Positions 1 through 64,000 of a DNA stretch of 64,000 nucleotides are shown one piece after another. Below the pieces are notes generated by a model that was given only the letters and a program-made list of their open reading frames with translations, searched no databases and was not told the origin of the DNA. This DNA is from Sipunculus nudus (taxonomy: Eukaryota; Annelida; Sipuncula; Golfingiida; Sipunculidae): assembly GCA_026874595.1 (NCBI GenBank), contig CM049308.1, forward strand, positions 93,611,624 to 93,675,623, given 5' to 3'. How positions within the stretch are numbered: position 1 is the first letter of the stretch; every line of letters begins with the position of its first letter. The position numbers and the translations under genes were made by a program.

Positions 1-1229
1 CATACAGTCAGAGTTTCTACAATATAAGCCTAAGACTGCACCATACCCAATGCCATTGTTACCAGTGTCAACAGGTGATACTAATACTCCGTATCAGCGG
101 CAGCGCCAACTCTTCAAAGTGGGCCCGTTAAACACAATGTTACAAAATTCTTGCTCTCAGTCCCTCAAGTCAACGAGGTTCCCAGTGAGGTATTCATGTC
201 CCATACAACTGTTCATGTCTGTCTCTACTAACCCGTTGTCATGCATCTGGTAAAAAGGTCAGTAAATGTTTTAAAAACGATGATCCAAGTTTAATTTTAG
301 TCGCTGTCGAAAATATGAAACAGGTACCTATTGGTGTCAAAATGATGTAATTCTGTGCAGATGTGTCTTGTTGATGGGCAGTAAACAGGTAGTCTGTCGA
401 CTTTTTTGTAGAATAAATTGTAGAAACTATCAATCTATGGCTATCGGACTCAATATATGGCAGGGCCTATTAATATTGAGTTTGAACAAATCGGGCCAGT
501 TTTGATCCGGCTAATAAATAAGGCATGCGCCTTTTTTTGAGGCCCGGTGTCTGATCAAGGTGATACGTACGGTAAATATAAATGGGACCTATTCACAAAC
601 CACGTATGTTGAATATATACAAAATATGGTGTTTTCTCCTTAACATAGTATATTGTCAATCAATATTTCGTTCTAAAATAATTTTCTTACTCATTTACAC
701 AAGTGGAAGAAAACTTGACGGACGCGACTATAGTGCTGCAAAATATGAAGACAGCGCGCACACCACCTGATGGCCATAACACGGGACTTCACAATTAAAA
801 AAAGTCATGCTTCCAACCGTTATTTCTTTCTTGTTTCTTCTTTCATGTTACTTCTTGTTTGAGATTTTTCGCGCATGCGCAAGACTGAAACTCTTGTCAT
901 ACAGTCTTGTTATGATAAATAGTCACACGTTGTGTTTACGAACGCACAGTTCCATAAGAACGTATAAAACAGATGAACAGAAGACAGAACTTCCGTGTAC
1001 TGGGATGGTTTTGCTTTAACACCTCGGAATTCAGTCAACATGAAGTAATGGCGTGAGAAAACGCACATATTATTGCAAACGTTTTTAAATAAATGTTGCT
1101 TTAATAACCATATTGATGATGTTCGTCCATCGTTATCGATGATGACCATGTTCTCCTGTTGATTCCGAGTCGGATTAACGGCTATTACGGAGGTGGCAAG
1201 TAAGACCGACCCTAGCTAAATGGGACACC
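1..1229. other. Flank, nothing recognised
   Basis: AT-rich DNA. Short open frames lack coding character or splice context. No RNA gene or repeat was recognised. Confidence 0.5.
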
Positions 1230-1745
1230 TTAGAGTGGTATCCTGTTTCTCAGGCGACATCTACATTTACGCCCCGGAATTGATGGGGTGCCCGCAGCGC
1301 ACATTGGGGATTCCAAGATGGCGGAAGTGGAAGTTGTATAAAGAAAAAAAGATTATAAGTACCTGTCTTCTGCGTGTCATATCTTTTTCGCACTGTAAGT
1401 ATAATTGGACCAGACAACGACGGGGAAACACGTACACGTGTGGTTTGTAAAAATGCCGGGTGGGCGTGTCACTCGTAGCGCTTCTAAAGACGGGCGGGTC
1501 ATGCTAAATAAAGTCGTGTTGTTCCTTGTTACCTCCGCAATACGATTTCTTACATCCGGCAGACTACATTGGAATCGTCATTTGTTGGTTGACACCATTT
1601 AGAACGCAATATACTCGCGAACACGCACCAAACAGTGTAATTCTTATTACCTCCGTCATCTTGGAAAACCCTGCAGTGGGCGCCGATATATGGCCCATCA
1701 ATTCCAGGACGTAATTGTAGATGTCGCCCGGGTGACACCGCTTAA
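1230..1745. repeat. Fold-back repeat carrying CCAAGATGGCGGAAG
   Basis: The segment from GCGACATCTACATTTACG (1255) to CCAAGATGGCGGAAGTGG (1312-1329) recurs inverted at about 1725-1640 (GCGACATCTACAATTACG to CCAAGATGACGGAGG on the - strand). The two arms are about 75-80% alike over roughly 85 bases and are separated by about 310 bases. This is a MITE-like or palindromic structure. Confidence 0.55.
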
Positions 1746-3954
1746 CAGTGATGGTGTAATCAAGCACTCCGTACCTACCGGCCTGCTCGGTTTAATGTGC
1801 GGCAGATGTCCCCTGCCATCACCGCTGATTATGGGATTTGGCCATTGCTCATGACCTTTGGGCACCTTGTCCCAACGGCGATGCCGAAAGCTTTCACTAA
1901 GGCCTTGAGAGAGTTTTTGTAAAGTCTTTTTTTAATTTTGAACCGTTTTCTTCCTTAAGCTCTGGTAGAGTAGCTGCTCAGGCAATCTCGTGTCTAACAT
2001 CCGAGCAACTGGCCTGTCCATCGTAGCTGTTCATTATTTAGTAATGTGCGAATGCAAGGTATGTCTGTACGGCTCAAAACTTCCGTGTCTAGTATCTTGT
2101 CTTGCCATTTTGTTTTGTCCTTAGCATTATGTGAAGGCAGGTCATTTGGAAGCGACTGCATGGTTGTTCATGTTTGCTGTGTACAGCCAAAGGTTCAGTG
2201 CTATGCTGCAGGGTCGTGAGGATCACAGCACTGTAAACCTTCAGCTTCACAGAGGTACTTATTCGTATGTACTCCTTTTCATTTTTTTTAATGTTGGCTA
2301 AATGTTTAGTTGGCTTTCAATGTGAGCAGAGTGCTACCTAGCTAGGTTAATTTATCAACAGCCTTGACATTATGCCCTTACACCAGGATTAATGATTCTG
2401 TATAAATCATTCCTTGGACAGGCTGATGCATAACCTCAGTGTGTCACCATTGACTAGTTCACGGGCCATCACGCCTTCTTGAAACATACTGTAGCTGCTT
2501 ATTTATTCTGGGAGGAAATTGGGCTTAGGCAACATGCACTCGTACAATTTAAAGAGATAAAATAACACTTTTTTACTGGAATGAAACTTAAGCCTAAACC
2601 TTAAAAATATCAGGACTAAACTTATTAACTAAACTTATTAATGAAACAAAAAGATACTTACCAGGCTAGATAAAATGATTGCTCTTTGTAGTGGATGGCT
2701 CTTCACCTGGGTAGCCGACACTGTCGTAAAACCAACCCCAAGGTGAAAAAGAAGCCATATACCCTGTGCCTGCCCCAGAGGGCAGGCATAGGGGTCCACT
2801 GCTCGATGATCCAAGAGAGGCTGGAATTGCCAGGGCAAGGGGGTTTTATCCCAGAGGGGCAGAGGGCGAAGTCCTTAGCTGCCTGTGATTGGCTATGAGG
2901 CATCTCTATGTTTACTGTCAATCAGTGTTGATGCCCCGCCCCTGCATGACCAACTGAGGTCCAGGTCAAAGGGCAAGAATTTTACAATACAATGGCAGCC
3001 AAATTTGGCCATGATTTTCAATAGGCACTCCAGGCTCAAGTGCCTTTATTAGTTAGGTCGACAGAGATTGCATTGCTAGAGAGCCAGTTTTTTCTGCTCC
3101 CGACATTTGTCTAGTAGTTGCCCTGCAGCCAATGTCATGTCCACTCTCCCCAGCCCTAACGAAATCCACATTGGCTTTCTAGGAGCAGGTCCTGTTTAAG
3201 GTGGCATGTTAGGCGGTTAAAGATCAGTCGAGCAAGGGTTTGTGCCTGCGATATACATAGACATGTTTTTTACGGATGCCACAGCTGCTTGATTGCCTTC
3301 TGAACTTCGAGGACATTTGGTGGATTGTCAAGACAGTTTATTAGATCAACTCAGGCGTGCAGTCTCCTGGTCATTGATAGATGCTGGTCTCTTCAAGACA
3401 TCTTGAATATGTTAATTCGGCCAATTGTTCTAGGGTTTAGATTTTTGGGTAGACAGTTGCCCAATCAGCACTAAACAGGGGCCGATATAATTCCAGATTA
3501 TTGGGGGGGGGGGGGATATACTGCTTTCAGAGGGCTGTTAATTAAAGCCCTTGGTTTCGTGTTTTTTATATGCTTTGCAAAACTACACTGCATTTCGAGC
3601 AGCTTCTTCTTGACCATCCTACGACAGTCAGCTGGTTAAAGGATCAGTTTGGTGGGCTTTGTGAACGACGTGCTTCACGTTGAGCAAAGCCTGTTCTCGA
3701 TGAGCAGAGCCTGTTCTCATTGTGCTAGGTCTGTATCTCTTCGCAGTTTTCATCAGACCACTCCTGCTGCTTAATGGTGTGTAGCCTAACTATTCGAATT
3801 CAGTAGAGTAGACCGTGGCTCTTAGTTACTTCAAGTTACATATTTGTCCAGTGGGGAGATCCGGGGACAACATCAACGCCTGGATGGCAGCCTGGATGCA
3901 GCGGTTGCCAGATAGATGTCAGGATCGGCATGTGACCACCCACAGAGCTCCACT
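1746..3954. other. Intergenic, nothing convincing
   Basis: It holds a G-run near 3505-3515, a short internal duplication (GAGCAGAGCCTGTTCTC, about 3680-3720) and a TGCCTGCCCC..GGGCAGGCA hairpin near 2770. No gene was seen on either strand. Confidence 0.45.
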
Positions 3955-4860
3955 CTCTAAAATTATCTAACCTGATATCCAAGGAGGTCTATAAAAAATC
4001 TCCTCGGAAACCTGAAACTAGGTCTTTATTACCCATATCCTAAGAACTATGGGGCTCGTAGGTACCCCCCAGAATTATTTAAAAAATTAAAAATAAAACT
4101 CCAGCAACTGAATAACTAATTCTTTGATCATCATATTTTTTTGCAAGCATATTGATCATGGAATGTTTCATCAGTTCCTGCAGACTGGTCGTGCCTGCTG
4201 TTTATTTTATATTCGCATATTTTTTCTGTTTTGAGATCAAAGAGGCGGACGTCCATTGATAGGGCACAAATAGTAACCGTTGGACCTAAAATCTTCTTAT
4301 ACTTGACATCCAGGGGGTATCATGAAAAATTTCCCGTGAAACATGAAATGAGATCTCATTTACCAATATCCTTTTAGCTATCGGGCTCGCAAGTACCCCC
4401 AGAATAGTAAAAATTTGATACAAAAGCTCCAGTATCTGGAAAAAAAAACTAATCCATTGGCCGCCGTTATTTTTTCCATGCATTTTGATTTAGGAATGTT
4501 TTATCAGTTTACTTTCCTGCACATATAGTTTTCCCAATTTTTACACATTTTCTCTATTTTTGAGACCTTCAAAGAAACAGTCTTCCGTGAACAGAGCACA
4601 GATCATAACTGTTGAACCTAGAATCTTCTAAGTTGAGATCCAGTACATTTGGTCTGTGAAAAATCTTGAAAAACTCAAATTGAGGTCTCTATTACCCATA
4701 TCCTCTGAGCTATTGAGATCATTGGTACTACCAGGCTAATTAAAAAAATGATACAAAATACATATCTGAATAACTAATGCATTGATCGCCATAACTTTTG
4801 CATGCATATTGATCATGGCGTGTTCCTGCAGACTATAGTGGCATGCATGCAATGACTTCG
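3955..4860 (+). repeat. Tandem family A-type units upstream of GPR137
   Basis: About three diverged units of roughly 300 bp are related to those at 18822-20005: each has ACCCATATCCT, GTACCCCC-AGAAT, ATACAAAAGCTCCAG and GATCATGGAATGTT blocks. No hairpin start or terminus was found, so it is a remnant. It ends about 375 bases before the start codon. Confidence 0.5.
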
Positions 4861-5068
4861 GTCATCCGACTTACTATAATACTTCCGTCATCCGACTTAC
4901 ACCATCCCGGTTTTAGTTCAATCATGTCATTCCTTTCTTTGCGTTTTCTGAGGAATGAATCAAATTATATTATATCTTCACTGAAATGTTAGGTTTTGAG
5001 CGTTTTCAATGGTAGATCTATGAAATTCAATTAGTCAATGATAGATAAGGAAAAGAATTGTATTTTTC

Positions 5069-5237
5069 ACCAATCAAGGAACGGTATATTTATCCCGGGG
5101 CTAATGTTTATTTTAATACTTCCGGTGGGATGGCCTGACAGGTGAAGTGACAGCTCCGAGAAGTTGTTGGGACTGATTTCAAAGCAGAGCTACAAATCCC
5201 CTTGTCAGTATGTGACAGTCCGGGTGGGCGGGGCATA
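5069..5237 (+). promoter_or_regulatory. Probable GPR137 promoter and 5' UTR
   Basis: Within 170 bases of the start codon are an ACCAATCA CCAAT box (5069-5076), a TATATTTA stretch (5085-5092) and an ACTTCCGG ETS-type site (5118-5125). The transcription start is not visible, and an upstream non-coding exon cannot be excluded. Confidence 0.4.
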
Positions 5238-5585
5238 ATGGCAGCAGAGCAGGCTACGATCAGCCCCATCCACCCAGCCATACCCCCGCGGGTTCACTTG
5301 GCTCTGACGGTGGTGTATACGGTGTTGTACAGCGGTCTGTTTCTGGTTGTGTACGTTCAGCTGTGGATGATCTGGTATTACAGACATCGACGGTTCAGTT
5401 ACCAGACGGTCTTTCTGTTCCTCTGTCTGTTGTGGTCAGGATTAAGAACAACACTTTTCTCTTTTTACTTCATGAACTGTGTGTTAGCGAACAATTTACC
5501 GGTTGTTGCCTACTGGTTGTTGTACTGTTTCCCAGTGTGTTTGCAGTTCATCATGCTGTGTTTACTGACGTTGTTTTTTGCACAG
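5238..5585 (+). CDS. GPR137: GPR137 coding exon 1
   Basis: This exon has 116 codons from the first in-frame ATG to FFAQ, followed by donor GTGGGT; it ends in phase 0. The ATG at 5238 has A at -3 and G at +4. The frame is open upstream to a TGA at 5148 but contains no other ATG, so this start is the natural one. It encodes TM1-TM3. Confidence 0.93.
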
Positions 5586-8500
5586 GTGGGTAACACTGAA
5601 TTTATATGTCAGTTTATTTTGTAAGTTTGTAAATACAAAACGCATGAATCTATCAAAACATGTCATGAATGAAACCTGAATTATAATTAAAAAAAAAATA
5701 AATCTAGTTCGGTAACGATATACTAACAGTATCATATGAAGCTGTTACAAAATGTTTGAGGTCTTAAGAAATGATCAGCTGGCACAACCTCTTTAGGCCT
5801 AGATGCTCAACTGGCCAAATAATGAATGGATGTGGTATGTCTGTGCATCTGACCATCCAAAGATAGTTATATTGTTTACACACACAGCAGCATCACAGGA
5901 TCAGCTACCTCATGGCTCATTCAAACGCACATGAAAATGATTCAGACCTTTTTGAAAACCACATATTTTGTACATTACACTATAAAAAAGCTAAACAACT
6001 GCAGTTCACGCATTTTTAGTAAAACAACACAATCATTGGTACCATATAATATACTGTCATATATTCACAGATTAACATCTATTCTTACAACTGAGATGTA
6101 CATAACCCAGTCATTTATTGCATAAATGACTTAAGATATACAGGGAAATCAGTGGTCCATAATTTAATGAGGGTTCCCTATGAGACGCCAGTAATAAAAA
6201 GCTTAAAAGGCTATCTTGCCCCAGTTTGTTTCTCTGAATATGGGTTAGTCGTGACAGCCTCAGAGGAGAAACCTCCATTGGATCAAAGTCATTCAGGCAT
6301 CCTCCTCCACTGGACTCTAGTTTCCCCATAGGTTGTTGACATTGGCTGCAAATGTCACCCTGTAGCCTGCCCTTGACTATATGTAAATTTTTGGTGGCTT
6401 TGGAAGATGCACAAAAAAGATGATATATCCTAATGAGAAATTGACCATCAGCCAGAAGAGTAACATAGCATAAGCTACAGTGGCTGCTGACAACAGTGAA
6501 ACCTGAACCTGGAGGAAATTGTGAATTAGATATCAAGCATATATTTTATTAATATATTAATAGACCTTCTGAACTTGTTTGTCCTGATTAATGTAAATGT
6601 TAATTTAATTAGTTTTACATGGTGATCCTTAGTTTGATCCATTTTAATCCTGTATAATCAGGATAAAACTGGATTAAACCAGACAAAACCGAGTTTTATC
6701 CATTGTCCTGGATTAAAAAAGTTTTATCTGGATAAAACCCAACCCTGTACCTGCACCATGCTCTCCCAGCCTGCCCCGCAATCAAAGAAAAAATCCAGCC
6801 TGCCCCGCAGTTACTATGATTCTTTCAGCCCGCACCAGGCCCGCAAAATTTTCTTTCATCCAACACCCGCCCTGCATGTCTCAAGTTTAAAGCCGGCAAT
6901 TGAGCCCATAAATCAATAAATAATTGAAGCTTTATTCACCAAAGGTGTACATATCAACATTCAACAATAGTTTTTGCAGCACAAACATGGATCAGCTATG
7001 CATGCATATTTAATGTGTGAAACGTCTGATGACTGGAATGATCAGTGTTTTTTAATACATCTTTTAGCAATGATATAAATCTTAGTTCATAAAATATATT
7101 TTTGATAGGACATATTATATTGCTTATTTGAGTTTAATATATAATTGTGGCTGTTTCTTATACCCTAAACATTTTCAAATTTTACAGGTGAAATAATCAG
7201 GCCATGTGAATGATTCTACTTTTAATAATTTGTAAAAAAAAAAGTAAAGGAAATAAATGTGTACCCAAATTACCCTTAGGAATAGAATTGGCTTATAACA
7301 TGCTGAGATATGTTTGCAAGGTCCATTCTGGTCAGTCATAACCTGCTAATTATCTGAAACTGAGACTTATGAAAGGGTGTAGGGAATAAAGAGGGACTGA
7401 TAGATGCGGCTCAAGCTAAAATGGATAGACATGAAGAGAGCAAGGATTTCTCTTGACCCTTTTAACCACATTCTGCTTTGCCAGAGCAGACTCTTAGCCA
7501 CCCATTCAAAAGGAACCCACATTTGGCTTTGTGCAGTTCCAATACAATTAAGTCAACTAAAGAGCCAGCTGTGGTCTCAAAGTGTCTATTACAAGATCAA
7601 AGGTAACTAGAATACGGGTAGTCGACAAGCGACTATGTGTATCCGCCAAAATCAGAGAAAGACAGGTGAAGTGAGACATGGATTGAGTGGCAAGGGGAAA
7701 CACATATCACATAAACATGATTGTAGTTGGCGCCACCTGTTATTTGAACGAGAAACTATCCAAGAAATATACACATGCAAAATTTCATGTGGAAAAGTCA
7801 AACCACTGCAGATATATGAGCGATTTTATCCCACAGCAGAAAACCAGATGGACCCTGTGCAAAAAAGGGCTGCAGGTGGTGCCACATATTTGTGTATGTT
7901 ATAAAGATATCCAAGGGCTACATTGGTGTAAAATTTTTTTTCTGATTGGTCAAACTAGTCTGGAGATATAAGCATTAATGTCTGCAGCGTGAACGTGAAA
8001 GTAGGTGGCTCCATCTGTCAAAAAATCAAGAAAGCTATGCAGGATGTATACGCATGTCGAATTTCAGGTAATTTGGTCAAACCACTGCAGAGATATGAGT
8101 GATTTTAACCCATGGCAGACAAACAGATGGAAGCTGTGCAAAAATGGCTGCAGGTGGCGCCACCATTTTTGTGTATGTTATAAAGCTATCCAAGGGCTAC
8201 ATTTGTGTAAATTTTTTTTCCTGATCGGTCAAACGGTTCCCAAGATATGAGCTTGGATGTCTGCAGCGTTAACGTGAAGGTAGGTGGTGCCACCTGTCAT
8301 AAAATCAGGACGGGTGAAGTGAGACATAATTATAATTGAAGGTGGTGCCACCTGTTATTTGAACGAGAAACTATCCAAGATGTGTACATATGCTAAAATT
8401 CATGTGGAAAAGTCGAACCACTGCAGAGATATGAGTGATTTTAACCCATGGCAGACAAACAGATGGACGCTGTGCAAAAATGGCTGCAGGTGGCGCCACC

Positions 8501-11500
8501 ATTTTTGTGTATGTTATAAAACTATCCAAGGGCTACATTTGTGTAATTTTTTTTCCTGATCGGTCAAACGGTTCCCAAGATATGAGTTTGGATGTCTGCA
8601 GGGTTAACGTGAAGGTAGGTGGCGCCACCTGTCATAAAATCAGGACGGGTGAAGTGAGACATGGATTGAGTGGCATGGGGAAACACACATCACATAAACA
8701 TAATTGTAGGTGGCGCCACCTGTTATTTGAACGAGAAACTATCCAAGATGTGTACATATGCTAAAATTCATGTGGAAAAGTCGAACCACAGCAGAGATAT
8801 GAGTGATTTTAACCCATGGCAGACAAACAGATGGACGCTGTGCAAAAATGGCTGCAGGTGGCGCCACCATTTTTGTGTATGTTATAAAGCTATCCAAGGG
8901 CTACATTTGTGTAATTTTTTTTTCTGATCGGTAAAACGGTTCCCAAGATATGAGCTTGGATGTCTGCAGCGTTAATGTGAAGGTAGGTGGCGCCACCTGT
9001 TATAAAATCAAGAAAGCTATCTAGGCTGTATACGCATGCCAAATTTTAGGTAAATTAGTCAAACCACTGCAGAGATGCAAGTGATTTTAACCCAAGGCAG
9101 ATGAACAGATGGACACTGTGCAAACATGGTTGCAGGTGGCGCCACCTTTTTTGTGTATGTTATAAAGCTATCCCAGGACTACATTTGTATAAAAAAATTT
9201 TCCTGATTGGTCAAACGGTTCCCGAGATATGTGGGTTTATGTGTGGAAACAGACCCACAAACGGACGCTGGGCAGAGAGGAAAGGTCAGAGGTCAAGGTC
9301 ACTTGTTTAGGCACCAGTTCACATGTGACCTGATTATTTGTGTAAGTTTTGGAAAAATCCGTCCAGTAGTCTCAGAGGAGTTCTCCGGAAATGAACGCCG
9401 CGGCGGCGGAACCCGGTCAAAAACATAGTATCCGCAAAACTTCGTTTAGCGGATACAATTATGCCCCTGGTTCACTCCCTGCCATATTACGTAATATGAA
9501 TTATTATTATATATATGCACATGAGCACATAAACTTATATGCTGTTAGTATAAAGGAATGTTATAATTTTTTAAGTGGAAACAGTGATATTTAAAAAAAA
9601 TGGGGAAATACACTAAAAAAATATTTAATTTTCTATTTTAGTTAAGGGTGGATATATGTCCTAGTCTGCACTATTGAGGGTGGGTTTTCATCTGTTGGGC
9701 ATTTGTCAGGATGGGCCTTTGTCCAACACCTGCCCTGACTTGCTTGACCCAACAAATGTAATACATGTTCCCGCTGGCTGAAACACTGAGTGTTGTGGCT
9801 CACAATCAGACCTCTGGTCACGTGGCCTTGTTATGGTAAACAGACACACTAGCTGTCTTCACCAACATGCAGAGCCATAACAAGCTGTTAAACAGTCAAA
9901 TGTGAGGTATTTAGACTGTGTGCCAGGATTGTTTTGCTGGGAAACTTTTGTATAAAACAAAACTGAACTGGTAGTATGAAAGAATAGGAAAAATTGCTCC
10001 TGATTATGTCCCTTTAAACTTCATTACTCCTATTAAATATAAGGTCATATTTCATTTCCACTTTGTTCCTGCTTCATCGACCTGTTAAATATTAAGACTA
10101 TGTTATCATAGCCATGTAGCTATCTCTAGCAAAATAGGAATATGTTGCCAATGGGCCTAACCTCGACCACACTAGAATTAGTATGGTTACGTTTTGTTTA
10201 CAGCCCTCCAGCACAAGGGCCGTGGAATGCATGAGTGCTGTCAGTGTTTTAACAAATTGCAAATTACAGAAGAATACAGGTCACAGACATGGCTTCAGAT
10301 CAGGGTTTGGTTTTTACTTGATAGAAAGTATTTCTTCCCTACTGAGGATAGAAACTTTAGTAAAAATGATAGCAATACTTTTCATCCAGGTCAAAACTGG
10401 TAAGAACTAGGTAGAAATGGCAGAAACCTTTGCTTGTTAGGTCAAAACCTTTTTTTATTTGTACTATCAGTATCAAGTGTTCACTAATTTTCACAGGGCA
10501 TGCCTTTAGAAAATATTGTTTTTTTTATGTACATTTAATCATGAATATAAATGTTATTGTTCATTTAAAACATTAATTTTCCTTAAATATATGTCAGATT
10601 ATCACTTCCCCCACTATATATGCAAAATGAGTATTCAGCACACCATCAGCTGCTATTGGGTAACATTGATAATAATTCTATCCTTAATTTACAGGTTAGG
10701 AATATTAAATTATAAAACACAGGGTTAAGCAAGCAAGATTTCAACATGTCGTGGTAAAATTGTGTCTATCCCAGCCAGTTCAGAAACTTACTAAATTTAC
10801 TTCTAGTAGGGTTATTGTCCCATTTATTGCTTAAGACTTTATTTGTGTGCTAGATATAACTACCTCAGTTGCACTACACTGTGCTGAACACTTTTTTTAG
10901 TTTCAACCCTTTCTACTTTACTGCCTCGCTCAGTCGTTACTCGGGTAATTCCTATTCTAGGAGTAAACCTGCCAGCCCTGTTCAGAACATATTGGTTCAG
11001 GTGATGTTAAGTAACACTTTCTCCATGTATTGAAAAACTTCTGTCGTTTGTAATTGGTTAGTAGTACTTTTATTATTGTAATGAGTTAATAATAGATAGT
11101 AGGCATCAATGGTGTTCATTTTACCATTAATATCATAAACAAATGGGAGATGATTTATATTAATTGTGTTTTTTAGGTGGTTTTCAAGGCCATGGGGCGT
11201 TATGAGCCTTACCAGTACAAGTAAGTATATATAACATTCTAATTTCTAATGCATTGTTTTTATTGTTGGGGTTTATTTTTTTTCTTATGTTTTAATTATT
11301 GCAATAAACAGTTATCAGGCTATAACAGTTTGTAAATTTGATAATGGGCTGCACTGTGTACAGGATAAGCTGTAGTCCTGTGTTTGTGTAAACATCCACT
11401 GTTGAATGAGGAAGTACATGAACAAATAAGTTAACTCAGGCTATGGGTAGGTAGTAATTATCATTAGGGTTTTCAGGTTTTGATAACAATATTGGTGTTT

Positions 11501-14500
11501 GAGAATGCAGGAGTATCTGCTTACATGATATTGCACATGTTTTAAATCTAATCCAGATACTGATCATACCAACATTTATATACAATTTTACATACAGTCT
11601 GTCTTGAACTGTTTAACGAGTAATTAAGGATTCCTACCTACAAGATTTTGTTTCTTCTTGATAATTTCATGGTCTGGCCTGTTTAACTCAGCTGTCTTTA
11701 AATAATTCCATAAACTAGATTTAGATTCCTGCAGAGACCAGACAATTCTATCTTTTACTGTACAGGCAAATTTAGAGCAGACAAGTGAGCTTTTTTGTCA
11801 AGCATACAGATAGTTGTGGCCATAGCAGCATGGCTGTTGAGATGAGGCAATTTGATTTCAAAGTTACATCACAACCACCTCTTTAATGTTTCTTGACCCT
11901 AAGTTCTTTGACCATTGAAGCATTAGATGATTACATTACATTTACAAAGCAGGCAACACATTAAGATTCAGGAGATTACGTGGAAAATGAAAATCTAAAC
12001 TTTCATTCACAGCACAAGTAAATTATTAATTTAAAACAATCCCTAGAGTGCATTTACATTCCTTAAATAATTCTTCATCTTAGTACTGCATTTTAAGTTT
12101 ATCAAGTTTCATTGTATAAAATGCTCATGTAAGTTGGGGAAAAGATCTGAATGAATGATGTTATTGATATCATCAATAACTTCCTGCCTTTTGTAATAGC
12201 TGTAACATATTACCTTGTGGCATATACCTGACACATTACCTGAGAAATATTCCCTTGTGTTAAAAAAGGATATACTTCCCTTATATATTTACCTTGTGTT
12301 ATTACCAGGATGTATTCCTTGTGGTGCATAAATTTCTAGTTTTCCACTGAAAGTCATCTAAAATATAGCAATTGCCTTTTCTCCGTATTGTGTCCAGGCA
12401 TATGGCTGTCACACTGTATACAGAGCACGCATCTCAACTGTTGTGTCCAGGCATATGGCTGTCACACTGTATACAGAGCACGCATCTCAACTGTTGTGTC
12501 CAGGTATATGGCTGTCACACTGTATACAGAGCACACATCTCAACTGTTGTGTCCAGGCATATGGCTGTCACACTGTATACAGAGCACACATCTCAACTGT
12601 TGTGTCCTGGCATATGGCTGTCACACTGTATACAGAGCACACATCTCAACTGTTATGTCCAGGCATATGGCTGTCACACTGTATACAGAGCACACATCTC
12701 AACTGTTGTGTCCAGGCATATGGCTGTCACACTGTATACAGAGCACACATCTCAACTGTTGTGTCCAGGCATATGGCTGTCACACTGTATACAGAGCACA
12801 CATCTCAACTGTTGTGTCCAGGCATATGGCTGTCACACTGTATACAGAGCACACATCTCAACTGTTGTGTCCAGGCATATGGCTGTCATGCTGTATACAG
12901 AGCACACATCTCAACTGTTGTGTCAAGGCATATGGCTGTCACACTGTATACAGAGCACGCATCTCAACTGTTGTGTCCAGGCATATGGTTGTCACACTGT
13001 ATACAGAGCACACATCTCAACTGTTTTGTCCAGGCATATGGCTGTCACACTGTATACAGAGCACACATCTCAACTGTTGTGTCCAGGCATATGGCTGTCA
13101 CACTGTATACAGAGCACACATCTCAACTGTTGCTCCTAGAAATGTAAAATTCAGTGGAAATCTTTTGCAAATCGCCTTAAAAACCAGAATTTAGCTCAAA
13201 ATAACTTCTGTATCCTGCAGTAATCAAGTTTTCTGTCTGCCTGTCCATTACTCCATCCTCCAGGCTGTCTGCCCATCTCTCACTCTGTTTGTGCAGATTA
13301 TCTCAAAAACTGTTCCAGCTATTGCTGTGAAATTTATCTGAAGATTGGTTCCCCATTAGAGGATATTTGATACAAAATTCCAAACCCATCAAAAATCCAA
13401 TATGGCCACCAGACTACAGTCACATTTCCTTTCATGGATTTTCTCAAGAACCTTTTAAGCCATCACTTAACATGGAATTTTAACATGGTGATTGCTTTCT
13501 TTGTGGAAAGTGCACAATGATAATTTTGAACTGTCAGAAATCCAATATGGCCACTAGACAGTAATCATAAATTTCATCTGTATCTCAAGAACCACTCAAG
13601 AAATTGCTCTAAAGTTTTGTTTAGTGATTAATCCCTACGGGAGGATTTTTTTGCTAACAATTTCGGAGAAATTCAAAGATGGGTCACATTGATCTTCTTT
13701 TCAAGGTCTCAGTATATATACCCACAGGATATACTTCTTTCACCACCATGCTGTCAGTATGACCTATATATGCATTTACTTTGGCCTATAGGAGTGTGTC
13801 TGATTCATCTCAGCATCGTGGCCGGCAATGGGCCTCTTGTTAATATGACATTCTGCTTTGCGTTTCAAAAATATGACATATAATTTTGATTTTCATTTTA
13901 GGATCCCGCTGTGTCTGGCGTTTGCTGCAGCTATTGGAGTATTTCTTGTGACTAACATTACCTGTGCTGTGATTGCAAAGATACATGACCAGAATTCCAG
14001 CAGTCCTCCGTTTATTGTTGTGTTAGTGCGAGTGGTAGTCAATGATGTCCTTTTTCTCATCTGTGGCATTTTACTCTCGTTTTGCATTTACAAAGTGACA
14101 AAGCTGACTTCTGCAAGTCTAGCTCTGGAAGCACAGGTAAGATACTTTTATTTAAATCAATAAATATATCATTCATTGAGATTTATGAAGATTTTCACAT
14201 AATGAACTCAAGACAATGAATCAAAACCTGTTATTTAACACACTTGCTGCCAATGACATGTATACCCGTCATTTATTGTATCGCCAGACATAGTTAGGCA
14301 CGGTTGCGCCGCCGCCGCCGCAGAGATTTCTTTTGGACACAATAACTCAAAAAATATTTCAAGGATCTTTTTCAAACTTGACACATTTATAGATATAGGT
14401 GAGAGGAGGAAGCCTATTTAAAAATGGGGTCATGACCTCAACTAGGAGAATGACCTTGACCTTGAATAGATCCATTTTTGGGGAAAATCACACAAATTCT

Positions 14501-17500
14501 TAAATATCTCAAGAAATCTTTCGTGGATTTATCCAAAAATCAAGTCGGACAAAGATCTTGGATAGTGATGTCATGTACCGGAAACTGGTGGTGCCACCTA
14601 GTGTCCTTTTCTTGTTTTTGTGCCGTTTAATACCCCCATCATTGCCACTTGACAGTACTTTTAGCATCACAAGTCAAAAACTGATTGACAGATTTCTTTA
14701 ATATTATGCATGTACATAGGTATGGGTTATGGGATGATGTATATTAAAATTGGGGTCATGACCTTTCCTTTGAGAGTGGCTTTGACCTTGAATATTACCA
14801 TATATGGTGAAAATCACATAAATTCATGAATATCTTAAAAAGGGATGCATGGATTGGTCCAAAAATCAAGTTGACGGAAGATCTTGGATAGTTTTGTCTT
14901 TTGCAGAAGATAGGTGGCGCCACCTGTTGTCCTTTTTTTGTTTTTTGCACCTTTGAATACCCCATCATTGCCACTTGACAGTATATACTGTGAGCATTAT
15001 AAGTCAAACAGTAATGGACAGATTTCTTTCATGTTATGCATGTATATAGATATGGTTTATGGAATGAGGTATATTTAATTTTATTTTTAATTTTAAAATT
15101 TAATTTAATTTAAATTATTTTTTTTTTAATTTAATTTTTTTTTTCAAATGTTGGATATTTTGGAATGCAGTTTATTGATTTAGGGTCATGACCGTGACTA
15201 TGAGAGTGACCTTGACCTTGAATATTCCCATATTTGGTGAAAAACATAAAAACATAAAACCTCATTTGTCTGGCGATACTATGGCACCAGCGGTGCCAAG
15301 AAATGTCTAGTTTTGATTCCCCCAGTGTCAAGCATGGACATACACAATATTTATTGATCAGCAATTTTCAGCAGGAATTCTCATAAATTTATCAATAAAT
15401 TCTTTGCTGATGATAAGTAGTCCATTTATAAAATAGTCTCAAAGTATGAAATTGAATTATTTGTAATGTAGCGATCACTCTTTGTCCGTTGTCCATCGGG
15501 CCGTCCGTCCTAATGAAAAAAATTGATACAAAAGCTCAAGTATCTGAATAACTACTGCATTGATCATCATTATTCTTTGCATGAATATTGACCATGGGAT
15601 GTTCCATCACTTCCTGCAGACTGGTGGCGCCACCTGTATTTTTTCAAATTTTTACAAATTTTTTAGCAAACCTGTGAGCTTATGTGATGGTGTGGCCTCA
15701 TGCGTCATGTGTCGTGCATCGTGCGTTGTCTGTACGTTAACCATAGCTATCTCAAAAATGGCAGGAGCTAGCTTCACCAAATTTTTTGCAAATAATCAGT
15801 CATCCAAAAAACTATATTGGATTTTGTTTATTTTTTTTCTAACTGCATTTTCTTAGATTTTATAGGGAAAAAGCTAAAAAAGCTTAAAAAATCTTCTTCT
15901 CTGAAACTGTCCAGCCAAATTGTCCAATATTTCACAGAAATGATCCCTGGAACAATTTTTCTCAAGTTTGTTTGAATGGTTCCAGTTCGGAGATTTTTGG
16001 CGAAGTTACAGGAGGTTGAACTTTGTTAACTGTGCAAAAAAACATATTAAAATTTAAATCTCAGAAACGGTTGGAGCTATCATCACCAAATATTATGCCA
16101 ATGTTGGTCACATAGATCATATCTGAAATTGAGGTATTGGTGGTGCCACGTGCATCAGCCTTTTTTGTACGGGGTTATCAGTGCCTGTATCACGCTGAGG
16201 GCTACAAAAAACTTCTTCTCTGAAACTACATGGCCAAAATGTTTAATATCGCACAGAAATGATCCTAGGGTAGTGCTTTCTGAAGTTTGTTCAAATGGTC
16301 TCTTTTTAGTGACTTTTGGCTAAGTTAAGGGAAGCTGAATTTAGTCATATGCCATAACAGCCCATTTTGGCTCAGTGTCTACAAAGATCTTCTTCTCAAA
16401 AACCACTGGGTCAAATTCTTAAATCTCACACTTTAATTATCCTCAGATGGTGATAATTCAAGTTTGTTCAAATGGTTTTGGTTCAGTGCTTTTTGGCTGA
16501 GTTACAGGAAGCTGAACTTAGCCAGTTTGCTGTATCTTCCTATATGAGTTATAAACCTGCGAAACGTTTTTCGACTGATGCCACAGAAGCCAGTTTGTTA
16601 ATCATGTATAAGAATAATCCCTAGAATTATTCTTATAATAATTGTCATTAATGGTTCCACATGAATGATTTTTGGCTGAATTATGGAGATTAAATTGAGT
16701 CATTTTACCATATATGTCAGCTGTGTGATGCTGTAACATCTAGCCTGGCAACAGTTTATCAGCAACTATTACATCATGCCACTAGACATTTAGATTTCAG
16801 GTTATCTTTGGATAATATGGACTAGAAAGTTTTTTTAAAAGCTTTTAAAAAATTTAGATTTATGATTTAAGTTATTCATCAAACCAGGCAATGTTACAAT
16901 CATGGATATTCAGCTCTCTCTGTGGCTATATAAAGACAACTGTAAGTGGATTATAAATTCTTGGTATCCCTACTCAACATAATTCAAGAATTTGCCATCA
17001 GTGAGAAATATCTGTATTTAAATTTTGCATTCAGTATGCATCCGTTATAATTTTACATATATTCCTGATTTCTTTTTTTATAAAAAGTCAGCTGAAAAGC
17101 ATTTTGTATTGGGAAAATAAATTTCAAAGTCATTTCAAGTAGGGACCACTTTTGTGTACAGCAGGCAGCACTTGGTTTACCATTGGCAGATTGCCAGTGC
17201 CTGGATGTTGGCTCTTAGCCAAGATGATGTCAGCTCTATAAATAGTTTTGGCACAGTGCCAGGATTGGAAGAAGTGCAGCCAGGTATAGGTCAAAGAGTT
17301 CACTCAGTGCTGTAGCTGCATTCTATTTATAGCTTTGGCAGACTGCTCACTGCATCATATTATTCAGGCACCAAAGTTCAGCCTAAATCTATTTATAGCT
17401 TTGGCAGACTGCCAACTGTGTCAGATTATGCAACAGGTCAAGAGTTCACTCAGTGCAGCCAGGTATAGGTCAAAAGTTCACTCAGTCTAGCCAGGTGCAG

Positions 17501-20500
17501 GTCAAGAGTTCACTCAGTGCAGTAGCTTGAGGCAGCAATTTGTCACAGGTTACTTGGGGGCAACTGCCTTACTCACCTAAGCCTTGTAAGCCCAGTGCAT
17601 CAAACTCTGGGGAAGTTTGATATATTGGACTGATATTTTGACCTGTCTATGCGTCTTTGATGGTATTCTCATTTACAAGACAGGTGGTGCCACCTACATT
17701 GACTTTTGCAGTGTATACGCCTGCTTATTTCTACAAAGGAATTTAATACATCAGCCTAAAATTAGGCATGCTGCGCCCTCATTTTTGGTTGACCTCTGAC
17801 CTTTCTTCTCTGCCCAGTGTCCATTTGTGTGTCTGTTTCCACACATAAACCCACATATCTCAGGAACCATTTGACCGATAAGGCTAAAAATTTTGCACAA
17901 ATGTAGCCCTTGGAAAGCTTTATAGATACACTAAAAATGGTGGGGCCACCTGCAACCATTTTTGCACAGCGTACACCTGTTCATCTGCCTTGGGATAAAA
18001 TCACTCATATCTCAGCAGTGGTTTGACATATCCACCTGACATTTTGCAGGTTTATACATCCTGGAAAGTTTTCTTGATTTTATGACAGGTGGCACCACCT
18101 ACATTCAGGTTTACTCTGCAGACATCCAAGCTTATATCTCAGGAACCATTTGACCGATTGGGTCAAAACTTTGCATGTGTATAGATCTCACATAGCTCTT
18201 CATCATAGGCAAATTCATTAACGTTTAAGGGGCAAACATCATTGCTTATATGCAACACACCTCACTCTATTCCCCAAAGGCTAAAGATTTTGCACAAATG
18301 TAGCCCTTGGAAAGCTTTATAAGATACACTAAAAATGGTGGGGCCACCTGCAACCATTTATGCACAGCATCCATCTGTTCATCTGCTATGGGATAAAATC
18401 ACTCATATCTCAGCAGTGGTTTGACTTTTCTACCTGAAATTGTGCAGGTTTATACATCCTGGATGGCTCTCTTGATTTTATGACAGGTGGCTCCACCTAC
18501 ATTCACATTTACTCTGCAGGCATCCAAGCTCATATCTCGGGAACTGTTTGACCGATTGGGCCAAAATTTTGCTTGTGTATAGATCTCACTTAGCTCTTCA
18601 TCATTATGCCTCACTTCACCTGTCCCACTCTGATTTCTGCGGATACACATAGTCTGGTTTTAAAATGTACTAGTCTGAAACTTGAACATCCATTTTGCTG
18701 AAATCATAATGACTAAGGTAGATATCAAGGACTTAGAGGATCAAAATTAAATTTAAAAAATAAACCTTCATTCATACTCCTAAACTTTGCACAGGTTCGC
18801 ATTAGGCCTGTGGGCCTTGTTTCTCTTTTTTTTCAGACTGCAATGAAACTGTCATCTGTTAACAGGGCACAAAGCATAACCACTGGACCTGGAATCTTCA
18901 AACTTAATATCCAGGAAGTTCCATGAAAAATCTCCCTGAAAATCTGAAATTAGGTCTCTGTTACCCATATCCTTGGAGCTATTGGGCTCCAAAGTACCCC
19001 CAGAATAATGGAAAATTTGATACAAAAGCTCAAGTATCTTAATAACCACTGCATTGATCACCATGATTCTTTGCATGAATATTGATCATGGGATGATCAA
19101 TCACTTCCTTCAGACTGGTGGTGCCACCTGTATTTTTTCCAATTTTTACAATTTTTTTTCTCTTTTTTTTCAGACCTCAATGAAACTGTCATCTGTTAAC
19201 AGGGCACAAATGGTAACCGCGGGACCTAAATTCTTCTAACTTGACATCAAGGGAGGTTCATGAAAAGTCTCTGTGAAAACATGAAATTAGGTCTCTGTTA
19301 CCCATATCCTCCGTAGTTAGTACCCCCAGAATAATGCAAAATTTGATACAAAAGCTCAACTATCTGAATAACTAATGCAGTGATCTCCATGATTTTTTTT
19401 CAGGCATGTTGATCATGGAGTGTTCCATCAGTTCCTGCAAACTGGTAGGGCCACCTGTACTTTTTTCAATTTTTAAGGCATTTTTTCTCTATTTATAAGA
19501 CCTTCAAATGAAGTGGTCATCTGTTAACATGGCACAAACTGTAACTGCTGAACCTAGAATCTTCTTATTAGACATCCAGGGAGACTAATGAAAATTGTCT
19601 TGGAAACCTGAAATTAGGTTTCTGTTACCCATATTCTCTGAGCTATAGGGCTCATAAATACCTCCAAGAATAATTAAAAATTTGATACAAACAAAAGCTC
19701 CAGTATCTGAATAACTCATGCCTTGATAGCCATGATTCTTTGGATATATATTGATCATGGAGTGTTTCATCACTTCCTGCAGACTGGTGGCACTACCTGT
19801 ATTTTTTTCAAATTTTTACTCATTTTTTTTTCCTATTTATTGGACCTTCAAATGTAGTTGACATCTGTCCAAAAGCCCACTGAAACCCATTTCTAAGGAC
19901 TCTTCACAAAATTCATGATTTTTTCGCACTCTGGCAGTCATTTTCCTCATTGTTCAACGTTCCTTGAATTCAGCTGAGCGTCATGGCCCATGGGCCACTT
20001 GTAATGTTATTTGAATTGATGTTTTTTTTTTACACTGGAAAATAACAGTGACATCACAGTTGTGGCTCAGCGTTCAGTATTTTGCATGAATCCATTGAAC
20101 CAGAAAACTCCATCTACACTCCCCCAGGTCCCAGTTTGAACCAGCCACAGTTTCTAAGGCAAAATACTGACAGACATCTCCCTAGACATGCCAACATGCA
20201 TTCTTAATGTCTGAATGACAGGATATTACTGCTGATTAATTCATGGATGCATATAAACAACAATAACCCAGAAGGCGTAATGAAATAGTTCTTATCATAT
20301 TGTTACCTTCATCCTCATTTAACAGACATTGCCACCAAGTGACCATGGACTTATCATAGAAAAGAATCAGTTGTCTAGAGTAAAGCACAGTGTGGACTGA
20401 AACTGTTATGGTCTCTTGTTTGCTTTAGTTCAGATCAGAATTTTTAGTGATGCCATGTCAGAGTGTCACATTGATATCAGGTATTATCATGTTTACACAG

Positions 20501-23500
20501 TATGATTAACCTCTCCCACATTTAATCACCCATTACCCATCAGTATGATATGCTGCATATCAATACCGGTATATCATTTTTAATCATTACCATATATTGT
20601 ATAAGTATTAGGATAGTCCCCAGATCAGACAGACATCAGTATACCTGCATGGAGTTAAGGTCAATGCCTGTACCTGTTTTGGGCTTGTGCAGTTGACCTA
20701 GTTACAGAACATTGTCATATAACATGTAATCAATGGGTCTTGTGTCTGGGATCCAGTGTTTACAATGATCTCTTTTACTTGTATTTAAACATGTATTAAT
20801 AAAGGGTCTTTTCCTTAACAGATTTCTTGGTGTATTTTGGGAGTATTTATACTGATCTGTTTTTATCACAGAATTGACTAAACCTAGTTATGCATCTTTT
20901 AACATATATTAGTAAGTGAGATTCATATTTCATTGTTGAGTGAGCTCTGTCATGCTGTCTCATCTGTGTAGTAATTGTGAGTGACCATGAAAGAGAGGAA
21001 TAATAAACATATATTTAAAATACAGAGGATCACAGAGGAAAAGCCAATAGAAGTTCACAGAACAATAGATATTCACAATACAGAGGATTATAAAACAATA
21101 GATGTTCACAGTACAGAGGATTAAAAAACAATAGATTTTCACAATACAGAGGATGAAAAAAACAATAGATGTTTTCAATACAGAGGATGAAAAAACTATA
21201 GATTTTCACAATACAGAGGATAAAAAAACTAAAGATGTTCACAATACAGAGGATTAAAAAACAATAGATGTTCACAGTACAGAGGATTAAAAAACAATAG
21301 ATGTTCACAGTACAGAGGATTAAAAACTATAGATGTTCACAATATAGAAGATTAAAAAACAATAGATGTTCACAATACAGAGGATTAAAAACTATAGATG
21401 TTCACAATACAGAGAATGACATAACAATAGACATTAACGTATAGATAATAATAGATGGTATCAATGAAAGATCACAAAACAATTTAAATATGTCAAAACT
21501 ACATTGTGATAGTTATGAATCTTTATCTTAATGATAATGAAGGAATATCAGTCCTAAAAGCTAGTAGAGAACTTTGATATCATCATGAATTCACATCATA
21601 TAGTTGTTTGAAATAGTTATAATTTATAGTTTTTTAAATCTTTTCTGACATTGCCTAAAATGTTCAACCAGAACAAAACATCCATTTTGATTCTCATTAA
21701 TACAAAGCAGCTTGGGCCTTTGCAGAATATCTCAGGTGTTTACATGTATCACAGGCAGAGACAGAAAAGAAAAAACAGCCCATGTGAGCATGAGTGTTCT
21801 GGGTATTAAGTATATCACAGGCATTTTGCCAGTGTGAGGACTCAGTAACAGTTACTGGTGAATCATTGCACACAGTGGGATGTCAGGACAAACTGTATGC
21901 CTGGCTGAGTCTCTATAAAGAATAACCTCTCACATGACTGTTAGTGAATTATTAATAGCAGACATGATTATAAGGTCCCTAACTGAAAAGCACTGTCCTA
22001 TAGTGATCACTGTGTCAGTCTGTCCATCCTTCCTTCCTTCCTTCCTTCCGTCGGTCCATCAGTGACGTTTTCTATCGTGTGTGATATCTCAACAAGAACA
22101 TGCTTGATCTTTCTCATATCATGGGGATAATTGGTACTTCTGAGGACTCCATATTTGTCAAATTACAGGTCTGTCAGACAAACAGTGGTGTATAATTGAA
22201 TATAGTGAAGGTTTTCTCTCTGTGCAATGTGTTAGTGACTTGATTGGAAGCCGCTTTTGGTCTCATGAGCAGAGCTTACCTTTAACCATTCAGTTGGTAA
22301 ACTATAACACACACTGATATATTTCCTTTACTTATGTCTGGCAGTCAACTTCATTATTTCTCCCAGCGTGTCTTGGTATGTTAGTATACAAACAATGACA
22401 ATTTGTATCTTCGTATTAACAAGTCTGTGGCCTGTATGCTTTCACGTGCCTGATTTATGAATAATGAACAAGCTGCAAGTGTTCAGAATAATGAACAAGC
22501 TGCAACTGCAACTGTCAATCAAATCCAATGAAGAAAATGTAAACGATACACTGTTCATGTGCCATCTGAACAAGTACACATGTACTGGAAACCAGACTGG
22601 TTTATACGGCTTTATTTGAACGGTCAGATTCTCGATGCCCTCCCAGCAGTGCTAAAAGCTTTGTCTGAAACTGTCACAAGAAGTACTCCAGCAGTCATGT
22701 AAAATGAGAATATGTAAGTGATTTGATTGGTTCAGTTGCCTTATTCACTATTCATGAAATAGATGCCAGAGTGGTTATCTGAATCAAGGTCTGTGAAGCT
22801 GTAGCTGCTACAGATTGGTGGTATGAAGATGCCAATATTTAGAAACAGCTACCCTGATGGAGGTCAGTGCACTTTGAGTGTTTCTGCTTGAAAGTCACAG
22901 TGTGCCAAGAGTGACCATGTGATTTGTTTTTGTTTACAGGGAACCACAGTGTGTCAGGCACTCTGTGCCACTGTACTAATTGTAATCCTGTTTACGTCTC
23001 GGGCTTTGTACAACATCATCGCTGTGTCCAATCCTAATATACTCAACTTTGGCTATAACTGGATCAACGTCTCAGACCAGGTAGGTCATAGTGTATAAAA
23101 AACATATAATCACCATGTTCTTAAAAAATAATGACAGTTTATGATTTCTACACATTTTTTCAATATGAATGACTAAGTACAGTGCCATGTTTTTACAGTA
23201 AGTTTTCAATATAGAAAAATAAACTGATGGTTACTCAACCCTATCAAAATAGGCACATAAAACTACTCTACTAGTGTGTTCTCAGGAACATTAAGAAGTA
23301 GTGACAGATCTATACATATGCATTTTTATGGACACAAAATCAATATTTTGATATAGTTATCCTGTAAATGTATCAGAATTGATATTTTTCCGTATTGTTG
23401 TTAAAAATGAAGTTCGTTGTTGTATCATTGGTTTACCTTGACTGTTTGCAGGCTGACTTTGGTGACCTGAACAAAGGGTTTGCGTACCTGACATTTGGCA

Positions 23501-25516
23501 TTGTGTTGTTCTTATGGGAGTTCCTTCCTACCATGATTGTGGTCATTTTCTTCAAAGTGCGTAGACCAAGAAACTCATCAGTAAGTTCAGTCGGTCATGT
23601 TGCCGTCTTTAGTATTACAGTTATAAAAACAAAGGAAAATGTCACTCAGATGAGCAGGTAAAGTTTACTTTATATTCCTGGGATGTACAGACATGTTTAG
23701 TTATGTAATCATTGATTCTGTTTTGTCCTGTGTCAAACTGTAAACAGAGAAAATCATTAAATAGTGTTAAATATGACACAAGTGAATTTTTATATTGTGG
23801 TTGTAATGTGTTGTTCAGATATACTGTCTTAAAGTATTAGGCAAAACTAATAATTATTGATTATTTTGTATTGGATAACTGAATGTAATTATTGATTATT
23901 TTGCATTAGATAACTGAATGTAATCACTGATTATTTTGTAATAGATATCTAAAGAGCAGTGTGCATTTAAACTTTGGCATTTGAATAATTCTTATCATCA
24001 GTGCACTGTTTAAACCTTAATTTGTTTTGTCAGGAGTTTGCGGCCCTCACATCCCCAGGCTATAACCAGCGGGCATATTTCTTTGACAACCCTCGACGAT
24101 ATGACAGTGAGGATGACCTTGAAAGGTCATACTCATCAAAAGGAAGGTAGGTGATTCCATATGAGACCTGTATATAAAAAACAATCTGTAAATATAATGT
24201 CAATAATCAATATTAAGTAGGGCCCTGCCTCAAAAGCTGTTCTGTGTAGTGATCACCTTGTCCTTCAGGCCTACCTTCCATCCATCCGTCCATCAGTGAG
24301 GCTTTCTTTCTTGGGCAGTATCTTAAAGAAAATATGTTTAATCTTTTTTTCAAAATCACAGGGATGATTGTTGCTTATGAGGGCAAGCCCTTATTGAATA
24401 ACAGACCCACCAGTAATCCAGAGCACAACTGATTTCTCTCATGATCAACACATTTGATCTTTCACAAATTAACAGAGATAATTTGTGTCCATTGGGGCTC
24501 CAGACCTATCAAGTTATAGACCTGCTCTATGGCCAATATGACTGCCATGGCTAGCCAGTGATTTTCTTTTGCTTGTAGTATCTCAATAAGAGTTATTGAA
24601 TTTAATACAGACCCTTCCATAATCAAATATGGCCACCAGAGCACAAGCTGTGTTTTTCTTTATAGAAAATTTGACAGGGGATGTGTGCTCCATTATGGCT
24701 CCCAGGCAAATAATAAAGGCATCCATTCTTGCCCTACCAGCTAGTGCAGGAAGGTACACATGCCTGCCCCTTCTTGCCCTAACTTTTATTGTATGAAAGT
24801 ATCTTTGCCTACCCAAACATACTTCAAACCCTACCATTTCCCCCAACCCATATCTTAGGGTACTATGGCACACCTTTAAAATTAATATTCCAAATATATA
24901 TTACAATTTCAATCCTGGTAATGTTTAGTTGCACATTCCAATTCTTCATTTGTGTCCACAGTTTTGTTTTTGCTAAATTGAACAAGAAGTCTGGATGAAG
25001 TATTTCTTTATTTCACAACTGAAGCTAAATAAATGAAGCGGTTGGTACGCCGGACTTGTGCGCCACCGACATTGGTTCGAATTTTTGATGCTCAGTATTT
25101 TCCTCTGAACAATATGTCTTCGTAACAATATTAATAATCTTGTGCTGATATTACAAATTGACATTTCTGTCTCTGTGGATGCTCTTCACTAAATATTTTA
25201 ATAATCAATGGCTCAGGCAAATACTTTATATTAACATTACCCATTTCAACCAGACTTTCCTTCACCCATAAATGTAGTGATGATGGTAAGATCAGTTCTA
25301 CCTGGGAAAGTCTCAATTGTTTTATCTTAAACATTTGTCAGAGAACACAAATTAATGTCTTTATGTTGTATCTGCAGTGTACCGGAGGCCTCCTCCCCAT
25401 TTTACTCAGCTGGGTTCTCCCCAGAAAACTTCCACAGGGGGACACCATCCATGTATGCTGACCCAGTTACTCCACATGGAAATATCCAACAAGCTCCGTT
25501 TTATGACGGCACATGA
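5238..25516 (+). CDS. GPR137: GPR137-like seven-pass membrane protein (whole gene, 7 coding exons)
   Basis: Joining 5238-5585, 11177-11220, 13902-14136, 22940-23080, 23452-23580, 24034-24146 and 25378-25516 gives 1149 nt, 382 codons plus TGA, with all junctions in phase and all introns GT-AG. The protein has an N-terminal lumenal or extracellular stub and about seven hydrophobic segments (residues about 20-45, 54-78, 88-115, 132-156, 168-194, 213-238, 267-291). A roughly 90-residue hydrophilic tail follows. Recognised family features are SYQTVFLFLCLLW, LRTTLFSFYF, YWLLYCFPVCLQF, VVFKA, a YNW..VSDQAD motif and FFKVRRP after the last segment. Length fits the family (about 400 aa). Vertebrate GPR137 proteins are lysosomal and GPR137B is linked to Rag/mTORC1 control; applying that here is inference. 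Which of the vertebrate paralogues (GPR137, B, C) it matches was not resolved; a single invertebrate pre-duplication orthologue is likely. Confidence 0.93.
6735..7606 (-). repeat. Reverse partial copy of the GC-rich 49030-50527 element, left part
   Basis: The text from about 6740 (CCTGCCCCGC, CAGTTACTATGATTCTTTC) is the reverse complement of sequence around 50370-50470. That just before 7606 (GATCTTGTAATAGACAC on the - strand) matches about 49575-49590. The copy resumes at 9459 after the family B insertion, as reverse complement of about 49510-49566. Confidence 0.6.
7607..9458 (-). mobile_element. Rolling-circle-like element (family B), 1.85 kb, in GPR137 intron 1
   Basis: Read on the - strand it starts TTGTATCCGC (9458 downward), with a hairpin-forming 5' subterminal repeat GTATCCGC/GCGGATAC and a CCG-rich patch. 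It ends with hairpin TAGTCG-CTTGT-CGACTA (7635-7619), 8 nt, then CTAG (7610-7607) followed by T. The body is roughly seven diverged repeats, many centred on AGGTGGCGCCACCT (exact at 8617, 8708, 8985, 9134). The disrupted host repeat continues on both sides (see 6735-7606). Open frames inside are repeat artefacts. Confidence 0.75.
9459..9520 (-). repeat. Continuation of the interrupted GC-rich element copy
   Basis: TTATGCCCCTGGTTCACTCC and CATATTACGTAATAT are a close reverse-complement match to about 49505-49566. This proves the 7607-9458 insertion split one older repeat. Confidence 0.6.
9521..11176 (+). other. GPR137 intron 1, second part
   Basis: AT-rich intron DNA after the family B insertion, up to the acceptor of exon 2. 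No feature was recognised. Confidence 0.5.
11177..11220 (+). CDS. GPR137: GPR137 coding exon 2 (44 nt)
   Basis: This is a short exon between TTTTTTAG and GTAAGT. It encodes VVFKAMGRYEPYQY plus two bases of a split Lys codon. VVFKA directly after FFAQ is the expected family continuation into the loop after TM3. It is too short to be found by length alone; it is supported by phase, splice signals and family sequence. Confidence 0.9.
12391..13132. repeat. 53-bp minisatellite, 14 copies (GPR137 intron 2)
   Basis: The unit TGTCCAGGCATATGGCTGTC plus 33 more bases repeats with few substitutions (period 12391 to 12444 is 53). The unit lacks stop codons in all three forward frames and 53 is not a multiple of three, so all three frames stay open for over 700 bases. 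It lies between exons 2 and 3 and is not a gene. Confidence 0.95.
13200..13690. repeat. Dispersed repeat with AATATGGCCACCAG motif
   Basis: Two half-units share TCTCAAGAAC/AACTGTTCCAG and CCAATATGGCCACCAG (about 13398 and 13548). Similar text is at about 22080-22200, 24290-24680 (intron 6) and 33290-33460. It may be body sequence of family A elements whose ends are lost. Confidence 0.4.
13902..14136 (+). CDS. GPR137: GPR137 coding exon 3
   Basis: The acceptor is CATTTTAG and the donor GTAAGA. The first base completes the split Lys codon, then 78 codons follow (IPLCLAF to LALEAQ), ending in phase 0. It encodes TM4, a loop with possible N-glycosylation sequons (NIT, NSS), and TM5 (VRVVVNDVLFLICG region). 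Confidence 0.92.
14276..15311 (+). mobile_element. Rolling-circle-like element (family G), intact ends
   Basis: The 5' end is A|TTGTATCGCC. A perfect 13-bp subterminal inverted repeat pairs GTATCGCCAGACA (14278-14290) with TGTCTGGCGATAC (15268-15280). A CCG-repeat patch follows the 5' end (about 14308). The 3' end has a hairpin TGGCACC-AGC-GGTGCCA (15283-15299), 8 nt, then CTAG (15308-15311) followed by T. Hairpin plus short spacer plus CTRR between A and T is the Helitron 3' signature. No coding sequence, so it is non-autonomous. One AGGTGGCGCCACCT palindrome is at 14912-14925. Confidence 0.75.
15440..15663 (+). repeat. Upstream part of the split family A-type repeat
   Basis: It contains CTTTGTCCGTTGTCCATCGG, CCGTCCGTCC and then half a unit ending in CTGGTGGCGCCACCTGTATT. 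The text runs directly into family C copy 1 and resumes at 18822. Confidence 0.45.
15664..18821 (+). mobile_element. Family C element copy 1 (about 3.2 kb)
   Basis: It starts TAGCAAACCTGTGAGCTT and ends GCATTAGGCCTGTGGGCCTTGT, with a 3' hairpin AGGCCT..GGGCCT. It interrupts an older repeat in a T-run: the text before 15664 and after 18821 join into one repeat unit seen uninterrupted at about 19130-19180. Copies at 38292 and 61506 share the same internal order. No conserved reading frame was seen, so it looks non-autonomous. The end shape and T|T-type insertion recall Helentrons (inference). Confidence 0.6.
18822..20005 (+). repeat. Family A-type tandem units with 3' terminus, split by family C copy 1
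   Basis: There are about three units of roughly 310-330 bp, each with TTAACAGGGCACAAA, an AAATTAGGTCTCTGTTACCCAT block and CTGGTGGTGCCACCTGT. They end at CAGCTGAGCGTCATGGCCC and GGGCCACTTGT. The upstream part is 15470-15663, which has remnants of GTCCGTCC. Confidence 0.5.
20006..21029 (+). other. GPR137 intron 3, unique stretch
   Basis: AT-rich intron sequence between the family A-type repeat and the 33-bp minisatellite. Nothing recognised. Confidence 0.5.
21030..21436. repeat. 33-bp minisatellite, about 12 copies (GPR137 intron 3)
   Basis: The unit reads ATAGATGTTCACAATACAGA then GGATTAAAAAACA, with small length variants of the A-run. The open frames on the - strand are by-products of the period. 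Confidence 0.9.
22027..22049. repeat. CCTT microsatellite
   Basis: About five to six perfect CTTC/CCTT repeats lie within a remnant of a GTCCGTCC-type repeat (TGTCCATCCTTCC..CGTCGGTCCATC). Confidence 0.85.
22940..23080 (+). CDS. GPR137: GPR137 coding exon 4
   Basis: The acceptor is TGTTTACAG and the donor GTAGGT; the exon has 47 codons and is phase 0 at both ends. It encodes TM6 (CATVLIVILFTSRALYNI) and the conserved YNWINVSDQ segment that leads into the next exon. Confidence 0.92.
23452..23580 (+). CDS. GPR137: GPR137 coding exon 5
   Basis: The acceptor is TTTGCAG and the donor GTAAGT; the exon has 43 codons and is phase 0 at both ends. It completes VSDQ-AD, encodes TM7 (FGIVLFLWEFLPTMIVVIFF) and ends with the basic KVRRPRNSS juxtamembrane stretch. 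Confidence 0.92.
24034..24146 (+). CDS. GPR137: GPR137 coding exon 6
   Basis: The acceptor is TTTTGTCAG and the donor GTAGGT; 37 codons plus two bases. It encodes the first half of the cytoplasmic tail, with an AYFFDNPRRYD stretch and an acidic DSEDDLE patch. YFFD is a landmark I associate with the tail of vertebrate members (from memory, not aligned). Confidence 0.9.
24260..24690. repeat. Dispersed repeat remnant in GPR137 intron 6
   Basis: CCATCCATCCGTCCATCAG, then two half-units with AAATATGGCCACCAG near 24626. Related to 13200-13690 and 33290-33460. Confidence 0.4.
25020..25095 (+). repeat. tRNA-like SINE head or tRNA pseudogene (GPR137 intron 6)
   Basis: GCGGTTGGTACGCCGGA resembles an A-box region and GGTTCGAATT a B-box, about 35 bases apart as in tRNA-derived SINEs. 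No intact cloverleaf was found and no SINE tail identified. Confidence 0.35.
25378..25516 (+). CDS. GPR137: GPR137 coding exon 7 with stop
   Basis: The acceptor is TATCTGCAG. One base completes a split Ser codon, then 45 codons and TGA at 25514-25516. The tail is Pro/Ser-rich (SPFYSAGFSPENF, TPSMYADPVTPHG). The frame is correct only with exon 6 ending two bases into a codon, which supports both boundaries. Confidence 0.9.
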
Positions 25517-25578
25517 CAAAAAGCACTGACATCAGTGGGTAAATTATTTAGCTGAATATATTGTTTTTATACATACAT

Positions 25579-27198
25579 TAGCTCAGCTGACTGAAAAGTC
25601 ATCTAAGCTATAGCAATGGCCCTTTGTCCGGTGTCAGCCCTTTCATGAATGTGTCTGGTCTCCCTGGTGTTATCTCACTTAATATCCAGACAGGTCCTGG
25701 TGAAATGTTCCCAGAAACCAAAAATTAGATAAAACTGATATCAAAGTAGAACACTCTGTGAGCCACAGGGAAAGCATAATTTTCAAATGTTGGGCTTCTC
25801 TTAGTTTCAAGGTCACTGAACAATTTTTCATTTTCACCTTTTAAGCCACCCATACACTAGGGAACATTTTGCACAACCCGTTGTGGATCACCCATCTTGA
25901 AACATGTTGCAGCATTTTGTTTCTTAAACACAACCAACAAAAGCTTATGCAGCATGTTTCTGTACAAAAAGAAAACCTTAGTAATTTTTTAAGAATAGAT
26001 TTTTTTTTATAAATAGGCATATTTGTCTGAAGTCTAATCAGTTACATTTGAACACGCTGCCTACTAAAAAAAATGTACATGTACAGCCATGCAACTGCTC
26101 TCATAATTAATCATTTGTATTTGTGGTAAATATATTTATTAAATCCTAGCCACGAATTACTGAATGTGAAGGTTTTCCATGGTGGAAAAAAAGGAATTAT
26201 TAATTTGTGCACAAAAATTTATAATTGATTCATAAATATTTTAAGAATTAATATTTTTCCCACCTTGGAAATTTATTGTTCATATCCAGATACTCTTGCA
26301 CACAAATGAATAAATATTTTTCCATCCCGTAATTATATTTATACCATGTCATCTCCGGGCTCTGTTGAAGAGTAGGTCCATGTCTTGTAATATATCATCA
26401 GCCATATGATCACAAAAATGCAAAGGTATATTTTCCAGTACTCCAAAGAATTTGTGCCATTTCTTCGGAACTGCAATTTTTCATGTCTCTGTTTTTGTAA
26501 CGAGCAGACTTTGTCTCACAAAGACACCTGTATGATTGGTATAAATTCAAAAGATCCTCGTTTTTTTGCTTTGTCCATTCAAAGTGGTCCCCATCTTTAA
26601 GTAAGTTTTTGATGACCTTTGCTATCCTAGTGCTGTGACCTTAAACCCTGCAATTCTATTGACTTGCACTCAAGAACGAAACTTGACACCGTGCAACATG
26701 TTGCATGAAAATAAAACCAGTTCTATTTCTTGAATCATTTTGCAGAGCACTGGGAACATGAAACATTTTGCCATACACTTATTCAATATGTTGCAAAAAA
26801 CCAAACCAGTTCTTCAGAAATGTAACTGACATTTGTAAATTTCACTGCAGTTAATAAGTTATGAGTGAAGTTTCAAACAAAAGTGCCAGCATCTCAAGAT
26901 TTAGTGCATGGACTTACACTTATTGCATGGACTTACACTTATTGCATGGACTTACACTTAATAAATGGACTTACACTTAGTGCATGATGTTCATGTAAAA
27001 GGGCCATGTATTACAACAGCCATGTATAGCATTATAGGGCATGTGAGACAGCTGTCTTAATCATTGATTGTTTTCCCTCTCCCGATATCCAGCAAAACAA
27101 ATATATCTGGGTATTACAGTTATGTGCTTCTGTGGTTAATCCCTCCTTTGATAGCTTAACCAGTCAGCAGAACGTCATGAGCCATGGATCACTTGTTT
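25579..27198 (+). mobile_element. Family A hairpin element in GPR137 3' region
   Basis: It opens TAGCTCAGCTGACTG with imperfect partner AGTCATCTAAGCTATAG, then CCTTTGTCC. It ends with a decayed AACGTCATGAGCCATGGATCAC and TTGTTT. A degraded copy of the CCATGTC..CCGGGCTCTG element sits inside (about 26090-26365). No coding sequence. Confidence 0.5.
26090..26365. repeat. Degraded copy of the GTGCGCAC-type TIR element
   Basis: CACGAATTACTGAA, TTAATTTGTGCACAAA, AATAAATATTTTTCC and CCATGTCATCTCCGGGCTCT follow the order of the 43468-45373 ends, but are heavily mutated. Confidence 0.4.
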
Positions 27199-29870
27199 AT
27201 ATAGGTGTCTTGCTTTTTGTACAAACTACCACTTTAACTGCATAATGAGCAATGTGTGTACACTCAGTGACTGGTGCTGCCACCTTGTGCCGTTATATTT
27301 GCCATGTTTAGATCTATAATAAAAGAGTAAAACTAGAATTAGAATTTAAGAAAACTTAGAGGACATTTTATGACAAAGCATTACTATTTATTGTTATATA
27401 AATATTACATTTTGTAAGGTTAGTTTATTTCATTGAGATAAAAGACTTATAATACAGTGAGAGAATATTGTGTTATGTATAAGGAACTGTTGTTAATGTC
27501 CCTTTATTTGTTGTTTTAGTGAGCATGCATTATTTTGTGAATGTTATTGAGCAGGGCATCAATCTGTGAAAATTATTAATCTTTGGGAGAAGGTTAAATT
27601 TGTTTTGGTATTTGTCAAGCCAGATCATGTAGAAGAACACAAATTATGTATTAACAAGTATCTTATAGATACTGATAGAAGAAGATAAGAATGTGATATG
27701 GTGTATTTTCAGTCTGTGTGAATTAGGTATTAGTGGAGAATGATTTGTAGAAAAATTGTATCCCAGAATAATGTTTTAATACTGCAGAAATATTTCAGCA
27801 CAAACATAATGTATTGCACATAGAACAGGTTTGTTTGCACCTTGAAACAACTTGTTAATTGATACATGTGAGTATAATGTATGACTGTGTGTGATACTTT
27901 TAAGTGTGATGTTGAACTAAGGTGCATAGTTCTGTGGGAGAGGAACAAATTATATGATACTCAGAAGGGCAGCACATCAGAATTTGTTTGGCTTATTGAT
28001 GTCAGGTTTTGACAAGTTCATTAATATTCATATCTAAATATGAATTTGATGGATGTCGGGATGTTTCACTGATGTCAGAATTATTTTGTCACCAGATGTG
28101 GGAATTTACTGTTTTTTTAATGTAATTGGTTCACTGATATCAGGCTTCATCAGAAAATGAATATATGGATCTATTCAGAAATTTATCAGTTCACTTTTGT
28201 CAGAATTTGATTGGTTTGTTGATGTTGGAATTTGTGTTGATTTGTTGATGCCTGTCAGAGTATGCCTTTAGATGTGACATTATATTTGTTCTCCTTTAGA
28301 GATTACTGGTAGCCATATGCTGTTTTTATTAGTTTGTATGTTTCAATCATAGTAAGGTTCACATCAGCTACAATAGCTTTGTAAAAAATGGCAAATGTAT
28401 ATTCAGATACAAATACAGGTTTAATATCATTTAATAGAAGATTCAGATTATATTTTCTCATATTTAATATCTTGAATGGTGATGTTATGCCATTTATTTA
28501 ATCTTCCATTGCTGTCAGATAATCATATTTTGTGGGACTGTTGAAGTAGAGTTTTTCTAACACAAACTGACTCTTACCAACCACTTTACATTCAGTGAGG
28601 TAACTAACAAACTACATAACAATTCAGCACTGTCTATAGCTGATGATTAAAGAAATCTAAACAAACGGAATAGATACCAACCAATCTGTTTGATATGGAT
28701 ATGTGAATGACTAGATTGATTCTTCACTTTGATATAATTTTGATACATAGTGATATGTATAATAATGATTAGGGATTACAGTTTAGGATTGTATTTTTGA
28801 GTCTACATTTAGTAGTCTGGCTCAACTAAAGTATTACTTATGGGTAAAGCCTATCCTCTGTCACTTCCTGTATTTGAACTGAAGAGAGCATTCCTTAGCT
28901 AACATTCCAGGTAGCTTCCATATAATTCAGGGGCCGATCTATGTTTTTTGGAAAGGGAAGGGTTTAGTATTTTCACCAAGGGATTAGATTTAAAGTCCCA
29001 CAACTCCAGACAGCAGATTTAGCCTTTAAATAATTTAAGGAAAATCTTTGCAGATTCAGACTTTTGTACATGCATATTTTCACAACCATGTTTATTTGTT
29101 TAGAGTAAAAACGGAGAAGGTATGATGGACAGTAAAGTCAAAAAGTAGTCCCCAAGTCTCAGACATATTCTGATCACAGAATATGGGGCAAGTATCATTG
29201 TGAACTTTATTAAAATATTCAAAATTGAAGTGATCAGATGGAAATACACAGGTGACATTAGTATTCATCATATTTCATTTAAACTAATTGCAGTTCAAGA
29301 AAAATTACATGCTTATATATCTGTGATATGTGTGTTCAGTTTCACAGTATCCTTGCATAGGAACATGTAAAGTGGCTATATATTATAGAAAGAACAACTA
29401 TTTCTTTAGATTCCTTAGGAGAAATTACAGTTTATTTTACAAAATATATAGTTTTACTGTTTTGGATTCCTCTTACCACATTTTGATTGTTATTTGTGTT
29501 TATAACAATAGATTTTTATTCTGTAGTTTAGAAGAATATTTTTAGAGAGCCCCTAAAGGGACTTTTTGTTTTGTTTTAATACCCATTTATTATTTTCTTA
29601 TGAGTTTTTAATTATTTAATATATTTTAAAAGATAAATTGTAATGAGTATATGTCCTTAGGAATGTCAGTTTTGGTAGAAAGCAAAGCTAAAAAGTGCAA
29701 TGTTAGAAAATTTTATAGAAAGTACAGTGATAAGTTAAATCCTTGACTGGGTTTTCAACTGTTCAACTGTCAGAACATTTTCATCTCCGCTCTGAATAAG
29801 AAAATCAATGTTTGTGTTAAATATGATCAAGTAGTAGATTGGTTTCATCTAAGAGCATTATACAGGAGGG
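27199..29870. other. AT-rich DNA downstream of GPR137
   Basis: No coding frame with support. It may be 3' UTR. One AATAAA-type site lies near 27317. Otherwise nothing recognised. Confidence 0.4.
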
Positions 29871-30524
29871 GGGGGGACAAATCTGTGATTAAGGAAGCTT
29901 TGGGAACTCTCTGTATACCGGGGACAAACTTGTGATTTAGGAAGCTGTTGGAACACTGTATACCGGAGACAAACCTGTGATTTAGGAAGCTATGGGAACA
30001 CTCTGTATACGGGGGAAAAACCTGTGATTTTGGAAGCTATGGGAACACTGTATACCGGGGACAAACCTGGGATTTAGGAAGCTATGGGAACACTCTATAT
30101 ACCTGGGACAAACCTGTGATTTAGGAAGCTATGGGGGTACTCTGTATACCGGGGACAAACCTGTGATTTAGGAAGCTTTGGGAACACTGTGTATACCGGG
30201 GACAAACTTGTGATTAAGGAAGCTGTGGGAACACTATATACTGGGGGACAAACCTTTGATTTAGGAAGCTGTGAGCATACTCTGTATACCGGGGGACAAA
30301 TCTTTGATTTAGGAAGCTGTAAGCACACTCTGTATACCGGGAGACAAACCTTTGATTTAGGAAGCTGTGAGCATACTCTGTATACCTGGGGGACAAACCT
30401 TTGATTTAGGAAGCTGTAAGCACACTCTGTATACCGGGGGACAAACCTTTGATTTAGGAAGCTGTAAGCACACTGTATACCTGGGGACAAACCTGTGATA
30501 TAGGTATCTGTGGGCACACTCTGT
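29871..30524. repeat. About 47-bp minisatellite, about 14 copies
   Basis: The unit contains GGGGACAAACCTGTGATTTA, GGAAGCTATGGGAACAC and TCTGTATACC. Units vary by one to three bases and include indels in the G-run. Downstream of GPR137, possibly in its 3' UTR. Confidence 0.9.
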
Positions 30525-31097
30525 ATTGTATGTCCCACTATTCCAATGGCTTATTCAGATTTGTTGTTTTCTCAGATAGCAAGTGTTTTACTTCATGTCA
30601 TGTGAAATTATTGCCGGTCAAGGTGTATTTATAATTTGACATTGTTTTAACAGCAGTGTTACAAGTAGTTTATCAAGGTATTAAACCAAAACAGAAATAG
30701 TAAGGAAAGTCAATGTTGAATAACTGGGGCTATTCTCCTCTGTCTGGGTAATTCAATACAGAGACGTAAGAAGCATGGCATCCCAGTATAGAGATTGGAT
30801 GTAAAATGCCCCCCCCCCTCCTCTTCTTGTGTCCTTCCTGAAACCTGCCATTTATGGTTCAGTGTTCAGTTGGTATGACACAGGTATTTCAGCCAACAAT
30901 TAAGTTGAACATGCTATTTAAATTTCAAAATGCGTTCAAATGAGATATTTCACTCCGTGGTACTTGCTTAAACCAGCCCCACCGCTTCATTACGCCTCTG
31001 AATTGTGTGTATATTATTGTCAAAGACATTCCTTGTAAAATATCATTGCATCGTTAAATCAGTCTGATGTATTTATAACAGAAATGTGTATATTGCT

Positions 31098-31103
31098 AAT
31101 AAA
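31098..31103 (+). promoter_or_regulatory. Candidate polyadenylation signal AATAAA
   Basis: AATAAA is followed 20-60 bases later by T/GT-rich DNA (GGTTTTTCCC, TTTGTTTGTATGTG), the arrangement expected of a cleavage site. It lies just before the next dispersed repeat at 31207. Confidence 0.3.
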
Positions 31104-31206
31104 TTCATGTTGAATGCGTTGGTTTTTCCCAGATGTATGTTAATTTGTTTGTATGTGTTACATTTAAAAATGAAAGTAAAAGTATGAAAGGTCTGGTGAG
31201 GTTTTT

Positions 31207-31432
31207 TAGCTCAGGTGATTATAAGTCGTCTGAGCTATAGTAGTTGTCCTTTGTTCATCGTCCGTCCATCCGTCTGTTAACAAGGCACATTATAAAATTG
31301 TTGGACCTACTAATCCAAAATTTTGCATGCAGTCAGATGTCCCCAAAGTCTCCTATCATACCGAAAATTGGGTCACTAGGACTTCATTCTATTTCCTTTG
31401 AGATATTAGGAAAAACCTTGATTTTTCATAAA
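31207..31432 (+). mobile_element. Family A element (host of a nest), 5' part
   Basis: It has the 5' hairpin TAGCTCAGGTGATTATAAG..CTGAGCTATAG, CCGTCCATCCGTC, TTAACAAGGCACA and a body homologous to 45530-45660. It breaks off at 31432 and resumes at 36541. Confidence 0.55.
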
Positions 31433-31488
31433 AACAAGTGCCCATGGGCCATGACACTCAGCTAATTTTGCCAGGGTGCTCATGTGTT

Positions 31489-33960
31489 TAGCTCAGCTGA
31501 CTTTCAGTCATGCTGGGCTATACTGATGGGTCTTTGTCCTTCCGTCTGTCCGTCCGTCTGTCTGTCCGGCCGGCCGGCCGTCTAGCTGGCCGGCCGTCCG
31601 GCCATTAGCATGGCACAAATCATAACCATAGGGGCTAGGGCCATGAACCCTATGCAGTCTTAGAGGTTCTAAAAAGATCTCCTTGCAAACCTGAAATTAG
31701 GTCACTACAACCTATATTCTCGAAGTTATGGGGTGTGTTTGCACCCCCAGAAATAATTCTTTTAGCCAAAATTTTCATCCCAAACCTTCCATCTGTCACA
31801 TACAGCTCACCTACCAACAGGGGAAGAACCATAATTATTTTGAGGTCACAAGGTCAAAGGTCAAGGTCACAGAACCAACTTCTTTGAAAAGCCTCAGGAT
31901 GCATTTTAAGCCAAACCTTTCATCCCAATTCTTTGATCTTTCACATATAGCTCACCTACTAAGTGGGAGAAGAATCCTATAGATGTTGAGGTCACAAGGT
32001 CAAAGGTCAGGGTCACAGGATTCACTTCTTTGAAAGGTTGTGGACACATTTCAAGGTAGACCTTTCATTCCAAACCTTTCAGCACTGATATCGCTTCTCT
32101 GCCAACAGGGGAAAAGACCTGTTGATTTTGAGGTCAAAGGTCAAGTTCACAGCACCCTCTTCTTGCGTGGAGTCATTTTCAGGCAAACTTTTCAATCTAT
32201 ACTTTCCATCTGTCATATATGGCTTACCTACCAATAGGAGAAGAAGCCTATTGATGTTGAGTTCAAAAGGTCAAAGGTCAAGGTCACAATATTGTTCTAA
32301 ATGCTTGTGAACATATTTCAAGTGAAACTGTTCAACCCAAACCTTCAGTCTTTCACATATGCCACATCTATGCATCACTGAATTTGATTCAAACTTCATA
32401 TTTATGGGTCTTTTTGCATGAAGAAATAACTAATTGATTTTGAGGTCAGCTGGTCAGGAGGTTAAAGGTTGCAGGTCTAAGTTATTCACTCATTGGTTGC
32501 CAAGTAATTACACCCGGCCAGGTATAAGTGGTTAGTAGTTACCCATCATTTAGAAAGAATCCAGTTGATATGTGAGCAAAAGGCCAAGGTCATAGGTCAG
32601 GGATGTTCACAATAACTTATTTTGTAGACCATCTCTATTTTTCTTGTTTTCTTGTATATATAACCATATGGCACTCACAACTGGTACATCTCACTATGTG
32701 CCCATAATTGTCAGTGACACTTGTGATATATGACTCCCTTTTGTATCAGCTCATGGAGTGATAAGGATATATCATTAGTGCATAACAAAAACACTGTTGC
32801 TGGAATGCTTTGGCCAGGCATTAAGACCATGAGAGTTAAGTGTTAAGTTTAGCTACTGATTTATAAAATGATGGGAACATTTTGCAGTTTATATCATGGA
32901 ATCATAACAATAAACTTAGTTTTCTAGATATCTGAATATTATTATACAAATCATCAGATATACCAGCAAGTGTTTGTTCTGATAATATGTGGGTCTGTAC
33001 CTGGATTTAGGATGGCTTTATTTGATTACAAGACTCTCAGTGATGCTTTCTGCATTTCTTCTCTTTTAGGTTTTGCAGTTTACCTACCCTGCTGACCCCA
33101 TTGAATTCCAAGCTGATAATAAAAACAAATTGGACTTGCACTTTTTACATTTGCATGTTCATAAATCTGATATGAGAGCTCTCCAACCTGATCATGCCTT
33201 TTGAATTGTTTTGGACATTCATAACTGTTACATTCTTTGAAGCAATTGCTACAAGTTTAGTGTCTTATTGGAGGATGTGTGATATCAAATGTCAGACTTG
33301 TCAGAAAACCATTATGTCTGCCAGGTAGCCATTTTAGAAATCCTTTTGCCAGGGCAGTTTCTGTGATTTTTTTATGATGTTTGGTCCCTTTTAGAGGATG
33401 TTTGTTGTTCAATTTCCGACCTGTCAGAAATCCAATATGGCCACCAGGAAGCCATCTTTAAATTCCTTTAGAACATATTAATCTCAAGAACTAATAAAGT
33501 GAATGCAGTGGGATGTATATTAATGTAATCTTGTATTGGGTCGAAGATTTCTTAATAAATATGACCATCATTTATGAAAGCTCAGTACAGTTGGCTTGTA
33601 TTGAATAAAAATTAATATGGAAGCACCCGTTTCACAATAATTCTTGCATGGATTTCCTTGATCTTTTGCTATATTTTGATCTTATATGTGGCCTGTGTGG
33701 TATTCCTTTTGAGACTGACAGGTATCGAGCAAGCTGTAGGATTAGTTCCTGATAGCTCAACAACCATACATTTTGCCTCAGACCATCATTCACTATGTTT
33801 TAACCAGACATATATGATAAGAATTTATTGCAATGTAGAAAGTTTAAATAAAATTGGCATATAGGTTCTGCAACAATTTTACTAGAAGTTGTGAATTGCA
33901 GCCCATGATGTCGCAGGTCATGCTTGGCAGCTGAGCGTCATGACCCATGGGTCACTTGTT
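31489..33960 (+). mobile_element. Family A element nested in a reverse family A element
   Basis: It starts TAGCTCAGCTGACTTTCAG with GTCCGTCCGTCTGTC and a CCGGCCGGCCGG stretch. It ends CAGCTGAGCGTCATGACCC then ATGGGTCACTTGTT at 33960. The body has unit repeats with clustered AGGTCA half-sites (31843-32290). Confidence 0.6.
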
Positions 33961-34019
33961 TTATTAATGTAATATATTGTCTGTCAGAATAGCCTATGGC
34001 TAAATTTACAGTGTTGAAA

Positions 34020-36455
34020 ATATGGACAGAAAATAAAAATTTCAGGATACATAGGAGACCTGCCCAGGACCCCCCTGGATTTCACAATAGAGGGTTCCAA
34101 GGAAAATAGATAAAATCTGTACCCTGTCTCTCAGGGTGCTAAAAATCATGTTTCTGGTCCATAGCTATCAGAATATAGGTCACCATGATCCAATTTAAGG
34201 TTTCCATGGAGAATTGCCAAGGATTTCCCTGAATGTCATGTTAGAAGAGTCTAGGGCCAATGGGTACAATTAGTGCCTTGTCTGTCTGGGTGCGCAAAAC
34301 CATTTTTCCGCCCATAGGTCACACAATTTAGGTCACCATGACCTAATTTCAGGTTTACAAGGAAACTTGACTAGGACCTCCCTGAATTTAAAAGATTCTA
34401 GGCCTAATGGATACAATTTGTGCCCTGTCTGACTGTCTGGGTGCTTATATGACATCTTTTCTGATGGGTTGCAAAATATGTCATGGTGACTTAATTTCAG
34501 TTTTCCAAGGACATGGGCCAAGGACGTCTCAGAATATTACATTAGAAGATTCTAGGCCTAACAGATGCAATGTGTGCCCTGACTGACTGTCCGGGTGCCT
34601 GTATGACTTCTTTTCCTAAAGGTCGCAAAATATAGGTCATGGTGACCTAATTTCAGTATTCCACAGACAGATGTCTCTGAATGTTACATTAGAAGATTAA
34701 GGCCAAACAAATACAATGTTTGCCTTGCCTGACTTTCTGGGTGCTCAAAATCCTGTTTTCGGCCTGTAGGTCACAAAGTATAGGTCGCCATGACCTAATT
34801 TCAGGTTACCAAGGTGATTTGCCTAGGACCTCCCAGGATGTTGCATTAGAAGATTCTAGGCCTAACAGATATGATTTGTGCCCATTTGACATAGGAGGCT
34901 CAAAATCAGGTTTTAGTCTTGTAGGTAAAAAATGTAGGTCACAATGACCTGATTTCAGATTTCCAAGGAGAATTGCCTAGAGCCTCCCAGGAAATTGTGT
35001 AAAAAGATTCTAGGCCTAACAGATACACTTTGTCACCATCTGACATTTAGGGTGTTCATAAGACATCTTTTTCTTATAGGTCACAGAATATAGGTCACAG
35101 TTACCTTATTTCAGGTTTCTCAGGACATTTGCCTAGGGCCTGCCTTAATGGCATGTTGGAGGATTCTAGGCCTATTGGATACTATTTGTGCCCCATCTGA
35201 CTGTCTGGGTGCTCATAATCATGTTTTATTTTGGCCCATAGGTCACAAAATATAGGTCACCATTACCCAATTTCAGGTTTATAAGGATATTTGCCTATGA
35301 CCTCCCTGAATGTCATGTTGGAGAATTCTAGGCCTTATGGATACTATTTGTGCCCCTTCTGACATTCATGAGGCTCAAAATCAGGTTTTTGTCTTGTAGG
35401 TCACAAAATTTAGGTCACCATGACCTAATTTCAGGTTTCCAAGGAGATTTGCCTAGAGCCTATCAGGAAATTGTGTAAGAAGATTCTAGGCCTAACAGAT
35501 ACGATTTGTCACCGTCTGACTTTCAGGGTGCCCATATGACATCTTTTCCCTATAGCTCGCAGAATATAGATCACAGTGACCTAGTTTCAGGTTTGCAAGG
35601 ACGTGCCTGGGATCTTCCAAAAAGTCAGGTTAGAGGTTTCTTGGCCTAATGGAAACAATTTATGCCCAGTCTGACCGTCTGGGTGCTCAAAATCATGTTT
35701 TTGGTCCATAGGTTACAAAATATAGGTCAAATTTCAGGTTTCGAAGGAGATTTGCCTAGATATTTCCAGGATATTGAGTTAGAAGATTTTAAGCCTCACA
35801 TATACGATTTATCCCCATCTGACATTCAGGGTGTTCAAAATCGTGTTTTGGCTTGTAGTTCCCAAAATATAGGTCACCATGGCCTAATTTCAGGTTTCCA
35901 AGGAGATTTGCCTAGGACCTCCCTAAATGTCATGTTGGAGGATTCTAGGCCTTATCGATTCAATTTGTGCCCCATCTGACTGTCTGATGCTAAAAAACCT
36001 TGTTTTCGACCCGAAGGTCATAAAATATAGATCACCATGACCTAATTTCAGGTTTCCACGGAGATTTGCCTAGGACCTCCCTTAATGTCACGTTGGAGGA
36101 TTCTAGGCCTTATTGATTCAATTTGTGCCCCGTCTGACTGTCTGATGCTAAAAAACTTTGTTTTCGGCCCAAAGGTAAAAAAATATAGGTCACAGTGACC
36201 TAGTTTCAGGTTTCCAAGGACATTTGTCAAGGATCTCCCAAAATGTTAGGTTAGAGGTTTCTAGGCCTAATGGATACAATTTGTGCCCCGTCTGATTGTC
36301 TGGGTGCTCAAAATCGTTTTTTTTTTTTTTTTTTTTTTGCCCGTAGGTCACAAAATATAGGTCACAGTGACGTAATTTTGGGTTTCCAAGGAGATTTGCC
36401 CAGGACCTCCCTGGATGTACAGTTAGAAGTTTCTAGGTCTAACAGTTACGATTTG
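34020..36455 (-). repeat. About 155-bp tandem array, about 15-16 units
   Basis: The block TTCTAGGCCTAA..GATACAATTTGTG recurs every 150-170 bases (near 34240, 34392, 34545, 34850, 35007, 35160, 35325, 35480, 35940, 36098, 36257, 36428). Most units also contain AGGTCA-nnn-TGACCT or a one- or two-base variant. The array forms the body of the reverse family A element. Confidence 0.8.
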
Positions 36456-37115
36456 TGCCCTGTTAACAGACGAACAGCCGGACGGACGCCGGACAAAGGA
36501 TGATCGCTATAGCTCAGATGACTTACAGTCAGCTAAGCTAAAAAAACATTGTAACACTTCAAGGCTTCCCAATATCGAAACCACATATATGTTCTTGATC
36601 ATATTTAGTATGCATATTCTTTTATACATTTTCCATGTACATACTAAAAATGAAGTCAGTATTACTTATTGTTTTGAAGTTATGGACCCAACATAATGCA
36701 ATTTTTTTTAATCAGGAAACATATTTAACATGAGAATTGCTGAAGCTGCAGACATTTTTTAGGGATTTAACTTTCTTTATCAAGATTCAAGTGCTTATTA
36801 AAAAATTAGATCTGAATTTTTTATATATTTTAAGTTATTGGCATAAATAAAAATCAATACCTAAAAGTTTGTCAAAATTTGGCCACGGCACGCTTTTCCC
36901 TGTAAGCCCTGTTGATTTAATTTTCACAGCATATATACATAAGAATTTAATCTTTTAAATCTGAAATTGCAAAGGAATTGATTTAAAGGAGTAACTTTTA
37001 TTCAAGTTATCATACACCATGTCAAGTGTTGTTTACATTAAGCCAATCTAGTAGTACAGCCTTCACCTGTGTTATGTAACCCGCTCAAGGCTGCTTGCCT
37101 TGGCTCAGCTTGGCC

Positions 37116-37251
37116 CAGTGGCGTCAATTTATCTTCAAGGGTGGGGGGGGGGGGGGGTGACTGGCAGGTTGGGGAGATGATTCGCAAGGGTTGGGGGGAG
37201 GGGGGGGATGACAGGCATAGAGGGAAGTCAAAATTGGGAAAAAACAGACAT

Positions 37252-37299
<48 letters not shown>

Positions 37300-37540
37300 T
37301 ATTGTCTGTGTCACACATGTCAAATATATATCAATTAAGTATAAGGTTTAAAAAAATAAGGTATATGTTAATTCAAAACCATTTAGATATAAATATTTCA
37401 TAGTAAACTCATAAATGGAACCAAAGACTATAATCCTATTAATTTATATATTTCATTTGAAATATATAAATAATATTTTCTGAATAGTCGGGGGGATGAT
37501 TACCCCCCATCCCCCCCCCCCCCCTATATTGACACTCTTG
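37116..37540. mobile_element. Non-autonomous hAT-like element with 8-bp target duplication
   Basis: It starts CAGTGGCGTCAATTTAT and ends CTATATTGACACTCTTG, imperfect terminal inverted repeats followed inside by a G-run and a C-run that are also complementary. The flanks are GCTTGGCC at 37108-37115 and 37541-37548. The homologous unoccupied repeat at 46897-46904 has GCTTGGCC once. The interior has a TA microsatellite and no gene. Confidence 0.85.
37254..37295. repeat. TA microsatellite inside the hAT-like element
   Basis: An uninterrupted TA run of about 20 repeats. Confidence 0.9.
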
Positions 37541-40239
37541 GCTTGGCCACTACTGAAAGAAAGGCTTCCCCTCTGTCCTGCACATCCCCCCACCCCCACC
37601 CCCAGATGGTGCATAAACTAGGTGTATGTTATAATTTTCTGTATTTTATTTATTCTTATTTATGCTATGCTACATTTTAGATTTTGTATTGTACCACCAG
37701 GGTTACAATGATTAAAGTGCACATTTAATTTTGTCCACAAAGTGTTGACCCCGGAGTTGACTTTAATCCCTAATAAAGTTATATAAGACTATAAAAGTTA
37801 TGTTTTTTCAGTCCATCCACGCTTCACATATAGATCAACATAAAAGTATATATTGAAAATAATGACCGTAAAATTTTTTCATTTAACTCAAAGGTGACTT
37901 ATGCCTGAATATTCCAGCAAGAGAGCAGTTGGAATTTCTCCTCAAATGCCATACTGTTGTATTTGTGTGTGTGTGCGTTTCGGCATATGAAAATACACCT
38001 TTTGTGAAATACTTTGGGCCTGTAGGTTAGAGGGACGTATTTCGATGCTCTATATATTCTACATATTACCATAGTAGATGCACAGATTGACAGCTTCAGG
38101 AAAATATATTTTCCATTGAGTATTTGGTATTATGTTCTCCATCAAATTCAAGTTCTACACCTGAAATTTCATTTTAGGCCAGAGGTCCCCCCCCCCCCCC
38201 CCGGTTAAATACCAGGTTCTACAATGCACCACAGATGTCACCACCTGCCGAGCCTTGTCTGTTATGACAATTGCTCATACAGAAAATCTTATTAGCGAAC
38301 CTGTGAGCTTTTGCGATGGTGCGGCATCGTCTGCCGTAGGTCGTTCGTCGTACGTCGTGCGTCGTCTGTACGTTAATCATAGCTATCTCTAAAATGGCAG
38401 GAGCAAGCATCACCAAATTTTTTTGCAAATAATCAGTCATCTGAAAAAAACTATCGGATTTTGTTTATTTTTTTTCTAACTTCATTTTCTTAGATTTTAT
38501 GGGAAAAAGCTAAAAAGCTTTAAAAATCTTCTCCGAAACTGTCCAGCCAAATTGTCCAATATTTCACAGAAATGATCCCTGGAACAATCTCTTTCAAGTT
38601 TGTTCGAATGGTCCCAGTTCATAGATTTTTGGCCGAGTTACAGGAGGTTGAACTTTGTCATCTGTCCAAAAAAGCATATTAAAATTTAAATCCTAGAAAC
38701 GGCTAGAGCTATCATCACCAAATTTTATGCCAATGTTGGTCACATAGGTCATATCTGAAATTGAGGTATTGGTGGCGCCACCTGCATGGGCCTTTTTGTA
38801 CGGGGTCATCAGTGCCCGTATCACACTGCTACAAAAAAAAAAAAAAGAAAAAAACTTCTTCTCTGAAACCATATGGCCAAAATGTTTAATATCGCACAGA
38901 AATGATCCTAGGGTAGTGTTTTCTGAAGTTTGTTCAAATGGTCTCTGTTCAGTGACTTTTGGCTCAGTTATGGGAAGCTGAATTTAGGCATATGCCATAA
39001 CAGCTAATTTAAGCTCAGTGGCTACAAATATCTTCTTCTCAAAAACCACTGGGCCAAATTCTTAAATCTCACATATAAATTATCCTCAGATGTTGATAAT
39101 TCCAGTTTGTTCAAATGGTTTTGGTTCAGTGCTTTTTGGCTGAGTTACGGGAAGCTGTACCAGTTTGCCGTATCTTTCTATATGAGTTATAAACCTGCGA
39201 AACGTTTTTCGACTGATGCCACTGGATTAAGCCAGTTTGTTAAATATTAAACAAGAATAATCCCTACAATAATTATTATAATAATTGTCATTAATGGTTC
39301 CACATGAATGATTTTTGGCTGAATTATTGAGATTGAATTTAGTCATTTTACCAAATATGTTAGCTGTGTGATGCTGTTACATCTAGCCTGGCACCAGTTT
39401 ATCAGCATCTATTAAATCATGCCACTAGACATTTAGATTTCAGGTTATCTTTTGTTAATATTGAAAAGAATTTTTTTTGTAAAGAAGCTTTTTGTAAAAA
39501 AAATATAGATTTATGATTTAAGTTATTCATCATACCAGGCAATGTTACAATCACAGATGTACAGCTCTCTGTGGCTATATAAAGACAACCGTACCTGGAT
39601 TATAAATTATTGGTATCCCTGTTCAACTTAATTCAAGAATTTGCCATCAATGAGATATATCTGTATTTTAATTTTGCATTCAGTATGCATCGGTAATAAT
39701 TTTACATATATTCCTGATTTCTTTTTTATGAAAGGTCAACTGAAAAACATTATGTATTGGGAAAATTAATTTCTCAGTTATTTCAGGTAGGGACCCCTTT
39801 TGTGTACAGATGGCAGCACTTGGTTTACCATTGGCAGATTGCCAGTGCCTTGATTTTGGCCATTAGTCAAGATGATGTCAGCTCTATAAATAGTTTTGGC
39901 ACAGTCCCAGGATTGGAAGAAGTGCAGCCAGGTAGAGGTCCAGAGTTCACTCAGTGCAGTAGCTGCATTCTATTTATAGCTTTGGCAGACTGATCACTGC
40001 ATTAGGTTTGGCACCAAAGTTCAGCCTGGATCTATTTATAGCTTTGGAACACTGCCAACTGTGTCAGATTATGCAACAGGTCAAGACTTTTCTCAGTGCA
40101 GCCAAGTACAGGTCAAAAGTTAAATCAGTCTAGCCAGGTGCAGGTCAAGAGTTCACTCAGTGCAGTAGCTTGAGGCAGCAATTTGTCACAGTTCGCTCGT
40201 AGGCAACTACCTTACTCACCTAAGCCTCGTCAGCCCAGT

Positions 40240-41163
40240 GCATCAAACTCTGGGTAAGTTTGATGTATTGGCCTGATATTTTGACCTATCTATGCGTCTT
40301 TGACGGTGTTCTCATTTACAAGACAGGTGGTGCCACCTACATTGACTTTTGCAGTGTATGCGCCTGCTTATTTCTACAGAGGAATTTGATACATCAGCGT
40401 ATAATTGGGCATGTTTATACATATCGGGTAGCTTTATTGTGTACAAGACTTGTGGCGCCACCTACAATAATTTTTGCACAGTGAATGGCCCTGCTTATTT
40501 CACAGGAGGGGTTTGACATATCAGTCTGACCTTTGGCATATGTATACATCTCTTCGTTGTATACAAGACTGGTGGCGCCACCTGCAACCATTTTTGCACA
40601 GCGTCCGTCTGTTTGTTTGCCGTGGGATAAAATCACTTATAGCTCGGCAGTGGTTTGACATATCTGCCTAAATTTTGCAGGTTTATACATAGGATAGCTT
40701 TGGATAGCTTTCTGGATTTTGTTGCAGGTGGCGCCACCTACATTTATGTATATGCTGCAGACATTCAGGTTTATATCTGAGGACTGGTTTGACATAGCCC
40801 CCTGAAATTTTGCATGTGTATAAATCTCACATAGCTCTTAATCAACACAAAATTTGTGGTGCCACCTGCCACCATTTTTGCACAGCGTCCTTCTGTTTGT
40901 CTGCTGTAGGATAAAATCACTCATATACAAGTAGTGGTTTGAATTATCTGTCTAAAAGTTTGCAAATGTATAAAACTTGGACAGCTTTCTGGATTTGGTG
41001 GTAGGTGGCGCAACCTACATACACGTTTCAGCTGCAGACATTCAGGCTATTATGCAACACACCACTCTATTTCCACTTGCCACTAAATCAATGCCTCACT
41101 TCACCCGTCCCACTCTGATTTTGACGGATACACGTAGCCGCTTGTTGACTACTCGTATTCTAG
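40240..41163 (+). mobile_element. Family B-type 3' portion inside the second family C copy
   Basis: It contains a run of palindrome-centred units (exact AGGTGGCGCCACCT at 40726-40739) and ends with GGATACACGTAG, hairpin TAGCCG-CTTGT-TGACTA (41135-41151), 8 nt, CTAG (41160-41163), then T. Hairpin loop and spacer length are the same as in the 7607-9458 element. Its 5' boundary is not clear. Confidence 0.55.
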
Positions 41164-41367
41164 TTTTTATTTTGTGTGCACCCATGCCAGAATTTGAGCA
41201 GTGATGTTTGTTTTATTATTTCTTTTTCTAAGTTTTTACTACTTGCATTGTTCATATACATGTTATACATGTTACACATGTTCTTAAAAAGTAATGGTCC
41301 AGCATTGAAGCATTATACCTGGTGTAATCTCATTGCACAGATTCGCATTAGGCCTGTAGGCCTTGTT
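41164..41367 (+). repeat. Direct repeat, first copy (about 205 bp)
   Basis: It begins TTTTTATTTTGTGTGCACCC and ends at GCCTGTAGGCCTTG, matched at 41868-42071 with few differences. It is the terminal part of family C elements. Confidence 0.75.
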
Positions 41368-41382
41368 TAAATTAAATTTAAA

Positions 41383-42071
41383 TTATGATCGGGTCACATG
41401 TGAACTGCAGCGCCCTCATTTTTGGTTGATCTCTGACCTTTCCTCTCTGCCCAGCGTCCATTTGTGCGTCTGTTTCCACACATAGACCCACATATCCTTG
41501 GAACCGTTTGAACGATCAGGCTAAAAATTTTGCACAAATGTAGCCTTTGAATAGCTTTATAACATACACTAAAAATGGTGGTGCAACCTGCGACCATTTT
41601 TGCACAGCGTCCATCTGTTCGTCTGCCTTGGGATAAAATCACTTATAGCTCGGCAGTGGTTTGACATATCTACCTAAAATTTTGCAGGTTTATACATCTT
41701 GGATAGCTTTCTGGATTTTGTGGCAGGTGGCGCCACCTACATTTATGTATACGATGCAGACATTCAGGCTTATATCTAAGGACTGGTTTGACATATCCCC
41801 CTGAAATGTTGCATGTGTATAGATCTTACATAGCTCTTATTCATACACAAAATTGGTGGCGCCACCTGTTTTTATTTTGTGTGCACCCATGCCAGAATTT
41901 GAGCAGTGATGTTTGTTTAATTATTTCTTTTTCTAAGTGTTTAGTACTTCCATTGTTCATATACATATACATGTTACTCATGTTCTTGAAAAGTAATGGT
42001 CCAGCATTGAAGCATTATAACTGGTGTAATCTCATTGCACAGGTTCCCATTAGGCCTGTAGGCCTTGTTCA
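41383..42071 (+). mobile_element. Partial family C/B element in tandem after copy 2
   Basis: It begins with the B-like start (ATGATCGGGTCACATGTGAAC), carries AGGTGGCGCCACCT at 41725-41738, and ends with about 205 bases (41868-42071) nearly identical to the end of copy 2 (41164-41367), including the GCCTGTAGGCCTTGTT terminus. Confidence 0.5.
41868..42071 (+). repeat. Direct repeat, second copy (about 205 bp)
   Basis: It is the partner of 41164-41367. Here it follows CACCTG directly, whereas in the first copy it follows the family B CTAG end. Confidence 0.75.
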
Positions 42072-42230
42072 AGTATATTATAGTACTAAAATATTCAAAA
42101 GTTGTTGCCCTGTTTAACGAGAAAGTGGTGCTATGAACTAATAAACAATTCAGATTATTTAATCATTTAGTACTTCAATGATATCCACAATTATATCTCC
42201 TACCTTCCATTAAACATGAGTGAACATGAA

Positions 42231-42796
42231 CGCTAAGAACTTCTGGTAACCTGAGACCGCCGTTAGCTCGAACAAGCCGTTACAAATCATCATTTTTCCC
42301 TTCCTGTGCATCGTCATGGAATCAAATAAGTCCGACCATCCAGCAGTCTCTAACAGTTGCTAGTTTCAAACGCGGATTAGAAAGAACTCTTAATAACCCC
42401 AAGGGCCCACCTGTCCACTTTAATCACGGTAGACGTCGTGAATGAATCATTATGACACAATTAAGGCTCGGGAATAGTCGTCTTAACGACCATCTATATT
42501 GTCACGCTCTGGCTCTTACTAACAAGTGCCCTCATTGTCAACAAATTGAAAGCACTACCCACTTTTTCATTGAATGTCCAAAGTATGAGGTCGCCCGACT
42601 GGAACTCCTGGCTAAGTATGAAGATATCATGCTTCAATCCATGGAATGTTATACCTTAAACCTTCGGAATAGATCAAGCAGAGCTTTTTTTGTAATTACA
42701 TGTTCAAACGGTCATCATTGCCTGACCCTTGAAATGAACCTAAAACTGGTCGAGGCAGTTCACATGTACATTCTTTCAAGCCGGAGATTCTTATAA
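42231..42796 (+). pseudogene. Non-LTR retrotransposon ORF2 C-terminal fragment
   Basis: Read in the frame of 42452, the upstream part encodes LRTSGNLRPPLARTSRYK then SFFPSCASSWNQISPTI, a TVASFKRGLE block, and a TGA at 42443-42445. The same frame then resumes with MTQLRLGNSRLNDHLY and a CPHC-x7-H-x4-C knuckle (KCPHCQQIESTTHFFIECP). This order (WN..I, SFKR, TQLRLG, CCHC) is the usual C-terminus of LINE ORF2 proteins. No reverse transcriptase core is present, so it is a 5'-truncated dead copy. Confidence 0.75.
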
Positions 42797-43459
42797 AGCT
42801 ATGTTAATTGTACATTCATTCTACATATTCAGCCTTCCTGTAAATCTTTTGTTTGTTTACGTGTATGCATATATATACTGACAGCTTGGTTACCCCAGAT
42901 ATCAATGTTACATAAGTGTAATGTATGACTCTAAGAAATATGTATGTGTGTATTTATATGTATATGTAAACATATATTTATGTAAACATGTACAGTATAT
43001 AATGTATACCCTGTGATCGGTAAGATTATTATTTTGTTTTCTATGTTGTATTCTATTTCAGTTGAATAGCTTTGTTGATATGTCAATTGTTGTACACATT
43101 GTATGCCATATATATCTTATATGTTGGAAAGTACGTTCATTAGCACATGTGCTATTTGTATAATCCAACTAAAATAAATGTGTTTAAACTAAACATGATA
43201 AACCTATAGCCCTACGCTCCCGCTGCCCTACGTTGTGACTACGCCAAGGGACGCAAAGGGATATGCGAGTGGGCGGAAAAAAATTAAACCTATTATTTTT
43301 CGCGTACTGTCGGCATAGAGCACTGGACGCAGAATGCACGCAGTTTTTACGCAACACTATGGCGCTATTGCACGCCATGTCTAAGCAAGAGTACGCGACA
43401 CTACGCCAGCCCGACGAATTACGTTATCATACGCCAGCCTGTGCATAACTTAGATATGG
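42797..43459. other. LINE 3' flank and ACGC-rich stretch
   Basis: The first part is the AT-rich tail after the LINE fragment. From about 43200 the DNA is rich in TACGC/ACGC words (TACGCCAGCC, CTACGCC). A similar stretch is at 48651-48715 (GTACGCCGCCATACGC), so the insertions between may have split one older repeat. Confidence 0.35.
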
Positions 43460-44064
43460 ACTTCGCTACGGAGCCCGGGAGACGACATGGTGAAAAATAT
43501 TTATTAATTCGTGCGCACGAAATACTAATCCGTGCGCACGAATTACTAATCCGTGCGCACGAATTACTAGGTACGAAAAATATATTTCCAAGGTGGAAAA
43601 AAATATTTATTAATTCGTGCGCACGAAATACTAATCCGTGCGCACGAATTACTTACTGTGCGCAGGAATTAGTGACCAATGAGAACAGCTCTCTTATGTT
43701 GCTGGCTCAATGCTCATTGGCTACTAATTCGTGCGCACGAGTTATTAATTCGTGCGTACGAATTACTAGCCAATGAGAAGCATATCGACTCAGTCTAGGC
43801 ACAGGCTGACAGTTTCAGCGGGCACACACGGTTGTCAAAATGGAGCCCAGCGTCTTCCGACAGTTCCATGACTTCCTACCTCGGAAAATTTGAAACTCTG
43901 TATATTGAAAATAGAAAGGGCTTTAAGCGATACTTAAAGAATATAAATATAAAACTCACAGAACCAGTTGCCGTGCATGGTGGAAAATTTCTAAGGCTTT
44001 CTCTAGTAAAAAAAAAAAAAACAAACAACAAGCAACCTTATAATCGTTGGGGCATAATGGGAAC

Positions 44065-44190
44065 ATAATTATAGACAAAGCCGATCAGGCTGAAATTTTT
44101 AACAGTTATTTTGCTTCACAAAGTAACTACAGTTACAGTTCTCAATCGCCATTGACGATGATGCTTAATTGCAAATTACACATAAACTAG
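44065..44190 (+). pseudogene. LINE ORF2 fragment before the reverse transcriptase core
   Basis: The frame reads IIIDKADQAEIFNSYFASQSN and ends at TAG 44188-44190. The D.A.Q..IFN.YFASQ pattern is the conserved segment just ahead of the RT domain in Jockey/CR1-type LINEs. The RT domain itself is missing. It lies inside the TIR element at 43468-45373. Confidence 0.6.
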
Positions 44191-44529
44191 GTGAAATGAA
44201 CTTCACAGAAATTCTCATATCATATTTGGGATTCGCTTTCCTGACAGGAACACATAAACATGATATGTTTGAAAGCAAATAAGCGTTTGGAAATTTTGGA
44301 AAAATTATAAATTCCATTTCTCTATGAAAGCTTTAGATCGTATGTACAAATTATTAATACGTTTAGTACTGGAGTGTGGTGTTTTAATATTTAACAATTG
44401 TTCTGTCAGACAGTCATACCAGCTGTAGAGTATACAACGGAAAGCATGTTTAACATGTACTGGAGCGCTCTCGACTTCCAGCACTGGAGCTATGGTAAAA
44501 GAGCTATAATGGTCAAGTATAAAAATAAG

Positions 44530-44935
44530 AAGAGAGATGGCTATACAATCCACATTTTATGAAATGATCAACGGACTAACTCCATATTATCTGCTAATAT
44601 ATTAACTCAAACTCTTGTCTCATGTTCAGCCCTATACAGTCCGCGCAAATCGCATTTGCTAAAGATACCGAGGTTCAAACGGAAAGATTGTCGCTTTTCT
44701 TTACTTCCAATTTTCTTTTCTTTCCTTTCAACAGCCTGCAAACTTTTGAACAGTTTCCTATAATTCAGTCAACTTCAATCGATTCCTTTAAGGAAAATGT
44801 TCGTGACTGTTTAAACCCTGCCTCTCGAGAAATATACAGTTATTATTGCGACAATAATCGTCAACATCCATACTCGGTTACGAATAGGTGCCAGTTACTT
44901 AAATCAATACCTATTTTGAATTGGAAAGACTGATG
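44530..44935 (+). pseudogene. LINE ORF2 C-terminal fragment, frameshifted
   Basis: One frame gives YEMINGLTPYYLL near 44555. Another gives a decayed SFFPST/WNSLP-like block near 44690-44760, followed by STSIDSFKENVRDCLNP (44770-44820). TRLRIGASYLNQYLF appears in a third frame near 44875-44915. The order matches the LINE ORF2 C-terminus, and the frame changes show decay. It is probably the same insertion as 44065-44190. Confidence 0.6.
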
Positions 44936-45060
44936 GTTATAATCTAATTGATATGCTCGATATGGACTGAGACGTTTATTTTTATTGTATTACGCCTACC
45001 AGTAATAATATATGTATAAATATCAGTGTGTGTGGAATGTCAATCTGTATTAACGTATAT

Positions 45061-45065
<5 letters not shown>

Positions 45066-45123
<58 letters not shown>
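45066..45123. repeat. TA microsatellite inside the TIR element
   Basis: About 27 TA repeats follow TGTGTGTG-like text after the LINE remnant, possibly the remnant LINE's 3' tail. Confidence 0.9.
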
Positions 45124-45125
<2 letters not shown>

Positions 45126-45407
45126 TATCGTGTGTGAATTTATGTGCACTTTTCTAATCTGATCATTTATATATACATATATACATTCATGTTAATTTTT
45201 CACTTTCTTTTAATTTATATGCAGGAGAGCAGTTAGCCTTATCGGCTACTTTGTTATCCGTGCGCACGAATTAGTAATTCGTGGCCACGAATTAGTAATT
45301 CGTGCGCACGGATTAGTAATTCGTGTGCACGAATTAATAAATATTTTTCACCATGTCGTCTCCCGGGCTCTGTACTTCGCCGATCCTGCGCGTGGCAATT
45401 TTATTTT

Positions 45408-48400
45408 TAGCTCAGCTGACTATAAGTCATCTGAGCTATAGTCGTGGTCCATTGTCCGTCGTCCGTCCGTCCGTCTGTCCGTCCGTCCGTCTGGATGTCC
45501 GTCCGTAAGACTGGCACGTTTCGACACCGTTGGACCTACGAATCTGAAATTCGGCATACAGTTAGATGTCTCTAAAATCTTCTACCATGCCGAAAATTGG
45601 GTCAATAGGACTTCGTTCCTTCGAGATATTAAGGAAAAACCTCAATTTTTTATTAGAAATCTATTTTCACACTTCAGGACTGCCTAATATCAAAACCACT
45701 CATCTGCTTTTCTTCATATTTACCATAAATATTTCTCTATATAGTTTCTATGTACATGCCAGATATTAAGTCAGTATTATATCATTTAAAAAAGTTATGG
45801 GCCCAAACATAATAGACTTTGTAAAAAAATCAGGAAGATATTTGGTCACTTAAGACCAAAAGTGTTAAAGGTAGGGACTTTTTTCCAGTAATACAACTTT
45901 AATTAATCAAAATTTAATTGTATACCAAAAATTAGATCAAAATCTGTTAAATTTTTAAATATTGGCAAAAATATAAAATTGGTACCTTAAATTTTGCCCA
46001 ACTTTGGCCACGGCACGTTTTTTTCCTGTAAGTACTGTGGATTTAATTTTTACAGCATGTATACATAAAGATTTAATCTGTTAAAATCTGAAATTTGAAA
46101 ATAAAAGCTTCAAAATTAGGCTTGTTATTGAATTTTTTTTAGGCTCTTGTTGTATTCCCTTACATTGTCAAGCAGTCCACTTTGATGACTATAGGTCATT
46201 CAGTGCACATCTCTATGCTCCCCAGGCTGTTGGCATAATATTAGATGTCCCCAAAATCTCCTACCATACCAAAAATTGGGTCATTAGGACTTTGTTCCTT
46301 CGAGATATTAAGGAAAAAAAACTCCGTTTTCCATAAGAAAAGCCATTGTTACACTTCAAGGCTGCCTAATATCAAAACCACTGATCTGTTTTTGATTGTA
46401 TTTAGTATTCACATTCTTTCATACATTTTCTATGAACATACCAAAAATTAGGTCAGTATTGGGTATTATTTTGAAGTTATGGGCCAAAACATAATGCATT
46501 TTTTTTTTAAATCAGGAAATATATTTACTCACCTAACATGAGAATTGCTGAACCTAGAGACTATTTTTTTCAGGAATATAACTTTATTTAATCAAGATTC
46601 AATTGTTTACCCAAAATTAGATCTGAACTTTGCAAATTTTTCAAGTTATTAGCATAAATAAAAAATCAATACCTTAAATTTTGTCCAACTTTGGCAGTGT
46701 TGATTTAATTTTCACAGCATATATACATAAGGATTTAATCTGTTAAAATCTGAAATTTCAAAGAAATTGATTGGAAAGAATAGCTTTTATTCATGTTTTC
46801 ATACACCATGTCAAGTGTTGTTTACATCTAGCCCACCTAGTAGTACAGCCTTCACTTGCATTATGTAACCTACCCCAGGCAGCTTGCCTTGGGTCAGCTT
46901 GGCCACTACCAGCAGGCTTCCCCTCTGCCCTGTACTCCCCCCCCCCCCCCCCCAGATGGTGCATAAACTAGATGAATGTTATTATTTTCTGTATTTGATT
47001 CATTCTTATTCTAGGCTTTGTTACATTTTAGATTTTGTATTGTACCACCAGGGTTACAATGATTAAAGTGTACATTTAATTGTGTCCACAAAGTGGTGTA
47101 TTGCTATGAAAGTGTGGATGTTCATGAGATAAGTAATTCCTTACTTCAAAGGAGAAAAAACTTCACCAGGTGTGAAATTGACTATTAATTCCAGTGATAA
47201 ATTAAAACTGGGATAGTAATTAGCACAATGATATCGTTTGTCCCTCATTCAACCAACAGTGTGTATACTTTATTTGAAAAGATTTTTTATTTTATCAAAT
47301 TTACTGAATCTTTTATTTTATTTTGGTGAATAAAATTAAGCATGTACTGAAAACTCCAATGTGCAAAACTTTATAATAGTGATTCAAGGAATATTCTTGT
47401 AGATGCCATGTTGTGGCATTATTTTCTTTTAAATTCAGTTTAAACATTTATGATTTAAAAATAATAAAATATATGTGTATGCATAATATGACCCAATATG
47501 AGCTACACTCTGGATATATGATGATTGCAACTTTTGCAACAATTCTAATATTTTAACTTATAGTTTCAGTTTTTTACTCTGTATATATAATGATTGCAAC
47601 TTTTGCAACAATTCTAATATTTTAACTTATATTTTCAGGGTTTTTTTTATTAAAAATTTATAAAACCTGTAAATAAAAAAAATGATTCAGATAAAAACTT
47701 CTTAATGGAAAAAGTGGATATGCTTAAAAAAAATAGGATTATATATAAACTTAAATGCATTATTCCCTTGAAAGTGAAATAAAGGTATTAGTCCATTCTG
47801 TCAACTTCCCTGTCCATTTGTAAATTTTCATATGCATCACAGTATCTCAAAACTTTTACTGTTTTTCTTCATGACAGTCTTGTCAGAGTATTAGTTTGCA
47901 ATCATATATTTAGAACTTTACTATAACCAAGTAGGAGGGCCCCTTTCCTCTTAGCTTTTCATATTCTTATATTAATGAAAAACATTACAATAGAATATTT
48001 CTACATCCACCTTCGTGCTGCCCTCACTTTTCCCTTCTCCGAACCCCATCCCAAAGTCAGCCTCAGTAAGCAAGAACAAGATGAATCAGATATATTCATA
48101 CTTTAATATTTTATTTAACTATTCGTCCATAGGTACCTATGTACATGCCAGAAATTATGTCAATATTGTGTAATATGTAGACATAGTGGGCATCACAATA
48201 ATGTACCTTGTCAAGATTAAAGAGATATTGTGTCATACAGTCACAAATTCATAAATCACTTCATCAGCATAGTTGATCATAACATCATATCTGTCAAATT
48301 GAAAGCTTGCAGACTACCATACACTTTAGATCCTTCAACAAATAGCCTTATCATCATTCTACTACTGCTGATTACTGCTGTCATTGCATTCATATTTGCT

Positions 48401-48650
48401 CAAATATATCACAATTTTCAACCCCTCCTAAATAAATAAAAAATAAACCACTATATTTGACTCTATTAATCCATCAGTCAGGTAATTTCATTTATCATTT
48501 ACTCACATATTACATTAAATTCCTTTATAATAGCCCAACATGTCCATGATATTCATAAGCTTTATCGACTCGATATAGTATCACAGTGGAGAAACATTTA
48601 TAGTCCCAATAATTATCAGCTGAGCGCCGTGACCCATGGGTCCCGTGTTT
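45408..48650 (+). mobile_element. Family A element (about 3.2 kb)
   Basis: It starts TAGCTCAGCTGACTATAAG paired with GTCATCTGAGCTATAG, then repeated GTCCGTCC. It ends CAGCTGAGCGCCGTGACCC then ATGGGTCCCGTGTT. Its body contains an approximate tandem duplication (45560-46240 versus 46245-47090). It holds the unoccupied version of the hAT target at 46897-46904. Confidence 0.6.
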
Positions 48651-49029
48651 TCATGGCGCACCCGGTACGCCGCCATACGCAACTCTACGTAGCCCCGGTG
48701 TGAAAAGGGCTTAGGTAAGTTTCTTAATGACAGTTTGAATTGGTCATATTTAAAGACACTATACTAGTATGTTTATAATTTAAGTGTATGAAGTAAAAAT
48801 ACACCACGATGTTGCTGATGCTATTATATGATTAAATATTATGACTTCACTCAGTTTTTTATATAATATTTAAAGGGACTTTGTAATACTCTCAACTACA
48901 TACAATACAGGTAATGTTCTGTTTATGAAGTAATACAGCTTGGATCGATCTTCAAAGTTGTAAGGTACCAGGAAGTTCAAGGTTTAGACACGTAATTGAT
49001 ATTGAAGGGGTAGAGATTAGAACCCATTA

Positions 49030-50527
49030 GGGCCCTGCGCGGGGCGGGTTTTGACCCGCAGGCCGCGGGTCCCCGCTTTGGATTCAGTTCGGGGGGGGGG
49101 GGGGTTACATCTAAGGAAGTGCGGGGCGGGCCGAAATAAAGTCTTTGCAGGGCGGGCTGCGGGTTGATGACCTGGCAGTTCAGTAAAACATAAATATAAA
49201 ATAATAAAAAAAAATCATTTAAAGACACTGTTATTTTTGTATAAAATGTTTTCAGGTGGTGTAAAAATAGAAATATGTAGAGATAAATGTATGTTAATTA
49301 TATTTAATTCCTAATGATCCCATTATACTGACTGACAGTTGTAACAACACTATGCAAATGTTTCTTTTCTAGGTATAAAGTTAATAAGTAATACAAAACA
49401 GATGATGCATCATTAATTTGAAATTTAGATTTTAAACAATAGTCCTTGAGGTGGGAGCTGGCCATAACTTTGTACAAACTTACTTGGCCTCATGTTGTAT
49501 ATGGATTGTAACCCTGTACAGGTCTCACATATTACATAATATGACTTGGAGTGAAGCAAGGGCACGATTACCTTTGATCTTGTAATAGACACACTGTAGT
49601 TACAGCTGGCTCTTTAGGCGACTCAGGTGGCCTAATTGTAACTCCATGAGTCGTCTTATTGTAAATGACATAGTCACTGGCTGCATGGTCAGATCCCTGT
49701 TTGGGCATGCACAGCATCATGTGGTGATGACTGCTATAAGAAACACCGCTCTGGTCATGTCTATCTCAATGAACATCCTGAACATCCTGAAAAGCCACAT
49801 CAGTCAGATTACCTCTTTACTCCCTTGACGTCTGATTAGTCTGAGTTTCAGCTAATTAGCAGATTATGACTGAAAAGGTTGTAATCAGTAAACATATCTT
49901 AGTAGTTTGATGGCTTGTGATTGGCCATTACTATTCCCAAGGGTAACTTGGTGCACTTATTTTGAAGAAATCTACATTTTTTCTGACTTTTTTATTATAA
50001 ATCTAAGTAGAAACGGACACAAGAAAACCAAAGGTTTGTTTATTTCCCCTGTTTAGAATGAAAACATGTTTAAAATATGTAAAATTACTATGTATATATA
50101 AAATCCATTTAAGCATTCAAACATGTCTTTTAAAAAAAATTGATGAATTATGATTTGAATGATTGCTAAAACGTATTACAATAAATTTAATCACTCCAAT
50201 CATCAAAAATTTCATATATATTAATAATTAGCATGGCTAACATTTGTACTGTAGAATATTTTTGATATACATGTAAATCTTTGGATCAAAAAAACGTTTT
50301 TATAATTTTTTTGCGGGCTGGAATGCTGGCTGGAAACTTGAAACATGCGGGTATGGGCGGGTGCGGGCTGAAAGAAATTTTTGCGGGGTGGGTGCGGGCT
50401 GAAAGAATCATAGTAACTGCGGGGCGGGGCGGGATGATTATTTTTCTTTGAGTACGGGGCGGGCTGCCAGCTGACAGGCTATAACACGGGGCGGGTGCGG
50501 GTTCAAATTTCGGTCCGAGCAGGGCCC
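49030..50527. mobile_element. GC-rich-ended element with GGGCCCTGC inverted ends
   Basis: GGGCCCTGC at 49030 and GCAGGGCCC near 50519-50527 are inverted. Both ends are filled with GCGGGGCGGG-type text, whereas the middle is AT-rich. A reverse partial copy lies at 6735-7606 plus 9459-9520. I see no convincing target duplication and no gene. Confidence 0.55.
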
Positions 50528-50548
50528 CAGTACCTTACCTTTGCTTGT

Positions 50549-50680
50549 TAGCTCAGCTGACTGAAAGTCAGCTAAGGTATAGGAATGGCGCTTTGTCCTT
50601 CTTCCGTCCGGTCATCCGCCCGTCCGTTAGAAGGGCACATGCATATCGTTACCGCTAACCCTGGCACTTTTTCAAAAAGT
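50549..50680 (+). repeat. Family A element 5' end
   Basis: TAGCTCAGCTGACTGAAAG with partner GTCAGCTAAGGTATAGG, then CTTTGTCC, CCGTCCGTTAGAAGGGCAC. The rest of the element and a 3' end were not identified before the next copy at 51527. Confidence 0.5.
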
Positions 50681-51526
50681 GAGAATGACAGTTATGCCTG
50701 TTTTATAATACATAAATCTTATACAGTAGGCCTTGTAACAGCTCGTACAAGTGGTTAAACCTACCAGATAATAATTATTTAAAACAAATGAAAAGTGAAT
50801 AATTCTTGACTATTTTTCAGTGCATGAAACCAGTGTAAAAATTTATAATAAATGTCTAGCTAGGTTGTGTGATTCACATGACATACACATTCAAATTGTA
50901 ATATCATGGCAAGTCTGATTTCCACTCCCCCTTTTGACAAAGGCTATTAGAATATCGTAAAAGTTGAATTTCGCTAAATTAAGAAATAAATCATGCAATG
51001 TGTGATTTGTCCTTCAAGTTCTTGAAGCATTTAAGAAATTTTGTGAAATTTCGTCATTACTTGTCCATTCTTAGTAAAATCTCAGTGAATTGTCAGACTT
51101 CACTGCTATGGTTACATGGATTACCGTGAAATTAAGCATCGATCCCTTATGCATCATAAGTCACAATGCTGGCGTTGCTACCTATTACGTGTGTATCTTT
51201 TAATTGTGTATGTTAGATCGACAAACTGTAGGCAGTCATTTCACTCACTGCTCAGCTTGAATTAAACCTTCATGATATTGCGCACAAAGATGCTCAAACA
51301 GAGTCTGACTAAATTGACAGAATCTGTCTTTATAAACTGTCACACACAGCCGAAATCCCTAATGGATATGAGGTATATAATACCACTAAGTTCATTGGAT
51401 CATCAGTCTCCCAACTTCAGCGACGAATTGTCTCATGCGCCTATAATGGTCGCGTGTACAGATATAGCTGGTGTTGTAACGTGGTACGATTCGTTTTCCC
51501 TAGAAAGGGTATTTTATTATAATTTC

Positions 51527-52029
51527 TAGCTGAGCTGACTATAATTCACCTGAGCTATTGCAAGGGTCCTTTGTCCGTCGGCTGTCATGAAGTTTGTCTG
51601 TCCGTCCATTAACAGGGCACGTTTTGAATCCGTTGGACCGAAATTCTGCATACAGTTTGATATCCCTGAGTTTTCTTACCAAACCCAAAACTGAGTCACT
51701 GCGACTTCGTTCCTTTGAGAAATCCCCCTCCTTTTAAAACCTATTGTTACATTTCAAGACTGTCTACTTACAAAACTGTTGATATTGTTTTGTTCATATT
51801 TGGCATTAGCAATCCTCTATATACTTCGTATGTAGGCCCTACATGTTGGATATTAGGTCAATATTGCCTTAATGTTTGAAGTTATGGGACCAAACATAAT
51901 GCACTTAGTCAAAAATCAGGAAATATATTTGCTCACTTAGCATGATATTTTTAAGCTGAAGAGCTCATTTCAAGTATATAAATATATATAATTTAGTTCG
52001 AATTGTATACTAGAAATTAGAACAGAATA
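51527..52029 (+). repeat. Family A element 5' part, interrupted by family B
   Basis: TAGCTGAGCTGACTATAATTC with CACCTGAGCTATTG, CCTTTGTCCGTC and a body homologous to 45530-46100. It is cut by the family B element starting at 52030. Confidence 0.55.
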
Positions 52030-52835
52030 TTGTATATGTAACCACCAAAACAAAGTTTCGCGGATAATATGTTTTTGACCGGAATCCGCCGCCGCCGCGT
52101 TCGTTTACGGAATAGAACTCTGAGACCACTGGACCGATTTATTCGGAAACTTGACACTTTTGTCGGGTCACATGTGAACTGGTGCTTAACTATTTTGCGT
52201 TGACCTCTAACCTTTCCTCTCCGCAGTGCGTCAATCTGTGCGTCTGCGTTGACACATTAACCCACATATCTTCGGACTCGTTTGACGGATCGGGCTGAAA
52301 TTTTTCTCTTGGATAGCTTTAAAATAACATAAGATAACTTACAAAAAAAATTGTATCGCCACCTGCAACCATTTTTGCACTGCGTCCATCTGTTCATCTG
52401 TCTTTAATTAAAATCACTCACACCTTTGCAGTGGTTGGACTTACTCACCTGAAATTCCGTATGCGTATACATCCTGGGTAGCTTTATTGATTTTATGACA
52501 GGTGGCGCCACCTACATTCACGTTCACGCTGCTGACATCCATGTTAATATCTCCTGACTGGTTTCACGTATCTTCCTGAAATTTTGCATGTGTATAGATC
52601 TCACATAGCTCTTTATTTTACACAAAACTGGTGGCGCCACATGCAACCATTTATGCATAGTCCCTGTTTTGTCTGCTGTGGGATAAAATCACTCATATCT
52701 CTGCAGTGGTTGGACTTATTCACCTGAAATTTTGCATATACATACATCTTGGATAGTTTCTCTTTCAAATAACAGGTGGTGCCACCTACAATCACGTTCA
52801 CGCTGCAGACATCCATGCTAATATCTCCTTATATA
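52030..52835 (+). mobile_element. Family B rolling-circle-like element, 3' truncated or decayed
   Basis: It opens A|TTGTAT, then CACCAAAACAAAGTTTCGCGG and a CCGCCGCCGCCGCG patch, as in the other copies. The body carries AGGTGGCGCCACCT at 52500-52513 and near-copies at 52629 and 52776. No hairpin-CTAG end was found. Confidence 0.6.
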
Positions 52836-53154
52836 CAAGGTTAGGTGCATCTATTTACCTTAGCTGAGAAAACTATTCACAGACTTGCGGCAGTCGATGG
52901 AGGACATACAAACGCATCCACTTGGCCGGGCCAAAATACGTTAAAAAAACACCCACACACAGAAGCAAGGGTTTAATTGTTAATGATGGTTGTCATATAA
53001 ATACATTTAAGATTTCCGTCACATACACATTCTTAATTATGAAAGGTTATTAAGTCACATATTACAATGTATTAATTCATGTATTACTACTTTTTCTTCC
53101 CATTTGATAAGGACACGTAACATTTTATTTTGTTTATGCTGATTATACGGAATA

Positions 53155-53345
53155 TGTACGGAAAACCTCGCCGAAACATTCGGTTTAACGACCACCTCGA
53201 AATAACGACCCCTTTTCATGGTCCCGATTTTCTATGCCCTTTATATCATATATTTAAACCTCAGAATAACGGGCACCTCGTTCTTCCGTTTTGCTGACAC
53301 GTATTTCGGTCCTAACGGGTGACCTGATTGAACCTCTGTTATGCG
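53155..53345. repeat. MITE-like sequence with AACCTC..AACGACC motifs
   Basis: AAAACCTCGCCGAAACATTC, TTTAACGACCACCTCG, AATAACGACC and, at the far side, GAACCTCTGTTATGCGACC repeat one motif. The motif resembles terminal repeats of small pogo/Tigger-type MITEs, an assignment from memory. Confidence 0.35.
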
Positions 53346-53972
53346 ACCACTAAGTACAGAGCAAGCATTCCTCAATACATTACATTACTAATTAGTGAAG
53401 GGCACTTAATAAAAAGAGTGCAAGGCATACATCAAAGCGTTTTCATGGATGATCAGACCGGGATAGGAATGGTCGCGGCAGGGATTCATAACTTCAGGCA
53501 AATTATTTGTTAGGGAATTATATGCATAAGCATATTGATGCATAAGCCCTTAGCTTTGATTAACTCACTGAAAATAAAGATTTATGACTGGCTCATACTT
53601 GCTTCACGTATGTGACGTTTGTCACGTCACGTGGAATGAGTCTTTTGAATACTGTAACTGCATTCATATAAACCTTCTATGGTCAATGATTATGATATAT
53701 CCAATGTAAATACCGGACATGCATTCATTGTACATATTGTAAAAATGTTAGTCCGAGATGTGCCTGAATATAAATGTTTAACCTTTCCAATTTAATTCTT
53801 ACTAATTTTTTAAAGTATAAATAGATATTTTATAAAACAGATCGTGTTATCATATAGAGTTACCTGAAATACATGAGCAGTAATTCCAAATTATATTGAA
53901 CAAACATATGCCCGTCACAGAGAACTTAAAATTTAACAAATCTCCAGGCGGGCTGTTATAAGACTGCTAGTT

Positions 53973-54051
53973 AAACCTCACTTAAACGACCACTTTGAAA
54001 TACGAAAACGTTATCAAGGTTCCGTTGGTGATCGTAATGCAGAGGTTCTAA
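53973..54051. repeat. Short MITE-like inverted repeat
   Basis: AACCTCACTTAAACGACCAC at the left and AACCTCTGCATTACGATC (reverse) at the right are imperfect inverted ends about 80 bases apart, of the same motif as 53155-53345. It ends about 90 bases from the - strand stop codon. Confidence 0.4.
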
Positions 54052-54139
54052 TATATATGTATATAATTCCTCAGCTCCACAGTACATGTTCAATAATGCG
54101 CAGACCATCAGAGACGTTATGATAATGATTTTTTTTGTC

Positions 54140-54656
54140 TCACAAGGTGTTGGCTTTTGCATTGTTGCCAGGCTTGGTTGCGTGTTCGTTTTTGAGGCAC
54201 TCTTTCTTTGCAGTTTTGGAATCTGGCTCTTTAGCGGTCACGGCGTTTGGCGAGTAAGAAGACGCTTCGTTTTCACTTTTTGACGTCACCTGTGGGTCTT
54301 CCGGTTTGCTGACAAAAGCTGAGGTATTCTTCTGACTCTCCGGAGTCTCAACCTCTTCACTGTTGTCGGGGGTTATTTCTCTTGAATGTGAGGGAATTAT
54401 ATCTTTGACTTGGGATGACTTCGTTTTACTGTCAAAGAGCTTTGTAAAATGTTTCTATACACGGCGCACATCTGCACGAGTAGAGCCCTGGGCTCCTTGC
54501 ACCACCGGGCCTCTTTGTGGCTCCTCCCGGACTTCCGGTTCCAAGGGTTCAGCTCGGTTATCCACATTGGGTAACAGCGGCCCGTCGGCAGCCTCTTGGC
54601 AAACGGGTTCTGTGCAGTCTGGTTCATTTTGCGGGGGAGGCTGCTGGTAACGTCTT
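54140..54656 (-). CDS. Cytoplasmic-tail exon with in-frame TAG
   Basis: The acceptor is TCCCTACGCAG on the - strand. One base completes the Arg codon from the TM exon and 172 triplets follow, of which number 67 is TAG (54457-54455) and the last TGA. The sequence either side is equally protein-like: QEAADGPLLPNVDNRAEPLE before, and ITPDNSEEVETPESQKNTS after. If translation ends at TAG, the second part is 3' UTR; if not, the tail is about 170 residues. Confidence 0.6.
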
Positions 54657-54996
54657 CTGCGTAGGGACAGAATACAAAACGGACAATTAATAGAACATTA
54701 AATAATTAAAAGCTGTATCATATTTTTTCCTTATGATTAATATATAGTTACCGTGGTAACAGCATGTTTGTATCGCAATAATTTTTCAATTAGAAATATG
54801 AATATAATAATACTTATATTAATTAATTTTAATTCATTCATCAGTCCATCAAGTTAATTTAATTTAGGCTAATAATATTTAAATGCACCTTTTGTACCAA
54901 CAATATACGCCAACGGCAATCACAATACTAAGAAAAACCAATGTTCCAGCAACAGTGCCTCCAATTGTTGCACTCGATGACCTTTTGGAGAACTCT
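54140..54996 (-). CDS. Last two exons of a single-pass membrane protein gene (partial, internal stop)
   Basis: On the - strand, an exon at 54996-54889 encodes KRSSSATIGG, a hydrophobic span of about 22 residues (TVAGTLVFLSIVIAVGVYC) and WYK. It splices in phase to 54656-54140, which opens with RRRYQQPPPQNEP. A glycine start, a TM span and a tri-arginine stop-transfer sequence are typical of a type I membrane protein with a cytoplasmic tail. The tail is Pro/Glu-rich for 66 codons, reaches TAG at 54457-54455, then stays open in the same frame for 104 Lys/Ser/Glu-rich codons to TGA at 54142-54140. The ectodomain exons must lie upstream (above 54996) and were not identified, so the family is unknown. 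The coding signal (composition, splice sites, phase) is strong; the gene's integrity is not. Confidence 0.65.
54889..54996 (-). CDS. Transmembrane exon
   Basis: It is bounded on the - strand by TATTTGCAG and GTGCAT. The frame begins with one base completing a codon, has 35 codons (EFSK to CWYK), and ends with two bases of an Arg codon. A shifted acceptor two bases downstream (AGAG) is also possible. The donor GTGCAT is weak. Confidence 0.6.
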
Positions 54997-55339
54997 CTGC
55001 AAATAAGATACAGGCGACATAGGACATTTCGACTTCACGACATGTGACATCTTCACATATATATTTCGCACAAGATATTTGAAATTATTTTGCCATAACT
55101 AAAGGCATCGAAAACCCCTGCGTCAAAGAGTACACATATGTTACGCCAGTCGTTTTCCGTACTTTGCAAAGTTGATGATTTACATAGGCTAAAAAAATAA
55201 ATAACAGACCGTGGATTGCTTCTAACATGACACAAAGAGAACAGATTTGAAACAACATACAACTAAGAATTACATAATCTACGATTTTTAATCATAAAAC
55301 AGAAGAATCAGACACAAGTAACCCAAGACGCTCCTCGCG

Positions 55340-58300
55340 CAGCGGTCACACGTACACACTGAAGTCGTCTCAGGTCTCCTTTCGGTTTTAACAGCGGTCA
55401 CACACTGAAGTCGTCCCAGGTCTCCTTTCCGCTTTAACAGCGGTCACACACTGAAGTCGTCCCGGGTCTCCTTTCCATTTTAACAGCGGTCACACACTGA
55501 AGTCGTCAGGTCTCCTGTCCGTTTTAACAGCGGTCACACACTGAAGTCGTCCCAGGTCTCCTGTCCGTTTTAACAGCGGTCACACACTGAAGTCGTCCCG
55601 GGTCTCCTGTCCGTTTTAACAGCGGTCACACACTGAAGTCGTCCCAGGTCTCCTGTCCATTTTAACAGCGGTCACACACTGAAGTCGTCCCAGGTCTCCT
55701 GTCCGTTTTAACAGCGGTCACACACTGAAGTCGTCCCAGGTCTCCTGTCCGTTTTAACAGCGGTCACACACTGAAGTCGTCCCGGGTCTCCTTTCCGTTT
55801 AAACAGCGGTCACACACTAAAGTCGTCCCAGATATCCTTTCTGTTTTAACAGCGGTCACACACTGAAGTCGTCCCAGGTCTCCTGTCCGTTTTAACAGCG
55901 GTCACACACTGAAGTCGTCCCAGGTCTCCTGTCCGTTTTAACAGCGGTCACACACTGAAGTCGTCCCAGGTATCCTTTCGGTTTTAACAGCGGTCACACA
56001 CTGAAGTCGTCCCAGGTCTCCTTTCGGTTTTAACAGCGGTCACACACTGAAGTCGTCCCAGGTCTCCTTTCCGTTTAAACAGCGGTGTCACACACTAAAG
56101 TCGTCCCAGATATCCTTTCTGTTTTAACAGCGGTCACACACTGAAGTCGTCCCAGGTCTCCTGTCCGTTTTAACAGCGGTCACACACTGAAGTCGTCCCA
56201 GGTCTCCTGTCCGTTTTAACAGCGGTCACACACTGAAGTCGTCCCAGGTATCCTTTCGGTTTTAACAGCGGTCACACACTGAAGTCGTCCCAGCTCTCCT
56301 TTCGGTTTTAACAGCGGTCACACACTGAAGTCGTCTCAGGTCTCCTTTCGGTTTTAACAGCGGTCACACACTGAAGTCGTCTCAGGTCTCCTTTCCGCTT
56401 TAACAGCGGTCACACACTGAAGTCGTCACATGTCTCCTTTCCGTTTTAACAGCGGACACACACTGAAGTCGTCTCAGGTCTCTTTTCCGTTTTAACAGCG
56501 GTCACACACTGAAGTCGTCCCAGGTCACCTATCCGCTTTAACAGCGGTGACACACTGAAGTCGTCCCAGGTCTCGTTTTCGTTTTAACAGCGGTGTCACA
56601 CACTAAAGTCGTCCCAGGTCTCCTGTCCGTTTTAACAGCGGTCACCCACTGAAGTCGTCCCAGGTCTCCTTTTCCTTTTAACAGCGGTCACACACTGAAG
56701 TCGTCCCAGGTCTCCTTTCCGCTTTAACAGCGGTCACACACTGAAGTCGTCCCAGGTCTCGATCCTTTCCGCTTTAACAGCGGTGACACACTGAAGTCGT
56801 CCCGGGTCTCCTGTCCACTTTAACAGCGGTCACACACTGATGTCGTCCCGGGTCTCCTGTCCGTTTTAACAGCGGTCACACACTGAAGTCGTCCCAGGTA
56901 TCCTTTCGGTTTTAACAGCGGTCACACACTGAAGTCGTCCCAGGTCTCCTTTCGGTTTTAACAGCGGTCACACACTAAAGTCGTCCCGGGTCTCCTGTCC
57001 GTTTTAACAGCGGTCACACACTGATGTCGTCCCGGGTCTCCTGTCCGTTTTAACAGCGGTCACACACTGATGTCGTCCCGGGTCTCCTGTCCGTTTTAAC
57101 AGCGGTCACACACTGATGTCGTCTCAGGTCTCTTTTCCGTTTTAACAGCGGTCACACACTGAAGTCGTCCCAGGTCACCTATCCGCTTTAACAGCGGTGA
57201 CACACTGAAGTCGTCCCAGGTCTCGTTTTCGTTTTAACAGCGGTGTCACACACTAAAGTCGTCCCAGGTCTCCTGTCCGTTTTAACAGCGGTCACCCACT
57301 GAAGTCGTCCCAGGTCTCCTTTTCCTTTTAACAGCGGTCATACACTGAAGTCGTCCCAGGTCTCCTTTCCGCTTTAACAGCGGTCACACACTGAAGTCGT
57401 CCCAGGTCTCGATCCTTTCCGCTTTAACAGCGGTCACACACTGAAGTCGTCCCGGGTCTCCTGTCCACTTTAACAGCGGTCACACACTGATGTCGTCCCG
57501 GGTCTCCTGTCCGTTTTAACAGCGGTCACACACTGAAGTCGTCCCAGGTATCCTTTCGGTTTTAACAGCGGTCACACACTGAAGTCGTCCCAGGTCTCCT
57601 TTCGGTTTTAACAGCGGTCACACACTAAAGTCGTCCCGGGTCTCCTGTCCGTTTTAACAGCGGTCACACACTGATGTCGTCCCGGGTCTCCTGTCCGTTT
57701 TAACAGCGGTCACACACTGATGTCGTCCCGGGTCTCCTGTCCGTTTTAACAGCGGTCACACACTGATGTCGTCCCGGGTCTCCTGTCCATTTTAACAGCG
57801 GTCACACACTGAAGTCGTCCCAGGTCTCCTTTCGGTTTTAACAGCGGTCACACACTGAAGTCGTCTCAGGTCTCTTTTCCGTTTTAACAGCGGTCACACA
57901 CTGAAGTCGTCTCAGGTCTCCTTTCCGCTTTAACAGCGGTCACACACTGAAGTCGTCACATGTCTCCTTTCCGTTTTAACAGCGGACACACACTGAAGTG
58001 TCTCCTTTCGGTTTTAACAGCGGTCACACACTGAAGTCGTCCCAGGTCTCCTTTCCGCTTTAACAGCGGTCACACACTGAAGTCGTCCCGGGTCTCCTGT
58101 CCGTTTTAACAGCGGTCACACACTGAAGTCGTCCCAGGTCTCGATCCTTTCCGCTTTAACAGCGGTCACACACTGATGTCGTCCCGGGTCTCCTGTCCAT
58201 TTTAACAGCGGTCACACACTGATGTCGTCCCAGGTATCCTTTCGGTTTTAACAGCGGTCACACACTGAAGTCGTCCCAGGTATCCTTTCGGTTTTAACAG

Positions 58301-59266
58301 CGGTCACACACTGTAGTCGTCCCAGCTCTCCTTTCGGTTTTAACAGCGATCACACACTGAAGTCGTCTCAGGTCTCCTTTCGGTTTTAACAGCGGTCACA
58401 CACTGAAGTCGTCTCAGGTCTCCTTTCCGCTTTAACAGCGGTCACACACTGAAGTCGTCACATGTCTCCTTTCCGTTTTAACAGCGGACACACACTGAAG
58501 TCGTCTCAGGTCTCTTTTCCGTTTTAACAGCGGTCACACACTGAAGTCGTCCCAGGTCACCTATCCGCTTTAACAGCGGTGACACACTGAAGTCGTCCCA
58601 GGTCTCGTTTTCGTTTTAACAGCGGTGTCACACACTAAAGTCGTCCCAGGTCTCCTGTCCGTTTTAACAGCGGTCACCCACTGAAGTCGTCCCAGGTCTC
58701 CTTTTCCTTTTAACAGCGGTCACACACTGAAGTCGTCCCAGGTCTCCTTTCCGCTTTAACAGCGGTCACACACTGAAGTCGTCCCAGGTCTCGATCCTTT
58801 CCGCTTTAACAGCGGTGACACACTGAAGTCGTCCCGGGTCTCCTGTCCACTTTAACAGCGGTCACACACTGATGTCGTCCCGGGTCTCCTGTCCGTTTTA
58901 ACAGCGGTCACACACTGAAGTCGTCCCAGGTATCCTTTCGGTTTTAACAGCGGTCACACACTGAAGTCGTCCCAGGTCTCCTTTCGGTTTTAACAGCGGT
59001 CACACACTAAAGTCGTCCCGGGTCTCCTGTCCGTTTTAACAGCGGTCACACACTGATGTCGTCCCGGGTCTCCTGTCCGTTTTAACAGCGGTCACACACT
59101 GATGTCGTCCCGGGTCTCCTGTCCGTTTTAACAGCGGTCACACACTGATGTCGTCCCGGGTCTCCTGTCCATTTTAACAGCGGTCACACACTGATGTCGT
59201 CCCAGGTATCCTTTCGGTTTTAACAGCGGTCACACACTGAAGACGTCCCAGGTCTCCTTTCTGTTT
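55340..59266. repeat. 46-bp minisatellite, about 85 copies, with higher-order repeats
   Basis: The unit reads ACAGCGGTCACACACTGAAG, TCGTCCCAGGTCTCCTGTCC, GTTTTA. Rare variants recur at fixed distances: GATCCTTTCC at 56761 and 57411, CAGGTCACCT at 56521 and 57171 (650 bp, about 14 units), and both again about 2.03 kb further on (58553, 58792). It lies upstream of the - strand TM exon, so probably in an intron of that gene. Confidence 0.95.
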
Positions 59267-61505
59267 TACTTTCTTGATGTAAACCTTTAAATATGTGTTT
59301 CACAGCTACTGTTCGTCTCTGATAAAGGATAAACCAATGTCACTCTTAAAAAAAGAATAAAATTGAGAAATTTAGTTAGCAGTCATCTAAAGCTTTAAAT
59401 ATTCGTTATAATCCACCAAGGACACAGATACTTTAAAAACATCAGGTAGAGAAATCTGTCCTTTCTTATTAAAGAGTCTTAACTTCACAGTTGCTGAAAC
59501 CTGTGCTTTTATCTTGTAAACTTTTTTCTTTCCCTTTTCTTTTCCTCTCTAGGAGAACTCGGACAATACAAGTCATAGGACCTACGTTAACACAGGGTGA
59601 CTAATATATGATTTGTTTTCAAGGAATAACTATGTTCAAAGATCATTCGACAAGCTGGTGGTCAAAAGGAATATAATTACTGAAACAATCAGCATGTTTC
59701 CTTCAAATGTTGTTTTCATTTAAGGTGTCTGTATAAAATATAGTTTTGACTCACCAAGGTTATGGAGCTTATTAGCCTCTGTGGCGTGGGAAAACTCGGT
59801 AACTATAGGATACAAGAAAATGAAAGGTACTTAATCACGTATGAAGAAAAATATACCTGTACATAATGTGTGAGCATGTAAAATATAAACGATAATGAAT
59901 GTATACTGAATAAAGCACTTACAAACAAAAATTTAGTAAATTGCTATATTTGTTTTTTATTCAGAGAAAATCGCTGTAAGACAACTATAATGACCCATGA
60001 CTTTGTCATAAGATAATTGTAATGCAGAAAAATACCAAATCTATTTTAAAAGAAAACAGGACCTAAAACTCACCTGTGATGGTTTACAGAATGAGAAAAC
60101 TGAAGAAGCGTGCTTTTTTTCGATAGCAAACAGGAATATTCATAAAATTTAAGAATTCTTAAAAGCTTCAAAATCCGATATATCTGATATCAGGACTTCA
60201 GGCCATATCGTTTCTAAAACAATGAACAGTTTGCAAATTTGACAACTGTTTTCAAGCAATAATGTCCTAAAATTATTAACAGATTGCCATTTGCCGTGAC
60301 TGCCTGTGACTCCTTGGTTGAGGGGATTACAAATATGTATATGTGTGGTTAGGAACTGATAAATACATCCGGCGTATTTAACGTATTTTTTTATCTTTAT
60401 ATGTAACTAAGGGCTGGTGTATATGTCAAACGAAAGTAATATGTGCTTTTATCTCTATGCTTTGGAGAATGGAATAGATTTTTAATTATATTTTTATCTT
60501 ATGCGTCTGCAAATCTAGTTGAAAGTGCAAGGAAGGCAAATAAAAATATCGAAACCAACTGCATGAATAAAATATTAGATATCTATGTGGACTGTCTACG
60601 GAGTGTGTATAAATGTGGACCGTCATTTCTTTAAAAATATAATATCATTATTTCAACTTATATATTATATAAATATAGATTATTTTTTAGTTTGCATCAA
60701 CAAAGGTTTTTTTTCTTTCAATGTACAGTTACAAATTATAGTTATAGTCAAATGCATTAATTTATAACAAAATTAAATCTTTATTAAATCAACGAGCGTA
60801 AAGAACATTTTTATCTTCGGACTATACATGTCCAATTGCAGCAATTAGGTTATTCTTAGGGAAAAGCTGAAAGAATATTAAGACACTACAGAAGGAAAGA
60901 CTCCAAATATCTCCCAGTGAGATAAAATGGACTGAGAAAATAACAACTTTATCAGGCAAAAATAACAACTGTCAAGAAAACACAAGAAAATATTTTTGCC
61001 ATGGCATTATTTTAGGTAATATTAATAAAAAAAACTCCTACATTATTAATACACGCTCCACAGGCCTTAACAGATCTTTGATAAATGATAAGATTGCTAA
61101 GACGGAGACATAAAACAAATGTAGAAACAGTTTCCTGGACCTTGTTTTCCAGAGTTTTCTGTAATGATTATTAAGTAGTGGTACACCTTATAATATTACC
61201 TGAGGATAAACTTTGATAAAATAATAAGATGCATGTAAGAAAAGGCTTGAATACATCTTCATGGCCGTTAGTTTTAAAGTGATGAAAACGGACCAAACAC
61301 TCCAATAAAATTAGCCCCGAAATAATCCAAAGTGACCTAAACTAAAATACAAAGGTAAGCATCAGTGTAAATATAGTTTTAAACCCAATGGCCTCTGCTG
61401 ATTTATGTCTTATGTCTGGAATGAATAGAATATTTACAAATCTAGGTCAACCTTACAATGTGTCTGACATAGATTTGAAAAAAAATGATTGGTCCAATTT
61501 CTTCA
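59267..61505. other. AT-rich DNA, nothing recognised
   Basis: Upstream exons of the - strand gene may lie here or beyond, but none could be fixed. Short GT-AG-bounded pieces (for example 59755-59802) do not join cleanly. Confidence 0.4.
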
Positions 61506-64000
61506 ACGTTAGCTTGTAGCTATTCCAAAAACGGCAGGAGCTAGCATCACCAATTTTTTTTGCAAAAAAACAGTCATCCAAAAAACTATATCGCATTTTG
61601 TTTATTTTTTTTTTAACTGCATTTTCTTAGATTTTATAGGGAAAAGCATAAAAAAGCTTTAAAAAATCTTCTCCGAAACTCTTTAGCCAAATTGTCCAAT
61701 ATTTCACAGATATGATCCCTGGAACAATCTCTCTCAAGTTTGTTCGAATGGTTCCAGTTCGGAGATTTTTGGGAGAGTTACAGGAGGTTGAACTTTATCA
61801 TCTGTGCAAAAAAAGCATATAAATATTTAAATCTCAGAAACGGCTGAAGCTATCATCACCAAATTTTATGCCGATGTTGGTCACATAGGTCCTATCTGAA
61901 ATTGAGGTATAGGTGGCGCCACCTGCTTTGGCCTTTTTTGTAAGGGGGGCATCAGTGCCTGTATCACACTGAGGGCTACAAAAAAAAAATTCTTCTCCTC
62001 AAAAACCACTGGCCAATTTTTTAAATCTCACACATTAATTATCCTCAGATGTTGATAATTCCAGTTTGTTCAAATGGTTTTGGTTCAGTGCTTTTTGGCT
62101 GAGTTACGGGAAGCTGTACCAGTTTGCCGTATCTTTCTATATGAGTTATAAACCTGCGAAACGTTTTTCGACTGATGCCACTGAATTTAGCTAGTTTGTT
62201 AAATATTAAACAAGAATAATCCCTACAATAATTCTTATAATAATTGTCATTAATGGTTCCACATGAATGATTTTTGGCTGAATTATTGAGATTGAATTTA
62301 GTCATTTTACCAAATATGTTAGCTGTGTGATGCTGTTACATCTAGCCTGGCACCAGTTTATCAGCATCTATTAAATCATGCCACTAGACATTTAGATTTC
62401 AGGTTATCTTTTGTTAATATTGAAAAGAAATTTTTTTGTAAAGAAGCTTTTTGTAAAAAAATTAGATTTATGATTTAAGTTATTCATCATACCTGTCGAT
62501 GTTACAATCATGGATATTCAGCTCTCTGTGGCTATATAAAGACAACTGTACATGGATTATAAATTATTGGTATCCCTACTCATTTAATTCAAGAATTTGC
62601 CATCAAAGAGATATATCTGTATTTTAATTTTGCATTCAGTATGCATCTGTAATAATTTTACATATATTCCTGATTTCTTTTTTATAAAAAGTCAACTGAA
62701 AAGCATTTTGTATTGGGAAAATTAATTTCAAAGTTATTTCAAGTAGGGACCACTTTTGTGTACAGATGGCAGCACTTGGTTTACCATCGGCAGATTGCCA
62801 GTGCCTTGATGTTGGCCATTAGCCAAGATGATGTCAGCTCTATAAATAGTTTTGCCACAGTGCCAGGATTGGAAGAAGTGCAGCCAGGTATAGGTCCAGA
62901 GTTCACTCAGTGCAGTAGCTGCATTCTATTTATAGCTTTGGCAGACTGCTCACTGTGTCAGATTATGCTACAGGTCAAGAGTTCTTTCAGTGCAGCCGAG
63001 TACAGGTCAAAAGTTTACTCGATCTAGCCAGGTGTAGGTCAAGAGTTCACTGAGTGCAGTAGCTTGAGGCAGCAATTTGTCACAGTTCACTCGGGGGCAA
63101 CTGCCTTACCCACCTTAGCCTCGTCAGCCCAGTGCATCAAACTCTAGGGAGGTTTGATGTATTGGCCTGATTTTTTTTACCTGTCTACGCGTCTTTGATG
63201 GGATTCTCATTTACAAGACAGGTTGTGTCACCTACATTGACTTTTGTAGTGTATGCTTATTTCTACAGAGGAATTTGATACATCAGCCTAAAATTGGGCA
63301 TGTTTATACATATCGGGTAGCTTTATAGTGTACAAGACTGGTGGCGTCACGTACAATAATTTTTGCACAGTGTATGTCCCTGCTCATTTCACAGGAGGGG
63401 TTTGACATATCAGACTGACATTGGGCATATGTATATATCTCTTCGTTGTATACAAGACTGGTGGTGTCAGCTACAATCATTGTATCCGCCAAAACAGAGT
63501 TTTGCGGATACTATATTTTCAGTCGGACGCCGCCACCGCCACCGCCGCATAGCTTTCCGGAGAACTCCTCCGTAACCACTGGGCAGAATGTTTTTGAAAT
63601 TCGGAATTATGATCGGGTCACTTGAACTGCTGCGCCCTCATTTTTGGTTGACCTCTGACCTTTCCTCTCTACCCAGCGTCCATTTGTGCGTCTGTTTCCA
63701 CACATAAACCCACATATCTCGGGAACCGTTCGACCGATCAGGCTAAAAATTTTGCATAATTGTATCCCTTGGATAGCTTTATAACATGCACTAAAAATGG
63801 TGGCGCCACCTGCAACTATTTTTGCACAGCGTCCATCTGTTCATCTGCCTTGGGATAAAATCACTTATATCTCGGCAGTGGTTTGACTTATCCACCAGAT
63901 ATTTTGCAGGTTTATATATCCTTGACAGCTACCTTGATTTTATGACAGGTGGCGCCACCTACATTTACATTTACGCTGCAGACATCCAAGCTCATATCTC
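61506..64000 (+). mobile_element. Family C element copy 3, cut by the window end
   Basis: It lacks the first 130 or so bases of the other copies and joins them at AGCTATTCCAAAAACGGCAG. It is then co-linear with 38395 onward, with AGGTGGCGCCACCT at 61911-61924. A family B element interrupts it from 63480. Confidence 0.6.
63480..64000 (+). mobile_element. Family B rolling-circle-like element, cut by the window end
   Basis: It starts A|TTGTATCCGCCAAAACAG with the partner GCGGATAC at about 63504-63511 and a CCG/CCACCG patch at about 63527-63547. It is inserted in the third copy of the 3-kb family C element. The exact palindrome is at 63947-63960. The 3' end is outside the window. Confidence 0.6.

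Follow-up and report, generated by a model that had tools for sequence, protein, structure and literature searches.

Element A, a rolling-circle transposon with TTGTATC and CTAG ends, and its probable placement, with a second family, among HINE-type elements

Element A is a short, protein-less rolling-circle transposon lying in an animal intron. Together with a second family, B, it most probably belongs to the Helentron-associated interspersed elements (HINEs), which are the non-autonomous counterparts of Helentrons or Helitron2, and we put the probability of this reading at roughly 0.85. The anatomy of the elements, together with an empty site for one family B copy that carries no target duplication, supports the rolling-circle, non-autonomous and Helentron-like character proposed in the first-pass annotation of the window, by which we mean the entire 64,000-nt stretch of DNA analysed here.

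Anatomy of element A and of family B

A structural scan places element A, a HINE-type non-autonomous rolling-circle element of 1035 bp, at 14276-15310 on the plus strand. Its 5’ end, TTGTATC preceded by A at 14276, was already seen in the sequence by the first-pass annotation, which extended the element to 15311; the end lies at 15310 and the T at 15311 is flank. Two nucleotides inside the 5’ end sits a subterminal inverted repeat (subTIR), GTATCGCCAGACA (14278-14290), which pairs with its 3’ counterpart, TGTCTGGCGATAC (15267-15279), perfectly over 13 bp, as had been claimed. A CCG microsatellite-like patch, likewise reported before, is present at 14309-14321 and is followed by a central tandem repeat (14418-15081) of about two units, spaced 326-330 bp apart and 77-82% identical, with a partial third unit at 15180-15252. 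The 3’ palindrome TGGCACC-AGC-GGTGCCA (7-bp stem, 3-nt loop; 15282-15298), the 8-nt spacer AGAAATGT and the terminal CTAG (15299-15310; CTAG itself at 15307-15310) complete the element, so that the previously described series of hairpin, 8 nt, CTAG and flanking T is found in full at 15282-15311. Element A has no 5’ inverted repeat (IR) segment, and its own repeat forms no 5’ hairpin. Neither a second copy nor an empty site for element A was found within the 64,000-nt window, and its ends are therefore placed by anatomy and by analogy with the complete family B copy, B1.

Family B follows the same plan with other end sequences and has, in addition, a 5’ inverted repeat able to fold into a hairpin. 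B1 (TTGTATC to CTAG, 1852 bp, defined by the scan and an empty site) occupies 7607-9458; its earlier assignment to family B stands, but the copy lies on the minus strand and has its 5’ end at 9458. On that strand, the 5’ subTIR and the local inverted repeat, a predicted hairpin, occupy 9428-9458, the CCG patch 9396-9409, the 3’ subTIR, TTTTGGCGGATAC, 7639-7651, and the 3’ palindrome TAGTCG-CTTGT-CGACTA with 8 nt and CTAG 7607-7635. The remaining copies are partial and on the plus strand: B2 (52030-52828) shows core repeats behind a decayed TTGTAT 5’ end, with no 3’ end seen; B3 (63480-64000) has a 5’ end and core and runs past the window end; and B4 (41103-41163) is a 3’ end with CTAG before a flanking T. 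B3 and B4 each lie, apparently, within a copy of a further family, C. The IR is complementary to the 5’ subTIR in B1 and B3 and decayed in B2. As noted previously, two 3’ ends, one at 7607 on the minus strand and one at 41163, share the loop CTTGT and have an 8-nt spacer; the stem at 41163 carries mismatches, which is why a scan for perfect stems missed it. An additional family B 3’ part (18606-18654) stops inside the palindrome and was excluded from the 3’ flank count given below.

TTGTATC, the CCG patch, the hairpin with its 8-nt spacer and CTAG are common to A and B, and the subTIRs are similarly placed, 2 nt from the 5’ end in both A and B1 and 31 and 32 nt, respectively, from the 3’ end. 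The first-pass annotation correctly gave family B a shared TTGTAT start (9458 on the minus strand, 52030 and 63480), but its CCG patch does not lie at element A’s distance: it starts at nt 34 in A and at about nt 50, 57 and 51 in B1, B2 and B3, a position similar among the family B copies and different from A, the patch of B3 being interrupted. Beyond the common motifs, homology between A and B scores 24 at the 5’ end (shuffle maximum 25) and 13 at the 3’ end (maximum 18; 200 shuffles each), and a single family comprising both accordingly finds no support at the ends. One core stretch, which includes a palindrome discussed below, is common to both (score 42; maximum 37 in 200 shuffles). In pairing energies calculated with RNA parameters, whereas the process concerns DNA, the 5’ and 3’ subTIRs of the same element reach -24.4 (A) and -19.6 kcal/mol (B1), and swapping partners between A and B1 gives weaker values of -15.8 and -12.5 kcal/mol, although the subTIRs of A and B differ.

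The empty site of B1

A paralogous empty site for B1 lies at 49528-49617 (plus strand). When the flanks of B1 are joined and compared with the window, the match crosses the junction (65 nt, 87.7%, E 2.7e-13). With the 3’ end held fixed, a B1 start at TTGTATC gives 44 of 51 matching bases, and the other 14 starts tested (-6 to +8) give 27-33, including 29 for a start at TC (+5). The empty site lacks TTGTA, which is thus part of the element, and this excludes the canonical TC start for B1. There is no target site duplication. The target sequence is ATT, with a cut point ambiguous by 2 nt: insertion between A and T and insertion between T and T are indistinguishable for B1, because the empty site is matched equally well when the junction is shifted by 0, 1 or 2 nt. 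The base at the 5’ flank is A at all four ends available (A, B1, B2, B3), and the 3’ flank begins with TT at three of three (A, B1, B4). Against the HINE reading, CTAG is typical of canonical Helitrons, and published Helentrons favour TT targets.

Known relatives and alternative readings

Several features of HINEs and Helitron2 recur here: asymmetric inverted repeats in the range of 8-15 bp in A (13 bp) and B1, a palindrome near the 3’ end, a microsatellite and central tandem repeats (common in these elements, not obligatory) and, at the B1 empty site, no target site duplication. As described for Crassostrea gigas, the Cg_HINE elements (Vojvoda Zeljko 2020, PMC7492417), whose link to autonomous partners that paper calls unresolved, combine a subTIR, a microsatellite, satellite-like central repeats, a 3’ subTIR and a 3’ palindrome with lack of target duplication, all as here; their local IR is matched by B and missing from A. 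They differ in having subTIRs that are normally 11-12 bp long, microsatellites of mostly 4-nt motifs and TT or T-rich targets, and the term CTAG is absent from the main text of that paper. In Helitron2 (Bao & Jurka 2013, PMC3627910), the 5’ repeat is reported to lie within 0-2 bp of the 5’ terminus, with a subterminal 3’ repeat upstream of the hairpin, as here, and the 5’ hairpin has its match in B and none in A. The distance from the 3’ repeat to the end, 31-32 nt in A and B1, falls slightly outside the two published ranges, about 20-30 nt in Helitron2 (PMC3627910) and 38-60 nt in mite HINEs, which, like A, are described without an IR (PMC4067079). Given that A and B share the published anatomy of HINEs and Helitron2, including that of the oyster Cg_HINEs, they belong to a known kind. 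The separate lineage proposed by the first-pass annotation is not demonstrated: the plan is the published one (PMC7492417, PMC4067079, PMC3627910), a 5’ TT with a 3’ CTAG is already described for proto-Helentron-Pi (PMC4067079), and Helitron ends mixed with subterminal repeats are on record from oyster (PMC7992393) and Lepidoptera (PMC4344730). Element A is thus an ordinary, if new, member of a kind known from oysters and flies, with a slightly unusual combination of end sequences.

A more specific version of the HINE reading, compatible with it, would assign the elements to an animal proto-Helentron-like lineage with 5’ TT and 3’ CTAG ends and insertion between A and T. This lineage would be moved by a Helitron2-type Rep/helicase that lacks the endonuclease and would stand apart from the HINEs with TT targets. 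This narrower reading is possible, if doubtful. The pair of ends, the A-T insertion and the lack of target duplication resemble those reported for proto-Helentron-Pi of Phytophthora infestans (Thomas 2014, PMC4067079), and both the A that precedes TT at every 5’ end and the apparently different end type of family C (see below) agree with it. However, that element is an oomycete one of about 14 kb that codes for proteins, its description there makes no mention of subTIRs, the ambiguity of the B1 cut leaves the two targets inseparable, and CTAG-ended elements with subterminal repeats are known from oyster (PMC7992393) and Lepidoptera (PMC4344730). Furthermore, none of the 37 stop-to-stop ORFs of at least 90 aa in the window, all compared with Pfam at E 0.01, matches a Rep/helicase, a blank that also counts towards the non-autonomous HINE reading. 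The same scan gave a zf-RVT match below the cut-off, and PcF, T3SS_ExsE and PriX matches in translations of a 53-bp tandem array, one PcF and one ExsE match falling just above the cut-off; we judge these three to be artefacts of repetition.

That the elements derive from canonical Helitron1, with TC as the real start and TTGTA as flank, is very unlikely. Such a TC, preceded by A, does sit 5 nt inside, the 3’ hairpin followed by CTRR and a flanking T is present as in canonical Helitrons, and a TC start is given for two comparable groups with subterminal repeats. The CTAG-ended elements of C. gigas (Penaloza 2021, PMC7992393; subTIRs in 257 of 751, mean length 1,092 bp) are described as non-autonomous, with an upstream palindrome and a preference for insertion between A and T, and the lepidopteran Hel-2 Helitrons (PMC4344730) with a 3’ CTAG and hairpin, subterminal inverted repeats, A/T flanks, a 5’ IR and a microsatellite after the 5’ repeat. 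Besides their TC ends, these groups differ from A and B in that just one of the oyster elements with subTIRs has a microsatellite, and in the (CTGT)n microsatellite and insect hosts of Hel-2. Against a TC start stands the B1 empty site, by which B1, the one copy assessed in this way, lacks the TC terminus of Helitron1; moreover, TTGTAT is common to B1, B2 and B3 behind different flanks.

For element A only, single as it is in the window, one may ask whether the motifs came together by chance around an ordinary tandem repeat; we find this hardly credible. The strict combination of ATTGTAT, a 9-nt subTIR, a perfect 6-bp stem, 6-10 nt and CTAGT occurs twice in the window, as A and as B1, and not once in 60 dinucleotide shuffles. 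With a 13-nt repeat and a 7-bp stem, element A exceeds the minima of the scan; its perfect repeat is placed as in B1 and its spacer has the same 8 nt. Relaxed combinations do arise in shuffles: when every ATT is accepted as a 5’ start, one case is observed for 10-nt repeats (A; B1 is missed) and 18 in 300 shuffles, and for 8-nt repeats the figures are 8 observed and 209 in 300 shuffles. The hairpin with CTAGT is by itself nothing special (three distinct window sites, 15310, 16822 and 7607; shuffle mean 1.15, maximum 5). Inverted repeats and absent coding capacity would also suit a MITE that moves by cut and paste and carries tandem repeats internally, and bivalve pearl was first named a MITE before being moved to the non-autonomous Helentrons (PMC7492417), but asymmetric repeats that are subterminal on the 3’ side and an empty site without duplication make this extremely improbable.

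Relatives were also sought elsewhere. A 16-nt pattern from the 5’ end of element A matched 21 stretches in viral contigs; all 21 extend by just 0-1 nt per side and BLAST of A covers 16-21 nt there, so that we consider them chance matches. BLAST of B against these stretches gave no match, and patterns from the B 3’ end, core and 5’ end gave 0 in viral contigs. The core pattern gave 0 in a collection of genome contigs, and phages (A and B) and plasmids (A alone) no match. As these collections contain no animal genomes as such, the blanks carry little weight. In a literature search to which Repbase and supplements were external, no paper combined TTGTATC with Helitron, and GGTGGCGCCACC occurred solely in a chitinase paper.

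Proposed transposition and significance

From the observed anatomy, pairing potential and B1 empty site we infer a strand transfer, with an order of steps and an autonomous partner located elsewhere. The Rep/helicase of this partner would nick the 5’ TTGTATC end, and rolling-circle replication would pass through the element and halt at its 3’ end, where the 3’ subTIR may pair with the 5’ subTIR beside the terminal palindrome and CTAG. In family B, this pairing would displace the 5’ hairpin, following the proposal of Bao & Jurka for Helitron2 (PMC3627910). The copy would then be inserted at an ATT target, which would not be duplicated. For Fusarium Helitrons, joined ends have been reported (PMC5148889).

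A palindrome, AGGTGGCGCCACCT, is found repeatedly in several of the window’s element families. Allowing 3 mismatches at most, it has 45 sites (shuffle mean 0.9, maximum 5 in 50), many of which are copies within tandem repeats and hence not independent; with up to 1 mismatch it has 27, compared with 2 across all 50 shuffles together. The alignment of these sites was chosen by palindrome match, so that conservation there is not evidence in itself; the counts are. The ends of family C, also present in the window, seem to be of another type, without CTAG. It is conceivable, though rather improbable, that the families starting with TTGTATC and finishing with CTAG make up a proto-Helentron-like group in animals that links the Helitron and Helentron types of end, in which the core palindrome, common to other HINE-like families of the window, acts as a cis signal amplifying or terminating the core repeats.

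Under the HINE reading, two families with CTAG ends are now documented, and for one of them an empty site rules out the TC start. By implication, Helitron finders based on TC could set the 5’ end of such elements 5 nt off. Should an autonomous partner sharing these ends be found, it would reveal which Rep/helicase moves the CTAG-ended HINEs of animals.

Empty site and ends of a family B copy

The best new evidence comes from an empty site of B1, the sole complete copy of family B (minus strand, 9458-7607). When joined, the flanks of B1 align to 49528-49592 across the junction, and then again to 49602-49617. The filled ends read GGGGCATAA next to TTGTATCC and TATTCTAG next to TTACCTTTG, while the empty copy of the target reads GGGCACGATTACCTTTG. 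With the 3' end fixed, 44 of 51 bases of the empty site agree with a TTGTATC start, as against 27-33 for the other 14 start shifts (-6 to +8); a TC start agrees at 29. The first-pass annotation had named target duplications as an argument against a rolling-circle-like element, and none is present here. Sliding the ends together by 0, 1 or 2 nt gives an equal fit, so that insertion between A and T, between T and T, or one step further is indistinguishable for B1. The 5' end of B3 (63480) agrees with a copy of family C, a further HINE-like family, that is uninterrupted near 40590, although the last 15 nt align less well. For element A, joined flanks retrieved no empty site in the window.

Anatomy and setting of element A

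The first-pass annotation had placed element A correctly but made it one base too long: it spans 14276-15310 (+), followed by T. Its initial TT precedes the 13-bp subterminal inverted repeat (subTIR) GTATCGCCAGACA and a CCG patch (14309-14321). The core holds two repeat units, 326-330 bp apart and 77-82% identical, plus a partial third, and an AT-rich tract leads to the 3' subTIR (15267-15279), the exact reverse complement of the first. The element is completed by a palindrome (7-bp stem), an 8-nt spacer and CTAG, and the perfect repeat, CCG patch and 3' terminus described from the sequence were all recovered. Element A is single-copy within the window. Its subTIR has no local inverted partner, whereas those of B1 and B3 have one and their 5' subTIRs are predicted to form hairpins; the B2 counterpart (52030) has decayed. 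B1 and B4 (41163) do share the 3' loop CTTGT and 8-nt spacer, as had been proposed, with mismatches in the B4 stem. A strict structural scan of the window recovered only A and B1, with none in 60 dinucleotide shuffles. By itself, a hairpin plus CTAGT does not exceed chance, with 3 sites against a mean of 1.15 and a maximum of 5 in shuffles, and relaxed whole-element scans also find matches in shuffles.

Element A probably lies in an intron, because a splice-donor-like GTAAG, noted by eye, follows base 14136 in the upstream exon-like ORF 13849-14163. This ORF and those at 5151-5624 and 23383-23661 (all +) have the appearance of exons from a single membrane protein, which may resemble GPR137; a Pfam search matched none of the three, and PDB searches with 5151-5624 and 13849-14163 gave no convincing match. 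A 53-bp tandem array (12388-13132; 14 copies) is open in three plus-strand frames, and Pfam matches in its translations look spurious. A 46-bp array (55354-59268; ~85 copies) is GC-rich relative to the window. ORF 42446-42796, with a weak zf-RVT match below cut-off, may be what is left of an element with a reverse transcriptase.

Repeat pairing and neighbouring elements

Calculated with RNA parameters and for two families only, the 5' and 3' subTIRs pair at -24.4 kcal/mol in A and -19.6 kcal/mol in B1, compared with -15.8 and -12.5 kcal/mol when partners are exchanged. Each family therefore remains self-complementary although the letters of the two differ, and this speaks for a function of pairing.

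Judged by sequence, other elements of this type surround A and B. Family C occupies approximately 15665-18830, 38294-41375 and 61517-63480, has subTIRs unlike those of A and B, carries a GTCGT-rich, microsatellite-like tract (by eye) and contains nested family B sequence. Its 5' subTIR AGCGAACCTGTG at 38294, found with one mismatch at 15665, is predicted to pair with 3' repeats at 41336 (-15.1 kcal/mol) and 18790 (-21.8 kcal/mol); with few changes, the palindrome region AGGCCTGTAGGCCT is common to three 3' ends (18790, 41336 and 42038). Two stretches resembling the family C tail (41164-41370 and 41869-42072) are 94% identical, and both start at the base that follows the family B CTAG in the first copy; a truncated core repeat, not a CTAG end, precedes the second.

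With at most 3 mismatches, the palindrome AGGTGGCGCCACCT occurs at 45 sites, against a mean of 0.9 and a maximum of 5 over 50 shuffles. Stretches that we labelled A, B or C hold 38 of them, and three of the other seven lie in the 18842-19868 array. The palindrome recurs at 7725-9134, 14586, 14912, 15622, 16138-19785, 38770-41854, 52500-52774, 61911, 63798 and 63947. Several element families carry it in their core repeats and bodies, between otherwise dissimilar flanks, which may reflect a common cis signal or common descent.

Relationship to published elements

Helitron2 elements have two hairpins and asymmetric repeats of 8-15 bp, which lie 0-2 bp inside the 5' end and ~20-30 bp inside the 3' end (PMC3627910). 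In mite HINEs, non-autonomous forms of Helentrons, and fly DINE-1, subTIRs accompany a 3' palindrome, and some of these elements also have microsatellites and tandem repeats; the mite HINEs are described as lacking the local inverted repeat, with 3' subTIRs 38-60 bp from the end (PMC4067079). The distances in A (31 nt) and B1 (32 nt) fall between these two ranges. Proto-Helentron-Pi combines 5' TT, 3' CTAG and targets between A and T (PMC4067079), and oyster Cg_HINEs have satellite-like repeats flanked by such subTIR and palindrome ends (PMC7492417). By their resemblance to these oyster HINEs, the repeats of the window look animal and probably molluscan. SubTIRs are also reported for 257 of 751 Pacific oyster elements with TC and CTAG ends, regarded by the authors as possible intermediates (PMC7992393), and lepidopteran Hel-2 unites TC and CTAG ends, a 5' inverted repeat, subterminal repeats and a microsatellite (PMC4344730). 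The structures of A and B fit this set of Helitron2, HINE, Proto-Helentron-Pi, oyster and Hel-2 elements, and we file them as HINE-type (Helitron2) elements, which would make them new families of a kind already known.
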